Source of the DNA: Methanospirillum stamsii
GTDB lineage: Archaea; Halobacteriota; Methanomicrobia; Methanomicrobiales; Methanospirillaceae
Assembly (NCBI RefSeq): GCF_003173335.1
Contig: NZ_QGMZ01000010.1
Span: forward strand, 138,974-202,973
Length of the DNA stretch: 64,000 nt
Direction of reading: 5' to 3'
Made by a program: the position numbers and the translations under genes. This document shows, piece after piece, positions 1 to 64,000 of this stretch. Under the pieces are notes generated by a model. That model was not told where the DNA came from and searched no databases. It saw only the letters and a program-made list of their open reading frames with translations. Position 1 is the stretch's first letter. Each line of letters begins with the position of its first letter.

Positions 1-1
1 A

Positions 2-335
2 CCTATTGATATAGAAATGGAAAGAATGAACAAGTCACCTGAGTTCATTGATACTGAACTTGAAATTCTCAATAAAACACCAAAACCAATTGATATAGAA
101 ATGGAAAGAATGAACACGTCACCTCAATTCATTGATACAAAACTTGAAATTCTCAATAAAACACCAAAACCCATTGACATAGAAATGGAAAGAATGAACA
201 AGTCACCTCAGTTCGTTGATACAGAACTTGAAATTCTCAATAAAACACCAAAACCCATTGACATAGAAATGGAAAGAATGAACACGTCACCTCAGTTAGT
301 TGATACCGAACTCTACCGATTTAATAATACTCCAT
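2..335 (+). repeat. 84-bp in-frame tandem repeat, about four copies, with 42-bp substructure
   Basis: The 15-mer atggaaagaatgaac recurs at 17, 101, 185 and 269, a spacing of exactly 84 bp. The copies differ by a few substitutions, such as aagtcacc/acgtcacc and attgat/gttgat. Each 84-bp unit encodes two related 14-residue halves, so the basic unit is 42 bp. The array continues beyond the left edge. Confidence 0.9.
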
Positions 336-340
336 ACTGA
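2..340 (+). CDS. C-terminal end of a tandem-repeat protein (5' end outside window)
   Basis: The reading frame is open from base 2 and stops at TGA 338-340, so the gene starts before the window. The visible 112 residues are almost wholly four 28-residue repeats with a period of exactly 84 bp (ATG codons at 17, 101, 185 and 269). Each repeat is two similar 14-residue halves with the pattern xExxNK(S/T)PxxIDxE. The last copy decays into LYRFNNTPY before the stop. No signal peptide or membrane segment lies in the visible part, and the composition is hydrophilic and acidic. No family is recognised. The regular spacing suggests a solenoid or coiled repeat. The internal ATG in every repeat is not a convincing start, as none has a ribosome site. 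Confidence 0.7.
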   Translation, partial: PIDIEMERMNKSPEFIDTELEILNKTPKPIDIEMERMNTSPQFIDTKLEILNKTPKPIDIEMERMNKSPQFVDTELEILNKTPKPIDIEMERMNTSPQLVDTELYRFNNTPY

Positions 341-531
341 CCGGGTATCCACAATTCCACAGACCATTAATCTCACCCTTTTTTCAAATTGCCTTCATGG
401 CATCCAATGGTTAATCATAACTCAGATCTCTTCATACCAGTATCTCTGTTTAGTTACAGATACCAAAGACCAGGGAAAATATACGAGATTAAAAAAGATT
501 CATCCGGTTTTTAACCGGAAACATATAAAAA

Positions 532-2778
532 TTATTTGTTAGAATGAGGATGATGCAGTACCTCTTCCTCGAATTCATGGACATCATGCATAACCTTGTC
601 AACGAACGAGAGAATTGCGGGCATTACTGCAATTGCTCCAATCAGTGAGAAGAGCACAGCGATAATAGTGGTGAGACCAAAGTTTGAGATAATCGGGAAG
701 GTAGAGAGAATTAATGCCGAGAACCCAAAGAAGGTAGCAAATCCGGATACCATAATGGCAGAGCCTATCTTGCTCACACTGTTCTTGAGTGCTTCGATAA
801 CATTCGGAGTAACCTCTTTCTCCTCGATAAACCGTTCCATCACCAGGATAGTGTACTCAGCAGCAACTCCGATGGTCATCGATCCAAGACATGCCGTCAT
901 CACATTGTAATCAATTCCAAGAAGATACATCGCCACTGCATTCCACCCGACAACCGCTGCAATGGGCACAATCGGAGTGAGTGCATTGATATTCCGGTAG
1001 ACAACAGCCAGAAAGAGTACCACCAGGATAAATCCTATGTAGGTGATAAGATCCTTACTCTCAACGATATCATTCACGAGGTTGGTAAACACCGCAAAAC
1101 TACCGGTCAGATCTGCCTTGATTCCAGGCGGTGGCGGATAGAGTCTTAAATCTCCTTCAATATCCTCTTTAAGATCGCTCTTTGTGGTTGTGGTCAGTTT
1201 TACCGTGTAAAACTGGATTACTGCTTCATTGTTCCCATTTATGTATGTCTTTTTGGTACCTTCCGGGATCTTTTCCATTGCTGCATCCAGTTCAGCCTGG
1301 GTCGAGGGCATCACTCCGTTATTGTAGGTAATCAGGTAATCTGCAATACTGACTCCCCGGGTAATCTTTGACCGTGTTTTAACCTCAAGATCCGTAAATT
1401 CTTTCATCCAGACTATCGAGTCCAGAGTTAAAACATCAGAACCATGAATTACAATAGGTGCTGAGTCAGTTGAGCCTATCGTGCGGGTAACCTTGTCAAG
1501 AGTGGTTTTTGCCGGCATATCCGGAGGAACAAAGGAGTTTTCATTCGTATCCACCGGAATCCGGGTATCCATCTGAATACCGATGAAAGCAACGAGCAGG
1601 ACTGCCAAAAGAACCGGAACAGGACGTCTTGCTATCCATACTGCTATCGCAGATAATCCGGAGTCTACTATTGCTGCCTGTCTGGAAGCCCCATGTCCTT
1701 TCGCCTTGTAATTAATGAGTATGGCAAAAAGGGGTATCCCAATCAGTGACGTCAGGTAACAGGTCACAACACCGATGATACTGACAAGACCAAAGCCCTG
1801 CATCATCGGTACCGGAGAGATGAACATCGCGATAAAACCCATACAGGTTGCAAGCATCGCAAACATAACGGCAGGTCCGGTTTTGGTGACCGTGGTATGG
1901 ATGGCTTTTGGAAGAGGATTGTCCCTAGCTTCTTCTTCCAGGCGTGAATGAAACTGAATGGCGTAATCAATACCAAGACCAATCATGACCGGAAACGCAG
2001 AAATTACGGCCATACTGATCTGAATGCCTGCAAGACCAATGAATCCGAAGGTAAAGAGAAGTCCGGCTGCTACAATGACTACCGGGAGGAACCGGTGGTT
2101 TACATATCCAAAGAGCAGTCCCATCACGATAACCATGAGGACCATTGCAGCCATAATGAGGGTTCCCATGGACGTACCCATTTCAGCCTTCATTTCCTCC
2201 TGAAATGCAGCACTACCGGTTAATTTGACCGATACACCCGGTGGCTGGTTGGAACTCTCAATAAACTTTCGAAGGTTTGAAAGTGCACCTGACTTTTGTT
2301 CATCGGTTAATCCTGCATCAAGCCCGATTGAAGCCATATTCAGCATTCCGGAGGGCACATACACACTAAGCACATTCTCCGGAACTTTTGCTATTACTTC
2401 ATTCATCTCTCCGGATGATGTCGGAAGAATGCCGTCATTTAAGGGTTTGATGACATCAACAATGCTTGATATGGAGTTAACGTACTGAAGATTTGTCAGG
2501 GGCTCTTCAATCGAATCAATATACCCGAGAAGTTCAGGACTTAAAGAGTTATCCGATTCAACAAGAAGTATCACCGTTTCTTTCTGAAATGTTTCTGTGT
2601 AATGCTCATTCAGAATTCCTTCAGGTGATGTGATATCCATATAGGTACTATTACCGGTCTGCATCGTGACCATGGTCATCCCAATCAGGGATATGACCAT
2701 GAGAACCAGGATTATCTTAGAGAGGGTGCCTGGTTTTTTAACGATAAGATCGGCGATACCTGAAAAAATTGAATCCAT
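532..2778 (-). CDS. RND-superfamily exporter, HAE3/MMPL-like
   Basis: A 748-residue membrane protein with the internal duplication typical of RND transporters. One transmembrane helix near residues 20-38 is followed by a roughly 160-residue external loop and a five-helix bundle. The pattern then repeats, with a helix near 390, a second loop and a second bundle. The first bundle carries the family signature GLGIDYAIQFHSR near residue 270. The second has GVAAEYTILVMERF near 636. It probably uses the ion gradient to export or insert a hydrophobic substrate, which cannot be named from sequence. It lies 24 bp downstream of the COG1361 surface-protein gene and behind a MarR gene, which suggests one regulated export unit. 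Confidence 0.88.
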   Translation of the reverse strand: MDSIFSGIADLIVKKPGTLSKIILVLMVISLIGMTMVTMQTGNSTYMDITSPEGILNEHYTETFQKETVILLVESDNSLSPELLGYIDSIEEPLTNLQYVNSISSIVDVIKPLNDGILPTSSGEMNEVIAKVPENVLSVYVPSGMLNMASIGLDAGLTDEQKSGALSNLRKFIESSNQPPGVSVKLTGSAAFQEEMKAEMGTSMGTLIMAAMVLMVIVMGLLFGYVNHRFLPVVIVAAGLLFTFGFIGLAGIQISMAVISAFPVMIGLGIDYAIQFHSRLEEEARDNPLPKAIHTTVTKTGPAVMFAMLATCMGFIAMFISPVPMMQGFGLVSIIGVVTCYLTSLIGIPLFAILINYKAKGHGASRQAAIVDSGLSAIAVWIARRPVPVLLAVLLVAFIGIQMDTRIPVDTNENSFVPPDMPAKTTLDKVTRTIGSTDSAPIVIHGSDVLTLDSIVWMKEFTDLEVKTRSKITRGVSIADYLITYNNGVMPSTQAELDAAMEKIPEGTKKTYINGNNEAVIQFYTVKLTTTTKSDLKEDIEGDLRLYPPPPGIKADLTGSFAVFTNLVNDIVESKDLITYIGFILVVLFLAVVYRNINALTPIVPIAAVVGWNAVAMYLLGIDYNVMTACLGSMTIGVAAEYTILVMERFIEEKEVTPNVIEALKNSVSKIGSAIMVSGFATFFGFSALILSTFPIISNFGLTTIIAVLFSLIGAIAVMPAILSFVDKVMHDVHEFEEEVLHHPHSNK

Positions 2779-2802
2779 GATTTTCTGCTACAGTGTTACT
2801 GT

Positions 2803-4191
2803 TTACTGTTTGCTGTTTTTCCGGCGGTGTTCATAGAGATAGTAACCGCCACCAAGGATGATGACTATGAGTAATCCGACAAATACGGGACTTGAGAGCA
2901 GTGCTGCAAGTCCTTCTTTTGGAACTACATCGATTGGTACTTTTATGGTATCAGATACATGGCTGTCGTTTAAGGCATCCCGGTATTTTATCTCTGAATC
3001 AAGTCCGTAAATCTTGGTGTCGGCAGTCTCATCAACAGAAAGTCCGAATCTTGCTACTGCACTCTCTCCTGGCTGAATGTCTCCAAGATAGGAGAGATCA
3101 TCAGCACTGGTGAAGGGATCTACTGCACTGATTCTGACTTCTGCACCATAGACCGGGACAGAACCATCATTTCGGTACGTAACCTCAATGAAATTCTTTT
3201 TTCCTGGATTCATCTGTGGTTTCTCACTGGTTATGGTAAATTCAACGTCCGCTCCGACAAATACTCCCACCTTCTGGGGGGTTGTGGTAATTGTCTCTCC
3301 GTCTGCATTTTCATACGTCACTGAAATGCCAAGCGGGTAGTCCTGGGGTTCTGCATCTTTTGCAACCGAAACCTTGTACTTTAAGGTTTTTTCACTACCT
3401 GGAGCAAACTCTCCGATAAAGACACTGTTTGATACCGGAATGAGTGGTGAGTTTCCGATTCTGCTGATGTTTGCAATGGCATTCTTACCAGAATCAGTTC
3501 CGGTGTTTTTGAGCGTAAGGGTAATGAATCCGGAGCCTCCGGAATTAATATTCTCTGCCTGGACATCAGTTACATTCAGGTTGATTGCTGATTTAATGAT
3601 GAACGGAAGTTCCATCTCGAGTTTTTTGCTCACATACCGATAGACGATGCTATCAGTTCCTTCCTGTTCAGAATTTCCAAGATAGGTATAGTCAAGAACA
3701 ACCGGAAGAGCATATGTTCCGGCATTTGCCTCTTCAGGTATCCGTATCTCAAAACATACGGGTTTTACTTCAGAGCCAGTGATATCTCCGGCCATCTGCG
3801 GATCAGACTTGACGAGAATCGGAGATTCTCCAGGAAGAAGTGTGACGGTTACCATCTTTGCAGTGTTTGGAACATCGTCACTGTCAACAATTCCTGACTG
3901 GACGAATTTTATCTGGTTAAGACCCGAGTTCTGGACAAGGATGGTGAGTGGAACCGTCGTTCCCGGAGTAAATTCATTGTTCCCGTCGATGCTTACCGAG
4001 AGCTCGGGAGATCCGGTCATGTACTTGGTTCCGGCAAGAACCGGAGTTGTTATGAATGCTGACATAACCAGTAAGGATGCCAGAATTAGAAGGAGTTTTC
4101 CGGAAACAGAGAGTTCTGGTTTCCCGTTGTTATTTGTCTTCATTTTTCCGGAATTTCCGGAAAGAGACGAGTATATGAATGATTGTTTCAT
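2803..4191 (-). CDS. COG1361-like secreted, membrane-anchored protein with NEW3/Ig-like repeats
   Basis: A 462-residue exported protein. A hydrophobic signal lies near residues 31-53 and ends in an Ala-Gly cleavage-like site. The ectodomain consists of beta-rich repeats containing variants of an N-(S/T)-G segment (VQNSGL, LKNTGTDSGK, YRNDGSVPVYG), as in COG1361/NEW3 proteins. A C-terminal helix near residues 432-450 is followed by a basic tail (EHRRKNSKQ). The start at 4191 is supported by GGTGA seven bases upstream. COG1361 proteins are often encoded next to RND exporters in methanogens, where they may act as an outer-face partner. Here the exporter follows at once. The partner role is inference. 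Confidence 0.82.
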   Translation of the reverse strand: MKQSFIYSSLSGNSGKMKTNNNGKPELSVSGKLLLILASLLVMSAFITTPVLAGTKYMTGSPELSVSIDGNNEFTPGTTVPLTILVQNSGLNQIKFVQSGIVDSDDVPNTAKMVTVTLLPGESPILVKSDPQMAGDITGSEVKPVCFEIRIPEEANAGTYALPVVLDYTYLGNSEQEGTDSIVYRYVSKKLEMELPFIIKSAINLNVTDVQAENINSGGSGFITLTLKNTGTDSGKNAIANISRIGNSPLIPVSNSVFIGEFAPGSEKTLKYKVSVAKDAEPQDYPLGISVTYENADGETITTTPQKVGVFVGADVEFTITSEKPQMNPGKKNFIEVTYRNDGSVPVYGAEVRISAVDPFTSADDLSYLGDIQPGESAVARFGLSVDETADTKIYGLDSEIKYRDALNDSHVSDTIKVPIDVVPKEGLAALLSSPVFVGLLIVIILGGGYYLYEHRRKNSKQ

Positions 4192-4330
4192 GAAAAGTTC
4201 ACCGATGTTACATCAAAGAGAGGAGAGCCGGATTATATAGAAAATCCCTTGCTCCTGACTTTTACCTCTTCCATGGGGAGTATCAATGAGGAGGATTTCA
4301 GATTTCATGTGAGAGGTTATGGTAGACGAA

Positions 4331-4771
4331 TTACTGGATTTTCGAGACAATGCTGACAAGACGTTCTCCGGTAGAGCATAAATCTTTTAGATCAGATTCT
4401 TCAAGGTCGGAGAGGACTGATCGTAACTGCTTTTGTATCGCTGATTTAACAACATTGAGCCTTTCAAGACCTTTTTCGGTGATACTGATGTTAATTACCC
4501 GGCGATCATGATTGTCAGGATGCCGCTCTACCAGTTCTTCTGCTATCAGGGAATCTATCAGGGTTGTCATGTAAGGCTTTGAGATATACAGCATATTTCC
4601 AAGTGCTGACATGGATATCATGGGAACAGAGGTTAACAGGAACAGCAGGCGAAATTGTGCGGCCTGTATCCCGGTAAAAGCCTGTTTTTCTGCCTTAAGC
4701 AATTTATCATGATAAAATTCCATCAGACGCAGGAGAGTATCTACAGCCTGCTCTTCAATCGTCGCTTCCAT
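4331..4771 (-). CDS. MarR-family transcriptional regulator
   Basis: A 146-residue winged-helix protein of typical MarR length. Residues 50-100 hold the DNA-binding region: a helix-turn-helix around SALGNMLYISKPYMTTLIDS, then the wing HPDNHDRRVINISITEKG with the characteristic DRR. The flanking helices are the dimer domain. It is the first gene of a minus-strand series with the COG1361 protein (139 bp on) and the RND exporter, so it is probably their local repressor. An inverted repeat, ACGAA-N3-TTCGT, lies about 50 bp upstream of its start and is a candidate autoregulatory operator. The effector is unknown. Confidence 0.88.
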   Translation of the reverse strand: MEATIEEQAVDTLLRLMEFYHDKLLKAEKQAFTGIQAAQFRLLFLLTSVPMISMSALGNMLYISKPYMTTLIDSLIAEELVERHPDNHDRRVINISITEKGLERLNVVKSAIQKQLRSVLSDLEESDLKDLCSTGERLVSIVSKIQ

Positions 4772-5126
4772 AATGTCGTACTACACAAGAGAGTTAATTC
4801 CAGAGGTTAATAATTCTTACTACGAACTATTCGTTAACTTAATAATACGCAGACAGAATAAAGCATATCAAAGCAAAAGACAAGCCTTTACCGGTTAAAG
4901 AGGTGAGAACCGGCACTGCTTTTATCAAAACCTGGATAAAATGATTAAACCGGCCTGATCAGGATAAAAACCAGAGGATTTCTCTGTCGGGTTTTTGTTC
5001 CGGGTAACAACACGCAGGAGATCTATCGCGTTTTGAAGAGGAAGTTTTAGAGACGATAACTTTATTGAAACAGAGACGTAATGCAGGTAGATAAAAGTGA
5101 AATAATTTCTGTGTTAAGGAGGCGTC
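4772..5126. other. Divergent intergenic region between marR and a PAS sensor gene
   Basis: These 355 bp separate two divergently transcribed genes. The left part is A+T-rich and holds the candidate MarR operator. The right end holds the ribosome site AAGGAGG nine bases before the ATG at 5127. A short open frame at 4959-5156 on the minus strand has no recognisable protein character and overlaps the sensor start, so it is not called. Confidence 0.6.
4822..4834. promoter_or_regulatory. Candidate MarR operator (perfect inverted repeat ACGAA-cta-TTCGT)
   Basis: A perfect 5-bp inverted repeat with a 3-bp spacer lies 51 bp upstream of the marR start, in an A+T-rich stretch with TTAATAAT-like promoter sequence. 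Its position fits an operator overlapping the marR promoter. No second copy was noticed before the exporter genes. Confidence 0.4.
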
Positions 5127-7562
5127 ATGCCCATCGGTAGAATAATCCTGCAACAATATATACTAAACCAGGAATTCATAGCCCGTATTCAGAAATATAT
5201 CATAGAACCGAAATATTGGGCACTTGCTACGATTTTAGTTGGCTTTACAGGATTATTCGGATGGATTTTCTCGTTCAGACACCTTGTAGCAATCATTCCG
5301 CAAAGTGTATCTGTTGCTCCGGTCTCAGCGATTTTGTTCATTTTTATAGGAATTAGTCTTTATATCCATGAACGCAGTAAAGCAGATCCCCAGTATTCTG
5401 CGATACACCACAGTCTCCTGATAATATCTCTAATTTTAGCAGTTTGGGGAATAATTTCCATTTTTGTCGGAAATCCGGCAGGCATTAACTGGGAGGGTTA
5501 TACGAGCGAACAGGTATCATGGATTACCCCTCAGGGACAGATGTCCCCGATATCGTCAATCTTGTTTCTTATTCTTATATCCGGGATCGTTTGCAGGCAA
5601 TATTGCGAGACATATGGAAAAACGGTGAGTGTTATTATTACTGTTGCGGGAGCGGTCATGATCCTGGGATACTGGTTTGGATCTCCGTTTTTTTATGGAG
5701 AATCAATAAAACCGGTCTCGTTTCTTACCGCTGCCGGGTTTTTTCTCAGTGGAGTAAGTTTCATGCTGCTTACCCGCCCTTCAGCAATTGATGAGATACT
5801 CCACAATGTCAACTCAATTCACTCACAGATACTTCTCTTCTTTGTTCCCTTTATTATTGCAATCCTGCTCATTGAGGGGTGGATAATTTCTTTTTTTCTT
5901 AAAAAAACCGACAGCACTCTCGTTCTTACGATTGCGACCATCACTCTCATAAGTATCATCGTCACGGTCATTTTTTCTTCATCATTCTCCCGGATAATAA
6001 CGGCCAATGTCGAAAATGCTAATAAGAAGAGAATGGCAGCGGAAAAAGCCTTACTAGACTCATTAATACGAGTGAAAATTGCTACCGATGCTGCAAAAAT
6101 GGGATTTAGTTCATGGGACCTGAAAGAGGATAAAATCACCTGGGACGACAGGATGTATGAACTTTTTGATATCCGGGAGAAAAAACCCATTACCGTTTCA
6201 GATATCATGGGAGTTATCCACCCTCATGATAAACCGGAATTATTCTCCATTGAAGCTATTAAAGAAAAGACTGAGTTTCATACCGAGTTTCGTATAATCC
6301 TCTCTGATTCTCAGGTAAAAACCATCGAGAGCCACGGAAAAGTAATTCCAGGAGACGATGGAGAACCTGAACGAGTGGTGAGTGTAAGTCTTGATATCAC
6401 CCCAAAAATTGAGATGATAGAAACCCTCAATCAGAAGAATGAACAGTTAAGTCAGACATATGAAGAACTCGCTGCACAAGAGGAGGAACTTCGAAGTCAG
6501 TATCGTGAACTTGCAATGATGAATGACGAAGTTACTAATACCCACCGGTTTATTGACGAAGTGATCAGCCAGGCCGGGGAAGGAATTATTGTTCTTGATA
6601 AAAATGGGATAATTAAGACCTGGAACCAGTTTATGGAAGATTTCACGGGTTTTACATCTAAAGAGATGATTGGCCGGATTTTTTCGGATTCTATCCTGGA
6701 ATTGGTTCCCTGCACGGATTCTCAATGTTCATCTTGCACAAAAGAGGAGAGACCGGGGATTTTTTCTGATAACTCATTTATCCGGAGTAGTGACGGATGC
6801 ACAAAATGGTATTCGGCAACCAGTACTCCCCATCATGATATTACGGGGAAGCTTTCAGGAACCATCATCATCATAAAAGATATCACAGATAGAAAAGAGT
6901 TTGAAAATAAACTGACTCAAAGCGAGTCTCTTCTGAAAGCGTCTCAGGAACTTGCAAAGATTGGCGGGTTTGAATACAATCTTCAGACAAAAGAAACTTT
7001 TTGGACCGATGAGACATACCGGATTTTTGGATTAAATCCGGATTTTAACCGTTCAGACGAACTTATTCCGACCATTTTGTCCTGTCTTCTGGAACCTGAA
7101 AAGGAATTACTGATTCAGGCAATTAAAAACTTAAAAGAAACCGGAGAATCCTACGAACTGGAACTTCCGGCAAAAACAATAAAAGGGGACCAGATCTGGA
7201 TACGCACACAGGCAAGGGGAGAATGGCTTGGGGGGCAAATCAGTAAAATCCAGGGGACTTATATGGATATCACCAGGGAAAAAGATCTTGAAAAAGAGAA
7301 AACAATAGCCATCAAACAGGTTCAACGCAATTTTGCAGAACTCGCCATGTTAAATGACGGGATTAGAAATCCTCTCACCATTATCTCCATGATGACAGAG
7401 AACCACAATCAGAAATTGTACTCTGATGTCGAGGTCCAGATAAAAAAGATAGACCAGATTGTAAACCAGCTTGATGCAAGGTGGATTGAGTCTGAATCGG
7501 TATTAAATTACATCCAGAAACATTACAACATTCAGATGAAACCGGCGGATTTAAAAAATTGA
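5127..7562 (+). CDS. Eight-TM sensor with three PAS domains and a His-less HisKA-like C-terminus
   Basis: An 811-residue membrane sensor. About eight transmembrane helices fill residues 30-290. A PAS domain at 305-430 is followed by a coiled coil at 430-470 rich in E and Q, and then two more PAS domains at about 475-600 and 605-735. The second PAS has an unusual Cys cluster (PCTDSQCSSC, near residue 533). The C-terminal 75 residues resemble a HisKA hairpin, but the H-box reads NDGIRNPLTII, with Asp where the phospho-His should be, and no HATPase domain follows. It is therefore not a histidine kinase as such. The same ending occurs in the genes at 10409 and 20785. Start supported by AAGGAGG. 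Confidence 0.8.
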   Translation: MPIGRIILQQYILNQEFIARIQKYIIEPKYWALATILVGFTGLFGWIFSFRHLVAIIPQSVSVAPVSAILFIFIGISLYIHERSKADPQYSAIHHSLLIISLILAVWGIISIFVGNPAGINWEGYTSEQVSWITPQGQMSPISSILFLILISGIVCRQYCETYGKTVSVIITVAGAVMILGYWFGSPFFYGESIKPVSFLTAAGFFLSGVSFMLLTRPSAIDEILHNVNSIHSQILLFFVPFIIAILLIEGWIISFFLKKTDSTLVLTIATITLISIIVTVIFSSSFSRIITANVENANKKRMAAEKALLDSLIRVKIATDAAKMGFSSWDLKEDKITWDDRMYELFDIREKKPITVSDIMGVIHPHDKPELFSIEAIKEKTEFHTEFRIILSDSQVKTIESHGKVIPGDDGEPERVVSVSLDITPKIEMIETLNQKNEQLSQTYEELAAQEEELRSQYRELAMMNDEVTNTHRFIDEVISQAGEGIIVLDKNGIIKTWNQFMEDFTGFTSKEMIGRIFSDSILELVPCTDSQCSSCTKEERPGIFSDNSFIRSSDGCTKWYSATSTPHHDITGKLSGTIIIIKDITDRKEFENKLTQSESLLKASQELAKIGGFEYNLQTKETFWTDETYRIFGLNPDFNRSDELIPTILSCLLEPEKELLIQAIKNLKETGESYELELPAKTIKGDQIWIRTQARGEWLGGQISKIQGTYMDITREKDLEKEKTIAIKQVQRNFAELAMLNDGIRNPLTIISMMTENHNQKLYSDVEVQIKKIDQIVNQLDARWIESESVLNYIQKHYNIQMKPADLKN

Positions 7563-7637
7563 GTTTTATATTGATAAATAAGCACCGGATTCAATGATTT
7601 CCGTCGATATCTAATACCACCCTTCCCAGAAAAAGCG

Positions 7638-8048
7638 TCACATTTTTTCGCCCGGAGGTTTGTCTTTTATCTCCAGCATTGTTTCACTTACGTTAAGCAC
7701 CTGATGGACCCAGGCTTTTGGATCTTTTAAATCTCCCGGATACCGGGGAATTAGGTGAATATGGAGGTGCATGACCGTCTGTCCGGCAACCATGCCATCG
7801 TTTATCGCGATATTGAACCCTTCCGGGTGATAGGTGTTGTCAAGATGCTGTTTTCCAAGACGGACCAGGTCCCATAACGCAGATTGTTCATTTTCTGAAA
7901 TTTCAAAATATGATCTGATATGACGAAAAGGGATGATAAGCATGTGTCCGGGAGTAACCGGATAATCATCAAAACGGGAGTACGCATGAGTATTACTGAA
8001 AACAACAACATCAGGTTTTGGAGAACAGAAGATACAGGGTTTTTTCAT
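7638..8048 (-). CDS. HIT-family (histidine triad) nucleotide hydrolase/transferase
   Basis: A 136-residue soluble protein of HIT size. The active-site triad is HLHIHL, with His at residues 94, 96 and 98; the middle His is the nucleophile in this family. An N-terminal CIFC pair (residues 5 and 8) could bind zinc, as in Hint-type members. GFNIAINDG lies upstream of the triad as expected. HIT proteins hydrolyse nucleotide phosphoramidates or related dinucleotides; the substrate here is not predictable. It stands alone, convergent with the sensor gene at 5127 and divergent from the chemoreceptor at 8229, and has no evident link to signalling. Confidence 0.9.
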   Translation of the reverse strand: MKKPCIFCSPKPDVVVFSNTHAYSRFDDYPVTPGHMLIIPFRHIRSYFEISENEQSALWDLVRLGKQHLDNTYHPEGFNIAINDGMVAGQTVMHLHIHLIPRYPGDLKDPKAWVHQVLNVSETMLEIKDKPPGEKM

Positions 8049-8228
8049 CGCATATATGTCTGAACGATATCGAAAATTAATTATCGGGATCTGATACTCA
8101 ACTTGAGGTTTATGTTTTTAAGTGATAACTGTTACAAGTATATTATTTACGGAACTATCCAGGTGCCTTACAGGAGAGGGGGCTTAAAATGATTTTTAAA
8201 CAGATACATGGCATTACGGAGGGGGATA

Positions 8229-10352
8229 ATGAACATTTTTAACAGTATCTCAAATATCCGGATAGGGAGACGATTAATTGGCGGTTTTATCATCGTCACT
8301 ATTCTTATGGCTTTTGTCGGGGTTGTTGGTTTTTTGGGGATGAACTCGGTGAGTATTGGAATGGACAAGGTGTACTCAGACGGGACCGTGCCCCTCTATG
8401 AAGTAACCAGTATTGAAACGTCACTAAATTCCATACGAGCGCTGACATTTCGGACCGCTGCCCTTCCTGCAGAACGCGAGCAGGATGAAAAAAGGATGCA
8501 GGATGAAATTGCTAAGATAGATGCCCATATCGGAGAGTTAAAAACCGCCGAACTTACTCCGGAAGAAAAAGTGAACCTCTCAAAGTTCGAAGGACAGTGG
8601 ACCACCTATAAATCAGCGGCACAGGAAGTGTTTACTCTTCTAAAAGCGGGAAAAACCAAGGAAGGGCTGACATCTATTGCAAACGGGGGAAATCATGCAA
8701 ACGCAAGACGAGCCACTGCAGGGACGTTTGAAGATCTGAAAACCGGAATTCTGACCAATAGTAAGCGTATTGCAGCGAACGGCCATGCTGAGATGGAACG
8801 GACCATTCCGCTCATGGCAGCTCTTGCAGTGTTCGTGGTAATTCTTGCAATGGGACTTGCAATTCTTATTACCAGAAGTATCACATTACCGCTGTACCAG
8901 GTGATGAACCAGTTTGATAGTATGACAAGGGGTGAAATTTCCGGAAGATTATATCTCAACCGCACCGATGAGATCGGGGATATGGCCGGAATGATTGACC
9001 GTTTTTCAGATTATCTTGAACATGATGTCGTCGGAACCATGCACCGGATTGCGGCAGGTGATCTTTTGGCGACTATTGAAAACAGAGGTGCAAAGGACCA
9101 GATTACTCCTGCATTTACAGAAACCCTTACTGCTCTCAATCACGTTATAGTGGAACTCAAAAACCTTGTTGACCGGACCTCCATGGGAGACCTGTCCGTT
9201 AAAGGTTCCCCGGGAGACCTTCAGGGATCATACCGGGACATCATTTTGGGATTTAATCGTACCCTGGGGGCCATCATAAATCCTCTGTCCGGTGCTATTG
9301 CGTTGTCCAAGGACTATTCAGAGTGTAATTTTGCTGCCCGGTTTCCTTCGGACATCAAGGTAGAGGGAGACTTTTGTGAATTTCGCTCCGCACTCAATAC
9401 CATCGGAGATGAGATCTCGAAGTCTCTAGCCCTTGTATCCGGACAGTTGAACGACCTTTCAAGCCATGCTTCTCATGCCTCGGTTGGAATTGAAGATGTC
9501 AGGAGAGGTGCGAAAGAAATTTCCTCCAAAGCTGACATGACAAATACAAATGCTCAGCGTAGTGAAGATGGAATCGAGCAGGTGCTCAAAGCAATGGAAG
9601 ATCTGACGGTAACCGTCACGTCCATATCTTCAAATGTTGATGCAGTTGCACAGGCCGGGACAAATGCTGATAATCTGGCAAAGAAAGGGATTATCTCATC
9701 ATCCCTGGCTGACGAAGGGATGAGCAAGATAAAAGAGTCTTCAGTCGAAGTTGAGAGAACAATCAAAGACATCCAAGGCCAGATGGCGGAGATAACCAAC
9801 ATCATCAAGATAATTACCGACATCTCGGAGCAAACTAATCTGCTGGCATTAAACGCAGCAATTGAAGCTGCACGGGCCGGAGATGCGGGCCTTGGGTTTG
9901 CGGTTGTCGCCGGAGAAGTAAAAGCACTTGCAAACCAGACCGGAGATTCTACCCAGAAAATTGCATTGATGATAAGCGGTCTTGAATCGCAGAGTGCAAA
10001 GGCGGTTGCAGCAATGGATGAAGCCGCAAAAGCAGTGAACCAGGGTGAAGGTGCCCTGAAAGAGACGGTTGAGACTTTTGCAGACCTTACCAAAGCAGTC
10101 GAAGAGATAAGTCATAACATGAATACCGTTGCAGGGGCGATAGAAGAGCAGGCCGCTTCATTTGAGGAAATTACCGCAAGTGTTACGGATATGAGTGGGT
10201 TTATCAAAGAAACGGTGAAAGATGCCCTGAATTCTTCTGCCACCGCAGAGGAAGCGATTAACGTGGTGGAGCAGATTACCGGAATCATTAATGAGATTAA
10301 TGAGGTGGTGGATGTCACCAGCACTGAGATGAAACGGTTTGTTCTTTCCTGA
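8229..10352 (+). CDS. Methyl-accepting chemotaxis protein with multiple HAMP segments
   Basis: A 707-residue chemoreceptor. A first membrane helix at about 15-35 is followed by a roughly 155-residue helical periplasmic-side bundle (4HB-type) and a second helix near 193-215. A long region follows with HAMP-like repeats (IAAGDL, SMGDLS and a third, weaker one), and then the signalling hairpin. Its conserved tip is [18 protein letters not shown] followed by [13 protein letters not shown], the CheA/CheW-binding region. The ATG at 8229 is preferred over an upstream in-frame ATG at 8208 because GGAGGGGG precedes it by four bases. No cheA or cheW gene is in the window, so it must act with components elsewhere. 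Confidence 0.93.
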
Positions 10353-10364
10353 TTACATATAACC

Positions 10365-10371
10365 TTTTTTT
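10365..10371 (+). terminator. T-tract terminator after the chemoreceptor gene
   Basis: Seven consecutive T residues begin 12 bases after the chemoreceptor stop. This is the usual form of an intrinsic terminator in archaea. No strong hairpin precedes it. Confidence 0.45.
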
Positions 10372-10408
10372 CAGGAATGAACTTTTACAGGAGGACAAGT
10401 TTCGAAGA

Positions 10409-11434
10409 TTAATCCTTTTTACCCATTTTGTAATGTTTGAGCAGGAAATTTCTTACGGCATCTGACTGTATCCATCCCTTATCTAGCTGGTTTACCAGAT
10501 TATCTATTCGTTTAACCTGATCTAAAATATCATTATTTTCCTTTGATTCAGACATGGATGCCAGAGATGCGATGATTGCAAGGGGATTGCGGATTTGATC
10601 ATTGAGGATGAGAAACTGTTCCATGTTTTGTTCAATCTGCTCAATTCCCTTATTTCTAATCTCCTTCTCAATCCGGACCATAGAAGAGATATCATTTATC
10701 TGACCGACAACCTGAATAACTCCGTTTACTCCTTCCCCTCCATCATCTGCCATGACCGGAACAATAGTGGAGTCAAGCCATACCTCTTCTTCCTGGTATG
10801 TAAAGGAATGAGTGACCCGAAGAGAACCTCCGAATTCAAAAACCGTTTTTGCCTGTTCCTCCAGGGTAGTTAAAAGATCTGGCGGGAATATGGCATGCAT
10901 ATCAGGAGCCGCTGTCATGTCAGGAACATGAAAATAATCTTTTCCAAAGGAATTGAGATATGCAACGGAGTAATCAGGATTCAGGATAAAAATAATATTT
11001 TCTGACAATTCAGCAATAGCCCGGTATCGTTTCTCACTCTCAACAAGGGCTTTATCCATGGCATGTTTATAAAGAGCCATCCGGATGGTGGTATGAAGGG
11101 CACGCTCTTCAAGGGGTTTTATTAAGTACCCGAATGGCTCCGAATGAATAGCCTTTTGAACGGTGGCTTCGTCAGAATGGGCGGTCAGATAAATGACAGG
11201 AATATAATATTTCTTACGGATGATATCAGCAGCCTCAATCCCGGTCATCTCTCCTTTCAGGGTGATATCCATGATCATGATGTCAGGATGTAATTCTCCG
11301 ACTTTTTTTACTGCATCTTCTCCATTGTCAAGAATATCAGGCACATCATACCCCAGATCCTCAAGACGTGCCCTTATTTCTAGACCGGTGACAAATTCAT
11401 CCTCGACGACGAGTACTTTTTCATGCTCTTTCAT
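10409..11434 (-). CDS. Response regulator: REC-PAS with His-less HisKA-like C-terminus
   Basis: A 341-residue cytoplasmic protein. The receiver domain (residues 5-122) has the acidic pair EDE, the phospho-Asp in MIMDITL, Thr in YLTAHSD and the conserved Lys in YLIKP, so it should be phosphorylatable. A PAS domain spans about 132-260. The last 70 residues contain NDQIRNPLAII, the same HisKA-like motif with Asp in place of His as at 5127 and 20785, and end with a long helix (QLDKGWIQSDAVRNFL). There is no ATPase domain and no DNA-binding domain. Monocistronic on the minus strand, convergent with the chemoreceptor gene. A cognate kinase may be one of the large kinases just upstream, at 11665 or 14753. 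Confidence 0.85.
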   Translation of the reverse strand: MKEHEKVLVVEDEFVTGLEIRARLEDLGYDVPDILDNGEDAVKKVGELHPDIMIMDITLKGEMTGIEAADIIRKKYYIPVIYLTAHSDEATVQKAIHSEPFGYLIKPLEERALHTTIRMALYKHAMDKALVESEKRYRAIAELSENIIFILNPDYSVAYLNSFGKDYFHVPDMTAAPDMHAIFPPDLLTTLEEQAKTVFEFGGSLRVTHSFTYQEEEVWLDSTIVPVMADDGGEGVNGVIQVVGQINDISSMVRIEKEIRNKGIEQIEQNMEQFLILNDQIRNPLAIIASLASMSESKENNDILDQVKRIDNLVNQLDKGWIQSDAVRNFLLKHYKMGKKD

Positions 11435-11664
11435 GGGGACCAGACCACCCTCTTAAGAGAGAGACAGAATTTTTAGATATCCTAAGTTTTCAATCATTAC
11501 CTATCAGAAAGGATTATCCAATTATCGTTTTCAGGTATCTAGGGTTATCATCACACTACTACAAAGAAGTTGTGGTAATATATCCGGACATTATTATAAA
11601 AAAAGGAATAAATTTCAGTTTTAATAAAAACAGTGCCCAGTTTAAAGAAAAAATAAAGAGATAA

Positions 11665-14600
11665 TTAATCTGGAAAAGTGATGAGAAACCGGGATCCTGA
11701 TGGCCTGTCAACGGTAATAGAACCCTGTAATTGTCCGATCAATCCATATACTAATTGTAATCCAAGGGTTTTCAGGTTATCAACGGAAATTTCTTCAGGA
11801 ATTCCAATCCCATCATCTTCATACTGGATGGTGAATTCATGATTGGCTTTAGAGATTGTAATGGAAATATTCCCACTCCGGTTGTCAGGAAAGGCATATT
11901 TCAGGGAATTTGATATGAGTTCGTTGATGATAAGACTGCAGGGAACCGCTTTATCAATATTCATGTAAACTACCTGCTGACTTATCGTACAGGAGATACG
12001 GGTATTGTCAGTATTATATGATTCAAAAATATGGTGAGCAATTTTGTGTAAATAATCAGTATAATCAATATTATCAAAATCTTTTGACTGATAGAGTTTT
12101 TCATGGACAAGAGCGATTGATTTTATCCGGTTTTGGGATTCGAGAAGAACATTTTTTACTTCCTGCTGGTCAATCGTCCGTGCCTGCATGTACAAAAGAC
12201 TGGATACCACCTGCATGTTATTTTTTACCCGGTGATGAATCTCTTTTAGGAGAACTTCTTTGTCCTTGAGTGAGGATTTAAGTTCTTCAGTCCTGGACTC
12301 TACCTCCTGCTCCAGTTTTTCATTAAATTTTAGCAGTTCTTCTTCTTTCTTTTTGAGTTCAGTGATATCAGTCAGAACATTGAGCGATGCTGGAGATCCG
12401 GAGTATTGAATTTTACACCCTCTGACAACAACCGTCCTGATTGCTCCGGATTTTGAGATTATCTTGATTTCATAGGGGGGAATGTCTTTCTCATCCATCC
12501 TCATGCGAATTGCTTCAGCAATCATGCGATGATATTCTGGTGTTATGTAATTTATCAGGGAAGTGCCATACAATTCATCTAAGGTATACTCCATTGCCTC
12601 TGCCACACTCGGATTCACATACAGGATTATTCCATCCTTATGCACAAGGATAAAATCAGGAACGTTTTCAACAAGGGAGCGGTATCGCTCTTCACTTTCA
12701 CGAAGAACAGCCTCTGCTCTTTTCCGGTGGGAAATGTCGGTGTGAGTGCCTACCATCCGGAGCGGTTGATTATTCGCATCAAAGGTTACTACTTTCCCAC
12801 GGGTGAGAATCCACATATAATCACCGGACTTTTGTCTCATCCGGAGTTCTATTTCATATGGACCTGGATTATTGGAAAAATGCTCTGAGATCTTCTGTAT
12901 CACCTTATCTCTATCTTCCGGGTGAATTAATGAGACGAATGTTTCATATGATTCCGGCATTTCATAGGGTTCATATCCAAGCATGGTGTACCATCGGGGA
13001 TTAAAAAAAGTCCTGCCGGATGGAATATCCCAGTCCCAGTACCCGTCATCAATCGCTTCAAGGGTATATTGGAGCCGTTCTTCACTTTTCTGAAGATTTC
13101 TCTCAATCTCTTTCTTTTTACTGATATCAAGACATATCCCGGACAATCTGGCCGGAACACCATCATTATTATATTGTGTCTTTCCAGTAGATCCAATCCA
13201 GCGATTTGTACCATCTGGGAGAATGATGCGATATTCAACCCAGGGGTCAGTTTTTTCTTTAAGACCTTCGGTAATTTTTTTTATGGCTATTGGCAGGTCA
13301 TCAGGATGAACAATTGATTTCCATGTTTCAATTGATGGATGTGCATCTTTCGGAAGGCCATATAAATCCAGTAATCCATCAGACCAGGTCATGGTATTAT
13401 GAAGAATGTCCCAGTCCCATGAACCGGCATTTGCCGCCTGTTGTGTAAAAATGAGCCACTCTTGAGTGTTTTTAAGGGTTTCTTCTGCTTTTTTCTCTTC
13501 GGTTACATCATCATAAATTACAACGACTTCTCCGTTTGGAATTTTATAGATGTAATTATCACGCCATCCGGAACGCTGTGAATCAGAATAAAAAGAGACC
13601 GGATGCCTTTGTGGAATCCCGGTCATCCAGACCTTTTTTATCACAGGTAAAAGGCCAAATTCTTTGACTCCGGGAAAAACCTCCAGAACAGAATGACCGA
13701 TTATATCAGGTTTATGGACCCCTTCAATCTTTTCTGCGGCAGAATTCATATCGGCGATAAAAAAATCATTCCCTTCATCCACAGCAGAATAAATTACAAC
13801 TCCGGAATGCATATTGGAAAATAATCCATGGAATCTGTCCTCACTATCCTGGATTACCTGTGTCTGCTGACGTATCTGATTCTCTTGTGAATGTGATAAC
13901 TGCAGGTACTTATCAAGAGTTTTTTGCCGTTCCTCAATGGCTGCTTTTAAGAAAAGACTGATGATAGAAGTTACAACCATAAAAAGTTGAACCGAGAGCA
14001 ATGTCTCTGTCGTTGAAAGTCCGATAAATGCTCCCCTTTCCAACACAACAAGAGAAACGGCCACCATATTTCCGATTAAAAGGGTAAAGATAACATGAGG
14101 AATTGATAACCGGAATACCGCATATAAAATAAAAATAAAAAAAAGATACGGGGTGGATCCATCAAAAATCAGGATAGAAAAGGGAAATAAGACAAGATAG
14201 TATAAAATATGTTCAATGGACTTTAACGAAGAAAGAAATACCCGGCGGTTTTTTCCGAGGAGAATCAAGGGAGTAATAATGAGAATGCCGGAAAGATCGC
14301 CAAGCCACCAGGTAAAGAGATTCAAAACATAATAAGAAGGACTGAGATATTCAAATAGAAAAAGGGTTGAGACTCCCAGTAATCCTCCAATAAGACTTGA
14401 AAATGCACCTATAACAATAAACCAGAAGACATTTTCCGGAGTATCAAAACGGAAAGATTCCACATCTAAGCGGGTGAAAAGATAGAAAAACACCAGTGCT
14501 TCAGTACAACATGCAAATCCCAGAATCAATGCTACTTCGGGAGCTACCTGTGTACTGCTCACCGCCAGGGTTGAGCCTGCAAAGACCCCTACAAGAACCG

Positions 14601-14775
14601 GCAGTTTCCAAAGAATAATTGCTGCGATGGCAATACCAGCCGGAATCCAAACGGGCGATACATTACTGTAACTTATCCCGAATAATAAAGAGATTCGGGC
14701 AGAAATGTAATAACTTATCGTAACGATGATGATATGAACCAGAATATTTCGATTACTCCGGAAACACGATCTCAT
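11665..14775 (-). CDS. MASE1-PAS sensor histidine kinase (HisKA_2 type)
   Basis: A 1036-residue kinase. The N-terminal 290 residues are a MASE1-like multi-helix membrane sensor (SPVWIPAGIAIA motif; AFSSLIGGLLGVS; WWLGDLSGILIITPL). Four PAS domains follow at roughly 325-420, 435-560, 565-690 and 690-815. A HisKA_2 domain carries the H-box KEIHHRVKNNMQVVSSLL, and an HATPase domain follows (INELISNSLKYAF; DDGIGIPE). The start is set at the ATG at 14775 because AAGGAG precedes it by seven bases; an in-frame ATG at 14814 lacks one. It overlaps the end of the upstream kinase gene by 23 bp, indicating coupled translation. The catalytic core is closely similar to that of its neighbour. Confidence 0.9.
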   Translation of the reverse strand: MRSCFRSNRNILVHIIIVTISYYISARISLLFGISYSNVSPVWIPAGIAIAAIILWKLPVLVGVFAGSTLAVSSTQVAPEVALILGFACCTEALVFFYLFTRLDVESFRFDTPENVFWFIVIGAFSSLIGGLLGVSTLFLFEYLSPSYYVLNLFTWWLGDLSGILIITPLILLGKNRRVFLSSLKSIEHILYYLVLFPFSILIFDGSTPYLFFIFILYAVFRLSIPHVIFTLLIGNMVAVSLVVLERGAFIGLSTTETLLSVQLFMVVTSIISLFLKAAIEERQKTLDKYLQLSHSQENQIRQQTQVIQDSEDRFHGLFSNMHSGVVIYSAVDEGNDFFIADMNSAAEKIEGVHKPDIIGHSVLEVFPGVKEFGLLPVIKKVWMTGIPQRHPVSFYSDSQRSGWRDNYIYKIPNGEVVVIYDDVTEEKKAEETLKNTQEWLIFTQQAANAGSWDWDILHNTMTWSDGLLDLYGLPKDAHPSIETWKSIVHPDDLPIAIKKITEGLKEKTDPWVEYRIILPDGTNRWIGSTGKTQYNNDGVPARLSGICLDISKKKEIERNLQKSEERLQYTLEAIDDGYWDWDIPSGRTFFNPRWYTMLGYEPYEMPESYETFVSLIHPEDRDKVIQKISEHFSNNPGPYEIELRMRQKSGDYMWILTRGKVVTFDANNQPLRMVGTHTDISHRKRAEAVLRESEERYRSLVENVPDFILVHKDGIILYVNPSVAEAMEYTLDELYGTSLINYITPEYHRMIAEAIRMRMDEKDIPPYEIKIISKSGAIRTVVVRGCKIQYSGSPASLNVLTDITELKKKEEELLKFNEKLEQEVESRTEELKSSLKDKEVLLKEIHHRVKNNMQVVSSLLYMQARTIDQQEVKNVLLESQNRIKSIALVHEKLYQSKDFDNIDYTDYLHKIAHHIFESYNTDNTRISCTISQQVVYMNIDKAVPCSLIINELISNSLKYAFPDNRSGNISITISKANHEFTIQYEDDGIGIPEEISVDNLKTLGLQLVYGLIGQLQGSITVDRPSGSRFLITFPD

Positions 14776-17700
14776 ACCTGACTCCTTTTGTTTTATCAAT
14801 GGATAAAGAACCACCCAGTTGTTTCACAAGACCCTGAATGAGTTCAAGACCCAGAGTATGTGGGGATTTTTGTGAATCTGAAAGGCATAGCCCGATACCA
14901 TCATCAGCATATACGAGATGATATTCACCATTCGTGAGAGAAAAATCTATCAGGATATTTCCCTTCCTAGAATCGGGGAATGCATGTTTGAGAGAATTCG
15001 AGATGAGTTCATTGATGATGAGACTACAGGGAACTGCCTTTGAAATGTTTAAATAGACCTTTTCCTCGGAAATCGTTATGGTAATCCGGCCGGTGTCCAC
15101 TTTATAGGTATCAAATATATTCCGGGATATTTTATGGAGATAACGGGTATAATCAATCTGATCAAGATCCATTGACTGATAGAGTTCTTCATGCACCAAT
15201 GCAATGGATTTTACCCGGGTCTGACTTTCGAGGAGAATTTCTTTTACTTTTTCATCTGTTGAAAGCCGTGACTGCATAAAAAGCAGGCTGGATACTACCT
15301 GCATGTTATTTTTTACCCGGTGATGGATCTCCTTCAGCAGGATCTCTTTCTCCCGGAGAGATCTTTCAATCTGAATTTCCATCTCCTTTTTCTTTGTAAC
15401 ATCACGAAAACTCCAGACTCTCCCGACTATGGAATAACCTATTCGTTGAGGTTTGGAATATCTCTCAAATATCCTGTTATCAGAAAGGGTCAGTGTGTCA
15501 AATGAGTCCTCTTCAGGATTGTCATATATAGCCCTGATTCTTTCATTAAATGACTGCTCATCCGGAATAGATTTTCGGAGTTCTGAAAGAATCGGATTTT
15601 CTTCTTTTAACCGAAGAACAGACTCCGGAATTTTCCACATATCCACGAACATCCGGTTATACAGCAATACATTCCCGGAAGAATCGGTTACAAAAATGCC
15701 ATCTGTGGTGGATTCAAGGGTAGCAGACAAGATAGAAAGAGCTTCCTGAAGATTTTTTTCAGCCCTGATTCGTTCATCGACTTCAGACTGTAACTCTTCA
15801 TTGATGAATGTCAACTGGTTGGTTCTCTCATGAACCCGCTCTTCTAAGGTCTGGTTAATGTGGCAGATCTTCTCTTCATTCTCTTTTATCCGGGAGATGT
15901 CGAGGATAAATGCAACCGAATCTTCCCTTTTTTGCCCAACCAGAACATACCCTACTAAAACCCAGGTACGAAGACCATCTTTTCTGATGAACTGTTTTTC
16001 ATATGGAGTACAGCTGCCGGATTCTTTCGCTTCTGCTATTCCCTGCTCGTCAAGATAAAGAAACTCTTCAGGAGTAATATCAGTCCATCGGACATTTCCG
16101 GCAGAAAAATCTTCTCTTGAATATCCGATAATCCGGAGAAACTCATCATTTACCTGGGAGACTGACCCGAAAATGTCACCAAACATAGTACCAAGGACCG
16201 GAGAGTTAAACAAAGCCGATACTTTTTCCTGGTAATGACGGATTTTCTCTTCAAACTCCCTTTTTTCGGTAACATCCTGAACAACGCCGATAATTTTATG
16301 CGGTTTTCCATGTAAATCATGCTGAAGTTCTCCAACTGATGTAATAATATGGTCAGGAGAACCATCTGCTGGATGAATCCTGAATTCTGAATTAAATGGT
16401 TTCCCTTTCTCAATAACCTCAGTAATTTCTGACTGAACCCTGTCCTTCTCTTCAATACAGGCAAAAATCGAAGTTATATCAATCATTCCATTGGAGGAAG
16501 GGGAAAGCCCGTAAATCTGGTATGCCTCATCAGTACCCCACATTTTTCCCTGAAGAATATAATACTCCCAAAGTCCGACATGACCGGCACGCTGGGCCTT
16601 AACAAGCCTGGAATGCATCTCCTGGAGCTGAATTTCACTCTGGCGGAGCATCTCCATCTGGTCACGAAGTTCTTCCTGCTGTGAAGCAAGTTCTTCATAT
16701 GAAGCATGTATCTCCTCATTCATCGTCTGCAATTCAACATTTTTCTCAAGGAGTTCGGTTTCATATTTTTTTCTTTCAGATATATCACGAATAATAGACT
16801 GTCTGAGTGTAATTCCATTCACGTCAATCAAACGGGTACTGTTCTCCACCGGAATGAGTGTCCCGTCTTTTTTCTGGTGCTCGGTTTGCAAAAATGTGCC
16901 TGCGGATTTACTCATTTTTATTTTATCATCTTCAATAGTCCGTTTTGCAGAATCTGACCGAAGATCAAAGAGAGTTTTTTGATAGAATTCTTCAGGAGTA
17001 TACCCGTACATTTCCACTGCACGGTCATTCACTTCAAGAATACGATAATCATCATCAAGGATTATTATCGCATCATTTGCCTGTTGCATCAGGGAACGAA
17101 CCCGGCCCGCAAGAAATATCTCTTGTTTTTGCTGATTTAATTCAAGGTTTATTAGATCAGTCTCCCATTTTTTCCTGAAAAAAAGGACGATTACTGATGC
17201 ACAAACAAAGAGCAGAAAAAGCAGCCCCAATACACTCATCGAAAAATTTCTGAAGGGAGTATAAATTTCATCCTGGTCAACTTTTGCAACGATAAACCAG
17301 GGTGTTCCGGTAATGTTGGTAATGGATGCAACTACCGGAATCCCCCGGTAATCATTTCCTTTTACAATACCACGATATCCTTTCGCTGCCATTACCGCTG
17401 GAACATCCTCCATCGTTACCGGGATGGTTAAGGTAAGACCTGAATCGGGCAGATGCCGGAGATCATTCAAAAATAACATCTGACCATTGGTCTGCCGGGT
17501 AATTAATGACTCGGCGCTTTTACTAACAGAAGGCCATGTCTGAATCAGGGGATAGAGGTACTGTTCAGGATTTAATTGCAATACCAGGATTCCAAGTAAT
17601 TCTTCGCCGGATTTGCTCCGGATTGGAACCCAGAATTCAAGTTTTTTTTCGCCGCTATCCGGATCCAAAAAGAGATCGGTACTTACGGGGCTTTCTGACC

Positions 17701-18145
17701 GGATAATTTCCGGGTATATGCTTTGATAGGTGAAAGAACTTATCGTACCATTTTCAGGAACAGACAAAACCTGATTTCCGGAACTCTCCAATAAAATGAT
17801 ACTCTGGTACCTATAGCCGGAAATTAAACTTCTCATCCATGCCTTCATATCCTCTTTCGTGACTTTATAAATTCCCGGATTTGTGAGATTCTCAAGATAC
17901 TCTCGTAGCATGATATTTTTCTGGGCAACCTCTGCATCAGACCTTCGCTCATGATACCAGTCAGCAATCGATCCCGCCTTTAACTCTGCAATAGTGGAGA
18001 GCTCAGACTGAATCTCCTCTTCAGTTTCTGTTTGCTGATGTTGAATCGCTAAAAAACCGATAATGGTGATGCATAGAAAAATAAGAACCAGAGCAGTGAT
18101 AAAAAAATCCCTCTTGGTTAAAAGAGATCCAGGTATCATATCCAT
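14753..18145 (-). CDS. Cache-domain PAS sensor histidine kinase (HisKA_2 type)
   Basis: A 1130-residue membrane sensor kinase. Helices near residues 15-33 and 302-322 flank a roughly 270-residue extracellular Cache-type domain (IPVVASITNITGTPWFIVAKV at its end). PAS domains follow at about 345-465, 515-640, 645-760 and 815-925, with coiled-coil linkers. The HisKA_2 H-box is KEIHHRVKNNMQVVSSLL, followed by an HATPase domain (INELISNSLKHAF; DDGIGLCLSD). The start may instead be the second ATG at 18139, which is better spaced from GAGAGG. First gene of a two-gene unit with the overlapping MASE1 kinase; both could phosphorylate the regulator at 10409, which is inference. Confidence 0.9.
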   Translation of the reverse strand: MDMIPGSLLTKRDFFITALVLIFLCITIIGFLAIQHQQTETEEEIQSELSTIAELKAGSIADWYHERRSDAEVAQKNIMLREYLENLTNPGIYKVTKEDMKAWMRSLISGYRYQSIILLESSGNQVLSVPENGTISSFTYQSIYPEIIRSESPVSTDLFLDPDSGEKKLEFWVPIRSKSGEELLGILVLQLNPEQYLYPLIQTWPSVSKSAESLITRQTNGQMLFLNDLRHLPDSGLTLTIPVTMEDVPAVMAAKGYRGIVKGNDYRGIPVVASITNITGTPWFIVAKVDQDEIYTPFRNFSMSVLGLLFLLFVCASVIVLFFRKKWETDLINLELNQQKQEIFLAGRVRSLMQQANDAIIILDDDYRILEVNDRAVEMYGYTPEEFYQKTLFDLRSDSAKRTIEDDKIKMSKSAGTFLQTEHQKKDGTLIPVENSTRLIDVNGITLRQSIIRDISERKKYETELLEKNVELQTMNEEIHASYEELASQQEELRDQMEMLRQSEIQLQEMHSRLVKAQRAGHVGLWEYYILQGKMWGTDEAYQIYGLSPSSNGMIDITSIFACIEEKDRVQSEITEVIEKGKPFNSEFRIHPADGSPDHIITSVGELQHDLHGKPHKIIGVVQDVTEKREFEEKIRHYQEKVSALFNSPVLGTMFGDIFGSVSQVNDEFLRIIGYSREDFSAGNVRWTDITPEEFLYLDEQGIAEAKESGSCTPYEKQFIRKDGLRTWVLVGYVLVGQKREDSVAFILDISRIKENEEKICHINQTLEERVHERTNQLTFINEELQSEVDERIRAEKNLQEALSILSATLESTTDGIFVTDSSGNVLLYNRMFVDMWKIPESVLRLKEENPILSELRKSIPDEQSFNERIRAIYDNPEEDSFDTLTLSDNRIFERYSKPQRIGYSIVGRVWSFRDVTKKKEMEIQIERSLREKEILLKEIHHRVKNNMQVVSSLLFMQSRLSTDEKVKEILLESQTRVKSIALVHEELYQSMDLDQIDYTRYLHKISRNIFDTYKVDTGRITITISEEKVYLNISKAVPCSLIINELISNSLKHAFPDSRKGNILIDFSLTNGEYHLVYADDGIGLCLSDSQKSPHTLGLELIQGLVKQLGGSLSIDKTKGVRYEIVFPE

Positions 18146-18474
18146 CGCCTCTCTTCTGATGCGTTCAAGAACCAGAAATCAGGAGAGAAAAACTTCCAGT
18201 TACTTGATCCGGAATCAATCACGGTTATTTTTTCATTGTTATTATTCCAAGAGATTCGGTTAGACATCTGGCACGATAATTACCAATAGTCGTACGTAGT
18301 ATAAGATGCCTTCTTCCCAATAAAATCCGCGTATTTTTACTAATTTCAAAAAAAATCTTAAATTTCCCTTTTAAGAGATAAAAAAATCGTTATGAATTCA
18401 TTAAATTTTTATGATAACTACCAGCACATAATTCAGAGATATATTAAATAGATGGAGATAACATAATCCAATTC
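18146..18474. other. Divergent intergenic region with a TATA-like box for the plus-strand kinase gene
   Basis: These 329 bp lie between two divergent kinase genes. They are A+T-rich, and no open frame of protein character was seen. ATATATTAAA at 18439-18448 lies about 30 bases before the ATG at 18475, matching an archaeal TATA box for a transcript with a very short leader. No other structure was recognised. Confidence 0.45.
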
Positions 18475-20411
18475 ATGAAACTCCGGACACGGGTATTTTT
18501 TCTGTATCTCTGTATTATAACCCTTGTTCTTGTTTGTATCGGAGTTATCATGCCGTCATCATTGCATGAACAAAACCTGGAGAATGTCAGAACTGATTCT
18601 GTGAACCAGCTGAGGCATATTGACTTTGCCCTGTCTAATTTTATCAAAGAAGTAAAACAGGATATCTCTGAACTCCTGATGCATGAAACGGTGATTGATC
18701 CTGATGACAGGGGATTTACCAGTTTTCTGAATGTCTCTGAGGATACGTTTCAGTATGACATCGGAGACAGGGAAGCCAGGATAATTGATGATCTGAATGC
18801 ATTCCGTCTTACCCACCCGGCTGTCAATTCTGTATACATGGGAAGAGAATCCGGATCTTTTGTCAGATCTCATCCAAGACCAGTTCCAACCAGGTATGAT
18901 CCCCGGACAAGGCCGTGGTATACCTTAGCAAAAAATAATCCGGAGGCTGTTATGATAACTGAACCATACCAGTCGGTCACTTCTCCGGATGTGAATATTG
19001 GAATCGTAAAAGCCATGATGTATCCAAATGGAACCGTCTATGGCGTTCTTGGGGCAGAGTCACCTTAATTAATCTGACAGAATATATCTCATCAATAAAA
19101 GTTGGAAGGTCCGGAGAGATAATGCTGGTAAATGAATCAGGAATCATTCTGGCCTCAAAGGATTCGAAAAATACTTTCTCCGATATCAGAAATATCATTG
19201 GTAACCAGACTGACTATCTGCTCAATAACTCTGAAGGTATCATTACCCTTCCCTCATCATACCTCATCTTTTACACATCGCCCATGCTGGGATGGAAACT
19301 GCTCATCACCATTCCCTATAGTCAGATAGAAGAGGAGATAATAAAATCAATAGTATTAATCCTTCTTTTTGTATTTGCAGCCCTGATTCTTCTGAGTATT
19401 ATTACTCTTATCATTCTAGACAAAACCATCATCCGTCCCCTTTCCACGTTGACAGATATTACGAAAAATATCACCGAAACAGGAGATCTGAATCAGAAGA
19501 TAGATGTTGATATGAAAGGAGAAGTGGGAGAGCTTGCAAGTTCATTTACCCTGATGATTGCAAAAATCCAGGAGCAGGAAGGATTAAAAAATAAGGCATT
19601 TGCCGAGTTATCATCATACCGGGACCACCTGGAAGAGCTGGTTCGTGAACGGACAGGTCAGCTGGAAAAAAGTAATCAGGAACTTGTCATCGAAAAAGAC
19701 CGGGCTGAAGCAGCCGACCAGTTAAAATCGGCATTTATTGCAACAATGTCTCATGAGCTGAGAACCCCTCTGAATTCTATCATCGGGTTTACCGGAATAA
19801 TACTCCAGGGTCTTGCCGGGCCATTAAACCAGGAACAGCATAAACAGCTGACAATGGTCCAGCAAAGTGCCAGGCATCTTCTTGCCCTGATAAATGATGT
19901 TTTAGACATCTCCAAGATTGAAGCCGGAGAACTCAATATTACCAGAGAACCGGTAGAGGTCCAGAATACAATCCAGACCGTTATTACCACATTGCAAAAA
20001 TCTGCAGAAGATAAAGGTCTCCGGATTATAACCGATCTTTCCTCAAAACCCATGGAAATTAGCGGCGATCCACGAAGGATAGAACAGATATTAATTAACC
20101 TCATTAACAACGCGATAAAATTTACCGAACAGGGAACTATCACGATAAAAAGTATTATGAACGGTAATACGATAGAGATATCAGTATCAGATACCGGCAT
20201 CGGGATTGAAAAAGAGGATATGGACAAACTCTTCCGGCCATTTCATCAGATTGATACCGGGACAACCCGAAAACATGAAGGAACCGGTCTTGGTCTTTCA
20301 ATCACGAAAAAACTGGTTGAACTTCATGGGGGAACAATATCTGTGACCAGTAAACCCGGACAGGGCAGTGTGTTTACGATTATACTCCCGGCATTGGAGG
20401 GAACTTCATGA
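18475..20411 (+). pseudogene. dCache-HAMP sensor histidine kinase split by a one-base frameshift
   Basis: Two frames together make one complete kinase. The first (18475-19068) has a membrane helix and most of a dCache sensor, ending GVLGAE before a premature stop. The second frame continues from about 19059 as VTLINLTEYIS, then IMLVNESGIILAS, a second helix near 19340-19410, HAMP, HisKA (ATMSHELRTPLNSIIGF) and HATPase (INLINNAIKF; GTGLGLSITKKL). The join fits the loss of one base at about 19059-19060. There is no slippery heptamer, so programmed frameshifting looks unlikely. Either this is a real inactivating mutation or an assembly error. An internal ATG at 19122 could still give a membrane kinase lacking most of its sensor. 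It overlaps the next regulator gene by 4 bp (ATGA). Confidence 0.85.
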
Positions 20412-20785
20412 CTCAAAAGATCCTGGTAATAGAAGATAATGAACAGAATATGTACCTCATTCACTTTTTGCTTGAATCGCAGGGATATATAGTGTTTGAA
20501 GCAGAAAACGGCCTGATTGGAATAGATAAAGCAGTCAACGAACACCCGGATATCATTCTCCTTGACATTCAGTTACCTGAAATGGACGGGTATGAAATTG
20601 CACGAATTATTCGGAAGACAGAAGGAATTGATAAAATCCCCATAATCGCTGTGACATCATATGCAATGGCAGGTGATAAAGAGAAGATTCTTGCAGCCGG
20701 TGCAACAGACTACATTGAAAAACCCATAAATCCGGCAACATTTGTAGATCAGATAAAAATTCACTTTCCGGATGGTAAGAAATAA
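20408..20785 (+). CDS. Single-domain response regulator (CheY-like)
   Basis: A 125-residue receiver domain and nothing else. The acidic pocket is IEDNEQN. The phospho-Asp lies in IILLDIQLPEMDG, Thr/Ser in AVTSYAM, and the conserved Lys in YIEKPINP. The ATG overlaps the stop of the preceding kinase (ATGA), and the gene's own stop overlaps the next ATG (TAATG), so the three genes are probably co-translated. It may be a phosphoryl shuttle between the kinase and the following PAS regulator, since it has no output domain. The preceding kinase carries a frameshift, which would leave this regulator without its local partner if real. Confidence 0.93.
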   Translation: MTQKILVIEDNEQNMYLIHFLLESQGYIVFEAENGLIGIDKAVNEHPDIILLDIQLPEMDGYEIARIIRKTEGIDKIPIIAVTSYAMAGDKEKILAAGATDYIEKPINPATFVDQIKIHFPDGKK

Positions 20786-21930
20786 TGAATGTGCTCATTA
20801 TTGATGATCAATATATCAACCGGTATCTTTTGGAAAAACTCCTTGCAGGATATGGATATACCGTTATATCTGCAGTTGACGGAGTTGATGCACTTGAAAA
20901 ACTCCGGGAGAACGATATCAATCTTATTATTTCTGATATCCTGCTTCCAAGGATGGATGGTTTTCAGTTATGCCGGGAAGTCAAAAATAACCCGGACTTT
21001 AATAAAATTCCCTTTATTTTTTATACTGCCGCATATACCGAACAAAAGGACAGAGAATTCGCAGAAAGTCTTGGTGCAGACAGGTTTGTCATTAAACCCA
21101 CAGATCCTGCAGACTTCATGGATATTATTAAAAATCTGACCAATGAGTACAAGGGAAAAGAGGTCCCTGAACCAAAGAAGATAATCCTCGGAGAGAATGA
21201 ATATCTCTCTGAACATAATAAGCGGCTTATCTATCAGCTTGAAAAGAAACTGGTTGAACTTGAAGATATGAACAAAGCCCTTCGATTATCTGAAAAACGA
21301 TATAAAAACCTTTTTGAATATGCAAATGATGCAATAATTCTCCATGAAATTACCCCCACCGGAGAGTTTGGAAAGATTATGGAAGCCAACGGGGTTGCAT
21401 GTTCCCTTTTAGGATATTCACACGACGAACTGCTTGGAATGAGTATGAACGAGATAGATACTGCAAAACAATCTGCTCATTACCAGGAGTTCATGGAAAA
21501 GTTACTGGAGAAGAAACATCTCATGTTTGACGGAGAGCATCTGTCAAAAGATAAGAGAATAATCCCGGTTGAAATTAGTGCACACCTCTTTATAGAGAAT
21601 GGTTCACGATTTTGTCTGGTGATTTGTCGGGATATTACCTTTAGAAAGCAGGCAGTGGAGGAACTGAAAATAGCCATTGAACAGATTGATGATAATCTCC
21701 GCCAGATTTCAACAATCGGAGATCAGATCCGAAATCCTCTCTCTATTATTCTTATATGCTGCGAAGAAAAAAAGACAGATGAACAGATACAAATTACCGA
21801 AGCGGTCCAATCAATTGATTCCTTTATCAAAAAACTTGATATTAGCTCAATAGAATCTGAAAAAATCCGGAGTGCTCTTACGAGATTACATGGCAGTTCA
21901 ATATATACCATTGGGAAAGAAGAACCGTAA
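20785..21930 (+). CDS. Response regulator: REC-PAS with His-less HisKA-like C-terminus
   Basis: A 381-residue cytoplasmic protein. The receiver (residues 2-120) has IDDQ, phospho-Asp in IISDILLPRMDG, and Lys in FVIKPTDP. A coiled linker near 150-170 leads to a PAS domain at about 172-290. The C-terminal 90 residues contain GDQIRNPLSIILI, again Asp where HisKA has its phospho-His, then a second helix (IKKLDISSIESEKIRSAL). No ATPase or DNA-binding domain. It has the same architecture as the protein at 10409 and the same ending as the sensor at 5127. Last gene of the kinase-REC-REC/PAS operon, with a one-base overlap upstream. Confidence 0.87.
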   Translation: MNVLIIDDQYINRYLLEKLLAGYGYTVISAVDGVDALEKLRENDINLIISDILLPRMDGFQLCREVKNNPDFNKIPFIFYTAAYTEQKDREFAESLGADRFVIKPTDPADFMDIIKNLTNEYKGKEVPEPKKIILGENEYLSEHNKRLIYQLEKKLVELEDMNKALRLSEKRYKNLFEYANDAIILHEITPTGEFGKIMEANGVACSLLGYSHDELLGMSMNEIDTAKQSAHYQEFMEKLLEKKHLMFDGEHLSKDKRIIPVEISAHLFIENGSRFCLVICRDITFRKQAVEELKIAIEQIDDNLRQISTIGDQIRNPLSIILICCEEKKTDEQIQITEAVQSIDSFIKKLDISSIESEKIRSALTRLHGSSIYTIGKEEP

Positions 21931-22089
21931 CGGGATTTTTAAACTATCCAGAGGGTATTTTCTGATGAGTCCGGGTTTTTCTGAAATATTTATGAATCAG
22001 AATGAATCGTGAGAATAATACCAAGGACTGTAAACACTTTAACCTTGTAATCCCCTTATAAGAGGGCAAGAGTTTCAGCGTTTTATCCT

Positions 22090-24282
22090 ATGCATAAAGA
22101 TCCTCACTCAATACATCTCCTGCTGACGGGATATAGAGAACCTGATTTACAAACATTACTGGAAGGACTAACGTCCCTGAATTTTCTGGTATATACCGAA
22201 GATGAGATTTGTTCTTCTGAAGATAATATCATTATTGATTGTATCCTGACCGGAGATTTGACCAGCGATTTATTCGGGGAGGATATATACCGGCACTACC
22301 TGACACTCGCTGAAAAATATCCGGGGAGTGCAATAATCAGGGGGATAACGACTCCGGACAATCAAAAGAATACGAACCTTCTCACGAATTGTTTTGATGG
22401 TTCTTATATTATCGACTTTACATCATCTTTCTGGAAAGAAAACCTCTCATACCTTATCCTCCGGGTGACTCTGGAACATGATAAGAGTAAGCCGGATGAT
22501 AGTAACTGTTTACAGATATTTAATAGAATATTTGAGGAAAATTCCATACCGATGGCGTTATCCGACCCCTCGACCGGGGTTTTTATCAGGGTAAACCAGT
22601 CATTTCTGGATACTCTCGGGTTTTCGATGGATGAGGTTATCGGTAAGAGTTCTATAGATCTTCAGGTCTTCAAAAATCCGGATGAGAGAAATAAAATACT
22701 CAGTGAAACAGACCGGAACACACCTGCACGAAGGAAAGAACTTATAATCAGGAGAAAAGACGGGCAATATATTTCCGGGCTTTTCTCAGTAGATCTTTTT
22801 GAAATCGGTAAAAAAGAGATCATCCTGACGACCATGGTTGATATCACTTATCAAAAAGAAGTGGAGTCATCACTCTCATCAAAAAACCAATGTCTGCAGG
22901 AGATATTGTCCAGTATTAATGAGGGAATCGTGGTCTATGACACCAATCTTACCTACCGGGTATGGAACCGGTTTATGGAGGAAATAACTGGTGTTTCAGA
23001 GAAGGAAGTACTTGGAAAACCAGCACTCTTTTTTGTTTCTCCGGAAAACAAGGGAGAGTTACTAAACCTTGCATCCCTGGCATTACAGGGCATTGTTTCA
23101 ACATCAGAGGATTTCAGATATACCATTGACCTCAACAAAAAAACCGGCTGGGTCTCTATCATTTATGCTCCGTTCCGGAATACTGAAGGAAAAATAATCG
23201 GGGTTATCGCAACTGTCAGGGACATGAATGAAAGAAAGAAGGCCGAAGATGAGATTAAAGCACATAAAGGGCTTTTAAGATCAATAATCGACACGGTTCC
23301 GGTTTCCATCATCTGTTTTGATGAAAAGGGGAAAATTCTTCTTGTAAATAACAACTTCGGTGTTTTATTCGGGGTCACACCCGAGATAATTGAAGGTCAT
23401 TCATATGAGGAATTTACTGATGAGGAAAGATTTGAACAACAAATACCACTTATCAAAAAAGCACTTACCGGACGGGAAGTTCCTTTTAATGAGGTATTGG
23501 ATGGTGAACGGGGTTCCCCGAAACGATACTTAAGAGGCCGGTATTCGCCACTGCGTGGAACTGATGGTGCAATCTCCGGAGTTGTTGCCGTCATTATTGA
23601 TATCACAGACCTGAAGATTGCACAAAATTCCATCGAACAGATAAATTCGAAACTGAATCTTCTCTCTTCCATTACGAGGCATGATATTTTAAATAGTCTT
23701 ACCGGAGTTTTGGGATACCTGGCATATGCAGAAAACGAAGAGGATCCGATACTACTCCAGAAATACCTGACGAAAGCATATCATACTTCCTTACAAATTC
23801 AGGAACAGATTGAATTTACCAGGGATTACCAGGATCTCGGGGTGAAAGAACCAATCTGGCAGAATGCAAAAAAAATCTTTTTATCAACAATTTCAGTTCT
23901 TAAAACAAAAGACATAACCGTAACTGAGAACCTTGACGGGCTCTTTGTATACGCCGATCCCCTGCTTGGGCGGGTGATATACAACCTGATTGATAATGCT
24001 CTCAGGTACGGAGAGAAGATTACCCGGATTTCATCATACTGGTATGAAGATGGAGCAAATGCCATCTGGGTTGTCGAGGACGATGGAACCGGAATCGCTC
24101 AAGATATGAAAGAGAGAATTTTCAGGAAGGGTGTCGGGAAACATACCGGTCTCGGACTTTTTCTTGCCCGTGAAATCCTGGAAATTACCGGTCTTGTCAT
24201 AACTGAGACCGGAAAAGAAGGGGAGGGTGCGGTATTTAAAATTGTAATCCCTCCCTGGGCATGGGAGAAGAGAAAATCCTGA
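22090..24282 (+). CDS. PAS sensor histidine kinase with RHDILNS-type H-box
   Basis: A 730-residue soluble kinase without membrane helices. The first 145 residues are unlike PAS and may be a degenerate receiver-like domain. Three PAS domains follow at about 150-265, 270-390 and 395-515. The H-box is SITRHDILNSLTGVLGYL, a non-classical His kinase type, followed by an HATPase domain with IDNALRYG, DDGTGI and HTGLGLFLAREIL. The same catalytic core is found at 43346. Transcribed alone, 159 bp after the preceding operon; no clear Shine-Dalgarno sequence precedes the ATG. No receiver is encoded next to it on the same strand. Confidence 0.9.
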   Translation: MHKDPHSIHLLLTGYREPDLQTLLEGLTSLNFLVYTEDEICSSEDNIIIDCILTGDLTSDLFGEDIYRHYLTLAEKYPGSAIIRGITTPDNQKNTNLLTNCFDGSYIIDFTSSFWKENLSYLILRVTLEHDKSKPDDSNCLQIFNRIFEENSIPMALSDPSTGVFIRVNQSFLDTLGFSMDEVIGKSSIDLQVFKNPDERNKILSETDRNTPARRKELIIRRKDGQYISGLFSVDLFEIGKKEIILTTMVDITYQKEVESSLSSKNQCLQEILSSINEGIVVYDTNLTYRVWNRFMEEITGVSEKEVLGKPALFFVSPENKGELLNLASLALQGIVSTSEDFRYTIDLNKKTGWVSIIYAPFRNTEGKIIGVIATVRDMNERKKAEDEIKAHKGLLRSIIDTVPVSIICFDEKGKILLVNNNFGVLFGVTPEIIEGHSYEEFTDEERFEQQIPLIKKALTGREVPFNEVLDGERGSPKRYLRGRYSPLRGTDGAISGVVAVIIDITDLKIAQNSIEQINSKLNLLSSITRHDILNSLTGVLGYLAYAENEEDPILLQKYLTKAYHTSLQIQEQIEFTRDYQDLGVKEPIWQNAKKIFLSTISVLKTKDITVTENLDGLFVYADPLLGRVIYNLIDNALRYGEKITRISSYWYEDGANAIWVVEDDGTGIAQDMKERIFRKGVGKHTGLGLFLAREILEITGLVITETGKEGEGAVFKIVIPPWAWEKRKS

Positions 24283-24315
24283 AAGTCCGGCAGAATACCA
24301 AAGCAGGATAGAAAT

Positions 24316-27300
24316 TTACGTTTTTTCAGATATTTTTTTCATCTCCAGAAGAAATGTCTGCATTTTTTCCTCTTCATACCCTGATACGAATTTTCGTATG
24401 TTCAGACAGAAAGGAGTATATCCGGAATCTTTTTGTTCGATGTCATCCAGCGTTTTTTCTATCCTGCGATAATCTCCTTTCAGGGAGGCCTGATATAATG
24501 ACTCAAGAATATCATTGGAAGGGACCAGGTAAGATTCCGGGGTAGTGCCAACACCCTCTTTTTCCGGCTGCTTATATATCCAGGTGAGATTGAGCAGATC
24601 TCCGATAGTCTCCATCAAAAGAGGGATATTCACCGGTTTTTCTACAAAGGCATCAGAAACTGATTTGAACAGGTCTTTTCGTGAGTCATCTGAGACCGTT
24701 GCAGAGAGTCCGATAATTTTTGTCCGGTCAAATGAGGAGTCTTTCCGGAGTTCTTCAATTACCATAAGACCATCGCATCCTTCCATTACCAGGTCAAGCA
24801 GAATAAGACCAGGGCGGATATCTTTTGATAACCGGAGAGCATCAGACCCGTCATTTGCAATACTTACGGTAAAACCCAGAGGTTCAAGAAGAGAAGCAAG
24901 AAGTTTTGCATTGTCATAATTGTCATCTACCACCATTACCCTGATGGTATCCCAGGTATATCCGGAAATTGCTGAGTGTATATCAGATACCCGGTCCCTG
25001 CCTTCCGTCTCCGGCAGAGAAAGTTCAACGTAAAAAATGGTGCCTTTCCTTTCTTTCGTCCGAAACCAGATTCTGCCTCCCATCAGGTCTGTAAGTTTCT
25101 TTGTTATTGAAAGACCAAGTCCCACTCCTCCATTTCTTTGTTCTTTTGAAGAAGCCTGAACAAAGGGTTCAAAGATTTTTCCCTGCATTTCAGGAGGTAT
25201 ACCAATTCCGGTATCTTCAACCTCAAAATGGAATATGCCGGATGAATCATAACTTGTCCGGACAATAATACCGCCTTCCTCTGTATACCTGACAGCATTA
25301 TTCAAAAGATTGATAAAAATCTGCGTTATCTTTCGTTCATCGGCAAGAACAAAATCCGGCAGAGGAGTATGTGATTCGATAAGAATATGGAGGTTCTTTT
25401 CCATGGCCCGGATACGGGTAATATTGATTACCGTTGTAATTACCTGGTTGAGATTTACCGGAGCGGTCAGTAACTCCATCTTTCCGGCTTCAATTTTTCC
25501 AAGGTCAAGGAGATCGTTGATGAGTGTCAGGAGGTGCTCCCCACTCTTTCGTATGATTCCAATCTGTTCAGCCTGGTTTTTGGTAATTTTCCCCTGGTGT
25601 ACCAGAAGATCAGAATAGCCCAAAATGGCGTTCAGCGGTGTTCGGAGTTCATGACTCATACGTGAAATAAAAGCAGATTTTGCCAGGTTGGCCCCTTCAG
25701 CTTCTTCCTTTGCTAATTTCAGTTCATTTGTCCGTTCCTGTATTAGATCTTCCAGGTGATCCCGGTACCTGATGAGTTCATCATAATACCAGGAGTTTTC
25801 AAGAGAAATTGCAGCCTGGGCAGATAAAATCTCCAGGACTTCAGTGATCTCCGGGGTAAAGGCACCTCCTAGTTTATTATTTTCCAGGTACAGAATTGCC
25901 CGGATAACTCCCCGGCTTTCTAAGGGCATACAGATGAGAGAACGAACGTGATTTTTTACTATTTCAGGATCCGATACAAACTGGCCTTCCTGAAATGCGT
26001 CAGAGAGAATCAGCCTCGTTTTGGTCCGGATGACATAACTGATAATTGAAGAGGGAACCGGATACGATTCAAGAGAGAGACCCTGTAATACCTGTGGCTC
26101 TGAATTCAGATCGGCATATGCTTCAATAAACCATTTTCCATCTTTTTCTAAGATCAAAAGACCCCGCTCTGCACCTGCTGTCTCGATGAGAACCTGGATC
26201 ATGGTAGTCAGGAGAGAGTGTAAATCCACTTCCCGGGAGATTGTCTGGGCTGCTTTCATAACCGAGACTGAATCAAGGGATAAAGAGGAGGAAGGCAGGG
26301 TCCGGATAGTAATGAGGGCTGAATATTTTTCTTCAAGAAGTTTAGCCTTTGAAAACGCTTCCCACTGGATATACCGGTCATACGCCTGAGTCATGTACGT
26401 TCCGGCGATGTTTGCCATACCAGATGAGAGATAGAACAGTGCTGCCAATTCACATGCTAGTGCCTCTTCCTGGATAAACCCGTTCTTTCCTGCACCGGTT
26501 ATGGCTGATTCATACAACATGGCAGCGTTCCAGGTATCACCGGAATTTCGGCACAATTCAGCCTGAATAAGAGAGTATTTGTGCTGATAGTTCATCGGAG
26601 CCAGTTCAGCCATTTTTTGCAGTTGTTCCTGGTTTTCATGAATAAGAGCCATGTCAGAGATTTCGGTGTTGTCGCCACTCCCATACTTCAAAAGGGCAAG
26701 AGATGAATAGAATAAGGATACCGGCAATGCAAATGAGCCTTGTATCGCGGAATTGTACGGGATGATCTCTACAGCATATTTTCCGGCCATTTCATCATCC
26801 ATCACATAACAGCACATCAGCCTTGTCAGGTAGTAAATAGACAGACCATGATAATCTTCCGTTTCAATTGCTGATTCAAGCCAGGATTCTTCATCAAAAT
26901 CATCAAAGAGATCTAAGCAGTCAAAGGTTGTCAGGTACCTGATAGCAAAAAGGTAATTCATCAACCAGCCGGTGAAGTGAGGTTGTTCTAACCGGTTGAT
27001 TGTCTCCAGGTTTTTCCTGATTCGTTCATGTACCAGTGAAAGCCGTTCTCCGGAGTAAATTGCTGCAGGACATGAATGAACCGCATTAAGAGAGGCATAG
27101 GTGAAATTACCGGACTCAATCCCATTAGCCATTCCTTCTTTTAACGTCTGAACGGTGTTTTTCAGCGGTTCATACCAGGGCTGGATAATACAGCCAAAAA
27201 TATCTTTTATCAGGCTGTTTGTTATGTGAACCGGTGTTTTTGATGCAAGATGAAGCGCGACTTTTGCAAGGTCATAAGCTGTTCTCATCTCCTGTTGAAT

Positions 27301-30096
27301 CATCATCAAAGCACAACAAAACCCCAGGTAATCCTGCGGTGCCATTACCGAATTTCCCCATAATAAGGTTAATTCACAACTTCGTGATGACTGAATCAGG
27401 CATCTTCGTGGTGCTGTTGAATAGAGAAGAAATCCAAGTGGAGTCATAATCTGAAGTGCAGCAAGAATATCCTCTCTTTTCATTTCAGGCAATGAGGTAA
27501 TATTTTCAAGTCCGATGGTGTATAAAAGGGTAAGAGTTTTTTGAACCTGCTCTTCTATCTCTTTATCTGAAGGGTCTTGTGGGATAATAATTCCAAATCC
27601 TGCGAGAAATCCAAACCCATAATCAATTGCCTCAAGAATTTTTCCCTGTGCCACTAACGCATCAATCTCGGTTAAAATTACCGGGACCTTATCAAGGATA
27701 TTTACTGCATTCTGGTGAACGACTGATGCATATCTGGTCATCTCATCATACTGACCGGTCAGATAAGAGACATTCGTTGCACTACTGTATAATTCAAGGG
27801 TCTGATGGTAATCACTCTTAAAACTCCTCTCATTTAGTAAAAGAATACCCCTGCGAAAATATTCCAGGGCTGACTGGTAGGCAGTCTCAAGTCTGGCTTT
27901 TTTTCCGGCAGTTACGTATAAATTCACCCTCTCTCTTTTTTCTTTTTCAGCGGTTACGGTTTTTTCTGATAATGAGATGTGCCGGATAATTTCAAAGATA
28001 TTCTCGCGGATCTCTGGTTCAGAACTGTTTTGAAGGTAATAATCACTGATTACCTTGTGGATTTTCTGCCTTTTTGTATGAGGTAGCAGGGAATATGACG
28101 CCTGGTAGACACGATCATGGGAGAAGAGGTAGCTACTCCCGACAGGAACAATAAATCCTTTCTGAACCGACTCACGAATAAAATGAGAGACTGTTTCTTC
28201 TGATTCTCCGGTGATTTTTCTCAGTATTATCCGGTCAAACCGGTTTCCAATACATGCAGCGTAGGGTAATAAACGATTGATTTCAGACGGAAGGCTCTTC
28301 ATCTTTGACGTTATCACCTCCACCACATTATCTGAGATTTCTGCCTGCTCAATCGCCCGGATCTGCCAGTTCCACCGTTGAGTTACGGTTGAAAAAGTAA
28401 TTGCTTCCTGTGAGATAAGGCTGGATAACACCTGTCTTACAAAAAGAACATTTCCATCGGTTTTTGATAAAATAAGAGAAGAAAGAGGGATTATATCTTC
28501 TCTTGTGGTATGGAAAATATCTGCCAGCATCCTGTCTAACGAGGATCTTTCAAGTTTCTTAAGGGTGATATTTGTTATTTTGATTCCTGATTTGAAAAGA
28601 ACCGAAATTTTTTTCCGGAGGGGATGATAATCATCCACTTCATTGTCCCGGTACGCTCCGATAACAAGAAAGAAAGGAATTCCCGGATTTGCATAGAGAG
28701 TTTCAAGGAGATCTAATGATGCATCATCAGCCCATTGCAGGTCATCAAGGAAGATAACAAGTGGATGCTGCTCTGTCGCAACCGCACCGATGAACCGTTG
28801 TAATACGTAGTTAAACCGGTTTCTGGCCTCTATTCCACCGGCATCAGGAATTTTTGGCTGTTTACCGATTACTTTTTCAAGGTCCGGGACGAAATCGGTT
28901 ATAACCCTGCCATTATTTCCAATTGCATTCATTATCCGGGAAGATATCTCTTGTAACTCTTCGTCTCCCAATATAAGAAACTGGTTTGCCAGATCTGTGA
29001 GCGCCTGTATCCAGGCTACATAGGGCCTGTTTTCTTCGAACTGATCATATTTTCCTTTTACATAAAATCCCCCGGCTTTACGAATGAGGGGACGAATCTC
29101 CTGCACCAGAGCAGTTTTCCCAATACCCGGATACCCTGCTACCAGGACTAATTCCTGCTTTATTTCGGATATCTGACCGGTTATATCTTTTAACTGATCA
29201 ATCTCACGCTCTCTTCCGTAGAGTTTTTTAGGAAAAGACAAAATCCCGGCAGAGTCCCTCTCTCCAGGTAGAAATGATGAAATTTTTCCGGTCTGATTGA
29301 GTTCAGAGAGACATTTTTGCAGGTCTAATAGTAATCCGCTTGCTGACTGGTACCGACTATCAGGATCTTTTTCCAGGAGATGCATGATGATGGCAGAGAT
29401 CTGGTCAGGAATAGCAGAGTCAATTTCTGAAGGGGAAACCGATGTTTTTGCCAGATGACAATGAATCAGTTCCAGCGGGGAGGAACCGGTGAAGGGATAT
29501 CTACCGGTCAGGATCTCATAAAAGGTGACACCAAGGGCATAGAGATCGGCTCGTGCATCATATCCCCGGTCCATCCTTCCGGTCTGTTCTGGGGCCATGT
29601 GGGTAAAAGATCCCTTCGGATGGGAATGATCAGCTTCTATCTCTTCATGTGAGATGACAGCAGACCCAAAGTCTATTATCCAGACATTTCCGGTCTTTTT
29701 CTCCACTATCAGATTATCTCCGGTCAGGTTCCCGTGAACGGTATGATTGTCATGTAAGATGGCAACCATTGTGGCGGTTTTAATGGCCAGAGAGAGAAAT
29801 TCCTTTGTAGATAGTCTTCCGGATTTTGCAAGAGAGAGTAGTGTTTCTCCCTCGATATATTCCAAGGCTAGTTCACTCCGGCCTTCAGTGACATCCTTAA
29901 AAAAGACTTTTCTTACCGGAGGAGAAGGAAGGTTTTTACAAATCTCATATTCATGAAGAAGAGCATTCTCTCCTTCGCTGTCATGTGAGCGGTTTAAAAT
30001 TTTATATACCTGTTTTTCTCCACTCCGGGGATCCTTATACTGATAGATGGATGTTTCATCTCCCTGATATATCCGGATGAACCCCTCTTTTTTCAT
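24316..30096 (-). CDS. Giant multidomain signalling protein: kinase-AAA ATPase-TPR-GAF-HisKA-HATPase-REC
   Basis: A 1926-residue cytoplasmic protein of the COG3899 multi-kinase type. Residues 1-270 are a Ser/Thr-kinase fold with VYKIL lysine, DFG and APE motifs, but the catalytic loop reads HGNLTGDN instead of HRDxKPxN, so the catalytic Asp is Asn. An AAA-type ATPase follows (Walker A GYPGIGKTAL near 325; Walker B VIFLDDLQWADD near 450). A helical TPR-like stretch occupies roughly 700-1260 and a GAF domain about 1290-1450. HisKA has SRMSHELRTPLNAILGY, then HATPase, and a C-terminal receiver has LILLDLVMEGCDG and VEKPVN. The ATG at 30096 follows AAGGGA; the frame extends upstream only to a TTG. 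It lies downstream of the REC-kinase gene at 30109. Confidence 0.9.
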   Translation of the reverse strand: MKKEGFIRIYQGDETSIYQYKDPRSGEKQVYKILNRSHDSEGENALLHEYEICKNLPSPPVRKVFFKDVTEGRSELALEYIEGETLLSLAKSGRLSTKEFLSLAIKTATMVAILHDNHTVHGNLTGDNLIVEKKTGNVWIIDFGSAVISHEEIEADHSHPKGSFTHMAPEQTGRMDRGYDARADLYALGVTFYEILTGRYPFTGSSPLELIHCHLAKTSVSPSEIDSAIPDQISAIIMHLLEKDPDSRYQSASGLLLDLQKCLSELNQTGKISSFLPGERDSAGILSFPKKLYGREREIDQLKDITGQISEIKQELVLVAGYPGIGKTALVQEIRPLIRKAGGFYVKGKYDQFEENRPYVAWIQALTDLANQFLILGDEELQEISSRIMNAIGNNGRVITDFVPDLEKVIGKQPKIPDAGGIEARNRFNYVLQRFIGAVATEQHPLVIFLDDLQWADDASLDLLETLYANPGIPFFLVIGAYRDNEVDDYHPLRKKISVLFKSGIKITNITLKKLERSSLDRMLADIFHTTREDIIPLSSLILSKTDGNVLFVRQVLSSLISQEAITFSTVTQRWNWQIRAIEQAEISDNVVEVITSKMKSLPSEINRLLPYAACIGNRFDRIILRKITGESEETVSHFIRESVQKGFIVPVGSSYLFSHDRVYQASYSLLPHTKRQKIHKVISDYYLQNSSEPEIRENIFEIIRHISLSEKTVTAEKEKRERVNLYVTAGKKARLETAYQSALEYFRRGILLLNERSFKSDYHQTLELYSSATNVSYLTGQYDEMTRYASVVHQNAVNILDKVPVILTEIDALVAQGKILEAIDYGFGFLAGFGIIIPQDPSDKEIEEQVQKTLTLLYTIGLENITSLPEMKREDILAALQIMTPLGFLLYSTAPRRCLIQSSRSCELTLLWGNSVMAPQDYLGFCCALMMIQQEMRTAYDLAKVALHLASKTPVHITNSLIKDIFGCIIQPWYEPLKNTVQTLKEGMANGIESGNFTYASLNAVHSCPAAIYSGERLSLVHERIRKNLETINRLEQPHFTGWLMNYLFAIRYLTTFDCLDLFDDFDEESWLESAIETEDYHGLSIYYLTRLMCCYVMDDEMAGKYAVEIIPYNSAIQGSFALPVSLFYSSLALLKYGSGDNTEISDMALIHENQEQLQKMAELAPMNYQHKYSLIQAELCRNSGDTWNAAMLYESAITGAGKNGFIQEEALACELAALFYLSSGMANIAGTYMTQAYDRYIQWEAFSKAKLLEEKYSALITIRTLPSSSLSLDSVSVMKAAQTISREVDLHSLLTTMIQVLIETAGAERGLLILEKDGKWFIEAYADLNSEPQVLQGLSLESYPVPSSIISYVIRTKTRLILSDAFQEGQFVSDPEIVKNHVRSLICMPLESRGVIRAILYLENNKLGGAFTPEITEVLEILSAQAAISLENSWYYDELIRYRDHLEDLIQERTNELKLAKEEAEGANLAKSAFISRMSHELRTPLNAILGYSDLLVHQGKITKNQAEQIGIIRKSGEHLLTLINDLLDLGKIEAGKMELLTAPVNLNQVITTVINITRIRAMEKNLHILIESHTPLPDFVLADERKITQIFINLLNNAVRYTEEGGIIVRTSYDSSGIFHFEVEDTGIGIPPEMQGKIFEPFVQASSKEQRNGGVGLGLSITKKLTDLMGGRIWFRTKERKGTIFYVELSLPETEGRDRVSDIHSAISGYTWDTIRVMVVDDNYDNAKLLASLLEPLGFTVSIANDGSDALRLSKDIRPGLILLDLVMEGCDGLMVIEELRKDSSFDRTKIIGLSATVSDDSRKDLFKSVSDAFVEKPVNIPLLMETIGDLLNLTWIYKQPEKEGVGTTPESYLVPSNDILESLYQASLKGDYRRIEKTLDDIEQKDSGYTPFCLNIRKFVSGYEEEKMQTFLLEMKKISEKT

Positions 30097-30108
30097 AATC
30101 AATCCCTT

Positions 30109-31272
30109 TCATCCGGGCAGGGCAGAGAACCTCAAGTCATCAGATGAATCCTCATTCAGGGTGAAGAAAAAAGTGGATCCTGAACCTTCTTTTGAGATTG
30201 CACGAACTTTTCCGCCATGCTTGGTGATTATCCTCTTTACAATGGTAAGTCCGGCACCGGTTCCTTCATAATCATCAGAATAGGGGAGAGTAAAAAAAAT
30301 TTCAAAGATTTTTTCTGCGTATTGCATGTTAAACCCGATACCATTATCTTTCACATAATACTCTCCGATTGAGCCGGATAACTCGTGCCCGATGGTGATT
30401 TGAGGGATTTTTTGTGATTTTGAAAATCTCATCGCATTTGAAACCAAGTTTACAAAGACCTGCCTTATTAAATGAGGGTCGCCAGATGCAGGAGGGATAT
30501 CATCAATAGTTACGGTAAACGGTATGGAGGGGTATAATTTTTTTATCTCCTGAACTACCGATGCAGCCAGGTTTTTCATGTTAATTTCTTTATCGTCTAT
30601 CTGTATCCGGGAGATACGCGATATCCGGAGGAGGTCTTCGATAAGCTGATCCATGATGCGAACATTTTCATGGATTTTATCAAGGTAATGAGTAAAGTCC
30701 TCTGATTGCCCGATTGCATCTGATGACGAGAGGAGATGGGCAAATCCATCAATAGCACGGACTGGATTTCTCAGATCATGAGATACGAGATAAGTAAATG
30801 TGTCCAGTTCTTCCAGTCGTTCTTCAAGTTCCCGGGAGTATGTGATTACCTGGTTATGCAGCCGCGATACCTTCAGATGAGTGTCAACTCTGGCAAGAAG
30901 TTCTGCGGCAGAATAGGGTTTGATTAAGTAGTCAACCGCTCCGGCCTGAAACCCTATGACTTTATCTTCCGGGTCAGAGAGGACGGATAAGAAGATTACC
31001 GGAATTTCTGTCCATTTTTTTTCTGCTTTTATCTTCTTACAGGTTTCATACCCGTCCATTCCGGGCAGCATTACATCAAGAAGAATGAGATCTGGAATCT
31101 GTATTCTTATCCGGTCCAATGCTGATTCACCGGATGTGGCAATGAGCACATAATATCCCGCCTCTTCAAGAGTGGCCCTGATAAGACTGATGGTTGCCGG
31201 TGAGTCCTCTACCACCAGGATTAATCCATTATTATCCGGTAAATCGGACCTGGATTTTTTCTTTTTACTCAT
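30109..31272 (-). CDS. Response regulator-histidine kinase hybrid (REC-HisKA-HATPase)
   Basis: About 387 residues, soluble. An N-terminal receiver (acidic VVEDSPA; phospho-Asp in LILLDVMLPGMDG; Lys in YLIKPYSA) is joined by a coiled coil to HisKA (YLVSHDLRNPVRAIDGF) and HATPase (VNLVSNAMRFS; GTGAGLTIVKRI). Such proteins receive a phosphoryl group and have kinase output. The ATG at 31272 is chosen because GGAGG lies five bases before it; longer in-frame starts reach 31296. The giant multi-kinase follows after about 12 bp, so the two are probably one operon and may exchange phosphoryl groups. Partnership is inferred from position only. Confidence 0.9.
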   Translation of the reverse strand: MSKKKKSRSDLPDNNGLILVVEDSPATISLIRATLEEAGYYVLIATSGESALDRIRIQIPDLILLDVMLPGMDGYETCKKIKAEKKWTEIPVIFLSVLSDPEDKVIGFQAGAVDYLIKPYSAAELLARVDTHLKVSRLHNQVITYSRELEERLEELDTFTYLVSHDLRNPVRAIDGFAHLLSSSDAIGQSEDFTHYLDKIHENVRIMDQLIEDLLRISRISRIQIDDKEINMKNLAASVVQEIKKLYPSIPFTVTIDDIPPASGDPHLIRQVFVNLVSNAMRFSKSQKIPQITIGHELSGSIGEYYVKDNGIGFNMQYAEKIFEIFFTLPYSDDYEGTGAGLTIVKRIITKHGGKVRAISKEGSGSTFFFTLNEDSSDDLRFSALPG

Positions 31273-32016
31273 CATTGCCTCCGGTGAAACTGACATTTCG
31301 CATCCGGATATGGTTTCAAGAATGATCCGGGTATCCGGATAATCAGACCTTGCGCGGAAAAAGCCAGGAGAATGAAAGATAGTATTAGATATAAGCGGGT
31401 TTTTAGTGACAAGAGTCCGGAGATAAATTGTATTGAGAAATTCCAGGGGTGAAGTATTTTTATCCGAGATAATTGGGCTATTATCGAGTTATTTTGATAA
31501 AAAAAGGAGGTAATGAAAGAGCGATCAGGTGCCCTGTGAGATTCACGAGGTGATGAGACCGGAAATAATCTCCGGGATAAACAGGAAACATTTACGGATA
31601 TTTGGTTGGATATGGCTTTTTTATTTGCAAAATTCATCTCTCTCCGGGAACATAGCATCAGGGAAGCAGTACGGTTGATGCCTGTACGGTAATGCTATCT
31701 TCTAAAGAGAGAAGTTAGATTATGGGATAATAAAACCATTGGTTCAGAGATATTAGTAAGCCCCCGGGTCTGAGTGTATTTATGACCGAGGCATTGGCGA
31801 TATTGTGGTGAGTGATTCAAGGAGTCCGGGTAAATAACGGGAATGGATTGTGTGGGTAATCCGGATATTTAACCGGAATGTATGTGGAATGGTTTGGGAA
31901 GGTGCGTTTTTTTATGAGGGAGAGTTTTTGATGTCCGGTCGTATTTGATGAGACTTTGTGTTGGCAATAGTTTCATGAACTTTGAGAGATATAAGTATCA
32001 TATTCGGGGTGGGGGA
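31273..32016. other. Long intergenic region upstream of the pilin cluster
   Basis: About 740 bp with no convincing gene. A 128-codon minus-strand frame at 31272-31658 lacks protein character. A good ribosome site (AAAGGAGG) before an ATG at 31513 opens only an eight-codon frame, MKERSGAL. A small inverted repeat, CCGGA-N7-TCCGG, lies at 31559-31575. A TATA-like ATATAAGT at 31988-31995 lies close to the pilin start. The stretch is less A+T-rich than the pilin genes that follow. It may hold a small RNA or leader, but nothing firm can be claimed. Confidence 0.45.
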
Positions 32017-33768
32017 GTGAAACGGGAGCAGGCGCTATCAGAAGTTATTGGGTTTTTAATGATAGTAGCCCTGCTAACTATTTTATTTTCAATGTACCTC
32101 TTGTATGTAGTCCCGATTCAGGGAAGAGATGCAGAAATCTCTCATATGAAATATATTACCCAGGAATTTATCGGGCTGAAAGCAGATATCGACGGATTAA
32201 TCATTAATAATAAGATAAATTTGCCAATTGCCCGGTCTTTTGAACTGGGAACACTATCATCCGTTGGATCCGGAGCTCTGAGTATTATGCCTCTTAGTTC
32301 GTTTATTGAAGCAACCGGGACTTTGATGGTGAATGAACAGAATGATTTTCTGATGGTTTCTGTTAATGGGAGTATGATGGATATTTCAGATATTGAATAT
32401 TCTACACCCCCAATTTCGAATCCAATCTTAGAAATTAATTGCATATCCAAAACTGAGTGTTTACCCAGTAATATTGAAAATCCAAAGTGTATTTCAGATA
32501 GATGTTACAATTTTACCATTAAAGAACGGTATTCAATGAATAATACTCCGGGGACAATTACTGTAACAAACCCTATCTATATTATCCCCACTCCAACAGC
32601 TCTACCAACATGGTCAGTCGATCAAATTATAAATATGTCAAATTTTACGGCAAATATTTCCTTTAATATGGTTCCTCAATATGATCTTGTTCTAGAAACT
32701 CTCGATAATTCTACTTCAAGGAATTATATTGCTGAAAAAACAATTATTGAAAACCTGACTTTTGGAAAAAATTATACTTACAATATCCTGAAAGATAATG
32801 ATATTATACCCAATAATTCAACAGAGTATTCTTTTATTCACCGAGATGAGGAGATGATTTATTCACCTCATACAATAATGTCAAAAGTTGGAAAATTTCC
32901 TCCAAGGATTGGGTCATTTCAATATAATTCTAAGAACAGATATTGGGTTAACCAAAACCTGTTTTATGAAATGGGAGGATTATTTTTAATTCAACCAACA
33001 GGAGGGTCTTCTGTTATGTTGATACCGTCAATTGCTTTAACTCCCTTTAAGAATATCACTTCTGAAACGACGGATTATAATCTTAAGGTCAGTGTGAACA
33101 ATATCAGAATTACAGATACTGAAGATATCAGCGGTTCAGTCAGTGCACAAATTTTTTCTAAAGTTGATCAGATAAACCAAAATTTTTTCAACGGTTCAAC
33201 AAATATTTCATCAATTACATCAAACTACGGAACAGAACAAACCAATGTCACACTGTGGAAGATGCAGGATAACGAAGAACCAAATGCAAAGGTGATTTGG
33301 ATTCAGTTTCTCCCAGATGATCCCCGAATTATCAATGCATCATCCAGAGAATCAAGAAAACTTACTGAAGATGAAATTAAAAGAATGAGAGAAACCACAA
33401 TACTCTGGAAACGAGGGTTTGATCAGATAAAAACAATTACAAATAAAACATTATCAGATAATTCAGAATTAAGCCCAATTATTGGAACTTATAGTACATG
33501 GATATATAATTTTCGTACAGATTATATAAATGATGATAGCGTCCCTCTTACTCCTCCTTTTTCAGCAAATCTTGTAATAGGGCAAAATGTTGATAGCTTA
33601 AAATTGGCTTGCCCACCAAATACCACAAGCACTGAATATGGGGGGTGTATGGGGAAAGTACAAGACTATCTTGAAAATCCCTGTTCAGAACCTTCGAAAT
33701 GTGAAGATTTCATTCTAGATTATTCAGAATCAGAATTATCACTTGTCATGCAAAGTGGTGCACTCTGA
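32017..33768 (+). CDS. Type IV pilin-like protein with large ectodomain
   Basis: About 583 residues. The start is set at GTG 32017, which gives the short basic leader VKREQALSEVIGFLMIVAL typical of archaeal type IV pilins; an ATG at 31975 would give an atypically long leader. The SEVIG motif and a hydrophobic helix at about 8-32 are followed by a roughly 550-residue extracellular domain. This domain is rich in Asn and Ser/Thr with many N-x-S/T sequons and a short TPTALPTW linker near residue 190. Cys are few and clustered (near 147-167 and 536-562). No enzymatic motif. First gene of a five-gene A+T-rich cluster; its TGA overlaps the next ATG. Probably a surface filament or adhesin subunit. 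Confidence 0.75.
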   Translation: MKREQALSEVIGFLMIVALLTILFSMYLLYVVPIQGRDAEISHMKYITQEFIGLKADIDGLIINNKINLPIARSFELGTLSSVGSGALSIMPLSSFIEATGTLMVNEQNDFLMVSVNGSMMDISDIEYSTPPISNPILEINCISKTECLPSNIENPKCISDRCYNFTIKERYSMNNTPGTITVTNPIYIIPTPTALPTWSVDQIINMSNFTANISFNMVPQYDLVLETLDNSTSRNYIAEKTIIENLTFGKNYTYNILKDNDIIPNNSTEYSFIHRDEEMIYSPHTIMSKVGKFPPRIGSFQYNSKNRYWVNQNLFYEMGGLFLIQPTGGSSVMLIPSIALTPFKNITSETTDYNLKVSVNNIRITDTEDISGSVSAQIFSKVDQINQNFFNGSTNISSITSNYGTEQTNVTLWKMQDNEEPNAKVIWIQFLPDDPRIINASSRESRKLTEDEIKRMRETTILWKRGFDQIKTITNKTLSDNSELSPIIGTYSTWIYNFRTDYINDDSVPLTPPFSANLVIGQNVDSLKLACPPNTTSTEYGGCMGKVQDYLENPCSEPSKCEDFILDYSESELSLVMQSGAL

Positions 33769-34442
33769 TGTTCTTTGAAGAAGCTGTATCAGAGATTATT
33801 GGCGCAATATTACTTATCAGCATTTTGGTTGCTGCATTTGGCATTTTTGCAGCGTTATACATCCCAACTCTTGTACCGGAAAAAATTCCTCGTGTTTCTC
33901 TTAGTATTGCCTGCAGCAATGTAGCAGATCCTCCTAGTATGGAAGAATATCCGTGTACTCGTGGGTCATTTAATTGTAAACCCTTTGATAATGAAACTTG
34001 TGAAAATGATTGTAAATGGAGAGATTATTCACTCAATACAAATTTAAATAATGATGGATACCAAGACAAAATTTCTCAGTGCATGGAAAATTGCTTAAAA
34101 CCGATTTGCTCGAATATAAGTGATTGTAAAACTCTCTATTTCTGTCACAATGGTGGAGACTCCCTAAAATTAGAAGATTTAAGTGTTGTAGTGAATGGTA
34201 ATATAATTATTGATGAGGGTAAATCAGGATTTACCTGGCAATTAAAAAAATTTGAGAGTGAATATTTTATCAACCTAGAGTCCACGCCCTCACCTACAAG
34301 TTTTTTTGAAAATGGGGATTCCTTCCGTATACGAAACCCATCAGGTTGGAAGCCGATTGATGTCGTTATGATTGTTTATACCCTTCCATCAGGGGGAAAA
34401 GTTAATCTTATTATGAATCAATTTGGAACTGATATAGAATAA
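33768..34442 (+). CDS. Type IV pilin-like protein, Cys-rich
   Basis: A 224-residue protein beginning MFFEEAVSEIIGAILLISI, a classic archaeal type IV pilin N-terminus with a very short leader, then a hydrophobic helix to about residue 35. The ectodomain is rich in Cys between residues 46 and 128, probably disulfide-bonded. It contains the motif YFCHNGGDSLKLEDLSV near 125-140, which resembles the H-x-GGDTL segment of other archaeal pilins. The start overlaps the previous stop by one base (TGATG), pointing to translational coupling. The gene ends before a T tract at 34452. No prepilin peptidase or assembly ATPase gene lies nearby. Confidence 0.8.
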   Translation: MFFEEAVSEIIGAILLISILVAAFGIFAALYIPTLVPEKIPRVSLSIACSNVADPPSMEEYPCTRGSFNCKPFDNETCENDCKWRDYSLNTNLNNDGYQDKISQCMENCLKPICSNISDCKTLYFCHNGGDSLKLEDLSVVVNGNIIIDEGKSGFTWQLKKFESEYFINLESTPSPTSFFENGDSFRIRNPSGWKPIDVVMIVYTLPSGGKVNLIMNQFGTDIE

Positions 34443-34451
34443 TTATTTAAA

Positions 34452-34459
34452 TTTTTTTT
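34452..34459 (+). terminator. T-tract terminator within the pilin cluster
   Basis: Eight consecutive T residues lie 10 bases after the second pilin stop, within an extremely A+T-rich 250-bp gap (34443-34692). The gap also has further T-rich stretches. The next pilin gene probably has its own promoter here; TTATAAGT at 34645-34652 is a possible TATA box. Confidence 0.4.
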
Positions 34460-34692
34460 AGAGTTAATTATTATTTTTATTTTTCGGTAACATTTTTCAG
34501 TTAAATTTTTACTCACATAGATTTATTTTTTTTACAAAAAGCAATTCAATGGCTTTATTATTGAAATTTTTTTTTTTGAACACCATTGGATAAACAATAT
34601 TATTTTAGTATATTGCATCGGAGTAATTTCTACCCACTCCAAAGTTATAAGTCTTCACAAGAATATCAATCATTGCCCAAAGGGGTATGAGT

Positions 34693-35538
34693 ATGAGGCA
34701 TGATGTTGCTGTATCAGAAATAATTGGGGCAGTCCTTCTGATCGGCGTTGTAATAGGAGGCATGAGTATACTCGGGGTGATCTTACTTTCTACACCACCA
34801 CCTGAGGAAACCCCTAAGGCGTCAATTAGTTCCTATTGTGTACAGTGTGATCCCTACAGCAGTTATGAAATTATTATGTACCATGGTGGTGGTGAAACAT
34901 TAGAAAGACAAAAACTTCAGTTCTTCCTTCAGACAAAAGATGGAAAACTAGAAAAAATGGATGATCCAGACTGGGTATACGAAGGCACACCTGAAGATTG
35001 TATGTATCCTAGTATTGGTAGTAGTAGTTTATCAGGACGAGAAAACTGGACTACTTCAGATATGTGGAAAAGCGGACAAACATTACGGTTTATTTTTAAT
35101 AGTAATTCAGAGCCCGCAGGTTTGGATACAAGATATTATCCATTTAAATCTACAATGTCCAGGGCAGAGTTTACGGATAAAATCCGGGAGAGTCCCTGTG
35201 TCAAAGAAAATAATCCGTGGGGATGTAATGATCCAACTGGTGAACTGATTCCAGTTCTTATTAGTCCAACAAAGACTAATACTAGCGGTTGTGAGGATGA
35301 TTGTTCTGGGGATAAGTGTACCGCTTACTTTACATATAACACAACATCAACTAAGGTTTCTATTCCTGTTCATGAGACAGGAAAACCCTGGAATAACTTT
35401 GATGGAGTCAGTACAGTAGTTCCTCAGGAAGTATTTACTTCCTCAGGTTCAGGGAAAGATATCATCACGGTCAAATTCTCTAAAAGCGTAGTCTGGCGAC
35501 TTAATAGATCAAAAAGTGCAAAAGCATCATGTGGGTAG
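34693..35538 (+). CDS. Type IV pilin-like protein with C-terminal module shared with the protein at 36019
   Basis: About 281 residues. The ATG at 34693 is preferred over 34687 because AGGGGT is then spaced seven bases away. The N-terminus MRHDVAVSEIIGAVLLIGV is a type IV pilin leader and helix. After it come a CVQC pair and YHGGGETLERQKLQFFL, the pilin-domain GGxTL motif. The C-terminal third, from about residue 195, has several Cys and the segments TAYFTYNTT, GKPWNNF and VVWRLN, which align with VAEFSYTTT, DQPWNEF and LHWKLG in the secreted protein at 36019. That shared module may allow the two to assemble or bind the same ligand. It lies four bases before the next pilin gene. Confidence 0.78.
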   Translation: MRHDVAVSEIIGAVLLIGVVIGGMSILGVILLSTPPPEETPKASISSYCVQCDPYSSYEIIMYHGGGETLERQKLQFFLQTKDGKLEKMDDPDWVYEGTPEDCMYPSIGSSSLSGRENWTTSDMWKSGQTLRFIFNSNSEPAGLDTRYYPFKSTMSRAEFTDKIRESPCVKENNPWGCNDPTGELIPVLISPTKTNTSGCEDDCSGDKCTAYFTYNTTSTKVSIPVHETGKPWNNFDGVSTVVPQEVFTSSGSGKDIITVKFSKSVVWRLNRSKSAKASCG

Positions 35539-35541
35539 ATC

Positions 35542-36000
35542 ATGAAAAAAGAACATGCTGTATCAGAAATTGTTGGAGCAATCCTCTTGGTTGCAATAGT
35601 AATCACAGGAATTGGAATTGTCACAGTTTTTATGACTTCAACTCCTCCTCCACAGGCAAAGGAGAAAGCCGTTTTGAGTTCTTCATGCATTGATTGTAAT
35701 GGATCATATTTTGCGATTGTTGTCCGGCATGAAGGAGGAGATACGTTTGATCCTAAGAAATTAACGTACTTTTTGAATACTGAGTATGCTAATAAGACTC
35801 GATGTGAGACAGGAATCCCAGTAGATCCAAGCAGATTTTATTATGCCGAAGATTTTTCTGAGCTCTCAAGAGATAAAATCTGCTGGAAAGATCCCTCTAA
35901 GGATAAGTCAATAGATTTTGAATCGATAATTAATGGAAATAAAAAAGTAATAATGACCAATGGTGACGCGATTATAATTGAATATCTGATAAAAAAATGA
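35542..36000 (+). CDS. Small type IV pilin-like protein
   Basis: A 152-residue protein, the size of a plain archaeal pilin. It begins MKKEHAVSEIVGAILLVAI with a helix to about residue 33 and a PPPQAKEK linker. A CIDC pair at about 51-54 is followed by VVRHEGGDTFDPKKLTYFL, the archaeal pilin GGDT motif. Two further Cys lie near residues 94 and 117. The simplest of the four pilin-like products, it could be the main structural subunit with the larger ones as minor or tip subunits, which is inference. It lies between the third pilin gene (3-bp gap) and the secreted protein gene (18-bp gap), so the three are probably cotranscribed. Confidence 0.83.
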   Translation: MKKEHAVSEIVGAILLVAIVITGIGIVTVFMTSTPPPQAKEKAVLSSSCIDCNGSYFAIVVRHEGGDTFDPKKLTYFLNTEYANKTRCETGIPVDPSRFYYAEDFSELSRDKICWKDPSKDKSIDFESIINGNKKVIMTNGDAIIIEYLIKK

Positions 36001-36018
36001 TTTGAAAAGGTGAAAAAA

Positions 36019-37251
36019 ATGAACAGATTTCTTAAAATCAATTACAAATGGTGTACTTTGATTTTACTAATGATTGCAGTTTCAGTTATTGGAATTGCTG
36101 GATCCGAGACAAACACCGGACTAGGGAAACCTGTTGGAATGGATATTTACATAGGAAATGTCTCTCAATCTGCATCTCTCTCGGGATCAGTTGCTGACTA
36201 TCAGGCAATCATCGATGATGAAAAGAATCCGGATCCTGAAAGTTTTACAAATCTAGGGAAATCAACACCAACAGCGACTCCTACACCTACACCAACACCT
36301 ACTCCATTACCAACTGCAACTACAGAAGTTCCAGTTAATATAACAGGTGTAGGAAAATCATTGTGTGTGTTGGATAACACTTCAGAAATAATTGTTGAAT
36401 TTGCATTTTCTAAAGCAGGATATAAGAACACATTTTATCTGGCCGGCCCCCGATATCAGGCATTAGGCTGGACAAAAGGAGATCCTAAATCATACGGCGA
36501 TCCCTTGGGAAAAACCTGGAGTCTGGGAACTTTTGAAGTTGGTGATGAATTAAAATTTGCAGATACTGCAGATATGGGAACAACCAAAACGAGTGATGAT
36601 CAAACATATTATACCGGACCAGCCTCAAGAAATCCAGATGGAGAAGAACACGGTGCCATTACACTCTTCAATAATACGACTGGAGGAACTTACCACAAAT
36701 ATTTAGTTTCCTATGAAGATTTATTGAAAAAGGACTGGAAATCTGGAGAACCAGATTACAATGATGTTGAATTTTATGTGAGTGGTAGTATTGATAAGTG
36801 TGTGATTGAGGATGATACTGAAGAAGAAACTGAAATTGATGAAAGTGCAGCGATAATTCCAGAATACGAGGGCATGTGCCAATGTTATACGACTAATTCA
36901 CATGGACAAAAAATGGGTACGGGTTCATGTGTTGCAGAATTTTCTTATACCACTACAGTAGATAATTGGGAAATTCTACCCAAAACAAAGGGCGGTGACT
37001 CTGATCAACCATGGAATGAATTTACCGCTTCTGGAAACACTGACCCAGTCAAGGAATATCGGTGTCAACCAGATATATTCTATGTAAATTCTTCGATTAA
37101 TGCACCATTCTGGACAAGTCCATTCAGTAAAGGAAACACCGGAGGATCACAACTTCATTGGAAACTCGGTAGCACATGGGTATCTTCCGGAGTATGTAAA
37201 AAGACTACTCCTCTCTGTCCAAGTGACGAATGTTCACAATGTTCTAGTTAA
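36019..37251 (+). CDS. Secreted DUF4114-like protein with Thr/Pro linker and Cys-rich C-terminal module
   Basis: About 410 residues. The ATG at 36019 is preferred because GGTGA ends five bases before it; a GTG at 36010 is the alternative. A signal peptide covers about residues 1-32. A TP-repeat linker (about 84-104) separates a short N-terminal part from a beta-rich domain at about 110-265. That domain ends with VSYEDLLKK and DYNDVEFYV, resembling the E-D...D-x-N-D-V signature of DUF4114-type secreted domains. An acidic linker leads to a Cys-rich C-terminal module (about 288-410) shared with the pilin at 34693 and ending CPSDECSQC. No membrane anchor is visible at the C-terminus. It may be carried by the pilus or bind its tip. 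Confidence 0.7.
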   Translation: MNRFLKINYKWCTLILLMIAVSVIGIAGSETNTGLGKPVGMDIYIGNVSQSASLSGSVADYQAIIDDEKNPDPESFTNLGKSTPTATPTPTPTPTPLPTATTEVPVNITGVGKSLCVLDNTSEIIVEFAFSKAGYKNTFYLAGPRYQALGWTKGDPKSYGDPLGKTWSLGTFEVGDELKFADTADMGTTKTSDDQTYYTGPASRNPDGEEHGAITLFNNTTGGTYHKYLVSYEDLLKKDWKSGEPDYNDVEFYVSGSIDKCVIEDDTEEETEIDESAAIIPEYEGMCQCYTTNSHGQKMGTGSCVAEFSYTTTVDNWEILPKTKGGDSDQPWNEFTASGNTDPVKEYRCQPDIFYVNSSINAPFWTSPFSKGNTGGSQLHWKLGSTWVSSGVCKKTTPLCPSDECSQCSS

Positions 37252-37883
37252 ATCCCTTCTTTTTTTTGAGTATTAGTAATACTGGTACCATATCAAAACG
37301 CTATTCCCCCCTCATTTACTCTGTCAATATTTATATGCCTCACCCCCGGATCCGGGCATACCGTCAATCTACCGAATCGTTTTCCGGGCCATATTTCAAT
37401 GGGACCTGTGATCAGCCAGGATAGCACAAAAAATAGTTCGAAATTACTTAATAGATTAAGAAATACCGCCACAAATAGTATAAATCTTAAATCTGCATGA
37501 ACAAATTCACCCTATGGCAATTTAACCCCCAAATTACCTTCAAAAAATAATCATTCCTTTCATTTTCGTGAAAAAAACCCGGATAACGCATTTCCAAAAC
37601 CTGACTCTCCCGTGATTGATATTTTTCTTCTCACATTGACACCCCGGACCATAAAATACTCCATTATATCTTTCCAAATTGAAATTAAAGCCCATAATAC
37701 AATTATTACCCCAATGCCCATATAATAACTAAATTGTGGGCTCTTTTTTTGGTTTTTTAAAAAATATTCCCATAAAAAGAGGTTAATTGAAAAAATAGAG
37801 AGTATATCTCTCTTTTAAGTAATACTGAAGTTCACCAATGTAATTTCTCAACAATCATTACTCCGGACATACAATTACTATTG
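37252..37883. other. A+T-rich intergenic region with a hairpin/T-tract
   Basis: About 630 bp without a gene. The most structured part is AGCCCATAAT (37689-37698) pairing with ATTGTGGGCT (37733-37742) around a 34-base loop. One pair is a G-U, and seven Ts follow at 37744-37750, which looks like a terminator or the 3' end of a small RNA. A second small palindrome, AGAGAG/CTCTCT, lies at about 37797-37813, close upstream of the TPR-like gene. No tRNA-like fold was recognised. Confidence 0.45.
37260..37267 (+). terminator. T-tract terminator after the pilin cluster
   Basis: Eight consecutive T residues begin nine bases after the stop of the secreted protein gene, preceded by a C/T-rich stretch. 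It fits an archaeal intrinsic terminator for the five-gene cluster. Confidence 0.5.
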
Positions 37884-39488
37884 ATGGTTACTTTCTTTGG
37901 CGAACTTGACAACGTATGCTCATCCAGTGACGGAATTGACCTCATCGGAGAAAAACTTACAGATTTACAATTACTGGACATCTATACTGAAATAACCAAC
38001 CTCGGGACCAGGCATCCGGATGATTACTGTATTCTGAAGTCACGTGAATCATTGCTGACCCTGCTTGGTGAACACGAAGAAGCAATCGATCTCATCTCTC
38101 AAAAAAATATCCTGGAAAAACATCCGAATTTACAGCTCAATTTAGCCGGACATCTGGGTGCAATGGGAAGAAAGGAGGAGATAAAAGATCTTCTCTCTTC
38201 CCTCATATTAAAACAGGAAACAACAGTTGACCTCCTTATCGCTTTCATCGCTGCCGGAACACTTGACAAAAAAGATGAAGCAGTTACCATTTGGAACAAA
38301 ATACTCGAAGCTGAAGAAATTACCGATCTTACCATTGATGACGATGTCCTGGAATATCCGGATGAATATTCATGCCTCTCTGGTCTCCCTATGCGGGAAG
38401 TAATCACCGGATTGGAAATATTACAGCGATATGGTATCCGGGAAAATTATGAGGTCGAACTCTATTTCTTTGTCGATTTTATAAAGATCTACCTTGAGGG
38501 CATCAGCGATAATATCTATCAGACTCTGGATAATGAAGGACCATATGAAGCATTACCAGGGTTTTTGGTAGCTGAAGCTGTCGGTGATAATGGATTTGCT
38601 CTTGCTACAAAATTATGTAATGTAAGGCCGGTCGAAGATCCTTCAATCTCACTTCGCCTGCATACCTGTCTCAATGATATAAAAAAATACACATCCGAAT
38701 ATTCCATTGGAAACCGATTGATAGAATCACTGCACACTGACGCCATTAATAAGCCCGGATTTCTTAAAACCCTGCAGACAGAGACCGGCGGAGATGAATG
38801 TCAGGTTTTTGAAATGTTATATCACCTGGAGGATACCGGAATATCAGATATCATACCGTCCCTGATGGATGAGATGGAGAGAAATAATCCGGACATACGA
38901 AGTAAAACCATTGAACAGAGCAGAAAATTTCCGGGATTATGGGAAAACCCCCGGAGTGAGGATTGGAATTATGATGACCCGGAGGAAGAATTGTATGATA
39001 CACTGGATGAACTCATGGAAAAAAGAGAGGATGAAAAAGCTTTTGAATTCCTCACCGGGAACATGAGGGAGGGCAGACTTCTTTCAGAATCAGGCGTATC
39101 ATTATATCTTGCCGGAAACCTTGGAAAGATGGATGAGATGACAGACTTCATTCCCATGTTCAAAGAAAAAGAACTAAACCAATATGCCTATCTCCTGGAA
39201 GGATACCAGTTCCTTCTGCGAAAGGATATCAAAAGAGGTCTCGACCTTGTTAATCGGTCAATTCAGGCAGGATTTTCTGAAGAAGATGCCATGATCCATC
39301 TGGCACGATTTTTAAACCAGTCCGGGTATCCCAAACGGACCATTGGAATCTGTGAAAAACTCCTGAAAAAACCCGGAAGCAAGGTCACTGAAATTTATCC
39401 GGCTCTCATTGAAGCATACCGGATGCAGGGAAAAGAAAAAGAAGCAACAGAGGCAGAAGATAAATTTAAGAAAATAATATCAGGATAA
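37884..39488 (+). CDS. TPR-like helical repeat protein of unknown function
   Basis: A 534-residue acidic, soluble protein made largely of helix pairs in the TPR/Sel1 style. Examples are LLGEHEEAIDLISQK, LAGHLGAMGRKEEIKDLL and, near the end, LARFLNQSGYPKRTIGICEKLL followed by ALIEAYRMQGKEKEATEAEDKF. No enzyme motif, signal peptide or membrane helix. The ATG at 37884 is chosen over the TTG just before it. A ten-base T tract follows the stop directly. It stands alone between the pilin cluster and the toxin-antitoxin island. A scaffold or adaptor role is typical of such repeats, but no partner can be named. Confidence 0.75.
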   Translation: MVTFFGELDNVCSSSDGIDLIGEKLTDLQLLDIYTEITNLGTRHPDDYCILKSRESLLTLLGEHEEAIDLISQKNILEKHPNLQLNLAGHLGAMGRKEEIKDLLSSLILKQETTVDLLIAFIAAGTLDKKDEAVTIWNKILEAEEITDLTIDDDVLEYPDEYSCLSGLPMREVITGLEILQRYGIRENYEVELYFFVDFIKIYLEGISDNIYQTLDNEGPYEALPGFLVAEAVGDNGFALATKLCNVRPVEDPSISLRLHTCLNDIKKYTSEYSIGNRLIESLHTDAINKPGFLKTLQTETGGDECQVFEMLYHLEDTGISDIIPSLMDEMERNNPDIRSKTIEQSRKFPGLWENPRSEDWNYDDPEEELYDTLDELMEKREDEKAFEFLTGNMREGRLLSESGVSLYLAGNLGKMDEMTDFIPMFKEKELNQYAYLLEGYQFLLRKDIKRGLDLVNRSIQAGFSEEDAMIHLARFLNQSGYPKRTIGICEKLLKKPGSKVTEIYPALIEAYRMQGKEKEATEAEDKFKKIISG

Positions 39489-39498
39489 TTTTTTTTTT
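39489..39498 (+). terminator. Ten-T terminator directly after the TPR-like gene
   Basis: Ten consecutive T residues begin at the base after the TAA stop of the TPR-like gene. They separate it from the convergent PIN remnant. Confidence 0.5.
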
Positions 39499-39518
39499 GT
39501 GATGCAAAAATAACTACG

Positions 39519-39734
39519 TCACTTATAGAGACAATCAAAATGACTTCCGGACCTTTTTTTACAGAATGCATCTCCAAGTTCTAAAATAATTCCTTCTGTT
39601 AGAAATAAAGGATTGTTCACTCGAATAATTTTCGAAAACTTTTTTGCAATCATATGATACTGATCAGATTCATTCATAAGTGCTATAAAAAAAGAAGTAT
39701 CAATAAATATTGATTCAGCAGTGAAATTTTTCAT
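39519..39734 (-). pseudogene. Truncated PIN-domain toxin (VapC-like)
   Basis: Seventy-one residues corresponding to the N-terminal half of a PIN RNase. The first catalytic Asp lies in IFIDTSFFIALMNESDQYH. A second acidic residue lies in LTEGIILELGDAF. PIN toxins are normally about 130-140 residues, so the half with the remaining acidic residues of the metal site is missing after SHFDCLYK. Frameshift or deletion could explain the loss; the sequence does not settle which. It follows a DUF104 antitoxin gene by 10 bp in the usual antitoxin-toxin order. Without the second half it is unlikely to cut RNA. Confidence 0.75.
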
Positions 39735-39744
39735 AGATTAATGG

Positions 39745-39987
39745 TTACTCCATTATTTCTTTTTTTGGAGTTCCATGAATATAGTGATCATGCTCTGAGG
39801 ACCAGTCTGGTGGACCATCTACAATGCCAGTATTTCTATCCAAAATATCCCAAAGATCTTCTGATTTATCTGAGTCATCAACGATTATTGAAATAGTAAC
39901 ATCAATGTCCTCTTGAAGATCTACTTCATCAATAGGTTTGAAAACAGAACCAGTATAATGTGCACGAATTGTCTTTATCATAACCAT
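39745..39987 (-). CDS. DUF104/AF2212-like antitoxin
   Basis: An 80-residue protein with the DUF104 core near its start: IRAHYTGSVFKPIDEVDL, where a short beta segment and G-x-(V/I)-(L/F)-(K/R)-P precede an acidic stretch. The C-terminal tail (DWSSEHDHYIHGTPK) probably wraps the toxin. DUF104 proteins are antitoxins paired with PIN-domain RNases in archaea. The paired PIN gene 10 bp downstream is truncated here, so this antitoxin may be left without an active target. The start may be either of two close ATGs (39987 or 39981). Confidence 0.75.
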   Translation of the reverse strand: MVMIKTIRAHYTGSVFKPIDEVDLQEDIDVTISIIVDDSDKSEDLWDILDRNTGIVDGPPDWSSEHDHYIHGTPKKEIME

Positions 39988-40092
39988 GCATTTGTCCTTA
40001 AATTCATAAAATACTTACGAAAATAGAAAAAAATATCCGACTCTTCATGGTTCTTTCCAGTTGTTAATTTTTTATGTTAAAGAGCTCAGTGA

Positions 40093-40453
40093 TCATAGAT
40101 CACCACTGTTTGTTTCCTCTATATCAGAAATTATTTTTTTCAGACAATTTCTCACATCTCCGATTGCTCTTTGAACATTTGAAAATAACAATTCTGTATC
40201 GGTCCTAAAATACTGATGAATCAGGATGTTTCTTGAACCGACCATTCCTTCCCAAGGGATTTGAGGATATTTACTCTTAAGATCATCTGGAATGTTCTTT
40301 GCCGATTCTCCAATTATCATAAGTTGATCACGAACTGCACTTATGGTCTTTAAATCCCGACAAAACTCATCGTAAGAACAGCCAGAAGTAAATTCCTCGA
40401 TACGATCAATAGCTTCTAAGCATATCTAACAGCCAATTAATGGTTTTTCTCAT
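40093..40453 (-). pseudogene. HepT-like HEPN toxin disrupted by a +1 frameshift
   Basis: The first 12 codons (MRKTINWLLDML, from ATG 40453) run into another frame. With one extra A near 40417 removed, they join LEAIDRIEEFTSGC and continue to the stop at 40093. The result is a normal-length HepT-like protein of about 119 residues with the catalytic R-x4-H motif in SRNILIHQYF. The true start overlaps the stop of the MNT gene by 4 bp (ATGA), the standard MNT-HepT arrangement. An internal ATG at 40320 would yield only 75 residues, with the catalytic motif but without the first helices. The toxin is therefore probably dead or severely weakened. Confidence 0.8.
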
Positions 40454-40767
40454 GAATATGCTACTTCTGCCAGGATTGACTCTCGCATATCCGGCCTGAT
40501 ACCTGAAACAGTTGTAATATCTACGGGTTTTTTAAAAACGACCTCGAGTTTTATTTTTAATCCGGATAAATCCCAAATATCGGCCCCATCTTCGAACTCT
40601 GCCAGAACATCTATATCGCTCGATTCATTCGCCGTTCCGGATACATATGACCCAAATAAACCCATCTTCTTTACCCGGTATACTGCATGTAATTCAGGAG
40701 TGAGGGAATGCAAAGTCTTAATGATGCTATCTTTATCGAGTATCACAGAACTTTCCATATAGATCAT
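40450..40767 (-). CDS. MNT-family nucleotidyltransferase antitoxin
   Basis: A 105-residue minimal nucleotidyltransferase. GLFGSYVSGTANESSDIDVL gives the G-S and D-x-D of the pol-beta fold, and a third acidic residue is in KPVDITTV. In MNT-HepT systems this enzyme silences the HepT RNase by AMPylating a Tyr near its active site. It overlaps the frameshifted hepT by 4 bp. A start at the second in-frame ATG (40758) is possible and would suit a leaderless transcript, since TATTTATTA lies about 30 bases upstream. Catalytic residues look intact although the toxin partner is broken. Confidence 0.85.
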   Translation of the reverse strand: MIYMESSVILDKDSIIKTLHSLTPELHAVYRVKKMGLFGSYVSGTANESSDIDVLAEFEDGADIWDLSGLKIKLEVVFKKPVDITTVSGIRPDMRESILAEVAYS

Positions 40768-40896
40768 TCAGAACTTTGTCGTTAATAAATATCAATACAA
40801 GGGGCTCTTACGGATAATACGATGATGAGTGGAGAAAACCTTTTTTATTAATTCTGTTAGCAGAGAATGATCAGGAGAAGAATATATCGAATATAT

Positions 40897-41088
40897 CTAA
40901 AAAGATGTCCAAGACTCTTTCCGCAATGACTGAATGGTATCATCTGTAATTGGCATATTAAGTTTGATCGGATCAAAAGAGTGATGACATTCAATATGAA
41001 CAGTAAATCGTTCACCCTTTTTTAAATTTATTTTTTCAAGGGGACGGAAGACTTCTCCATCATATATGCATTCAAATGATTGAGTCAT
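40897..41088 (-). CDS. Orphan DUF104/AF2212-like antitoxin
   Basis: Sixty-three residues from ATG 41088: MTQSFECIYDGEVFRPLEKI then LKKGERFTVHIE, the DUF104 pattern. The frame is open for 29 more codons upstream, but that part has no matching character, so the shorter start is chosen. The C-terminal tail has DPIKLNMPITDD. No PIN gene lies on either side on this strand: 130 bp separate it from the MNT gene downstream. It may be a leftover antitoxin, or act on a toxin elsewhere. Confidence 0.65.
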   Translation of the reverse strand: MTQSFECIYDGEVFRPLEKINLKKGERFTVHIECHHSFDPIKLNMPITDDTIQSLRKESWTSF

Positions 41089-41275
41089 ATTTCTTATCTT
41101 ATGATAGAAACAAGCACATGTATATTTTATTCGTTTATCACCAGTATGAATGATCTGATTCAATTGTAATTTCATAATTTGTAGCTGTGCTCTCTTTTCA
41201 AGAAATTTTAAAAATCTTTTTCTTCATTGATAACGGTGTTACTGATATTATTATATTTTCAAGATAAACCCTATC

Positions 41276-41291
41276 ATATGTGGACACATAT
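41276..41291. promoter_or_regulatory. Perfect inverted repeat ATATGTG-GA-CACATAT upstream of the MNT-HEPN pair
   Basis: A 7-bp perfect inverted repeat with a 2-bp spacer ends eight bases before the ATG of the MNT gene at 41300. Placement over the promoter/leader suits a repressor site for autoregulation of the pair, as is common in toxin-antitoxin operons. The protein that would bind is unknown. Confidence 0.5.
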
Positions 41292-41299
41292 TATATCAT

Positions 41300-41626
41300 A
41301 TGCTCTCTGATGAGCAAATTCAGACATCTGCAAAAAAAATATTAAACGTAGAAGAGCCTTTACAAATAATTCTCTTTGGATCATATGCCAGAGGTGAAGC
41401 CACCGAGGAATCTGACCTTGATCTTTTAGTCATTGTAAAAGATATTCAAAAAAGAGGAAGAAAAATGGTTACCTATCGGAATGCAATCGGAAGAGTTGCA
41501 CCAGGGGTAGGGGTAGATATTCTGGTTTATAGTGAAGATGAGGCATCAAAACCAGTTCCGGGGACTGTATTATATTGGGCTCTTTCAGAGGGAAAAATAA
41601 TCTATGAATCAGCAACAAGAAAGTGA
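41300..41626 (+). CDS. MNT-family nucleotidyltransferase (antitoxin of MNT-HEPN pair)
   Basis: A 108-residue nucleotidyltransferase. The motif LFGSYARGEATEESDLDLLV provides G-S and D-x-D, and GVDILVY supplies the third acidic residue. It overlaps the HEPN gene by 23 bp, so the two are translationally linked. In this family the enzyme neutralises its HEPN partner. No Shine-Dalgarno sequence precedes the ATG, so the message may be leaderless. A decayed relative of this gene lies 1.4 kb downstream, at 42694, pointing to past duplication. All motifs appear intact. Confidence 0.88.
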   Translation: MLSDEQIQTSAKKILNVEEPLQIILFGSYARGEATEESDLDLLVIVKDIQKRGRKMVTYRNAIGRVAPGVGVDILVYSEDEASKPVPGTVLYWALSEGKIIYESATRK

Positions 41627-42104
41627 GAGATTCCTGGAGCTTGCATTTGCCGATCATGATGCAGCTCTTGCTTTATCAGATATTAAAGAAAATACACCCC
41701 ATGAAGAAGGACTTCGCTGGCTTATGCAGGCTGAAGCAGACAGAAAAGGAGCACAAGCACTTTTTGATGCCGAATGTTTTCACCTTGTCTGTTTTCTGGC
41801 ACAACAAATTACAGAAAAAGCATTAAAAGCATATCTCTATGCCCAGGGAGAAGAACTTGTTACCGGCCGTTCGATAAACAAACTCATTCACAGATGTGGA
41901 GAGTATGATTCAGATTATCTGACTTTGCGGCCCGAAGCTGCACCACTTGACGGATTATATATTCCGACAAGGTATCCAAATGCTGTTCCGGATAGTATTC
42001 CGGCAGATGTATTCACCAGACCTGCTGCTGTATCAGCTCTCGAAATCACAGATAAGGTACTTGACCGGGTAAAAACCTGGTTTGAAAAGAATGTTGATGA
42101 ATAA
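41604..42104 (+). CDS. HEPN-domain protein (toxin of MNT-HEPN pair)
   Basis: A 166-residue helical protein. The HEPN core runs from LRWLMQAEADRKGAQALF through FLAQQITEKALKAYLYAQGE to the final helix ALEITDKVLDRVKTWFEKN. RSINKLIH (R-x6-H) lies where some HEPN proteins carry their RNase motif; whether it is catalytic is uncertain. About 37 residues precede the usual HEPN start and may be an extension, or the true start may be later. The 23-bp overlap with the MNT gene marks a classical two-gene module. It is one of the few pairs in this island with both members intact. Confidence 0.82.
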   Translation: MNQQQESERFLELAFADHDAALALSDIKENTPHEEGLRWLMQAEADRKGAQALFDAECFHLVCFLAQQITEKALKAYLYAQGEELVTGRSINKLIHRCGEYDSDYLTLRPEAAPLDGLYIPTRYPNAVPDSIPADVFTRPAAVSALEITDKVLDRVKTWFEKNVDE

Positions 42105-42140
42105 AATCAGTGATAATGAGTAAAAAACAATCATTCCATC

Positions 42141-42398
42141 TCAAAATCGCTTATATTTTTTATGTGCCTGCTCAATAGTCATGACATCTAAAATCTTAAT
42201 ACAATCTGGAAATATTATAAAAAATGCAGTATATGAATGTGCAATGTGCATTCGGCAGATTCCATCACGTAACAATTCAACATCACGTGCAGTAACAGGA
42301 TCTTCAAGTTGAACAAGATGTTCCTTAATTATCCTTCTATCTTTATCAGGAAGGCTATTGATATATTCCAAAACCTTTCTTTCAATCTCGAGTTTCAG
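42141..42398 (-). CDS. RelE/ParE-family toxin with non-ATG start
   Basis: The body EYINSLPDKDRRIIKEHL ... LLRDGICRMHIAHSYTAFF is a RelE-fold toxin, with a C-terminal HKKYKRF. No ATG precedes it. The family pattern K-L-E-I-E-R-K-V-L-E-Y fits a start at CTG 42398, overlapping the antitoxin gene by 17 bp; TTG 42371 is a weaker option. RelE toxins cleave mRNA on the ribosome, using mostly basic residues; several are present but catalytic competence cannot be judged. Loss of a strong start codon may be an attenuation or the first step of decay. It pairs with the upstream antitoxin at 42382. Confidence 0.7.
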   Translation of the reverse strand: MKLEIERKVLEYINSLPDKDRRIIKEHLVQLEDPVTARDVELLRDGICRMHIAHSYTAFFIIFPDCIKILDVMTIEQAHKKYKRF

Positions 42399-42642
42399 TT
42401 CCTGCCACCTTTTTCCTGATTTGATTATATTCTATGTCAGTATCCAGGCTTACAAAGTCTCCATTTTCTGCAAGACTCTTTAAATAAGAAAGATAATCAT
42501 TTTTTTTACGTTCCTCCAATAATCGTGCCACAACATCCCCATATCTCTCCCCAGGTTGTTTTATCTGGATTAGTTCACGCTTTGTTTCTACTGATACAAG
42601 GATCTTTTCAGTAGGTCTATTTGCACCCTTCACTGCATTCAT
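42382..42642 (-). CDS. Antitoxin of the RelE-type pair
   Basis: An 86-residue protein from ATG 42642; the frame extends upstream only through a TTG. The N-terminal segment EKILVSVETKRELIQIKQPG and ERYGDVVARLLEER look like the beta-helix-helix DNA-binding unit of small archaeal antitoxins of the VapB/RelB type. The acidic C-terminal tail (SLAENGDFVSLDTDIEYNQI) would bind the toxin. Its end overlaps the proposed start of the RelE-like gene by 17 bp. Such antitoxins usually repress their own promoter; no clear operator was recognised in the 50 bp upstream, which instead contain a nucleotidyltransferase fragment on the other strand. Confidence 0.75.
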   Translation of the reverse strand: MNAVKGANRPTEKILVSVETKRELIQIKQPGERYGDVVARLLEERKKNDYLSYLKSLAENGDFVSLDTDIEYNQIRKKVAGTETRD

Positions 42643-42693
42643 ATTTACACACAATTAATTCCCCTTAGGTCCATTTATACTATTAGGCCATTT

Positions 42694-42765
42694 TCGTACT
42701 TTGTCAATACTACTGATGAATCTAATCTTGACCTCTTAATAATTGCAAAAGACAGACAAGTATTG
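42694..42765 (+). pseudogene. Fragment of an MNT nucleotidyltransferase
   Basis: Twenty-four codons read SYFVNTTDESNLDLLIIAKD followed by RQVL and a stop. They align with SYARGEATEESDLDLLVIVKD of the intact gene at 41300, with one residue missing and the first catalytic Asp changed to Asn. No start codon or earlier part of the gene remains. It is a decayed copy of a nucleotidyltransferase antitoxin, too short to function. Confidence 0.55.
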
Positions 42766-42766
42766 T

Positions 42767-42961
42767 GAACCCCTGATAGATCATGAAAGCCATTATAAAT
42801 TGCGTTCAGGTGAATACCGAATTATTATTAAAATATCCAACAATGAACTACAGTTAATTGTTTTAAAAATTGGTCATCGAAAAAACGCACATAATAATTT
42901 TCATGCCAAATTACACAATAATCATGAAATTGGTGGATTTATCTATGATATTCGGCCTTAA
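42767..42961 (+). pseudogene. C-terminal fragment of a RelE-family toxin
   Basis: About 64 residues containing HYKLRSGEYRIIIKISNNEL and QLIVLKIGHRKN, the C-terminal half of the RelE fold (L-R-x-G-x-Y-R-I-I ... I-G-H-R-x). The N-terminal helices and any proper start are missing; in the other frame the same bases begin with the MNT fragment. The frame runs on past the usual end of the fold. It is most likely a toxin remnant. No antitoxin gene accompanies it. Confidence 0.6.
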
Positions 42962-42965
42962 GAAG

Positions 42966-42998
42966 TATCATAATAATTCTCTTACTAATACTATGATA
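42966..42998. promoter_or_regulatory. Inverted repeat TATCATAATA-N13-TACTATGATA at the hicB start
   Basis: Two 10-base arms, complementary at nine positions, are separated by 13 bases, and the right arm runs into the hicB ATG. The centre-to-centre spacing is about two helical turns, suiting a dimeric repressor. HicB proteins often repress their own promoter, so this is a candidate operator. Confidence 0.5.
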
Positions 42999-43195
42999 TG
43001 GAGAAATACTTGATTCCGATAACGATAAAAAAACTCGAAGAAGGAACATATTTAGCAACCAGTGAGGTAATTCAGGGATTAATCGCTGAAGGACGAACCA
43101 TTGCAGAAACTATGGAAATAGCTCAGGATGTTGCCAGAAAAATATATGAATCGTGTATCGAACATGGTGATCCTCTCCCTGATTATATCACATGA
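42998..43195 (+). CDS. hicB: HicB-family antitoxin
   Basis: A 65-residue protein with the HicB partial RNase-H-like fold: YLIPITIKKLEEGTYLATSE, then VIQGLIAEGRTIAETMEIAQ, then ARKIYESCIEHGDPLPDY. The pattern of a beta hairpin, G-x-x-A-E-G-x-T and a terminal helix is typical. There is no C-terminal DNA-binding extension, as in the short HicB class. An inverted repeat covers its start. The toxin gene after it is truncated to 33 codons, so hicB here has probably lost its target. Confidence 0.83.
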   Translation: MEKYLIPITIKKLEEGTYLATSEVIQGLIAEGRTIAETMEIAQDVARKIYESCIEHGDPLPDYIT

Positions 43196-43240
43196 TAACT
43201 TCCAGGTAACTCAAATGTCGATACCAATAGAGAATCGGGC

Positions 43241-43342
43241 ATGAGCATTATTCCGAGCATATCAACCCGTGACCTTGTTAAAAAACTCAGAAAAGCCGGA
43301 TACGAATTTGATAGGCATGCCAAAGGAAGTCATGAAATATAA
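43241..43342 (+). pseudogene. hicA: Truncated HicA toxin
   Basis: Thirty-three codons from ATG 43241 read MSIIPSISTRDLVKKLRKAG, then YEFDRHAKGSHEI and a stop. This is the start of HicA: a double-stranded-RNA-binding-like fold with the catalytic His in the GSH motif. Normal HicA has about 60-80 residues, so the strand and helix after GSH are lost. The 3' end of the convergent kinase gene begins three bases later, suggesting a deletion that joined the two. The order hicB-hicA is the common inverted one. Confidence 0.75.
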
Positions 43343-43345
43343 AAA

Positions 43346-45094
43346 TTATTCATCCCTCTCGAAACGAAACCCGCCTTCCGGAATAATCATCTCAAACCTG
43401 GCCCCTTCTCCATAAACCCCGCATTCCTGTATCCTAATCCCGGTGATATCCAGGATCTCCCGGATTAAAAATAACCCAAGACCGGTATTTTTCCCATGAC
43501 CCTGTCTGAATATTATCTCTTTTTCTTCAGGAGGAATTCCGGTCCCGTTATCCTCATACACAAGACAGTACTCATGACCCCTGACCTCCCCGAAAACCCG
43601 GACTTTTGATGCCCCTTTACTATGCCGGAGGGTATTATCAAGCAGGTTATAAAAAACCCTTGAAAACATCAGATCTGCATATACAAAGAGTCCGGAAATA
43701 TCCAATGAAAAGAACATCTTTTGTGTAAGCGGGAGGATATCCGGTTCATTAAATATACTCGCGACACGAATCCACCGGGGAGCTGTTGTGCCCATGTTTT
43801 CATAGACACCGGTAAAAGAAATTATCTCTACTATCTTTTCACCGGCCTCGACAATTCGAAGAGGTGCTTCAGGATCTCTTTCATTGCCGGATTCCTGCAG
43901 CATCCGGGCATATCCGTTAACCACCGTCACCGAATTCAGGATATCATGCCGGGTAATACCGGAAAGAAGTCCCAGTTTTTTATTTGCCTGCCTGAGGCTT
44001 TCTTCAGCCGCACATCGTTCAGAAACCTCATGCTGAAGCTGTTCATTTCGTGCAGAAATTTCCTGCTTGGCAATTTCACGTTCGGTTACATCTATGCAGA
44101 GGATAAGTATTCCATCCGCTTTTAAGGGATTCTTATCCAGGTTTATCGGATACTCCCGAAATTCCAGCCACCGGGAAGAGACCTTTGAAATCCCCGAACG
44201 GGAGACAGAAACTCCGGAACCATCGTTAAAATTCCCGGGAAGATATGGAAAAAGAGCAGAGTAATGCTCTCCGATAATATCCTGTGTTACCGGAAGATAC
44301 TGCACCGCAGCAGGATTCATCTCAACGATCCGGGAATCTTTATCCAGAACAATAACCCCTTCCTGCATATCCTGGATAATCTGCTTGTAGGCTATCGGAA
44401 TTAGATCAAAGAGAGAGTACCGGGTTATCGCATAAAAAAGGACGATTCCAGTCAGGATAAATGAAAACGGAGTAATATCAATCCCCCGGAAGACCGGAGC
44501 AGCAAAGGCATAGAGAAGGCTGGACACAAACGGAAAGAGTGAACTTACAAATACCAGCCACATCTGAACTGCATAAGCCGGAGGAGACCGGATAGCTGAC
44601 TGAAGCAGCAGCCATACTGCAGCAGAGTAGAGCATAATACTGTAGATGATCTCCACCCAGTACCATGCTCCATGCATATAATAGAGGGAGAACCCGGCAA
44701 AAAATGAGTGAATCAGGTAAATTTCCGGCCAGACAAGACCATGAAAGGGAAATGTTGCAGAAATAAAAAAACTGATACAGGGAATAATGATCAGGGAATA
44801 GAACATAACCGGCGGTATCCGGTCAGATGACCTCGTGAACTGGAGAACAAAAAACAGGAAAAAGACCGGAACAACGAGATCAATTACGGATATTACGGAC
44901 CAGAATAACTTGGAAATAACCGACGTCGATACCGACTCAAGAAAGTAAGAGAAAGACCAGCAGAAAACACCGGCCATGAGATACACAAATGACCGCATTA
45001 CCTTCTCATGTATCCGGGTAAGTGCATACCCGGCAAGAGCTATGGATATCAGGGAGGATAGGAAGAGCAGGGAAGCATAGAGTGAAAATTGCAT
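43346..45094 (-). CDS. 7TM-PAS sensor histidine kinase with RHDILNS-type H-box
   Basis: A 582-residue membrane kinase. The first 230 residues form about seven transmembrane helices of the type found in the histidine kinase N-terminal 7TM region. A PAS domain (about 235-345) begins IIQDMQEGVIVLDKDSRIVE, and a coiled coil follows at 345-375. The H-box is GITRHDILNSVTVVNGYARML, then HATPase with DNTLRHS, DNGTGIP and NTGLGLFLIREIL. The catalytic core matches that of the soluble kinase at 22090. No response regulator lies nearby. It sits within the toxin-antitoxin island, its 3' end abutting the truncated hicA. Confidence 0.9.
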   Translation of the reverse strand: MQFSLYASLLFLSSLISIALAGYALTRIHEKVMRSFVYLMAGVFCWSFSYFLESVSTSVISKLFWSVISVIDLVVPVFFLFFVLQFTRSSDRIPPVMFYSLIIIPCISFFISATFPFHGLVWPEIYLIHSFFAGFSLYYMHGAWYWVEIIYSIMLYSAAVWLLLQSAIRSPPAYAVQMWLVFVSSLFPFVSSLLYAFAAPVFRGIDITPFSFILTGIVLFYAITRYSLFDLIPIAYKQIIQDMQEGVIVLDKDSRIVEMNPAAVQYLPVTQDIIGEHYSALFPYLPGNFNDGSGVSVSRSGISKVSSRWLEFREYPINLDKNPLKADGILILCIDVTEREIAKQEISARNEQLQHEVSERCAAEESLRQANKKLGLLSGITRHDILNSVTVVNGYARMLQESGNERDPEAPLRIVEAGEKIVEIISFTGVYENMGTTAPRWIRVASIFNEPDILPLTQKMFFSLDISGLFVYADLMFSRVFYNLLDNTLRHSKGASKVRVFGEVRGHEYCLVYEDNGTGIPPEEKEIIFRQGHGKNTGLGLFLIREILDITGIRIQECGVYGEGARFEMIIPEGGFRFERDE

Positions 45095-45247
45095 GATGTG
45101 TTAGTTCCAATGATTTGATTCGTTAAGCTGAACAGTGATGGTTCCTATGTGTATAGTCGGAACAGATAAACAGGTTTCTTATTTTGAATACCCGAAGATA
45201 CCTGTCCGGCGTATATCTCATTAACCTGAAAGGTACACATATAACAG

Positions 45248-45529
45248 ATGAGGCTATCCGAATGGGAAATTTCTGCTATCAAATCCGTCATTCATGGTCT
45301 TGATCCAAGAGCCCGTATCATCCTGTTTGGATCGCGGGCAGATGATTTAAAAAAAGGTGGAGATATTGACCTTTTTATTCTGTCAGATACTCTGACAGGA
45401 AAAGATAAGAGAAATATCAAAATAGAGTTGAATGAAAAAATCGGGGAGCAAAAGATAGATATTCTCATTAAGCCAGATGCCGGAACGCCTCTTGGAAGAG
45501 TTGCAATGAATGAGGGGATTGAATTATGA
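45248..45529 (+). CDS. MNT-family nucleotidyltransferase (antitoxin of HepT-like pair)
   Basis: A 93-residue nucleotidyltransferase with ILFGSRADDLKKGGDIDLFI, giving G-S and D-x-D, and KIDILIK for the third Asp. GSR in place of GSY is a common variant. It overlaps the following HEPN gene by 4 bp (ATGA). It probably modifies or otherwise blocks that toxin. It is distinct in sequence from the other two nucleotidyltransferases in the island, so it is a separate acquisition and not a local duplicate. Promoter elements were not clear in the 150 bp before it. Confidence 0.87.
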   Translation: MRLSEWEISAIKSVIHGLDPRARIILFGSRADDLKKGGDIDLFILSDTLTGKDKRNIKIELNEKIGEQKIDILIKPDAGTPLGRVAMNEGIEL

Positions 45530-45993
45530 ACCAGGCAGAAAGACTGGCAATACTCATACAGACTGAAAAGTATCTCCTTGAGAGTAAAAAATGGCTGTCG
45601 CACTCATATAATATCTGCTCTGGTATTGGGAAAAAAAACCATTATTCAATTGAGGAAATGGATGCTTTTGAAGCATTAAGCAGCAGATTTGCCCGTGCAA
45701 GTGATATCCTTATTCAGCAGATGCTGCGAACCATCAGTCTTATTGAACTGGAACCAGATGGAAGTGTTCTTGACCGGATTAACCGTGCCGAGAAACGGGG
45801 GTTCATTCATTCTGCTCAGGATTTAAAGAATATCAGGGAGATAAGGAATGCCATTGTGCATGAATACCAGCAGGATGATATTATTCAGCTTTTTCATGAT
45901 ATTCTTGAATACACACCAACTCTGCTGGAAACAATAGAATCAACACTTGCGTATATCAAAAAATATACCGGTGAAAGGTCTAGTGGGTTTTAA
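45526..45993 (+). CDS. HepT-like HEPN ribonuclease toxin
   Basis: A 155-residue all-helical protein. REIRNAIVHEYQ near residues 103-114 contains the R-x4-H RNase motif of HepT-like HEPN toxins, followed by an aromatic residue one position on, which in HepT is the Tyr AMPylated by MNT. An N-terminal helix pair and the C-terminal helix (LLETIESTLAYIKKY) complete the fold. It overlaps the MNT gene by 4 bp. Both partners look intact, so this is probably the island's functional HepT-like module. Confidence 0.82.
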   Translation: MNQAERLAILIQTEKYLLESKKWLSHSYNICSGIGKKNHYSIEEMDAFEALSSRFARASDILIQQMLRTISLIELEPDGSVLDRINRAEKRGFIHSAQDLKNIREIRNAIVHEYQQDDIIQLFHDILEYTPTLLETIESTLAYIKKYTGERSSGF

Positions 45994-46090
45994 TCAGAAA
46001 ACCAGAATATTTCAAATAAAAATACATTTTCTCTTTTTTTCTCTGGTTTCAAACTTATTTCATGGTAATGGGGATCTTTTTTCATATCAC

Positions 46091-46100
46091 TATACTTATT
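46091..46100 (+). promoter_or_regulatory. TATA-like box for the 5'-nucleotidase gene
   Basis: TATACTTATT lies about 25-30 bases before the ATG at 46122, and there is no Shine-Dalgarno sequence in between. The spacing fits an archaeal TATA box driving a leaderless or nearly leaderless transcript. Confidence 0.4.
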
Positions 46101-46121
46101 TAGAGAAACCTAGATTATACC

Positions 46122-47846
46122 ATGCAACCTGATCAAAAACCACCCACACATACTAATCAAGTAATTTTTTACAGGATTTTTGCATTACTCCTCATAGGAT
46201 TTTTGTTCTGCATTCCAGCGGGAGCCCTAGAAGAGACGAATACTACAATCCCCCTCCATATCCTTGCGGTGAACGATTTCCATGGACAATTAACTTCCGG
46301 CCAGAGCATGAACGGTTCCCCGGTGGGAAGTTTACCAGTTCTCGCCAGTTATCTTCGGGAAGCAGTATCACAATATGGAAGAAATAATACTATTATCGCT
46401 CTCCCCGGAGACATGACAGGTGCATCTGAGGCTGAATCAGATTTACTTCTGGATGAACCGACAATTCTCTACTTTAACAGTCTTGCAACCGGTGACTGGA
46501 AAAAAACCACATTAAATAATGATACAAACATTCAGGTTATTGGATGTCTAGGAAACCACGAATTTGATCGGGACACAGATGAACTTTTCCGGCTCATTAA
46601 TGGAGGAAATGGAAATACAAACATCACACATCTGGTTGATCCGTATCCCGGAGCTCTCTGGCCGGTTGTAACAGCAAATGCTTTTGATAATAGCACCGGA
46701 GAATTACTCTTTGAACCGTACTTTATCAAAGAGATTGATGGAATTCCGGTAGCATTCATTGGTGCAGTAACAATAGAGACTGCAGAGACCACCCTGCCTG
46801 CCAATGTCAAATCATTATTATTTACAGATGAAGCAGATGCCATAAACAAACAGGTTAAAATCCTTCAGAAAGAAGGCATTCATTCATTCGTCATTCTTAT
46901 TCATGAAGGAGGAACACAAACCCCTTATGATGGCCTGACCAGAGAGACAGGTGATCTTTCCGGAAGAATCACATCAATTATTTACAGACTTGATGAAGAT
47001 GTTGACGTAGTCATATCTGCTCACACCCATCAATTTACTAACCAGTATCTTCCTAACGCCGGTGGAAAACCAACCCTGGTAACTCAGGCTTATTCCTATA
47101 GTAAGGCATACGCTGATATTGACCTGGAGATAGATCCGGAAAGCAAAGATATTATTGAAAAATCAGCAACTATTGTTTCAGATTACGCAAACCAGGGACT
47201 GGGGTTAGAACCGGATAAAAATGCAGAGGAACTTCTAGATGCGGTAAATATTGCTGTTGATCCGTTAATTGATGAAATTATTGCAAGTACTGACATACCA
47301 ATCACCAGGAATGTTGAGGAAAATGGAGAATCTCTTCTTTATGATATTGCAGCAGATTCAATGCGTTGGGCAATGAACACTGACATGGGTATTATTAATG
47401 AAGGATCTCTTCGTGCAGATATCCCTGCCGGGGAGATAACCACAGGGATGGCTTACTCAGTCATGCCATTCCATGACCAGATATACACCATCCAGTTGTC
47501 AGGTGAGCAGGTAAAAGATCTCTTAAACCAGCAATGGACCCGGACGATAAAACCGGATCATCTCCTGCAGATATCCGGATTTTCCTACTCCTATGATAAT
47601 TCCAGCGAATCTGATAAGGTAACTGGTATCCTGTTTGATGGAAAAGAACTGGATATGGATGAAACATACACCATTGCATCAACTGATTTCCTTGCAGAAG
47701 GAGGAGATGGGTACACGGTTATGGAAGAGGGAGTTATCAGCGGATATGGAAACCTGGATGTCGATATCTTTATTGATTATTTAAAAAGTCTGCCGTCACC
47801 AATACAGACAAGAACCGGTGGAAGGATAAATTCAACCAATAATTAA
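46122..47846 (+). CDS. Secreted 5'-nucleotidase/2',3'-cyclic phosphodiesterase family protein
   Basis: A 574-residue exported metallophosphatase. A signal peptide covers about residues 12-36 (FALLLIGFLFCIPAGALEE). The calcineurin-like domain has metal-site motifs LAVNDFHGQL, GCLGNHEFDRD, ILIHEGG and SAHTHQF. The C-terminal 5_nucleotid_C domain (about 390-555) contains INEGSLRADIPAG, MPFHDQIY and FLAEGGDGYTV. It would release phosphate and nucleosides from extracellular nucleotides. Zinc or manganese is the usual metal. It ends shortly after that domain without a visible membrane anchor. Transcribed alone, convergent with the regulator gene at 47883. Confidence 0.9.
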   Translation: MQPDQKPPTHTNQVIFYRIFALLLIGFLFCIPAGALEETNTTIPLHILAVNDFHGQLTSGQSMNGSPVGSLPVLASYLREAVSQYGRNNTIIALPGDMTGASEAESDLLLDEPTILYFNSLATGDWKKTTLNNDTNIQVIGCLGNHEFDRDTDELFRLINGGNGNTNITHLVDPYPGALWPVVTANAFDNSTGELLFEPYFIKEIDGIPVAFIGAVTIETAETTLPANVKSLLFTDEADAINKQVKILQKEGIHSFVILIHEGGTQTPYDGLTRETGDLSGRITSIIYRLDEDVDVVISAHTHQFTNQYLPNAGGKPTLVTQAYSYSKAYADIDLEIDPESKDIIEKSATIVSDYANQGLGLEPDKNAEELLDAVNIAVDPLIDEIIASTDIPITRNVEENGESLLYDIAADSMRWAMNTDMGIINEGSLRADIPAGEITTGMAYSVMPFHDQIYTIQLSGEQVKDLLNQQWTRTIKPDHLLQISGFSYSYDNSSESDKVTGILFDGKELDMDETYTIASTDFLAEGGDGYTVMEEGVISGYGNLDVDIFIDYLKSLPSPIQTRTGGRINSTNN

Positions 47847-47882
47847 AATCCGGAGATGAATAAGTCATAACCGATGGAAAAA

Positions 47883-49367
47883 TCACGATGCCGGATTCAG
47901 GGGTTCAAAAAATAATGCCCTCATACCTCCGGATAACGGTACCTCTTTTATTCTGACCCTTTTTTCCGTCTTATCATGACACCGGATAGGAATTACTGGT
48001 GATTTAAATGATGTTTTACTTTCAGAATCCAGCGGAGTTGGATGAATTTTTTCCCGGCATCCCAGATCCGGAATAGTGCTTTGGAGCCATTCTCCGGGAT
48101 GAACACAGTCATCACTGGTAAATCCGAATTCTTTTGTGAAAACAGGATTTATTTTTATAATCCGGTTCGTATTATCAATGAGCATGGCCGGTGTCGGAAT
48201 CGCAGAGATAAACTCATCAACCTGTCTTATACTCCGTGAAAGTCGTTCTTCAGTCTGCCTTCTTGCGATGGCTATCGAAGCCTGGCGGAGAAATGATTCT
48301 ATTGCCTGTTTATTCTGAAGTGTTTCATCCTTTCCAAGTAATATTCCCACAATCCCATAGAGCCGGTCCTGCCATACAAGACCGGTGAGATAGACTTTTG
48401 CCAGGTTAAACCTCAAAACCATCGCATTACAGGCCTTCTCTGGAAACATATGAGCACAGAGGTCATAGAAAGAAATTTCTTCGTCCTCAAAAAAAGGCCT
48501 AAACCGCATTTCTCTCATTGCTCGTAAAGTCAGGGGGGTCTCATAGAAAGGAGCCGCAGAAAAAAATTCTACAATAGGACAGGGGAGACCTACGACATCA
48601 TAACCGAGGAGTGAACGTACACCATCACGAAGTTCCTTTCCCTGAACTGCTTTTAGAAAAATCTGCCCGGAAGCAAGGTCAAATGATTCCACAAAACACC
48701 GGGGGGTGCCGGGTAATAGTTCGACAACCTTTTCAGAGACATATTCATAAATATCAGCATCAGGAGGTAAATCAACAAGCTCCACTGCTGTTCTGGCCAG
48801 AAATTCCATGTTATTTACATGTTGTTTCTGTTCGGTGATGTCTTCCAGGACAATGGTCAGACCTTTGTTTTTTTCGTCAAACAACGTGGGAATTACTTCC
48901 ATCTTGTAGTAATACTCAATCCCCTCTCTGCAAAACCTTACATCAGTAATTATCTGTTCTCTCTCTGTTGAACGGATAATATCCATGGTTTTTGGAGTTG
49001 ACAGGATAGGAAGACCATTCCCGATAATATTTCTCCCGATCATTTCTTCCTTTGAAAGTCCGGAAAGGCTTATGTATTGATTGTTTACCTGGACAATATT
49101 CATGTCCATATCCACAATTACTATCATATTCTTGGTAAAACACAAAAATGCAGATAACGGAACCCGTTGTGAAAGCCAGTATATCCGGGCCGAACCTACC
49201 TGCCTTGTCTCAACCTTTCCCTCCGCTTTCAGAATGTCAAGATATTTAGCGGTAATAGTTCTGTTTTTATTGATTTTTTTAGAGATATCAGAAATGGTAA
49301 GTCCACGGGGACTGGACTTCAGAATTTTCTGGATAACACCGGATACTTCCTGATCCTCTCCCATCAT
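47883..49367 (-). CDS. HTH-PAS-GAF-PAS sensor regulator, copy 1
   Basis: A 494-residue soluble protein. The first 70 residues are a winged helix-turn-helix (LTISDISKKINKNRTITAKY; VETRQVGSARIYWLS). A PAS domain spans about 75-185, a GAF-like domain about 190-365 (QDRLYGIVGILLG; FLRQASIAIARRQTEERL), and a second PAS about 370-490. There is no kinase or receiver domain, so it is a one-component transcription regulator or a sensor binding a partner. It is a clear paralogue of the next gene: the HTH is nearly identical and the same residue blocks recur throughout. The 90-bp gap between them suggests separate promoters. Confidence 0.82.
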   Translation of the reverse strand: MMGEDQEVSGVIQKILKSSPRGLTISDISKKINKNRTITAKYLDILKAEGKVETRQVGSARIYWLSQRVPLSAFLCFTKNMIVIVDMDMNIVQVNNQYISLSGLSKEEMIGRNIIGNGLPILSTPKTMDIIRSTEREQIITDVRFCREGIEYYYKMEVIPTLFDEKNKGLTIVLEDITEQKQHVNNMEFLARTAVELVDLPPDADIYEYVSEKVVELLPGTPRCFVESFDLASGQIFLKAVQGKELRDGVRSLLGYDVVGLPCPIVEFFSAAPFYETPLTLRAMREMRFRPFFEDEEISFYDLCAHMFPEKACNAMVLRFNLAKVYLTGLVWQDRLYGIVGILLGKDETLQNKQAIESFLRQASIAIARRQTEERLSRSIRQVDEFISAIPTPAMLIDNTNRIIKINPVFTKEFGFTSDDCVHPGEWLQSTIPDLGCREKIHPTPLDSESKTSFKSPVIPIRCHDKTEKRVRIKEVPLSGGMRALFFEPLNPAS

Positions 49368-49457
49368 GAAATGTTAGTTGAAGTGTCGATTATTAATAAT
49401 ATCTCCCCTCCATTTTTCCAGATAATCGGGATTAAAATTTTAGATTGTGGGCATATT

Positions 49458-50936
49458 TCAGGGTTTCATAAAGAAAAGAAGCATCCCATCCGATACCAGG
49501 ACCGGCTGTATACATACTTCAGCCCTCACGTTGTTTTTACTGGTTAGAGAAATAAGAATAGACTCGCTTTTTATTGTGCTATCAGATGCGCTTTTCAAAG
49601 TTTCCAGTATCCTGTGTTGATCCTGAATACCCGGAAATGTTTGTTTAAGCCATATATCCCGGGTAGGGATATCAGTCAGTGAATATCCAAAATCATCTGT
49701 GTATTTTCGGTTTACATGGGTAATTCTCCCATGATTATCCATGGTTAAAACCGGGAGTTCTGCTTCGTTGATGAGATTGTGATAATCCTGTTCACTTTGG
49801 GATAATCGCTGTTCAGTCATACGTCTTGCAATTGCAATAGATGCCTGACGGAGGAATGATTCAATCACCTGCCAGCTCTCAAGGTCTTCATCCGGACCCA
49901 TGCAAATTCCAACAACACCAAAGATCTGTTCCTGCCAGACAAGTCCGGTAAGATAGGTCTTCCCGATATGATTCGTGACGAGAAATTTTTCACATACATC
50001 ACGGGGAAACAGATGAGCACAGATATCATAAAAGGAAAACTCCTCATCTTCAAAGAGAGGTCTGTGTTTTAATTCACGCATTGCTCTTATTGATAAGGGA
50101 CCTTCGAAATATGATTTCTCAGAGAAACATTCCTGTAAAGGAACAGCAAGTCCGACCAAATCCCTTCCTCCGGCAAGATATGCAGATGCTTTTCTGAACG
50201 CTTCTCCAAAAACTGCCCTTATTAGTAACTGACCGGTTACCTGATCTAATGAGATAACCCAGCACCGCTTACTTTTTTCCGGGAGAAGTTCACAGACACA
50301 TTCTGCAATATACTGGTATATATCGGCATCCGGATTAAGCTCAACCAGTTCCATTGCGGTTCGTGCCAAAAATTCCATGTTTTTCAGATGCTTTTTCTTT
50401 TCGGAAATATCTTCAAGGACAATGGTAAGCCCCTTCTCTCCGTCTTCAAAATGAGTGGGAATTACTTCAATTTTATAAACATATTCATAATTGTCTTTAA
50501 AATAGGATATCTCACTGATGACCTGTTCGTTTCCAGAAGAACTTATTATGCTGATTGCCTTTTGAGAAGAGATAAGAGGCAGACCATTCTCGAGAATACT
50601 TCTCCCGATTAATTCTTCTTTTGAAAATCCACTGATAGAAAGATATTGATTGTTCACCTGGACAATATTCAGATCCTTGTCTAATATCAGGATGATATTC
50701 CGGGTAAAACATAAAAATGCAGATAACGGAATTCGCTCTGAAAGCCAGTATACCCGGGCAGAGCCAACCTGTCTTGTATCAACCTTCCCTTCTGCCTTTA
50801 AGATATCCAGATGTTTCGCAGTAATATTTCTGTCCTTTTTTATTTTTTTCGAGATCTCTGTGATGGTGAGCCCTCTCGGGCTCAGTTTCAGGCTCTTTTG
50901 GATCAAATTATATAGTGCCTGATCCTCTCCCCCCAT
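49458..50936 (-). CDS. HTH-PAS-GAF-PAS sensor regulator, copy 2
   Basis: A 492-residue paralogue of the protein at 47883, with the same order: winged HTH (LTITEISKKIKKDRNITAKH; VDTRQVGSARVYWLSE), PAS, GAF-like domain (FYDICAHLFP; FLRQASIAIARRMTEQRL) and a C-terminal PAS. Divergence is greatest in the GAF ligand region and the last PAS, suggesting different signals with conserved DNA recognition. No ribosome site precedes the ATG, so it may be leaderless. It follows the kinase/phosphatase triad on the same strand; a functional link is not shown. Confidence 0.82.
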   Translation of the reverse strand: MGGEDQALYNLIQKSLKLSPRGLTITEISKKIKKDRNITAKHLDILKAEGKVDTRQVGSARVYWLSERIPLSAFLCFTRNIILILDKDLNIVQVNNQYLSISGFSKEELIGRSILENGLPLISSQKAISIISSSGNEQVISEISYFKDNYEYVYKIEVIPTHFEDGEKGLTIVLEDISEKKKHLKNMEFLARTAMELVELNPDADIYQYIAECVCELLPEKSKRCWVISLDQVTGQLLIRAVFGEAFRKASAYLAGGRDLVGLAVPLQECFSEKSYFEGPLSIRAMRELKHRPLFEDEEFSFYDICAHLFPRDVCEKFLVTNHIGKTYLTGLVWQEQIFGVVGICMGPDEDLESWQVIESFLRQASIAIARRMTEQRLSQSEQDYHNLINEAELPVLTMDNHGRITHVNRKYTDDFGYSLTDIPTRDIWLKQTFPGIQDQHRILETLKSASDSTIKSESILISLTSKNNVRAEVCIQPVLVSDGMLLFFMKP

Positions 50937-50992
50937 AATAAACGTTAAGAGACTTGTCTAATCTTAATACTTATGTCATTACCGATAAATTC

Positions 50993-53900
50993 TCAAAAAA
51001 AGTCCTCGAAAAAATCGGATAATGTTTTTGATATCTTCTTACCTTTTTTAACGTTTTTGATTTTCATTGTCTTTATCCGGATTAAAGGAGATGGATCTAT
51101 AAAAACTCCCGGAAAGATCATGACCGATATCGTTTTTCGAATATACTGACGCCTTTTTGGTTTTCTTGGAACAAGTACCGGAAACAATTCCCCCTTCATA
51201 TACTCCATATCTCCAGTCCATTTCATCTCATCAAAGAGTGAATAGACCGGTTGAAAGGCAGCCGGAAGATGGGGAGAAAGGTATTTTTCCGGAAAAATTC
51301 CCTGACAGAGGGATTGATACGGGATGATTGTTGATTTTTTTAGCCATACACCCGGTGCATCATTATCCTGGCTTTGGGAATTGAGTAATCCGGGAGTTTT
51401 TCCGGAAATACGGAATGGAACAGTAAGAGAACAGGGAAGAAAGATAACCGGAATCAATGGGTGTTTTCTTTGAAAAGCTCTATGTTTTAAGGATCTTACA
51501 GGTGTTGTTGGATGAGACAGGAGGAGGACAGCCGGTGATGAGAGCTCATTAGGAACGATGCCGGAAGAAAGAAAAAAGCCAATATATCTTTCCGGCCTGC
51601 AAAAAGGGCAGTATCCAGGAATAATGGAGTACCAGTGATCCGGATTGACCGTGCAGGGAACAAGGGAAAATAATGTATTTTCAGCACGTAAAAACCACCG
51701 ATAGAGGGTTTTTCCAAGGGATTCACCCACCCTGTCTGCAGTGAAAATGCATCGGAATGGATATGGAATCACATCAAAAGAAGGTGAAAAGACACTTTTC
51801 CATGCATCATGTGAAGAATGATACCCGTCCATCATCATCGAAAAAAGCAGCGTTCTGACTTCATCAAGGAGAGAAGATTCCCTTTCACCATTAAAATCAC
51901 TCTCTTCCCGGGGGACTGCAATCACTTTGACCGAACTGTCAGGTCCGACAAATACCGAACGTGGAGAGAGACTAAATGGCATCAGAGAGGCCTCCACTAT
52001 TGTTTTAACCGTAAAAAGCAGATTCCGGCATGCAGCGACCCGGTGACGAAAAGAAAACTGATCTCCTTTCCAGGATTGCCGGCTCTCCGGGTCGGTAGCA
52101 ATATGCCAGTGAATATAAAAGGAAAAGTCAATTTCAGGAATAAGGTACCTGATGGCTTTTGCTATCTTTTGTTCCTGGTATACCATCATCTCCGGAAGGA
52201 TAACAGACGGAGGGAGAGATCGTTTATCTTTCGGACAGGACACCAGGGGTTTAAAACCGGAATGGCCGATAAGCAACTGAAACCCGGATCTATCTGTCCG
52301 TCTTATCTCTCCATGATGTATCCGGATAACGTGGGTTCCTACGGTAACCGGCCTTCCCATTTCATCAGAGTATTCCGGGATCTTTTGCTCCTGAACTGAT
52401 GAATGAATAAGAATCCTGGACTCCTGGGATTCATCAGAGAAACCAGAAGATACCCTGTCATTTCCATTGAGGAGGACATGTTTCCATCGCCTCGGTTCCG
52501 GTCTTGCCTGGGGGTGCTGATGGCCGGTTACAAAGGCCTCGTGAAAGAGAGTTCTGACCTTTTGAGGTATCCGGTCATACGGGGGGGCATATTCAGGAGG
52601 ATAAAGGCCAGGTATCTTTGCTTCATAGGAAAAAAGGCCACGGAGAATTTTATCTGTAGTTGTCGGTGCGTCTTCGATAAGCGGACCTCTTCCCTGGTAT
52701 GGATGAGCACCCTGCATTAAAAACCGGAAGATAAGCACTGCAAGGGCAAACCTGTCTGCAAACAGCCGGTCAATATCCTGTTTTTCAAATGAACCATTGA
52801 TGAGTTCAGGAGGTAGATACTCCCCGGTCCCGACTTTACAAAACCAGGTCCGGGAAGAAGAAGGATCGGTAATCTGAAATGAATCGGTATCAATCAGGCA
52901 TATCTCACCGGATGTGCTGATAAAGACATTGTTCTCACGAAGGTCGCCAATACAGTGACCAGCATTGTGTACAATCTCCACAAGTCCTGCAAGTCTTCCG
53001 GCTGCAAGAAGGCAGGCATTAAACTCCTGGTCCGGCTGGTCATACCAGGAATGAACCGGAGTGAATCGACTGTCAAGTCTTGTCATAATATACCCCACGA
53101 ACCTCGGGGAAGTTCCAGCAGACCTGACAATCCCGGCAGGCCAGCAGATTCCGGTTAACTGTGGTGTGTGAAGTGGATTTTTCTGCATGGCCTGGATCTT
53201 TTCTTCCATCTCCTGACTGCACCGGTGTGGATGAAAGACTTTCACACATCGTGATTCATCCCCGTCAATATACCAGATCTCTCCTTCTCCACCAGATTTT
53301 CCGGAAGATACAATCTGAAGAGCCATCCCGAGATTATCAATGACGGTCATCCTGGACCGGGCTCTTATCCGGGGGACGTGCATCCGGGGTTTTACCTGGG
53401 CCTGATATGTCCTTACAATCTCAAGGTTCAGGGTATACGGACCGGCATTTGTAATCACCATAACCGGTACTGATGCAGGAACAGTTCCGGGAAGAAGACG
53501 GGTATCCACCCGGATAGTGATGATAGAAAAATCCTCCACCGAAAAGATAGAGGGGACTGCAGTAATCCAGGGAAATTTCGAGGGTATTGTCCCCCGGAGA
53601 GTTCCGGTACCTACGTTCCGGATGATGAGACGCTCTTCAATTATTCCCTTGACCGACCAGGAGATCCGCAGCGATGACGGGGTTAACCGGGCAACAGGAC
53701 CTTTTGTGGGGGAACGGTGAATTGATACCTCAACAATCTCTTCTCCCCCGTTGGTCCTGACATGAATTCTCCCGACCGGGTGACGGGCCGGAGGAGCTTT
53801 TGCCGTTATAACTTTTACCGGAATCACCTGAACAACTCTGGCCCAGATCCCCCGTACCGGAATTTCAATCCAGTCACAAAGCGGGACTGCAGTTCCGGAT

Positions 53901-54328
53901 AAAAAACCAGGCCCTGAATTTCTTATTGTAAGGGAGAAGTCAATCGTCTCATCTTTTGTAATACTACAAAACTGGAAGACCTTTTCATCTATCCGGAGCG
54001 TTGATACGGGAACCAGAGAAGGTTGTATCACGACCTTTATCCGGGTAATCCCGCCGGTTGACAGAATATATACCCAGGTTATCGCATCAGAAGGGGCTTT
54101 ATCAGCTCTTATCTCAAGGGCTATTTTCTGGATGAATGTGGTATCAAGATTTGCATCAAGGACCGTAACCCAACTGGCATCAGAACGAACACTCCCATAC
54201 AGTCTGCCTTTTCCTTCATTCATGACCACCAGTTCTTCACGAACCGGGCCGGATGAAGAGGGAGAAACCTGTATTTCAGTACGGTCAACCCGGATTTTTG
54301 GGCCATTCCCGGTTGACCTGTGATTCAT
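50993..54328 (-). CDS. Ser/Thr kinase-like protein with three N-terminal Ig-like repeats (TerY-P-type triad)
   Basis: An 1111-residue protein without signal peptide or membrane helix. Residues 8-315 hold three Ig/BACON-like repeats, each with N-x-G-x-G-x-L-x-G and a following W-(V/I) (NEGKGRLYGSV, NSGPGFLSGTA, NVGTGTLRGTI). A kinase domain follows at about 335-600: Lys in CVKVFH, catalytic loop IGDLRENNVFI near 464, and LIDTDSFQI in place of DFG. DTDSF is typical of the kinases found with VWA and PP2C partners. The C-terminal 450 residues are unassigned and contain CPFC near 907 and a Lys-rich end. Its ATG overlaps the PP2C stop by one base. Probable target pathway unknown. Confidence 0.8.
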   Translation of the reverse strand: MNHRSTGNGPKIRVDRTEIQVSPSSSGPVREELVVMNEGKGRLYGSVRSDASWVTVLDANLDTTFIQKIALEIRADKAPSDAITWVYILSTGGITRIKVVIQPSLVPVSTLRIDEKVFQFCSITKDETIDFSLTIRNSGPGFLSGTAVPLCDWIEIPVRGIWARVVQVIPVKVITAKAPPARHPVGRIHVRTNGGEEIVEVSIHRSPTKGPVARLTPSSLRISWSVKGIIEERLIIRNVGTGTLRGTIPSKFPWITAVPSIFSVEDFSIITIRVDTRLLPGTVPASVPVMVITNAGPYTLNLEIVRTYQAQVKPRMHVPRIRARSRMTVIDNLGMALQIVSSGKSGGEGEIWYIDGDESRCVKVFHPHRCSQEMEEKIQAMQKNPLHTPQLTGICWPAGIVRSAGTSPRFVGYIMTRLDSRFTPVHSWYDQPDQEFNACLLAAGRLAGLVEIVHNAGHCIGDLRENNVFISTSGEICLIDTDSFQITDPSSSRTWFCKVGTGEYLPPELINGSFEKQDIDRLFADRFALAVLIFRFLMQGAHPYQGRGPLIEDAPTTTDKILRGLFSYEAKIPGLYPPEYAPPYDRIPQKVRTLFHEAFVTGHQHPQARPEPRRWKHVLLNGNDRVSSGFSDESQESRILIHSSVQEQKIPEYSDEMGRPVTVGTHVIRIHHGEIRRTDRSGFQLLIGHSGFKPLVSCPKDKRSLPPSVILPEMMVYQEQKIAKAIRYLIPEIDFSFYIHWHIATDPESRQSWKGDQFSFRHRVAACRNLLFTVKTIVEASLMPFSLSPRSVFVGPDSSVKVIAVPREESDFNGERESSLLDEVRTLLFSMMMDGYHSSHDAWKSVFSPSFDVIPYPFRCIFTADRVGESLGKTLYRWFLRAENTLFSLVPCTVNPDHWYSIIPGYCPFCRPERYIGFFLSSGIVPNELSSPAVLLLSHPTTPVRSLKHRAFQRKHPLIPVIFLPCSLTVPFRISGKTPGLLNSQSQDNDAPGVWLKKSTIIPYQSLCQGIFPEKYLSPHLPAAFQPVYSLFDEMKWTGDMEYMKGELFPVLVPRKPKRRQYIRKTISVMIFPGVFIDPSPLIRIKTMKIKNVKKGKKISKTLSDFFEDFF

Positions 54329-55110
54329 CAGACTGGCTCACCCGGACTGCTAAAACCTGCAGCAAGGGTCATATCATCCGAAGACAGAGCACGCATCCGG
54401 TCAGAAAAGAGGAGGTCGCAAATCTCTGCATTACAGTCCCGGCCTTCAATATAATACTCCCGGAGTGCTTTTACCAGGGGAATGATGAATGGTTTGTATG
54501 GCTGTAATCCACCTTCTTCCCTTCTTATAAGTGCCCCCTGGCATCCGTCGGTGGCAAGAAGTACGGCATCTGCCTTTCCAGAAGATATCCGGAGATGTTT
54601 TTCCCAGGTCCTGGCAGTCAGAACTGCAGTTTCATTGGCATATTCAGCATTACCAGGAGCTGAAAGCACCGACACATCATCGCCAAAAACGCAGGCACAG
54701 ACACCATCACCGATATGACCGCACCAGACACAATCCCCCTTCATCACAACCAGTGCAAGAGTTGTTGCATAGGATGAAAGCGGATGTCCGTTTGTTTCTG
54801 CTAAAGCGGTGAGACAAGACCGCCCACTGGCGATACCATCCCGGATAATATCAGATACAGGGATTTCTCCATCATCATCCGCCATTTTTATGAGTCTGGC
54901 AACCTCCCTGACACAGGCGGTTACTGCAGCCTCCGCTCCTTTGCCCCCATAATCAGCCGAAGAAAGACCATCTGCCACCGCCAGAACCAGGCATCCGGGA
55001 AGATTTTCAAAAGCCCAGGCATCTTCGCAGGGAATACTTCCCTGGATATGGCGGGTTCCCTGAACTGAACCTCCACAGGCAAAATAATCCGGACCAGTCA
55101 TGGTTTTCAT
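54328..55110 (-). CDS. PP2C-family protein phosphatase (TerY-P-type triad)
   Basis: A 260-residue soluble phosphatase. Metal-binding motifs of the PP2C fold are visible: CEDAWAFENLP and VLAVADGLSSADYGGKGAEA near the N-terminus, then WCGHIGDGVCACVFG, VLLATDGCQGALI and DDMTLAAGF at the end. It would reverse phosphorylation by the adjacent kinase. The gene follows the VWA gene by 6 bp and overlaps the kinase ATG by one base. Order VWA, phosphatase, kinase is that of the TerY-P triad described for stress-response and metal-linked loci. No terD-type gene is present in the window. Confidence 0.88.
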   Translation of the reverse strand: MKTMTGPDYFACGGSVQGTRHIQGSIPCEDAWAFENLPGCLVLAVADGLSSADYGGKGAEAAVTACVREVARLIKMADDDGEIPVSDIIRDGIASGRSCLTALAETNGHPLSSYATTLALVVMKGDCVWCGHIGDGVCACVFGDDVSVLSAPGNAEYANETAVLTARTWEKHLRISSGKADAVLLATDGCQGALIRREEGGLQPYKPFIIPLVKALREYYIEGRDCNAEICDLLFSDRMRALSSDDMTLAAGFSSPGEPV

Positions 55111-55116
55111 AATACC

Positions 55117-55818
55117 TTAGAGCTGAATAACACCCCAGCCTTCAGGCCCGACCGGGTTTTCCAGAGAGATCTGTTCACCAATCCTGGAGTCTGATATCTG
55201 GGACAGACTTTTGGAGAGCCATAGGAACATCTCAGCCCACTTTGCTTCTTTGAGCATCAGAGGGGTTCGTGAAGGCGGAGAGATCTCACTAAGCAGGGAT
55301 ATGTTAGCCTGGTCAACTCCCAGTGCCCAGAACAGGAATTTATGGCTCTCCTCACCCCCATGCACGGCATCAATTACTTCCTGCCATCTTGCATCACCTT
55401 TGCGCATATCGGTTGGCTGTCCGTCGGTGATCAGGAAGATCCACGGCCGGTAATAATCAGTACCGATCCTTTTGTACTCTTCTTTTCTATCATCAATGAC
55501 CCTGACCGCTTCCAGAATTGCTTCACCCATCGGAGTATATCCACCTGCGACAAGTTCGGGGGGTTCAAACGCTGATATCCCGGTAAAAGGTCTGACCAGT
55601 TCAACCCCTTTTCCAAATGTGATAACCGCAAGATCAATTCGTTTCACGGCAAGATCATCCTGCTGCAGTTCATCAGTCAGAATGCGAAGCCCCTCGTTCA
55701 GTTCAGCGATTTTATTACCTGACATCGATGCCGATGTATCCAGGACAAGGACCGTTGCACAGTGAGGGTGCTGCGGATAAGGAATGTCAACGACGTCTTC
55801 GAGTTTTTCAGGACCCAT
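55117..55818 (-). CDS. VWA-domain protein, TerY-like
   Basis: A 233-residue von Willebrand A domain. The metal site motif is VLDTSASMSGNKI (D-x-S-x-S), with Thr in GGYTPMG and Asp in FLITDGQPTD. Length and sequence resemble TerY. A short tail follows the domain. It is the first gene of the triad; a TATA-like TTTTATAA lies about 25 bases before its ATG with no ribosome site, suggesting a leaderless message. VWA proteins of this type probably scaffold kinase and phosphatase action in a metal-dependent way; that role is family knowledge, not seen here. Confidence 0.9.
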   Translation of the reverse strand: MGPEKLEDVVDIPYPQHPHCATVLVLDTSASMSGNKIAELNEGLRILTDELQQDDLAVKRIDLAVITFGKGVELVRPFTGISAFEPPELVAGGYTPMGEAILEAVRVIDDRKEEYKRIGTDYYRPWIFLITDGQPTDMRKGDARWQEVIDAVHGGEESHKFLFWALGVDQANISLLSEISPPSRTPLMLKEAKWAEMFLWLSKSLSQISDSRIGEQISLENPVGPEGWGVIQL

Positions 55819-55840
55819 TGATTGAAAATTGACTGGTAAA

Positions 55841-55848
55841 TTATAAAA
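55841..55848 (-). promoter_or_regulatory. TATA-like box for the VWA/PP2C/kinase operon
   Basis: On the minus strand TTTTATAA lies 23-30 bases upstream of the VWA start codon, the spacing expected for a leaderless archaeal message. Confidence 0.45.
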
Positions 55849-55902
55849 TGATTGTCAATACAATCCGGTTATTTCATGACTTTTGGGCACAGTATATAAC
55901 TT

Positions 55903-56355
55903 ATGCATCTGCTCCTTGGCATTGGAAATGACCTGCTTGGTGATGACGGGGTAGGCCCATATATCGCAGACCACTTCAGGAGCAGTAACTGGATAACCAT
56001 CAATGCAGGAATTGTTCCGGAAAATTTCACAAGTCCGGTCAGGAAACAGAGCCCAGACAGCATTGTCATCGTTGATGCAGTGGAAATGGGACTAAAACCC
56101 GGAAGCATTCGTATCATCCCTCCGGAGTCAATCAAAGACTGTGGCACCGGGACGCATCAGATAGCTCTGAACTTTATTACCGACCAGTTTTTATCCTTCT
56201 GTCCGGAGGTGATTTTTATCGGAATACAACCGGGTTCACTCGATCCTGATTCTCCTCTCACAGATCCGGTCAGAAAAGCTGCGGAGTGCCTCTTGTCTGT
56301 ATTACCGGACCAGAGGTTTGATACAATAAAAGAACTTCAAAGTGATAAAAGATAG
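55903..56355 (+). CDS. Hydrogenase maturation protease (HycI type)
   Basis: A 150-residue endopeptidase that trims the C-terminus of the large subunit of NiFe hydrogenases after nickel insertion. GIGNDLLGDDGVG at residues 6-18 supplies the first acidic ligand, IVDAVEMG gives Asp58, and GTHQ gives His85; together these bind nickel in the family. The domain begins at residue 1, so the start is secure. In methanogens the target may be an F420-reducing, Ech- or Eha-type hydrogenase; none is encoded here. It is divergent from the VWA gene and followed by the coiled-coil protein 58 bp on. Confidence 0.88.
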   Translation: MHLLLGIGNDLLGDDGVGPYIADHFRSSNWITINAGIVPENFTSPVRKQSPDSIVIVDAVEMGLKPGSIRIIPPESIKDCGTGTHQIALNFITDQFLSFCPEVIFIGIQPGSLDPDSPLTDPVRKAAECLLSVLPDQRFDTIKELQSDKR

Positions 56356-56413
56356 AACAAGTTTGATGTTATCTCGCGGATTATACTATAATCAGACCTG
56401 AAAGTGAATACCT

Positions 56414-56845
56414 ATGCAATATGAGAATGTCGATAGTGCAGAGATGGCTGAAATTGCATTGTCACAGGCAGTTGATGACCATATTGAAAAAAGCCAGGAG
56501 GTCATTGACCGGATATCTGAACTTGAAGGACTCATTCTTCACTGGAACCAGGAAGATGTCAGGGAACTGAAGAAATATATCCAGGAGATGCGGGTTCTTC
56601 TCTTAAATCACTTTAAAGTTCAGATAGATAATTTCATCAATATGCGAAAAATTCCGGGAATACATGTGCCGGAAGAAATAAAGCAGATGTACAAGGTTAT
56701 ATCCGTAGACAAGAAAGGAGTTGCGCTGTATGGCGTCGAGATGGATAAAATCGCGTACTATTCTAAAATTACAGACCATTATCAGAAGAAGAAAGAAGAA
56801 ATGGTAAAAGCTGCTCAGGCGGCAAAAGACAAACTCAGGAAATAA
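56414..56845 (+). CDS. Coiled-coil protein of unknown function
   Basis: A 143-residue soluble protein, almost entirely helical. Residues 25-75 and 108-143 look like coiled coils (IEKSQEVIDRISELEGLILH; YQKKKEEMVKAAQAAKDKL). A short central stretch, YKVISVDKKGVALYGVEMDK, may form a beta hairpin. No catalytic motif, Cys pair or membrane helix. AAGTGA precedes the ATG and TTATACTATAA lies about 30 bases upstream, so it probably has its own promoter. I do not recognise the family. Position beside a hydrogenase protease is the only hint and is weak. Confidence 0.7.
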   Translation: MQYENVDSAEMAEIALSQAVDDHIEKSQEVIDRISELEGLILHWNQEDVRELKKYIQEMRVLLLNHFKVQIDNFINMRKIPGIHVPEEIKQMYKVISVDKKGVALYGVEMDKIAYYSKITDHYQKKKEEMVKAAQAAKDKLRK

Positions 56846-56866
56846 TCTCTCTTTAAGCCATCTCAT

Positions 56867-59116
56867 CTATTCTTCAAGAGCACGAAGGAGAGCAACACAT
56901 CCTTTTTTATCAAGCGGTTGATTGTCATTACCACATTTTGGCGAATAAATACAGGCCGGACACCCGTCTTTGCACCGGCATTCCATCACCATGGATCTTG
57001 CATTTCTGCAAAGTTCTTCATAAATATCATATGCCCGCTCAGATAGCCCTATCCCTCCTTCATACCCGTCATAAATAAAGATAACCGGTTTTCCATCGGC
57101 TTCCGGGGAACATATCGTTGAAAGACCACCTAAATCCCACCGGTCACATAGGACATGGTACGGCATCATCGCTATCAGGGCATGCTCAGCCCCATGGAGA
57201 GATCCTTCAATATCCCGGTCAGCCGAAACTGATTGTATTCCTGCATACGAAAATTCGATCCAGACAGAAACCGTTTCAAACGTAATCGGAGGTAATGAAA
57301 GAGACTCGGTTGAGATAGTTTTCTCATCAACCATTCTTCTGTATCCATGATACCATTCCGAGACATTGACCCGGCCTAAAACGAGGGTTCCCGCCTGAAT
57401 GGTCCGGCTCTTTATCCTCTCAAGAACCGTAATCCCGGTCTGATGATTCACCTTTGTATAATAACCGGGATCCTCCTGCCTGGCTATTATACGATGGTTT
57501 TCATGATCCCAGGAACTGACCATGTACCGTTCTCCCTGATGAAGAAGAACAGCACCCGGATGTGCCTCCCTACATGCCTGCCTCATATCCAGTGTCTCGA
57601 TAATCCGGGAACGAACCGCTACAGTCCAGACCTCACTTATCTGTGATAATGACACAAGTTCGCTGGCTCTTCTTCTCCCGGTATAAACAAAACCCCGGGC
57701 AGTAGGGGCTATGAGATTATTATCCTTAAGTGCCTCCAGTTGACCGGATATTCCAATGCCAAACCATCGGGTGTCTATTTCAGGTCTTACCGGTAGTTCT
57801 GCAGATGCACAAAGGAGCTGACCTGAGAGGATATAGGGATTTTTGATGTCAATTATAGCATGTTCATGAGGACGGGAGAAGAATTCCTCCGGATGCCTCA
57901 TGAAAAACTGGTCAAGGGGGTTTTGCATCGCAATAAGAATTGCCATGGCATCTGAAACAGACCGTCCCGCCCTTCCGGCCTGCTGCCAGACTGACATCAT
58001 GGTCCCCGGATACCCGGTCATGATAACCGCATCAAGTGAACCGATATCAATACCAAGTTCCAGAGCATTGGTTGAGACCAGGCCCCGCATCTTCCCTTCT
58101 TTCAGCTTCTTCTCAAGTTCCTGCCGCTCAATTGGAAGGTATCCGGCCCGGTAGGCAGCAATGCTTTTTGCTTTTTCAGGGGAACGTCTCATCAGGCTGT
58201 TTTTTGCCCACAGGGAGACAAGTTCAGTCATTCTCCGTGATCCGGTAAAACACAGGGATTGAAGCCCCGAATCCACCAGTACCGAGAGAATCTCTGCACT
58301 TTCTGAGTACACCGACCTCGGTAGGGACATCTCCCGGTACGGATTATAGAGAATGAAATACCGATCACCGGTCGGGGCGCCACTCCGCTCAATAACAGCC
58401 ATATCTCTTCCGGTAAGGCGAGATGCAAATTCTGCAGGGTTGGCGAGGGTTGCTGACGAGAGAAAAAACCTGGGTGATGAACCGTAATGCTCACATATTC
58501 TGAGCAGACGACGGATGAGCAGTGACATACTGCTTCCGAATACCCCCCGGTACTGGTGTGCCTCGTCCAGGATGATGTACCTGAGCCGGGAAAAAAAAGA
58601 AGACCACTGCCGGTGCCAGGGAAGAATCTGGTGCAGTTCATAGGGATTCGTGAGAACGAAACCGGCCTGTGCCCTGATGAGTGGCCGGTCATGCTGGGGT
58701 GTGTCTCCGTCGTAAATCGCCGGATCCAGATGTATTCCGGTCTTTTGTTCAAGTTCCCGGATAGTTTTTAACTGGTCGCGGGTCAGTGCCTTTGCCGGAT
58801 AAATCGCAAGAGCGGTTGCGTCCCGCTCATCTTCTCGGACACTAAGAAAAGGCAGGATAAATGCAAGCGTCTTTCCGGATGCGGTAGGGGTACAGAGGAT
58901 GACGTCATCTCCTGCTGTAATGGCATCAATGGCTGCCCCCTGGTGTGAATATAATGTGATATTTTCACGTAAGAGCCATTCTTTAACTCTTGCCGGAAGT
59001 ACATCAGGAACCGGACAGAAATCCGGCGGATGTGCAGGTATTTTTTGGATGTGCGATATGTACCCGGAAAACCTTGGATTTTCAAGGAGATGATCAAGTA
59101 AACCGGAGACGCTCAT
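56867..59116 (-). CDS. DEAD/DEAH helicase with DUF1998 (MrfA/YprA-like)
   Basis: A 749-residue superfamily 2 helicase. Motif I is TPTASGKTLAFILPF, motif II LDEAHQYRGV, motif III SSATLANP and motif VI QQAGRAGRS. The C-terminal DUF1998 region ends with CRCKDGCPACIYSPKCG, a four-Cys metal site. This is the MrfA (YprA) architecture; MrfA works with the exonuclease MrfB in mitomycin-damage repair in Bacillus subtilis. Its start overlaps the end of the exonuclease gene by 23 bp, so the pair is made together. Repair function here is by analogy. Confidence 0.9.
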   Translation of the reverse strand: MSVSGLLDHLLENPRFSGYISHIQKIPAHPPDFCPVPDVLPARVKEWLLRENITLYSHQGAAIDAITAGDDVILCTPTASGKTLAFILPFLSVREDERDATALAIYPAKALTRDQLKTIRELEQKTGIHLDPAIYDGDTPQHDRPLIRAQAGFVLTNPYELHQILPWHRQWSSFFSRLRYIILDEAHQYRGVFGSSMSLLIRRLLRICEHYGSSPRFFLSSATLANPAEFASRLTGRDMAVIERSGAPTGDRYFILYNPYREMSLPRSVYSESAEILSVLVDSGLQSLCFTGSRRMTELVSLWAKNSLMRRSPEKAKSIAAYRAGYLPIERQELEKKLKEGKMRGLVSTNALELGIDIGSLDAVIMTGYPGTMMSVWQQAGRAGRSVSDAMAILIAMQNPLDQFFMRHPEEFFSRPHEHAIIDIKNPYILSGQLLCASAELPVRPEIDTRWFGIGISGQLEALKDNNLIAPTARGFVYTGRRRASELVSLSQISEVWTVAVRSRIIETLDMRQACREAHPGAVLLHQGERYMVSSWDHENHRIIARQEDPGYYTKVNHQTGITVLERIKSRTIQAGTLVLGRVNVSEWYHGYRRMVDEKTISTESLSLPPITFETVSVWIEFSYAGIQSVSADRDIEGSLHGAEHALIAMMPYHVLCDRWDLGGLSTICSPEADGKPVIFIYDGYEGGIGLSERAYDIYEELCRNARSMVMECRCKDGCPACIYSPKCGNDNQPLDKKGCVALLRALEE

Positions 59117-60179
59117 ACCATTCCACTCCTAGGCGGGAGAGAAGATATGCAAGGCTTACTACATCCTGCCGGTTATGTTCAACAATTGGTACAACCGGAC
59201 CTGGATTGCCCGTTTCCATGTATCTGCAGTACCATTCCGGTACAAGGGCACCGGGAAGGTCTTCACTTCTGGATATCTGTAGATATTTTTTTTCAAGAGT
59301 AGAGAGGCGGCAATCAGAAATTTCGCGTTTCCAAAGCCTCCGGGATGGATGCAGCAGATCAAAATGGGGAACCTGAGGCAAAGAAGGCAGACCATAATAT
59401 GCCAGCCGATCCGCGATATAGGGTATATCGAAAGATTTTCCGTTAAAGGTAACAAGAACCGCATCATCCGGAATTAATTCGAGAAATGCAATCAGAGCAG
59501 AGACTTCCTCTCCGATATCACGAAGAAGAAACTGTCTGACCTGAAAAGTTCCATCTTCAAAGTATCCAAGTCCTATGAGGATGAGTGGCCTTCCAAAGAT
59601 GCCCAGTGTTTCAATGTCAACAAACCGGAATTTGCTCAAAGGGAAGAGGCAGGAACAGAGCAGGCTGAAGGGATGTGCAGCACCTTTTCTTGCTGATAAC
59701 AGCCGGAAGATCTCCACAGAATCTCCGGAAAGGGCCTCAATGATACAGGACGCTGCTGACCTGTACCTTCGCATGTATGCAAGGTTATCTATCGTCCGGC
59801 ACCCTCTCGACTTAAGCTGTGCCGATACTGCAGGCCCTATTCCTCTGACAAGGGTAAGTTCATGCTTTAAAAGGGATTTGAAACCGGAAATATCTACAGA
59901 TATACTCGGGGCGTCCTGGCTGGAATCAATGACATAATATTCGCCTTCAGAGTTCGTTAAGGCGGTTCCGGAAAAGCAATCTTCGAGGGAGAAACCATCA
60001 TAATCCTGGCACAATCGTGTGAGAAGGCGGTGCTGGGAATGAAATACTGACTCCTGCACCGGATACTGACTAATGCCCTGCCTGAAGACATTGTCATGGA
60101 GAACCACGGAATATTCGGGGGAGGCACTAATCCGTTCCTGCCACCTCCTTCCAATCCCTGCCAGGTCTGCTCCGGACAT
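59094..60179 (-). CDS. RNase H-fold exonuclease (MrfB/YprB-like)
   Basis: About 361 residues. The C-terminal half is a DEDD-type 3'-5' exonuclease: FVDIETLGIFG (D, E), LVTFNGKSFDIPYIADRL (D) and EHNRQDVVSLAYLL (final D). A helix-hairpin-helix-like segment, LVRGIGPAVSAQLKSRGCRT, lies near residues 115-135. This matches MrfB/YprB. The ATG at 60179 is preferred; the frame continues to a TTG at 60200 and a GTG at 60197. The gene precedes and overlaps the helicase. Bacterial mrfAB have the reverse gene order, so this is an independent arrangement. Confidence 0.85.
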   Translation of the reverse strand: MSGADLAGIGRRWQERISASPEYSVVLHDNVFRQGISQYPVQESVFHSQHRLLTRLCQDYDGFSLEDCFSGTALTNSEGEYYVIDSSQDAPSISVDISGFKSLLKHELTLVRGIGPAVSAQLKSRGCRTIDNLAYMRRYRSAASCIIEALSGDSVEIFRLLSARKGAAHPFSLLCSCLFPLSKFRFVDIETLGIFGRPLILIGLGYFEDGTFQVRQFLLRDIGEEVSALIAFLELIPDDAVLVTFNGKSFDIPYIADRLAYYGLPSLPQVPHFDLLHPSRRLWKREISDCRLSTLEKKYLQISRSEDLPGALVPEWYCRYMETGNPGPVVPIVEHNRQDVVSLAYLLSRLGVEWYERLRFT

Positions 60180-60253
60180 AATTACCAGAAAGTTCACCAA
60201 AGAAGAATATAAAGTGAGATACCCGCGGGGTGAAAGTAAACAGGAAGAAATGA

Positions 60254-60886
60254 TTATTTTTTTACCTGTTTATTACAGGGTATTTGAAGATTTATCCCTT
60301 TTACTGCATCATTACCTTCCTGGTATGCATCAGAAAGAGCAGTTGGATGACCGGTTATTCCCTTGTATCCATCCATGTTGCCGGCCAGAATATCAGTGCA
60401 ATGAGAAAACCCTAAGATATTAAAAAGAGCATTAAGCATCGGAAACGTGGTATCAAACACATCTTCCTGGTCCATCCCGGCAGTAGAGAGAAAGTATCCA
60501 CGCCGGAGTTTTTTCTGGTCAGGAGTTATGATGTGTGAATCAAGCAGAAAATGCCGGACCCACAGGTAATGGGCACGGTCAATAAACGACTTGAGTTCGG
60601 TAGTAATACCCATGGTATAAATCGGAGAACTAATAGCAATACAATCTGCGGATATTAACCGGTCATAGAGTTTTTTTGCATCATCATCCATAATGCAGAT
60701 TCCATTCAGATGACAGGCATTACAACCCTTACAGGAAGAATAGGTAAGACCGGAGAGGATTATCTTTTCCGCTTCGCCTCCTGCATCAGCGGCTCCCTGC
60801 AAAAAACTGTCTAATAATTGTTCGGTATTGCCTTTTCGTCTGGGACTTCCACACACACCAATAACAGTTACTTTTCCAGGGTTCAT
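60254..60886 (-). CDS. Iron-sulfur flavoprotein (flavodoxin-like NAD(P)H oxidoreductase), copy A
   Basis: About 210 residues. The N-terminus GVCGSPRRKGNTEQLL is the FMN phosphate loop of the flavodoxin fold. The compact cluster motif CKGCNACHLNGIC (C-x2-C-x2-C-x5-C, near residues 51-63) marks an iron-sulfur flavoprotein binding one 4Fe-4S cluster. SPIYTMGITTELKSFIDR is the second flavin contact. Such proteins in methanogens pass electrons to reduce oxygen or peroxide. The ATG at 60886 overlaps the previous stop by 4 bp. Last gene of the redox operon. Paralogous to the upstream gene. Confidence 0.88.
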   Translation of the reverse strand: MNPGKVTVIGVCGSPRRKGNTEQLLDSFLQGAADAGGEAEKIILSGLTYSSCKGCNACHLNGICIMDDDAKKLYDRLISADCIAISSPIYTMGITTELKSFIDRAHYLWVRHFLLDSHIITPDQKKLRRGYFLSTAGMDQEDVFDTTFPMLNALFNILGFSHCTDILAGNMDGYKGITGHPTALSDAYQEGNDAVKGINLQIPCNKQVKK

Positions 60887-61500
60887 GAACAAAGCCGCTC
60901 CTTCATCGTCTGCACCAGCCTTTGTGAGAGTGCAATTGCATCATCTTTTGCCGTTGGATGATTTAACACCGCCCCTTTTTCATCAACATTTCTGACCATC
61001 AGGTACGACAGGTCACGATTTTTCACCTCGATGACATGAAAAAAGCATTTCACTACCGGAACAGCCGCATCAAAAACATAATCCCAGTCCTGCCCTGCTG
61101 TGGAGATAAACAGACCAAACCGTTTACCTACCCGTTCCAAAGGAACCACCGGTAATTTCAGGACATATTTTCTGGACCTGAATACCTGGGCTCGGTCAAC
61201 AAGTGCTTTTGCCTGGGCACAGATACTCATACAGTAAATCGGAGCTGCAAGGATGATTAAGTCCGCTTCAATTATCTGCTCTGAAAGCGTGTCCATACCA
61301 TCATGATTGATACAATAATTGAGTTTTTCACAGGCATTACACCCTCTGCATGGCTGAATATCTGCATCATTTAAAATGACTTTCTGGACGGTGATGCATG
61401 AGTCCGTCTCCAGTTCTTCAATCACAAAATCAAGGAGTGTTTCAGAATTTCCATGTCTTCGGGGACTACCTGCTATCGCCAGAACTCGGATATTATTCAT
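60883..61500 (-). CDS. Iron-sulfur flavoprotein (flavodoxin-like), copy B
   Basis: A 205-residue paralogue of copy A. The FMN loop is AGSPRRHGNSETLL. The cluster motif CRGCNACEKLNYC uses Cys51, 54, 57 and 63. APIYCMSICAQAKALVDR forms the second flavin contact. It lies nine bases after the peroxiredoxin gene and overlaps copy A, so the operon delivers both flavoproteins with the peroxiredoxin. They may supply electrons to it; in some archaea iron-sulfur flavoproteins do act in oxygen and peroxide reduction, but the pairing here is inference. Confidence 0.88.
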   Translation of the reverse strand: MNNIRVLAIAGSPRRHGNSETLLDFVIEELETDSCITVQKVILNDADIQPCRGCNACEKLNYCINHDGMDTLSEQIIEADLIILAAPIYCMSICAQAKALVDRAQVFRSRKYVLKLPVVPLERVGKRFGLFISTAGQDWDYVFDAAVPVVKCFFHVIEVKNRDLSYLMVRNVDEKGAVLNHPTAKDDAIALSQRLVQTMKERLCS

Positions 61501-61509
61501 ACAAAAAAG

Positions 61510-62169
61510 TTAGAGTTTTTTAAAGCAGAGATACCAGTCTTTACACTCATATCCCTCTGAAAGACGAACTTTTGCAGCCTCAGTGGTCAGAGGTGCAGGC
61601 ACAACGACATTATCTCCGGGCTGCCAGTTTGCCGGTGTAGCAACACCTGCTTTATCGGTTGTCTGCAGGGCTTTAATCAGGCGGATGACTTCAGGAATAT
61701 ACCGTCCGTTACTGAGTGGGTAATAGATCATTGCCCGCAATATCCCTTTATCATCGATGAAAAATACTGCACGGACAGCGGCAGTCGAACTTTGTCCGGG
61801 ATGGATCATACCGTACATTGATGCAACGTTCATGTCCAGGTCTGCAATAATTGGGAACGGGATCTCAACACCCATCTTCTCTTTGACGTTCATCACCCAT
61901 GCAAGATGGGAATGAACACTGTCAATAGAGAGTCCGATCAACTGGGTGTTTAGTGCCTTGAATTCATCATGAGCTTTAGTAAATGCAATAAACTCAGTTG
62001 TACAGACCGGAGTAAAGTCAGCAGGATGTGAAAAGAGCACCACCCATTTCCCCTTCAGGTCTGATAGTTTCATCTTGCCATGGGTTGTTACTGCTTCAAA
62101 ATCCGGTGCAGGCTCTCCCAGAATTGGAAAACCTACGCAATCGCACTCATCATCATCATCGTAGTTCAT
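61510..62169 (-). CDS. Peroxiredoxin (Prx6-like archaeal type)
   Basis: A 219-residue thiol peroxidase. The peroxidatic Cys56 lies in [13 protein letters not shown]. Two further Cys near the end (209 and 215, in [13 protein letters not shown]) match archaeal peroxiredoxins that form a resolving disulfide. The long Prx6-type C-terminal extension is present. An extra CDC pair at residues 9-11, after a run of Asp, is unusual and could bind metal. It would reduce hydrogen peroxide and organic peroxides. Its ATG overlaps the AhpD-like stop by 4 bp. Confidence 0.92.
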
Positions 62170-62513
62170 GGTACCACAAAAATCTCCTCTTCGATCACTT
62201 TTCCGTTTACATAGGCAGGCATTCCGGCCAGAAGATACGCAACACGCAGTGCTTCTTCGACTTCTTCTTTGGTTACGCCAAGGTTTTTTGCACCTGCCAT
62301 CTGTGCTTTGATTGCATGCTGATCACGCATCGATGTAGCAATCGCAATAGCAATGAGTTTTTTAGTTTTTCGGGACAGGGCTCCGTCATCCCAGATATAC
62401 TGATCAAGCTTGAGAATCATCTCGTGCATGTCAGGATCAGTTTCAGCCAGTTTTTTAAAGATCTTGGGAACTTTCCCTATCTTTTTTTCAAGATCATCCA
62501 TTCCGGAAGTCAT
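62166..62513 (-). CDS. Carboxymuconolactone decarboxylase/AhpD-family protein lacking the CxxC motif
   Basis: About 115 residues from ATG 62513, chosen because GGGTGAT precedes it by about eight bases; longer starts exist. The fold is shown by [20 protein letters not shown] and [20 protein letters not shown]. AhpD proteins recycle peroxiredoxin through a C-x2-C pair followed by His. Here the matching segment is [10 protein letters not shown], with neither Cys. It therefore cannot act by the usual disulfide chemistry. Overlap with the peroxiredoxin gene still suggests a role in the same pathway. Confidence 0.8.
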
Positions 62514-62520
62514 ACACGAA

Positions 62521-62646
62521 TCACCCCTGCAGAACCATCGGTTCACCACAGCAGATAAGTTCTCCGCCTCCGACTTCCAGGACTTTTACCACATTACCAC
62601 AGATTTCACACTCGAAAACCTGTCCTTCATCAGACACATTGACCAT
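62521..62646 (-). CDS. Desulforedoxin-like 41-residue protein
   Basis: A complete 41-codon gene from ATG 62646, with GGAGG eight bases upstream. It reads [20 protein letters not shown], then ICCGEPMVL. The four Cys (C-x2-C near 13-16 and C-C at 32-33) match the iron site of desulforedoxin and of the N-terminal domain of desulfoferrodoxin (superoxide reductase). The catalytic superoxide reductase domain is absent. It lies seven bases before the AhpD-like gene and in the same operon. It may be a small electron carrier, for example to the peroxiredoxin or a superoxide reductase elsewhere. Confidence 0.85.
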
Positions 62647-62714
62647 AAGAATTTCCTCCAGATGAAAATGTTCGTCAGGCGTTACCCGGCAATATGCCAA
62701 TTAAAAAAAGAATA

Positions 62715-62930
62715 TTACCGTTTAGGTGGATTGATTGCATCCTCAGGGGTTTTCACATCAGACCGGATGTGAGTCATGGGGAGGCAGTCATACATCTCAC
62801 AGGCACAAACAGGACATTTTCTCAGGTCCTGCTCAGCCTCGGTAAATTCAATTGCTTTGCCACAATCAATGCAGACGTATTTTCCGGGGCCGACTTTATC
62901 GCCAGCCTTGACCTTCTTTTCTTCGGCCAT
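62715..62930 (-). CDS. Zinc-ribbon/rubredoxin-like small protein
   Basis: Seventy-one residues from ATG 62930, preceded by GGTGA. A longer frame reaches 62954. Two Cys pairs, YVCIDCGKAIEF and KCPVCACEMYD, form a metal-binding ribbon resembling rubredoxin or a zinc ribbon. The start KVKAGDKVGPGKY is characteristic of a small archaeal zinc-ribbon family. It is the first gene of the likely redox operon, 68 bp before the desulforedoxin gene. Whether it holds iron or zinc cannot be told from sequence. Confidence 0.75.
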   Translation of the reverse strand: MAEEKKVKAGDKVGPGKYVCIDCGKAIEFTEAEQDLRKCPVCACEMYDCLPMTHIRSDVKTPEDAINPPKR

Positions 62931-63098
62931 GGTTGTCACCATATCAGTAATCATTCTTTTCCTTTAAGAATGATTCGCATCCGATTTTTTCGATATTTGG
63001 AGGATATTATGCATTAATGCAAATTTATGCTCTCCGATTTCCGGGGCCCTGATATCACCGGATAGGTTCATAAGGGTATAACGTATGAAGAGTATTGT

Positions 63099-63698
63099 AT
63101 GAAACCGCAGATTGTTGCGCTTCTCGGAAGCCCGCTCCCCGAAGGAAATACGGCTAAATTACTGAAAAAGGCTATTGAAGGGGCAGAAGAAGCAGGATGC
63201 GGTATTACTCTCATTGATGTCCCTTCACTTGAATTTTCTTCCTGCAGGGAGATGTATTATTGCCGTGAACAAAAGTCCTGCATCATGGAAGATGATATGG
63301 GGAGAATGTACCCGCTTTTAAAATCCATGGACAGCCTGATTATTGCAACTCCGGTGATGACGATGGGAGTCCCGGGCCATCTTAAATCATTCATGGATCG
63401 CTGTCAGGTATTTTATTGCGCAAAATATGAACGAAAGGACTCTCTCATCCCAAAAGAGAAGAGGAAGTTACGAAAAACGCTCCTTCTCTCGATATCCGGA
63501 ATGAATCTGCCGAATAATTTTGATGGAATCACCATAACCACCCAGGCATTTTGTGATATTATTGACTGTCAGCTTTCAGATGAACTGTTAATCCGGGATA
63601 TGGATAATAAGGTTGACCTTGACCGGTATCCTGACCTGATGCAGGAAGCATTTGATAAGGGTTTTAATCTCGGAAAAAGACTCACAAATTCGGGATGA
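63099..63698 (+). CDS. Flavodoxin-like NAD(P)H oxidoreductase with incomplete cluster motif
   Basis: A 199-residue flavoprotein of the same fold as those at 60254 and 60883: LLGSPLPEGNTAKLL for FMN and TPVMTMGVPGHLKSFMDR for the second contact. The cluster region reads CREMYYCREQKSC, with Cys49, 55 and 61, but Met52 in place of the second Cys. A standard 4Fe-4S cluster with four Cys is therefore not supported at this site. A TATA-like GGTATAAC lies about 20 bases before the ATG. Divergent from the redox operon and probably expressed alone. Confidence 0.85.
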   Translation: MKPQIVALLGSPLPEGNTAKLLKKAIEGAEEAGCGITLIDVPSLEFSSCREMYYCREQKSCIMEDDMGRMYPLLKSMDSLIIATPVMTMGVPGHLKSFMDRCQVFYCAKYERKDSLIPKEKRKLRKTLLLSISGMNLPNNFDGITITTQAFCDIIDCQLSDELLIRDMDNKVDLDRYPDLMQEAFDKGFNLGKRLTNSG

Positions 63699-63699
63699 T

Positions 63700-64000
63700 T
63701 TATAGATATCCAAGACTCCTCAGGGAGTTAAGCCCCCCTTTTGTTATGATGAGGTGATCCAGCAGGGATATTCCAAGAAGGGTTCCGGAATCTGCAAGTT
63801 GCCTGGTTACCTTAATGTCTTCAGAACTCGGGTCAGGGTTTCCGGACGGGTGGTTATGGGCACATATTATTGCAGCTGCCCGGTCAGTAATTGCGTCAGC
63901 AAAAACCTCCCGGGGATGTACCAGACTATGGTTTAACAGTCCCTTTGTAATGATTCGGGTATTGATCACCTCCGATGCCCCGTTCAGGGTGATGCAAACA
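63700..64000 (-). CDS. radC: RadC-family JAB/MPN protein (5' end outside window)
   Basis: The last 100 codons of a minus-strand gene that continues past base 64000. Visible motifs are SLVHPREVFADAI and ICAHNHPSGNPDPSSEDI, the metal-site H-x-H-x7-D region of RadC JAB domains, then LADSGTLLGISLLDHLII. A GTG at 63969 is not the real start, since the frame upstream (CITLNGASE) still matches the family. RadC proteins have a JAMM-type fold of uncertain function, often encoded near mobile elements; no such element was seen here. Confidence 0.9.
   Translation of the reverse strand, partial: VCITLNGASEVINTRIITKGLLNHSLVHPREVFADAITDRAAAIICAHNHPSGNPDPSSEDIKVTRQLADSGTLLGISLLDHLIITKGGLNSLRSLGYL

Follow-up and report, generated by a model that had tools for sequence, protein, structure and literature searches.

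Archaeal proteins with a HisKA-like domain and no ATPase domain were noted in 2018 by Galperin et al. as 'HisKA, no HATPase' or 'Nonenzymatic HK-like proteins'; seven genes were counted in M. marisnigri JR1 and seven in A. fulgidus, the group was described as 'with a conserved His', and phospho-acceptance was considered (PMC5847659). Phosphatase activity has been suggested independently for ATPase-less HisKA proteins (PMC5847659). In HisKA kinases, the acidic residue at +1 from the phospho-His is needed solely for kinase activity and the Asn/Thr residue at +4 solely for phosphatase activity (PMC3510030). The +4 residue, which positions the water, lies one helical turn past the His (PMC5231405). 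The half-life of the phosphorylated response regulator is 53.5 min alone, 0.7 min with the wild type, 2.6 min with H371A and 47.6 min with N375A, and the His-to-Ala mutant retains most of the phosphatase activity (PMC3510030).

The window analysed here is a 64,000-nt stretch of Methanospirillum stamsii contig NZ_QGMZ01000010.1 (138,974-202,973), and the feature coordinates in Table 1 are window positions. An earlier note had claimed that three proteins encoded in the window end in a common HisKA-like unit with Asp in place of the phospho-His and without an ATPase domain, and had suggested that this Asp reflects selection and not decay. It considered neither the retention of phosphatase or docking functions nor the prior description of the group (PMC5847659). 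The three ORFs are as described, and their C-terminal units of about 75-85 residues, hereafter D-type domains, are homologous. The reported H-box (Table 1) and the second-helix motif LDxxW/SIxSE/D are both found in the tails, of which that of the 20785 protein is the most divergent, with W changed to S. The Asp is residue 744 of the 5127 protein, 279 of the 10409 protein and 313 of the 20785 protein. Pfam finds no HATPase domain in these three proteins (0/3), in agreement with the claim, and detects HisKA (PF00512) only below the cut-off of 26.9 bits (18.4, 20.6 and 13.3 bits, respectively). The start of the 20408 receiver gene overlaps the end of the kinase gene, and its end overlaps the start of the REC-PAS-D gene. 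The kinase is a possible partner of the D-type protein, and the receiver is possibly its substrate.

Table 1. Features of the window that encode D-type proteins and their neighbours.
Feature	Position	Strand	Evidence
Membrane sensor with PAS domains and D-type domain at its end, 811 aa	5127..7562	+	ORF; Pfam PAS_3, PAS, no HATPase
D-type DHp-like domain of the 5127 protein; Asp codon 7356-7358, NDGIRNPL	7311..7559	+	
REC-PAS-D protein, 341 aa, receiver complete-looking	10409..11434	-	Response_reg 2.8e-21, PAS_4, sub-threshold HisKA, no HATPase
D-type DHp-like domain of the 10409 protein; Asp codon 10598-10600, NDQIRNPL	10412..10645	-	
Genuine HisKA-HATPase kinase, HELRTPL; overlaps next gene	19122..20411	+	HisKA 3.4e-20, HATPase_c 3.5e-33
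Single-domain CheY-like receiver	20408..20785	+	Response_reg 1.9e-27 at contig positions 159393-159728
REC-PAS-D protein, 381 aa; gene 3 in HK-REC-(REC-PAS-D) run	20785..21930	+	ORF; Pfam
D-type DHp-like domain of the 20785 protein; Asp codon 21721-21723, GDQIRNPL	21676..21927	+	

The D-type unit is a homologue of the HisKA DHp helical hairpin. HisKA is matched in 144 of 145 members of the family (best 8e-12). Profile alignment to 4jas places the Asp of DxIRNPL on the His of HELRTPL in HK853. When 76 D-type and 51 H-type domains are aligned together, the D column again falls on the H column. Residues were counted in 199 distinct domains in which position 0, that of the HisKA phospho-His, is readable. 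Position 0 is Asp in 197, Glu in one, Ser in one and His in none of these domains, across sequences that are about 30% identical, and Asp is the sole invariant column in the alignment of 145 sequences. Position +1 is acidic in 28 and His in 71 of the 199 domains (27 of 32 in Methanoculleaceae), and is elsewhere commonly Gly, Arg, Glu, Gln or Lys. Position +3 is Arg or Lys in all 199, position +4 is Asn, Thr or Gln in 186, and Pro at +5 and Leu at +6 are each conserved in about 97%. The pair formed by positions 0 and +4 is DxxxN in 172 domains, DxxxQ in 11, all from Methanoculleaceae, DxxxT in two and another combination in 14. Position +4 is His or Leu in 12 of the 32 Methanoculleaceae copies, yet the Asp is still invariant in them, and the amide may be the less important residue of the two.

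AlphaFold2 predicts a hairpin for the D-type domain of the 10409 protein (H2-37, H43-79; mean pLDDT 91), and a predicted 45-residue helix runs unbroken from the PAS domain into the D-type domain. Foldseek gives no match in the PDB at E <= 0.001 for the 86-aa hairpin alone, so that sequence homology carries the structural argument; two-helix hairpins resemble too many unrelated proteins for Foldseek. A sequence search of the PDB yields weak DHp matches only, the best being an HK853 entry (E 0.004), followed by the EnvZ DHp domain.

An ATPase domain does not directly follow any D-type copy, whereas His-type copies have it. Among the HisKA matches inspected in the M. stamsii genome (68 of 75), none of the 17 HisKA-detected D-type copies has an ATPase domain directly after it, and the His-type matches continue for at least about 200 residues, except for one 67-aa fragment and three matches at contig ends. 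The D-type domain is C-terminal in most copies, and internal copies are followed first by PAS domains. The architectures are PASn-D and REC-PASn-D, and most copies have neither REC nor another output domain. In five proteins the D-type domain is followed by PASn-HATPase (L007, L058, L063, L068 and L070), four of which show an HDIxN box, and in one (L252) the order is reversed, a kinase preceding PAS3-D. The spacing from the DIT motif to the Asp is exactly 30 in 122 of 142 motif-bearing copies and 23, one heptad less, in five. Of the 18 D-type genes in the M. stamsii genome, seven lie within 3 kb of an ATPase or receiver domain encoded by a different gene, as compared with 18% expected (p 0.03). 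This enrichment is modest (p 0.014 for ATPase and 0.14 for receiver domains when split), and many D-type genes stand apart from any gene for a kinase or receiver.

A single tail used as a query detects 18 clear copies in the M. stamsii genome. Strong family-profile matches are found in 171 of the 232 genomes of the class, so that the likeness of the three tails greatly exceeds what chance would give, and the copy number reaches 23 per genome. D-type domains occur not only in Methanomicrobiales but also in a second family, which we take to be Archaeoglobaceae; the hosts are methane-producing and sulfate-reducing archaea. A single-sequence contig scan, whose stringency does not allow absence elsewhere to be concluded, matched solely Methanospirillum and Methanomicrobiales/Methanospirillaceae bins, and tblastn against plasmids gave no match.

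When the H-box is masked, the D-types form a single clade against the His-types, with one error in 127 and support of 0.83-0.90. Their second helix (LDxGWxESEKIRxFL) is distinct and is not shared with the kinases of the own genome. The nearest His-bearing homologues, which have HDIRNPL and a HATPase domain and belong to other families of the phylum (E 2e-7 to 3e-4), fall outside this clade. The condition that the earlier note set against its claim, homologues with His and ATPase being the usual case, therefore does not hold. Because the Asp is constant, the residue pattern is retained, the ATPase domain is absent and the clade is single even with the H-box masked, the reading that the D-types represent one ancient family under selection is strongly supported. 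Decaying kinases often lose the His and the ATPase domain, but there is practically no chance that independent decay produced one clade with up to 23 copies per genome and nearly constant Asp that is common to Methanomicrobiales and Archaeoglobaceae. The constancy of the Asp and the existence of one clade were the grounds for rejecting decayed kinases.

There is about an even chance that the D-types act on response regulators as phosphatases, in the form of docking domains that have no kinase function and are under PAS control. According to this proposal, the kinase reaction of the DHp hairpin would be permanently lost, and receiver docking and phosphoryl removal would be kept as its output. 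The upstream PAS domain, or REC and PAS domains, would sense a signal and transmit it to the hairpin through a signalling helix of fixed length. In the hairpin dimer, Arg(+3), Pro(+5) and Leu(+6) would form the usual receiver-docking face, Asn or Gln at +4 would orient the attacking water, and the invariant Asp, one helical turn from +4, would replace His as the acid of an acid-x-x-x-amide pair resembling the DxxxQ of CheZ and HisKA_3 kinases. The result would be an ATP-independent, sensor-controlled response-regulator phosphatase opposing separate kinases. That the D-types constitute a large archaeal family of stand-alone sensor phosphatases of single origin, in which DxxxN/Q arose by a change of His to Asp and which is uncoupled from kinases, is proposed tentatively, at somewhat less than even chances. 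Loss of kinase activity with retention of phosphatase or docking functions is preferred over decoy roles, because it agrees with which residues have been lost and which retained. The selection suggested in the earlier note is strongly supported, but the decoy, heterodimer and unusual phospho-acceptor that it offered are not the best reading. Against a phosphatase, some kinases (PleC) need the His for phosphatase activity (PMC3510030), and the His-less DHp domain of DivL binds a receiver, yet is not a phosphatase (PMC4211667). The presence of His or Leu at +4 in some Methanoculleaceae copies should also weaken the water-positioning role.

The hairpin might instead bind (phosphorylated) receivers through its docking face without hydrolysis, as in DivL, and thereby titrate the regulator or exert feedback, either on the PAS/REC part of the same protein or on a partner kinase. 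This is unlikely on balance but is, with heterodimerisation, one of the two main rivals: Arg(+3), Pro and Leu are conserved as strongly as the Asp, the most invariant residue is at position 0 and not at +4, and DivL, with Tyr for His, binds DivK~P by the same face, its binding being abolished by R553A (+3 from Tyr550) (PMC4211667). Binding without hydrolysis, however, leaves the 93% retention of the phosphatase-specific +4 amide unexplained, and DivL retains a catalytic (CA) domain, which the D-types lack.

It is quite unlikely that the hairpin pairs with the DHp domain of true kinases as a modulator or decoy that blocks or tunes trans-phosphorylation. Dimerisation of this type is consistent with the DHp homology, with HisKA matched in nearly all members, and with the fusion of some D-type proteins to complete kinases, but explains neither why the Asp is invariant at a site where the His is normally exposed nor why the docking face is conserved; the own clade and a second helix unlike that of the genome's kinases suggest self-pairing. 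A new kind of phospho-acceptor, in which a kinase or receiver would phosphorylate the Asp or the His often present at +1, has only a slight chance of being correct, because the +1 His is not conserved overall and the ATPase domain is absent. Phosphorylation of Asp by phospho-His is known for receiver folds, but is not known in a helical hairpin. It is very unlikely that the hairpin is a plain dimerisation or structural domain of PAS sensors whose true output lies elsewhere, for example in the REC part or in protein-protein contacts. Galperin et al. propose dimerisation and such contacts for REC-PAS-HisKA proteins, but few positions of the domain are conserved as well as the H-box Asp, Arg, Asn, Pro and Leu, and most copies have no REC or alternative output domain.

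D-type proteins are numerous in globally important methanogens and Archaeoglobus, and most are reported to be wrongly annotated as histidine kinases. They resemble 'off switches' of two-component signalling that are under sensor control, either as phosphatases or as readers. Should one of these two roles be correct, much archaeal two-component signalling would have sensors whose control extends only to the off-rate or docking of the regulator. As stand-alone phosphatases, up to about twenty PAS sensors per genome would do nothing but turn response regulators off. Two single-residue predictions follow, one from the invariant Asp and one from the amide retained at +4.

The D-types resemble the group of Galperin et al. 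in their C-terminal HisKA-like domain after PAS/GAF, and sometimes REC, without HATPase, and in their occurrence mainly in Archaeoglobi and Methanomicrobia. In contrast to the 'conserved His' of that group, they carry Asp, and their only frequent His, at +1, is not conserved. The conserved His was sought in the genomes that we take to be A. fulgidus (G330) and M. marisnigri (G103), and this reading was rejected since it was not found. Because all 18 copies in these two genomes (11 and 7, as compared with the published 7 and 7) have Asp, the published statement that the group keeps the phospho-acceptor His appears wrong and would be corrected by this finding. AF_1472, the REC-PAS-HisKA example of Galperin et al., is probably the REC-PAS-D protein at 1.33 Mb of the contig taken as A. 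fulgidus (L235). Like HisKA PF00512, the D-types have an R-N/T-P-L box and a helical hairpin following a PAS signalling helix; unlike it, they lack the phospho-His, an acidic residue at +1 and the CA domain and have a second-helix motif of their own, and the window copies score under the Pfam cut-off. Their putative acid-amide pair, DxxxN in most copies and DxxxQ in 11, resembles the DxxxQ phosphatase motif of CheZ and HisKA_3 (NarX, DesK) in that a long helix carries both residues with one turn between them, but the acid is at +1 in HisKA_3 and at position 0 in the D-types. DivL of Caulobacter likewise has a PAS-linked DHp domain with the His replaced, by Tyr, and binds the DivK~P receiver, but unlike the D-types it is a lineage-specific single gene whose product keeps the CA domain and is not a phosphatase.

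The three ORFs that the earlier note described as sharing one C-terminal unit are present, and comparison of their tails confirms the shared unit, referred to as the D-type domain: a HisKA-like hairpin with Asp at the phospho-His position (position 0). Pfam matches PAS and REC domains in these ORFs and HisKA only below the cut-off; HATPase is absent, as that note had stated. NCBIfam gives no additional family for the three tails. When the window's genome is searched with a single tail, 18 clear copies are detected; one further weak match (E 0.05) is not a member. The profile of these 18 copies matches 52 of 61 near relatives and, at E <= 1e-9, 171 of the 232 genomes in the class, where the highest number per genome is 23. 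It strongly matches a single additional family in a phylum sample of 394 genomes, which we take to be Archaeoglobaceae (A. fulgidus DSM 4304, Ferroglobus placidus, A. sulfaticallidus and A. veneficus); one matched genus is presumably Methanoculleus (Methanoculleus marisnigri JR1). At the search edge, loci L114-L117 carry AHDIRNPLSVA with ~150 residues after it; these are genuine His kinases from other families of the phylum.

The 194 loci extracted give 205 distinct matches, of which 199 are family members with the key position readable. Position 0 is Asp in 197 of these, Glu in one and Ser in one, the last being a short fragment ORF. Position +1, which is acidic in HisKA, is His in 71, Gly in 46 and Glu/Asp in 28; Gln, Arg, Lys and other residues make up the rest. 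Every copy has Arg or Lys at +3. At +4, the copies with Asp at position 0 have Asn (172), Gln (11), His (10), Thr (2) or Leu (2), whereas the Glu and Ser copies have Asn or Asp there. Pro at +5 and Leu at +6 are present in ~97%. Among the 18 copies of the window's genome, R-N-P-L and one Ser are invariant and Asp is present in 17, while Asp is the sole invariant column of a 145-sequence alignment (35% mean column identity) that leaves out the Glu and Ser copies. At seven loci of Methanoculleaceae-like genomes the H-box is DHIRHPL or DHIRLPL, with His or Leu at +4 and with Asp at 0 and His at +1 kept.

Of the 75 PF00512 matches in the window's genome, 68 were examined. All D-types lack an ATPase domain immediately C-terminal, and all His-types have ~200 or more residues beyond, except for one 67-residue fragment and three at contig ends. 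In a tree built from 76 D-type and 51 His-type hairpins, every sequence groups with its own type (support 0.90). Masking positions 0 and +1 puts one D-type sequence in the wrong group (0.895), as does masking the whole H-box (0.83); the support values are moderate because the hairpin alignment is short. This clean split argues for a single origin and long maintenance rather than repeated decay, and bears out the earlier proposal that the Asp reflects selection.

AlphaFold2 predicts, with confidence (mean pLDDT 91.2), that the D-type domain is a hairpin of two helices (2-37 and 43-79); searched alone, this hairpin has no significant structural match in the PDB. In the full REC-PAS-D model, which matches receiver domains and PAS-linked kinases of the PDB, a single 45-residue helix leads out of the PAS domain and into helix 1 of the hairpin. 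The distance from the PAS DIT motif to Asp is exactly 30 residues in 122 of the 142 D-type copies having the motif; a minor class has 23, one heptad shorter. True kinases at the same loci mostly have 27, with minor classes of 34, 41 and 48, and thus differ from the D-types in heptad phase. A signalling coiled coil requires fixed, heptad-stepped spacing. We therefore infer from the spacing that the D-type domain is the regulated output.

PASn-D is the most frequent architecture and REC-PASn-D the second; REC-D without detected PAS is also present. Seven copies are internal, ahead of more PAS domains, and nearly all others terminate within ~32 residues past the domain. D-type domains are followed by PAS and a complete kinase at five loci (L007, L058, L063, L068 and L070) and likewise by PAS at L013, where the available stretch ends ahead of the ATPase; the order is reversed, kinase then PAS3-D, at L252. 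These fusion proteins are very large, and the kinase has its own PAS set. In the window's genome, 7 of 18 D genes have another gene's ATPase or receiver domain within 3 kb (18% expected, p 0.03). In the window, an overlapping run offers candidates for kinase, substrate and D protein alike. The kinase gene of this run seems split, and its continuation starts with a partial dCache match; a single sensor-HAMP-HisKA-HATPase gene has probably been broken up by a frameshift of natural or assembly origin. Elsewhere, two large kinases with multiple PAS domains lie side by side; their H-box, EIHHRVKNNMQVVSSLL, is of a different kind, and the pair suggests a recent duplication.

Features of the window
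Feature	Position	Strand	Remark
D-type tail IKQVQRNFAELAMLNDGIRNPL...	7311-7559	+	
D-type tail IEQIEQNMEQFLILNDQIRNPL...	10412-10645	-	
D-type tail IEQIDDNLRQISTIGDQIRNPL...	21676-21927	+	
Kinase	19122-20411	+	overlaps end to end with receiver
Single receiver	20408-20785	+	overlaps end to end with kinase and REC-PAS-D
REC-PAS-D protein	20785-21930	+	last of the overlapping run
Apparently split kinase gene	18475-20411	+	sensor-like first part 18475-19068; continuation from 19122 in a different frame
Two multi-PAS kinases	11665-18145	-	HisKA_2-like by eye
1928-aa protein	24316-30102	-	by reading: Ser/Thr protein-kinase-like start, ATPase-like and repeat region, HELRTPL histidine kinase, C-terminal receiver
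84-base tandem repeat	1-340	+	3.7 copies, 93% matches, 42-base sub-period; encodes repetitive peptide MERMNxSPxFIDTELEILNKTPKPIDIE

The genomes that we take to be A. fulgidus and M. marisnigri contain 11 and 7 D-type copies, with Asp in all. On the contig assigned to A. fulgidus, a REC-PAS-D protein located at 1.33 Mb is, from its locus number, probably AF_1472, the example of Galperin et al. The ATPase-less HisKA-like class is already known: Galperin et al. named (A.) fulgidus, M. marisnigri and Methanolacinia petrolearia for it and raised phosphatase activity as an intriguing possibility (PMC5847659). As far as the literature searched shows, the following are new: Asp is nearly invariant, the +1 acid is lost and the +4 amide retained, the D-types form one clade, and their spacing from PAS is fixed.

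In HisKA kinases, the acidic +1 is needed solely for kinase activity and the +4 Asn/Thr solely for phosphatase activity, most of which survives His-to-Ala substitution (Willett and Kirby, PMC3510030). His, acidic +1 and the CA domain, the kinase-only parts, are exactly what the D family has lost, and the +4 amide (Asn/Thr/Gln in 186 of 199), the phosphatase-only part, and the docking face are what it has kept. The strongest rival is that the domain purely reads response regulators, for which DivL provides a precedent (PMC4211667), and the chief evidence against a phosphatase is the occurrence of His or Leu at +4 in Methanoculleaceae copies. Because of this pattern of loss and retention and the acid-amide spacing, we favour, at about an even chance, the reading that D-type proteins are sensor-controlled, kinase-less response-regulator phosphatases. 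The Asp, one helical turn ahead of the +4 amide, would form an acid-amide pair with it, at the same spacing as in the DxxxQ pair of CheZ and HisKA_3 kinases (PMC3510030; PMC5231405).

Follow-up and report, generated by a model that had tools for sequence, protein, structure and literature searches.

A VWA–PP2C–kinase triad in Methanospirillum stamsii with a tandem kinase–pseudokinase protein

Genes and proteins of the triad

The window analysed here, a stretch of 64,000 nucleotides from contig NZ_QGMZ01000010.1 of Methanospirillum stamsii, carries an intact triad of closely packed minus-strand genes encoding a VWA protein, a PP2C phosphatase and a kinase protein (Table 1). According to the ORF coordinates, 6 bases separate the end of the VWA gene from the PP2C gene, and base 54328 is common to the PP2C stop and the kinase start in a TGATG overlap, bearing out the operon of overlapping or nearly overlapping genes proposed by a first-pass annotation made from the sequence alone. 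The VWA start codon lies at 55818, with the upper end of the studied interval (55848) 30 bases past it. The order of the triad is maintained in the Methanospirillum loci having all three genes and also beyond the genus. A downstream PAS/HTH gene was excluded as a part of the module because, of the Methanospirillum loci, just the window and L021 have it behind the kinase.

Table 1. Features of the triad locus, in window coordinates; residue numbers refer to the kinase protein
Feature	Coordinates	Strand	Basis
VWA protein, YegL-like, 233 aa	55117..55818	-	Pfam VWA/VWA_2; E. coli YegL identity; motifs
PP2C phosphatase, PphC-like, 260 aa	54328..55110	-	Pfam PP2C_2; PphC identity
Kinase protein, 1111 aa: three Ig-like repeats, active kinase, pseudokinase, zinc hook, tail	50993..54328	-	
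Ig-like repeat 1, residues 10-106	54011..54301	-	Repeat statistics; BACON_2 below cut-off; all-beta model
Ig-like repeat 2, residues 110-208	53705..54001	-	Repeat statistics; structure model
Ig-like repeat 3, residues 211-312	53393..53698	-	Repeat statistics; structure model
Active kinase domain K1, residues 326-622, with intact catalytic residues; zinc hook not directly behind	52463..53353	-	
Pseudokinase K2, residues about 655-890; loss of the equivalents of HRD-Asp, Asn and DFG-Asp	51659..52366	-	Profile, fold, residues, selection
CHCC zinc hook, residues 892-910 (C..H..CPFC); putative zinc binding	51599..51655	-	Motif conserved in A1/A3
C-terminal tail, residues 916-1111; pLDDT under 50	50996..51583	-	Conserved DE[MF]xW...[LM][ED]..[KR]G near 1033

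The VWA protein was matched by Pfam VWA (6.9e-08), and its MIDAS is intact in a DTSAS/T/D motif check (DTSAS, GYTPMG, ITDG). The phosphatase was matched by PP2C_2 (6.9e-43), with its metal motifs likewise present on a motif check. The kinase protein gave a Pfam Pkinase match of 4e-06, under the gathering score, and a simple hydropathy scan revealed no TM-like segment in it. The catalytic residues of its first kinase domain, K1, are present (Lys363, Asp462, Asn467, and Asp480), and the Lys, Asp, Asn, and DFG-Asp are retained in 11/11 tandem proteins. The dN/dS of K1 was 0.03-0.10 in three pairs, a rough estimate with synonymous sites near saturation.

Domains on either side of the active kinase

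The three N-terminal repeats of the kinase protein resemble one another at 6.4-10.6 SD above shuffles (500 shuffles each), and residues 11-310 of the structure model are almost all beta, with a pLDDT mostly of 72-92; the model and Foldseek together indicated an Ig-like beta sandwich. The best 15 Foldseek matches to this region were axonemal central-apparatus proteins, and Pfam searches of 16 Ig regions returned DUF5717_N in 13, BACON_2 in 11, and Cep192_D6 in 6. The Ig region of the window alone remained without a Pfam match above the curated cut-off (BACON_2 at 18.0 vs the 25 bits needed), and a PDB search by Ig profile found no significant match. The VIA matches listed for the full-length kinase model were all kinases and so bear on the kinase part of the protein. 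Judged by their sequence and predicted fold, the repeats are genuine Ig-like domains and belong with the BACON/ASH (ASPM-SPD-2-HYDIN) kind, so that the three Ig/BACON-like repeats of the first-pass annotation stand on repeat statistics, Pfam family matches, and Foldseek. That annotation had also considered that this part might prove to be a known domain common to all such kinases, which is not the case: among the kinases scanned, those of Methanospirillum and some relatives have Ig domains at the N-terminus and those of another family at the C-terminus, while the remainder gave no Ig match.

The C-terminal 450 residues, previously regarded as an unknown part and a possible new effector region, are instead recognised by profile match and fold as a pseudokinase (K2) followed by a zinc hook and a tail, and the effector reading was rejected. 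Pfam by itself fails to reveal this, with no match on the K2 of the window and only one weak zinc-finger match among seven K2 rows. A K2 profile compared by hhalign with 47 kinases outside the tandem group reached a probability of 99.4% (E 1.4e-21), against at most 0.6% for ten column-shuffled controls. A structure model built from seven K2-only rows (pLDDT 78, pTM 0.81) returned protein kinases exclusively among the best 50 matches listed by VIA (best Z 15.1, rmsd 3.6, 220 aligned) and kinases exclusively among the best 50 listed by Foldseek (best E 5.5e-05). The equivalent of the catalytic HRD-Asp is lost in all 11 K2 domains of 11, the Asn is Ser/Thr in 11/11 (at a position located by a motif itself requiring S or T), and the DFG-Asp is replaced in the segments examined. 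By alignment and model, K2 is a pseudokinase, having the kinase fold with the catalytic residues gone. Codon comparison places it under purifying selection: 11/11 complete or near-complete ORFs have an undisrupted, in-frame K2, and the dN/dS of K2 was 0.20-0.23 in three pairs, above that of K1, although near-saturated synonymous sites make these values rough. With the K2 profile, which extends through the hook, single kinases from other genera were matched at E values down to 1e-41 and the window's own K1 at only 2.7e-07.

The hook, recognised as the sequence motif C-H-CPxC, has its four ligands invariant in 7/7 aligned K2 rows. An equivalent motif lies directly behind the sole kinase domain in many single-kinase relatives and in E. 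coli YegI. In the tandem form, the hook sits after the pseudokinase, 270 residues past K1, leaving an active K1 without a hook and a K2 with the hook but without catalysis. Excerpts of PMC11090510 hypothesise TerY-P to be a metal-sensing phosphorylation switch, and the invariant ligands would also suit a metal or redox sensor composed of the zinc hook and the VWA MIDAS, with K2 as a spacer holding the hook; this is unlikely, however, as a C-H-C-C hook is equally likely to be structural or sensory and the conserved neighbours scanned beside the triad included no recognisable metal gene.

The tail is variable and, from its low model confidence, probably disordered. A strict pattern for its conserved motif skipped several members, and a looser pattern recovered seven relatives plus the window. 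A tail profile made solely from Methanospirillum matched the protein of G017 at E 5e-4, with the DEFHW segment as the best stretch (domain E 0.0021), hinting that the two share an ancestor. In the K1/K2 domain tree, the K2 of G017 groups apart from those of Methanospirillum; since the K2 branches are very long, too long to be placed, a single tandem origin is not claimed. The proposition that K2 and the tail are functionless, decaying remnants of a duplicated kinase would accommodate the faster evolution of K2 relative to K1, its shortened activation segment in the window group, and the missing tail of the relative L025, but is very improbable given a K2 that is in frame in 11/11, has a dN/dS of about 0.2 in three pairs, is modelled confidently as a kinase fold, and precedes a hook motif without variation.

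Relatives, neighbourhood and comparison with known systems

As far as sequence comparison goes, the closest characterised triad is YegL-PphC-YegI of E. coli, rather than TerY itself. The VWA, PP2C (PphC, or YegK), and kinase proteins are homologous in all three, at 46% (E 1.5e-53), 28% (E 7.8e-18), and 28% identity (E 2.7e-27), respectively, with order and strand alike, and YegI carries a C...H...CPWC hook as does the window kinase protein. E. coli K-12 differs in having yegJ, on the opposite strand, between pphC and yegI. The single kinase domain of YegI is followed immediately by the hook, in contrast to the hook behind a tandem pseudokinase in the window, and YegI gave no Pfam Ig family match at E<=0.01, in contrast to the three Ig repeats. 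Excerpts of PMC13232886 describe YegI as membrane-bound, unlike the window kinase with its negative hydropathy scan, and report that PphC dephosphorylates YegI.

The TerY-P triad is defined in excerpts of PMC11090510 by TerY, a PP2C, and a kinase with a zinc ribbon. The window triad agrees with it in its three-gene composition and in a C-terminal, putatively zinc-binding motif in the kinase protein; the zinc ribbon of TerY-P is fused C-terminally to the kinase, and the window kinase protein has a CHCC motif, behind K2. The VWA protein of the window had no match at E<=1 to the PADLOC TerY model PDLC02224, which scores YegL itself at only E 0.032. TerD was not found in the single genome concerned, the TerC family is represented only on a different contig, and neither ter nor restriction genes were recognised near the triad. 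The earlier designation as a TerY-P-like triad without ter genes nearby is therefore correct as to the latter and tenable in a wide sense, by homology and order as in YegL-PphC-YegI, but not in the narrow one, with the PADLOC TerY unmatched and TerD absent.

The kinase occurs in 12/12 Methanospirillum genomes searched, with both kinase domains in one frame in ten and interrupted by contig ends in the other two, and the tandem layout is also found in one further genus of the same family. The architectures in Methanomicrobiales comprise a single kinase, a kinase with C-terminal Ig, a kinase with HEAT repeats, and the tandem with N-terminal Ig. A search of the phylum with the VWA protein matched 18/196 genomes, of which only eight had E below 1e-40, the others being generic VWA matches. 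The Methanospirillum triad resides in one conserved neighbourhood with an MrfA-like helicase and ORF143, plus HycI in most. When neighbours were clustered (43 chosen loci and the window; ORFs of at least 100 aa; families counted only in three or more genera), no gene besides those for VWA, PP2C, and kinase connected Methanospirillum with other genera. A 166-aa gene adjoins the kinase in g23, g25, and g31, and the one member scanned had no Pfam family match.

The first-pass annotation had also entertained a defence switch. A role of the archaeal triad in anti-phage defence or abortive infection, comparable with that of restriction-linked TerY-P or of OB-fold TerY-P-like modules that stand alone, would draw on the association of TerY-P triads with restriction systems and on the standing of TerY-P-like modules as stand-alone defence, both stated in excerpts of PMC11090510. 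In a PADLOC run on the three window proteins and eight comparison proteins, the weak PD-T4-6 matches to K1 were generic kinase matches also given by YegI, and the VWA and PP2C proteins remained without a match at E<=1. Of the scanned neighbours that recur in at least three genera, none was recognised as a nuclease or other effector, and the genus-wide conservation of one chromosomal neighbourhood speaks against a defence island that moves. The defence reading, found without support and rejected, is thus highly doubtful.

Among archaeal systems, excerpts of PMC6509490 report that the kinase ArnC of Sulfolobus phosphorylates the VWA protein ArnB. The Arn network (ArnA/ArnB/ArnC/ArnD) resembles the window triad in having an archaeal VWA protein as a Ser/Thr kinase target, and differs, according to the same excerpts, in its FHA partner and in a phosphatase named PP2A rather than PP2C.

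Proposed kinase duplication with divided functions

Homology, gene order, active-site residues that are intact in VWA, PP2C, and K1, the status of K2 as a pseudokinase, the Ig-like repeats, and conservation by purifying selection lead us to regard the triad, with a probability of roughly 0.6, as a YegL-PphC-YegI type of module for reversible Ser/Thr phosphorylation in the cytosol, in which the kinase has been tandem-duplicated and the two copies divide the ancestral work. The architecture of the kinase suggests that duplication separated catalysis from regulation: K1 would have kept catalysis with no hook behind it, and K2 would have lost catalysis while keeping the fold and the hook. K1 may then phosphorylate itself, the VWA protein and/or a further target, and PP2C would reset this phosphorylation. 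K2 with its hook could serve as an allosteric sensor or brake acting on K1 in cis, and the Ig repeats as arms to which a cytosolic partner docks. The full-length kinase model has a pTM of 0.38, and the K1-K2 interface is consequently not readable from it.

Chains that join an active kinase to a pseudokinase are familiar from JAK (JH1-JH2), and the plant tandem kinase-pseudokinase Yr15/WTK1 reportedly has the same composition. Neither has a known relation to the window protein other than the kinase fold, and the window tandem, unlike either, belongs to a prokaryotic VWA/PP2C operon and bears a zinc hook. By analogy, a more specific scheme is offered tentatively, being somewhat less probable than its alternatives: a prokaryotic tandem kinase-pseudokinase would have arisen by duplication inside a VWA/PP2C/kinase operon, with K1 catalysing, K2 and its hook sensing and gating K1 in cis like the JAK pseudokinases, and three cytosolic ASH-like arms docking the complex; the hook-bearing K2 would occupy the ancestral position and K1 would be the added or remodelled active copy.

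Bacterial VWA/PP2C/kinase triads are already known. Within excerpts of the open-licence PMC literature, neither a worked-out account of how the triad parts control one another, YegI included, nor a triad of this kind with a tandem kinase-pseudokinase was found. Here, the kinase and the zinc hook are separated into two domains of one chain, so that any part played in regulation by the hook-bearing half is open to testing by simple deletion, and the Methanomicrobiales provide a natural series of kinase architectures, from single to tandem.

The VWA-PP2C-kinase triad and its surroundings

The triad genes are spaced by 6 bases and then by a one-base overlap (TGATG at 54328), which suggests a single operon and agrees with the overlapping or near-overlapping arrangement proposed in the first-pass annotation. 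The VWA protein (Pfam VWA, 6.9e-08) retains its DTSAS, GYTPMG and ITDG motifs and the phosphatase (PP2C_2, 6.9e-43) its ADG, HIGDG and SDDMT motifs, and the kinase (Pkinase, 4e-06, under the Pfam cut-off) has GGEGEI, Lys363, Asp462, Asn467 and Asp480 intact.

Among the triads compared, yegL-pphC-yegI of E. coli K-12 was the nearest characterised one, with the same gene order and 46, 28 and 28% identity. According to PMC13232886, YegI is dephosphorylated by PphC, and no expression condition could be defined in earlier work. The TerY-P triad, as described in PMC11090510, combines VWA, PP2C and a kinase with a C-terminal zinc ribbon, and a metal-sensing or defence role has been proposed. The former label of TerY-P-like fits the VWA-PP2C-kinase composition, not the TerY family, as the window VWA protein fails the PADLOC TerY profile; the accompanying remark on missing ter genes was upheld for TerD, not found in the one genome searched, that of the window. 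The architecture of the window kinase is not described in the available portions of PMC4978471, PMC13232886, PMC11090510, PMC2877116, PMC12599244, PMC1262709 and PMC6509490.

The kinase search covered 61 genomes taken as relatives, that of the window among them; 27 matched, including 12/12 Methanospirillum genomes (G000-G011). The A2 profile matched in 65/199 genomes of the class. Throughout Methanospirillum the VWA-PP2C-kinase order is kept along with an MrfA-like helicase, ORF143 and, at most loci, HycI as neighbours.

Features of the window and of two related loci (L030, L033)
Feature	Position	Strand	Remarks
VWA protein (233 aa), PP2C phosphatase (260 aa), kinase (1111 aa)	55818 to 50993	minus	triad
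Two tandem paralogous HTH-PAS proteins	47883-49367; 49458-50936	minus	immediately downstream of kinase
HycI-type hydrogenase maturation protease	55903-56355	plus	divergent from VWA gene; also a neighbour at L029, in another genus
143-aa protein	56414-56845	plus	no Pfam family above cut-off; kept beside triad across Methanospirillum
MrfA-like helicase	56867-59116	minus	DEAD, Helicase_C, MrfA Zn-binding domain; overlaps next gene
RNase_H_2 exonuclease	59094-60200	minus
Several flavodoxin/NADPH-FMN-reductase-like proteins, peroxiredoxin, AhpD-like protein	60254-62549; 63099-63698	minus; plus	ORF list, by eye
Triad kinase with long HEAT-repeat region after zinc hook	L030:457-4845
Triad kinase with long HEAT-repeat region after zinc hook	L033:4871-8557

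The helicase and exonuclease genes look like an archaeal MrfAB DNA-repair pair, and the flavodoxin-peroxiredoxin genes form an apparent oxygen-stress cluster. An HTH-PAS-like pair also follows the kinase at locus L021 and was not found at the other Methanospirillum loci compared.

The K2 domain and the zinc hook

The C-terminal part of some 450 residues, previously regarded as unknown, contains a second kinase domain, K2 (residues about 655-890), behind the active domain K1 (326-622). With K1 as query, a second match appeared at about 825-899 in related loci L026-L028 and L010; in L029 it covered a complete further kinase domain, residues 718-1000 (E 6e-32). A nine-row Methanospirillum K2 profile matched 47 kinase domains outside the tandem (K1 plus K2) group at 99.4% in hhalign (E 1.4e-21), the maximum of ten column-shuffled controls being 0.6%. 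Modelled alone from 7 K2 rows (pLDDT 78, pTM 0.81), K2 retrieved protein kinases in all 50 rows listed by Foldseek (best E 5.5e-05) and by VIA (Z 13.9-15.1). Lys, Asp, Asn and the DFG-Asp of K1 are kept in 11/11 chains; the catalytic Asp of K2 is replaced in all 11 (S in seven; V, N, Y and F once each), and its Asn position, located by a pattern that itself requires S/T, holds S in seven and T in four. For three pairs, dN/dS at partly saturated synonymous sites was 0.20, 0.20 and 0.23 in K2, 0.04, 0.03 and 0.10 in K1, and 0.19-0.26 in the tail. From profile match, kinase fold, lost catalytic residues and dN/dS together, K2, almost certainly a pseudokinase, is therefore a maintained one. Both domains lie in a single frame in 10/12 Methanospirillum genomes, the gene being cut by a contig end in G006 and G011.

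The putative zinc hook, C-x(3-7)-H-...-CP[WF]C, follows the single kinase domain of many relatives, bacteria included (L048, L049, L054), and in tandem proteins stands behind K2, not K1. The pattern applied to the loci was strict, and those scored without a hook may hold a variant, as L030, L034 and L101 do by eye; the YegI hook, at residue 309, was found by a looser pattern. Given this placement, and since the K2-plus-hook profile favours single kinases of other genera (up to 1e-41) over the window's own K1 (2.7e-07), the two domains are read, from sequence, as a probable division of labour following duplication. The K1/K2 domain tree places neither the older copy nor a single versus multiple tandem origin.

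Ig-like repeats and other accessory forms

The three N-terminal repeats (residues 10-106, 110-208 and 211-312) gave pairwise scores of 61, 80 and 62 against a shuffle maximum of 53 (500 shuffles per pair), and each is a beta sandwich in the predicted structure model. The 16 Ig regions scanned matched DUF5717_N (13/16), BACON_2 (11/16), Cep192_D6 (6/16) and HYDIN (3/16), BACON_2 being the sole match of the window region, at 18 bits against a cut-off of 25; the three Ig/BACON-like repeats of the first-pass annotation are supported. The first 15 Foldseek rows for this region were axonemal central-apparatus proteins, which carry ASH domains and are the home of HYDIN/ASH domains. Visual inspection of the window kinase showed no evident signal peptide, and a hydropathy scan no TM-like segment; the repeats are accordingly regarded as docking domains in the cytosol.

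The Ig part is not common to all such kinases, its position and presence varying among the 64 chosen loci and the window. Three N-terminal repeats occur in the window, the Methanospirillum loci holding the N-terminus and L029 (genome G017); one occurs in L030, L031 and L032. C-terminal repeats were found in 19/20 family f2 loci (L034-L037, L085-L100; exception L091), weakly in L085, L086 and L090, and none was detected in the surveyed kinases of L033, L038, L048, L049, L054 and the L101-L124 group. The HEAT-repeat kinases of L030 and L033 are another accessory form. One Methanospirillum genome (G004) holds a second, more YegI-like triad, L038, and L101-L108 are triads of genus g5; TM-like segments were present in 3/3 kinases scanned from these (L038, L101, L104).

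A probable phosphorylation switch

In the archaeon Sulfolobus, ArnB, a VWA protein, is a substrate of the Ser/Thr kinase ArnC (PMC6509490); by analogy, phosphorylation of the window VWA partner is plausible. We infer the flow between the observed parts of the triad as follows: most likely, K1 would phosphorylate itself as well as either the VWA protein or a partner that this protein binds, PP2C would undo these phosphorylations, K2 with its hook would gate K1, and the Ig arms would recruit the target. Our confidence in any given input signal is low; that the triad acts as a regulated phosphorylation switch we consider probable, at roughly 60%.
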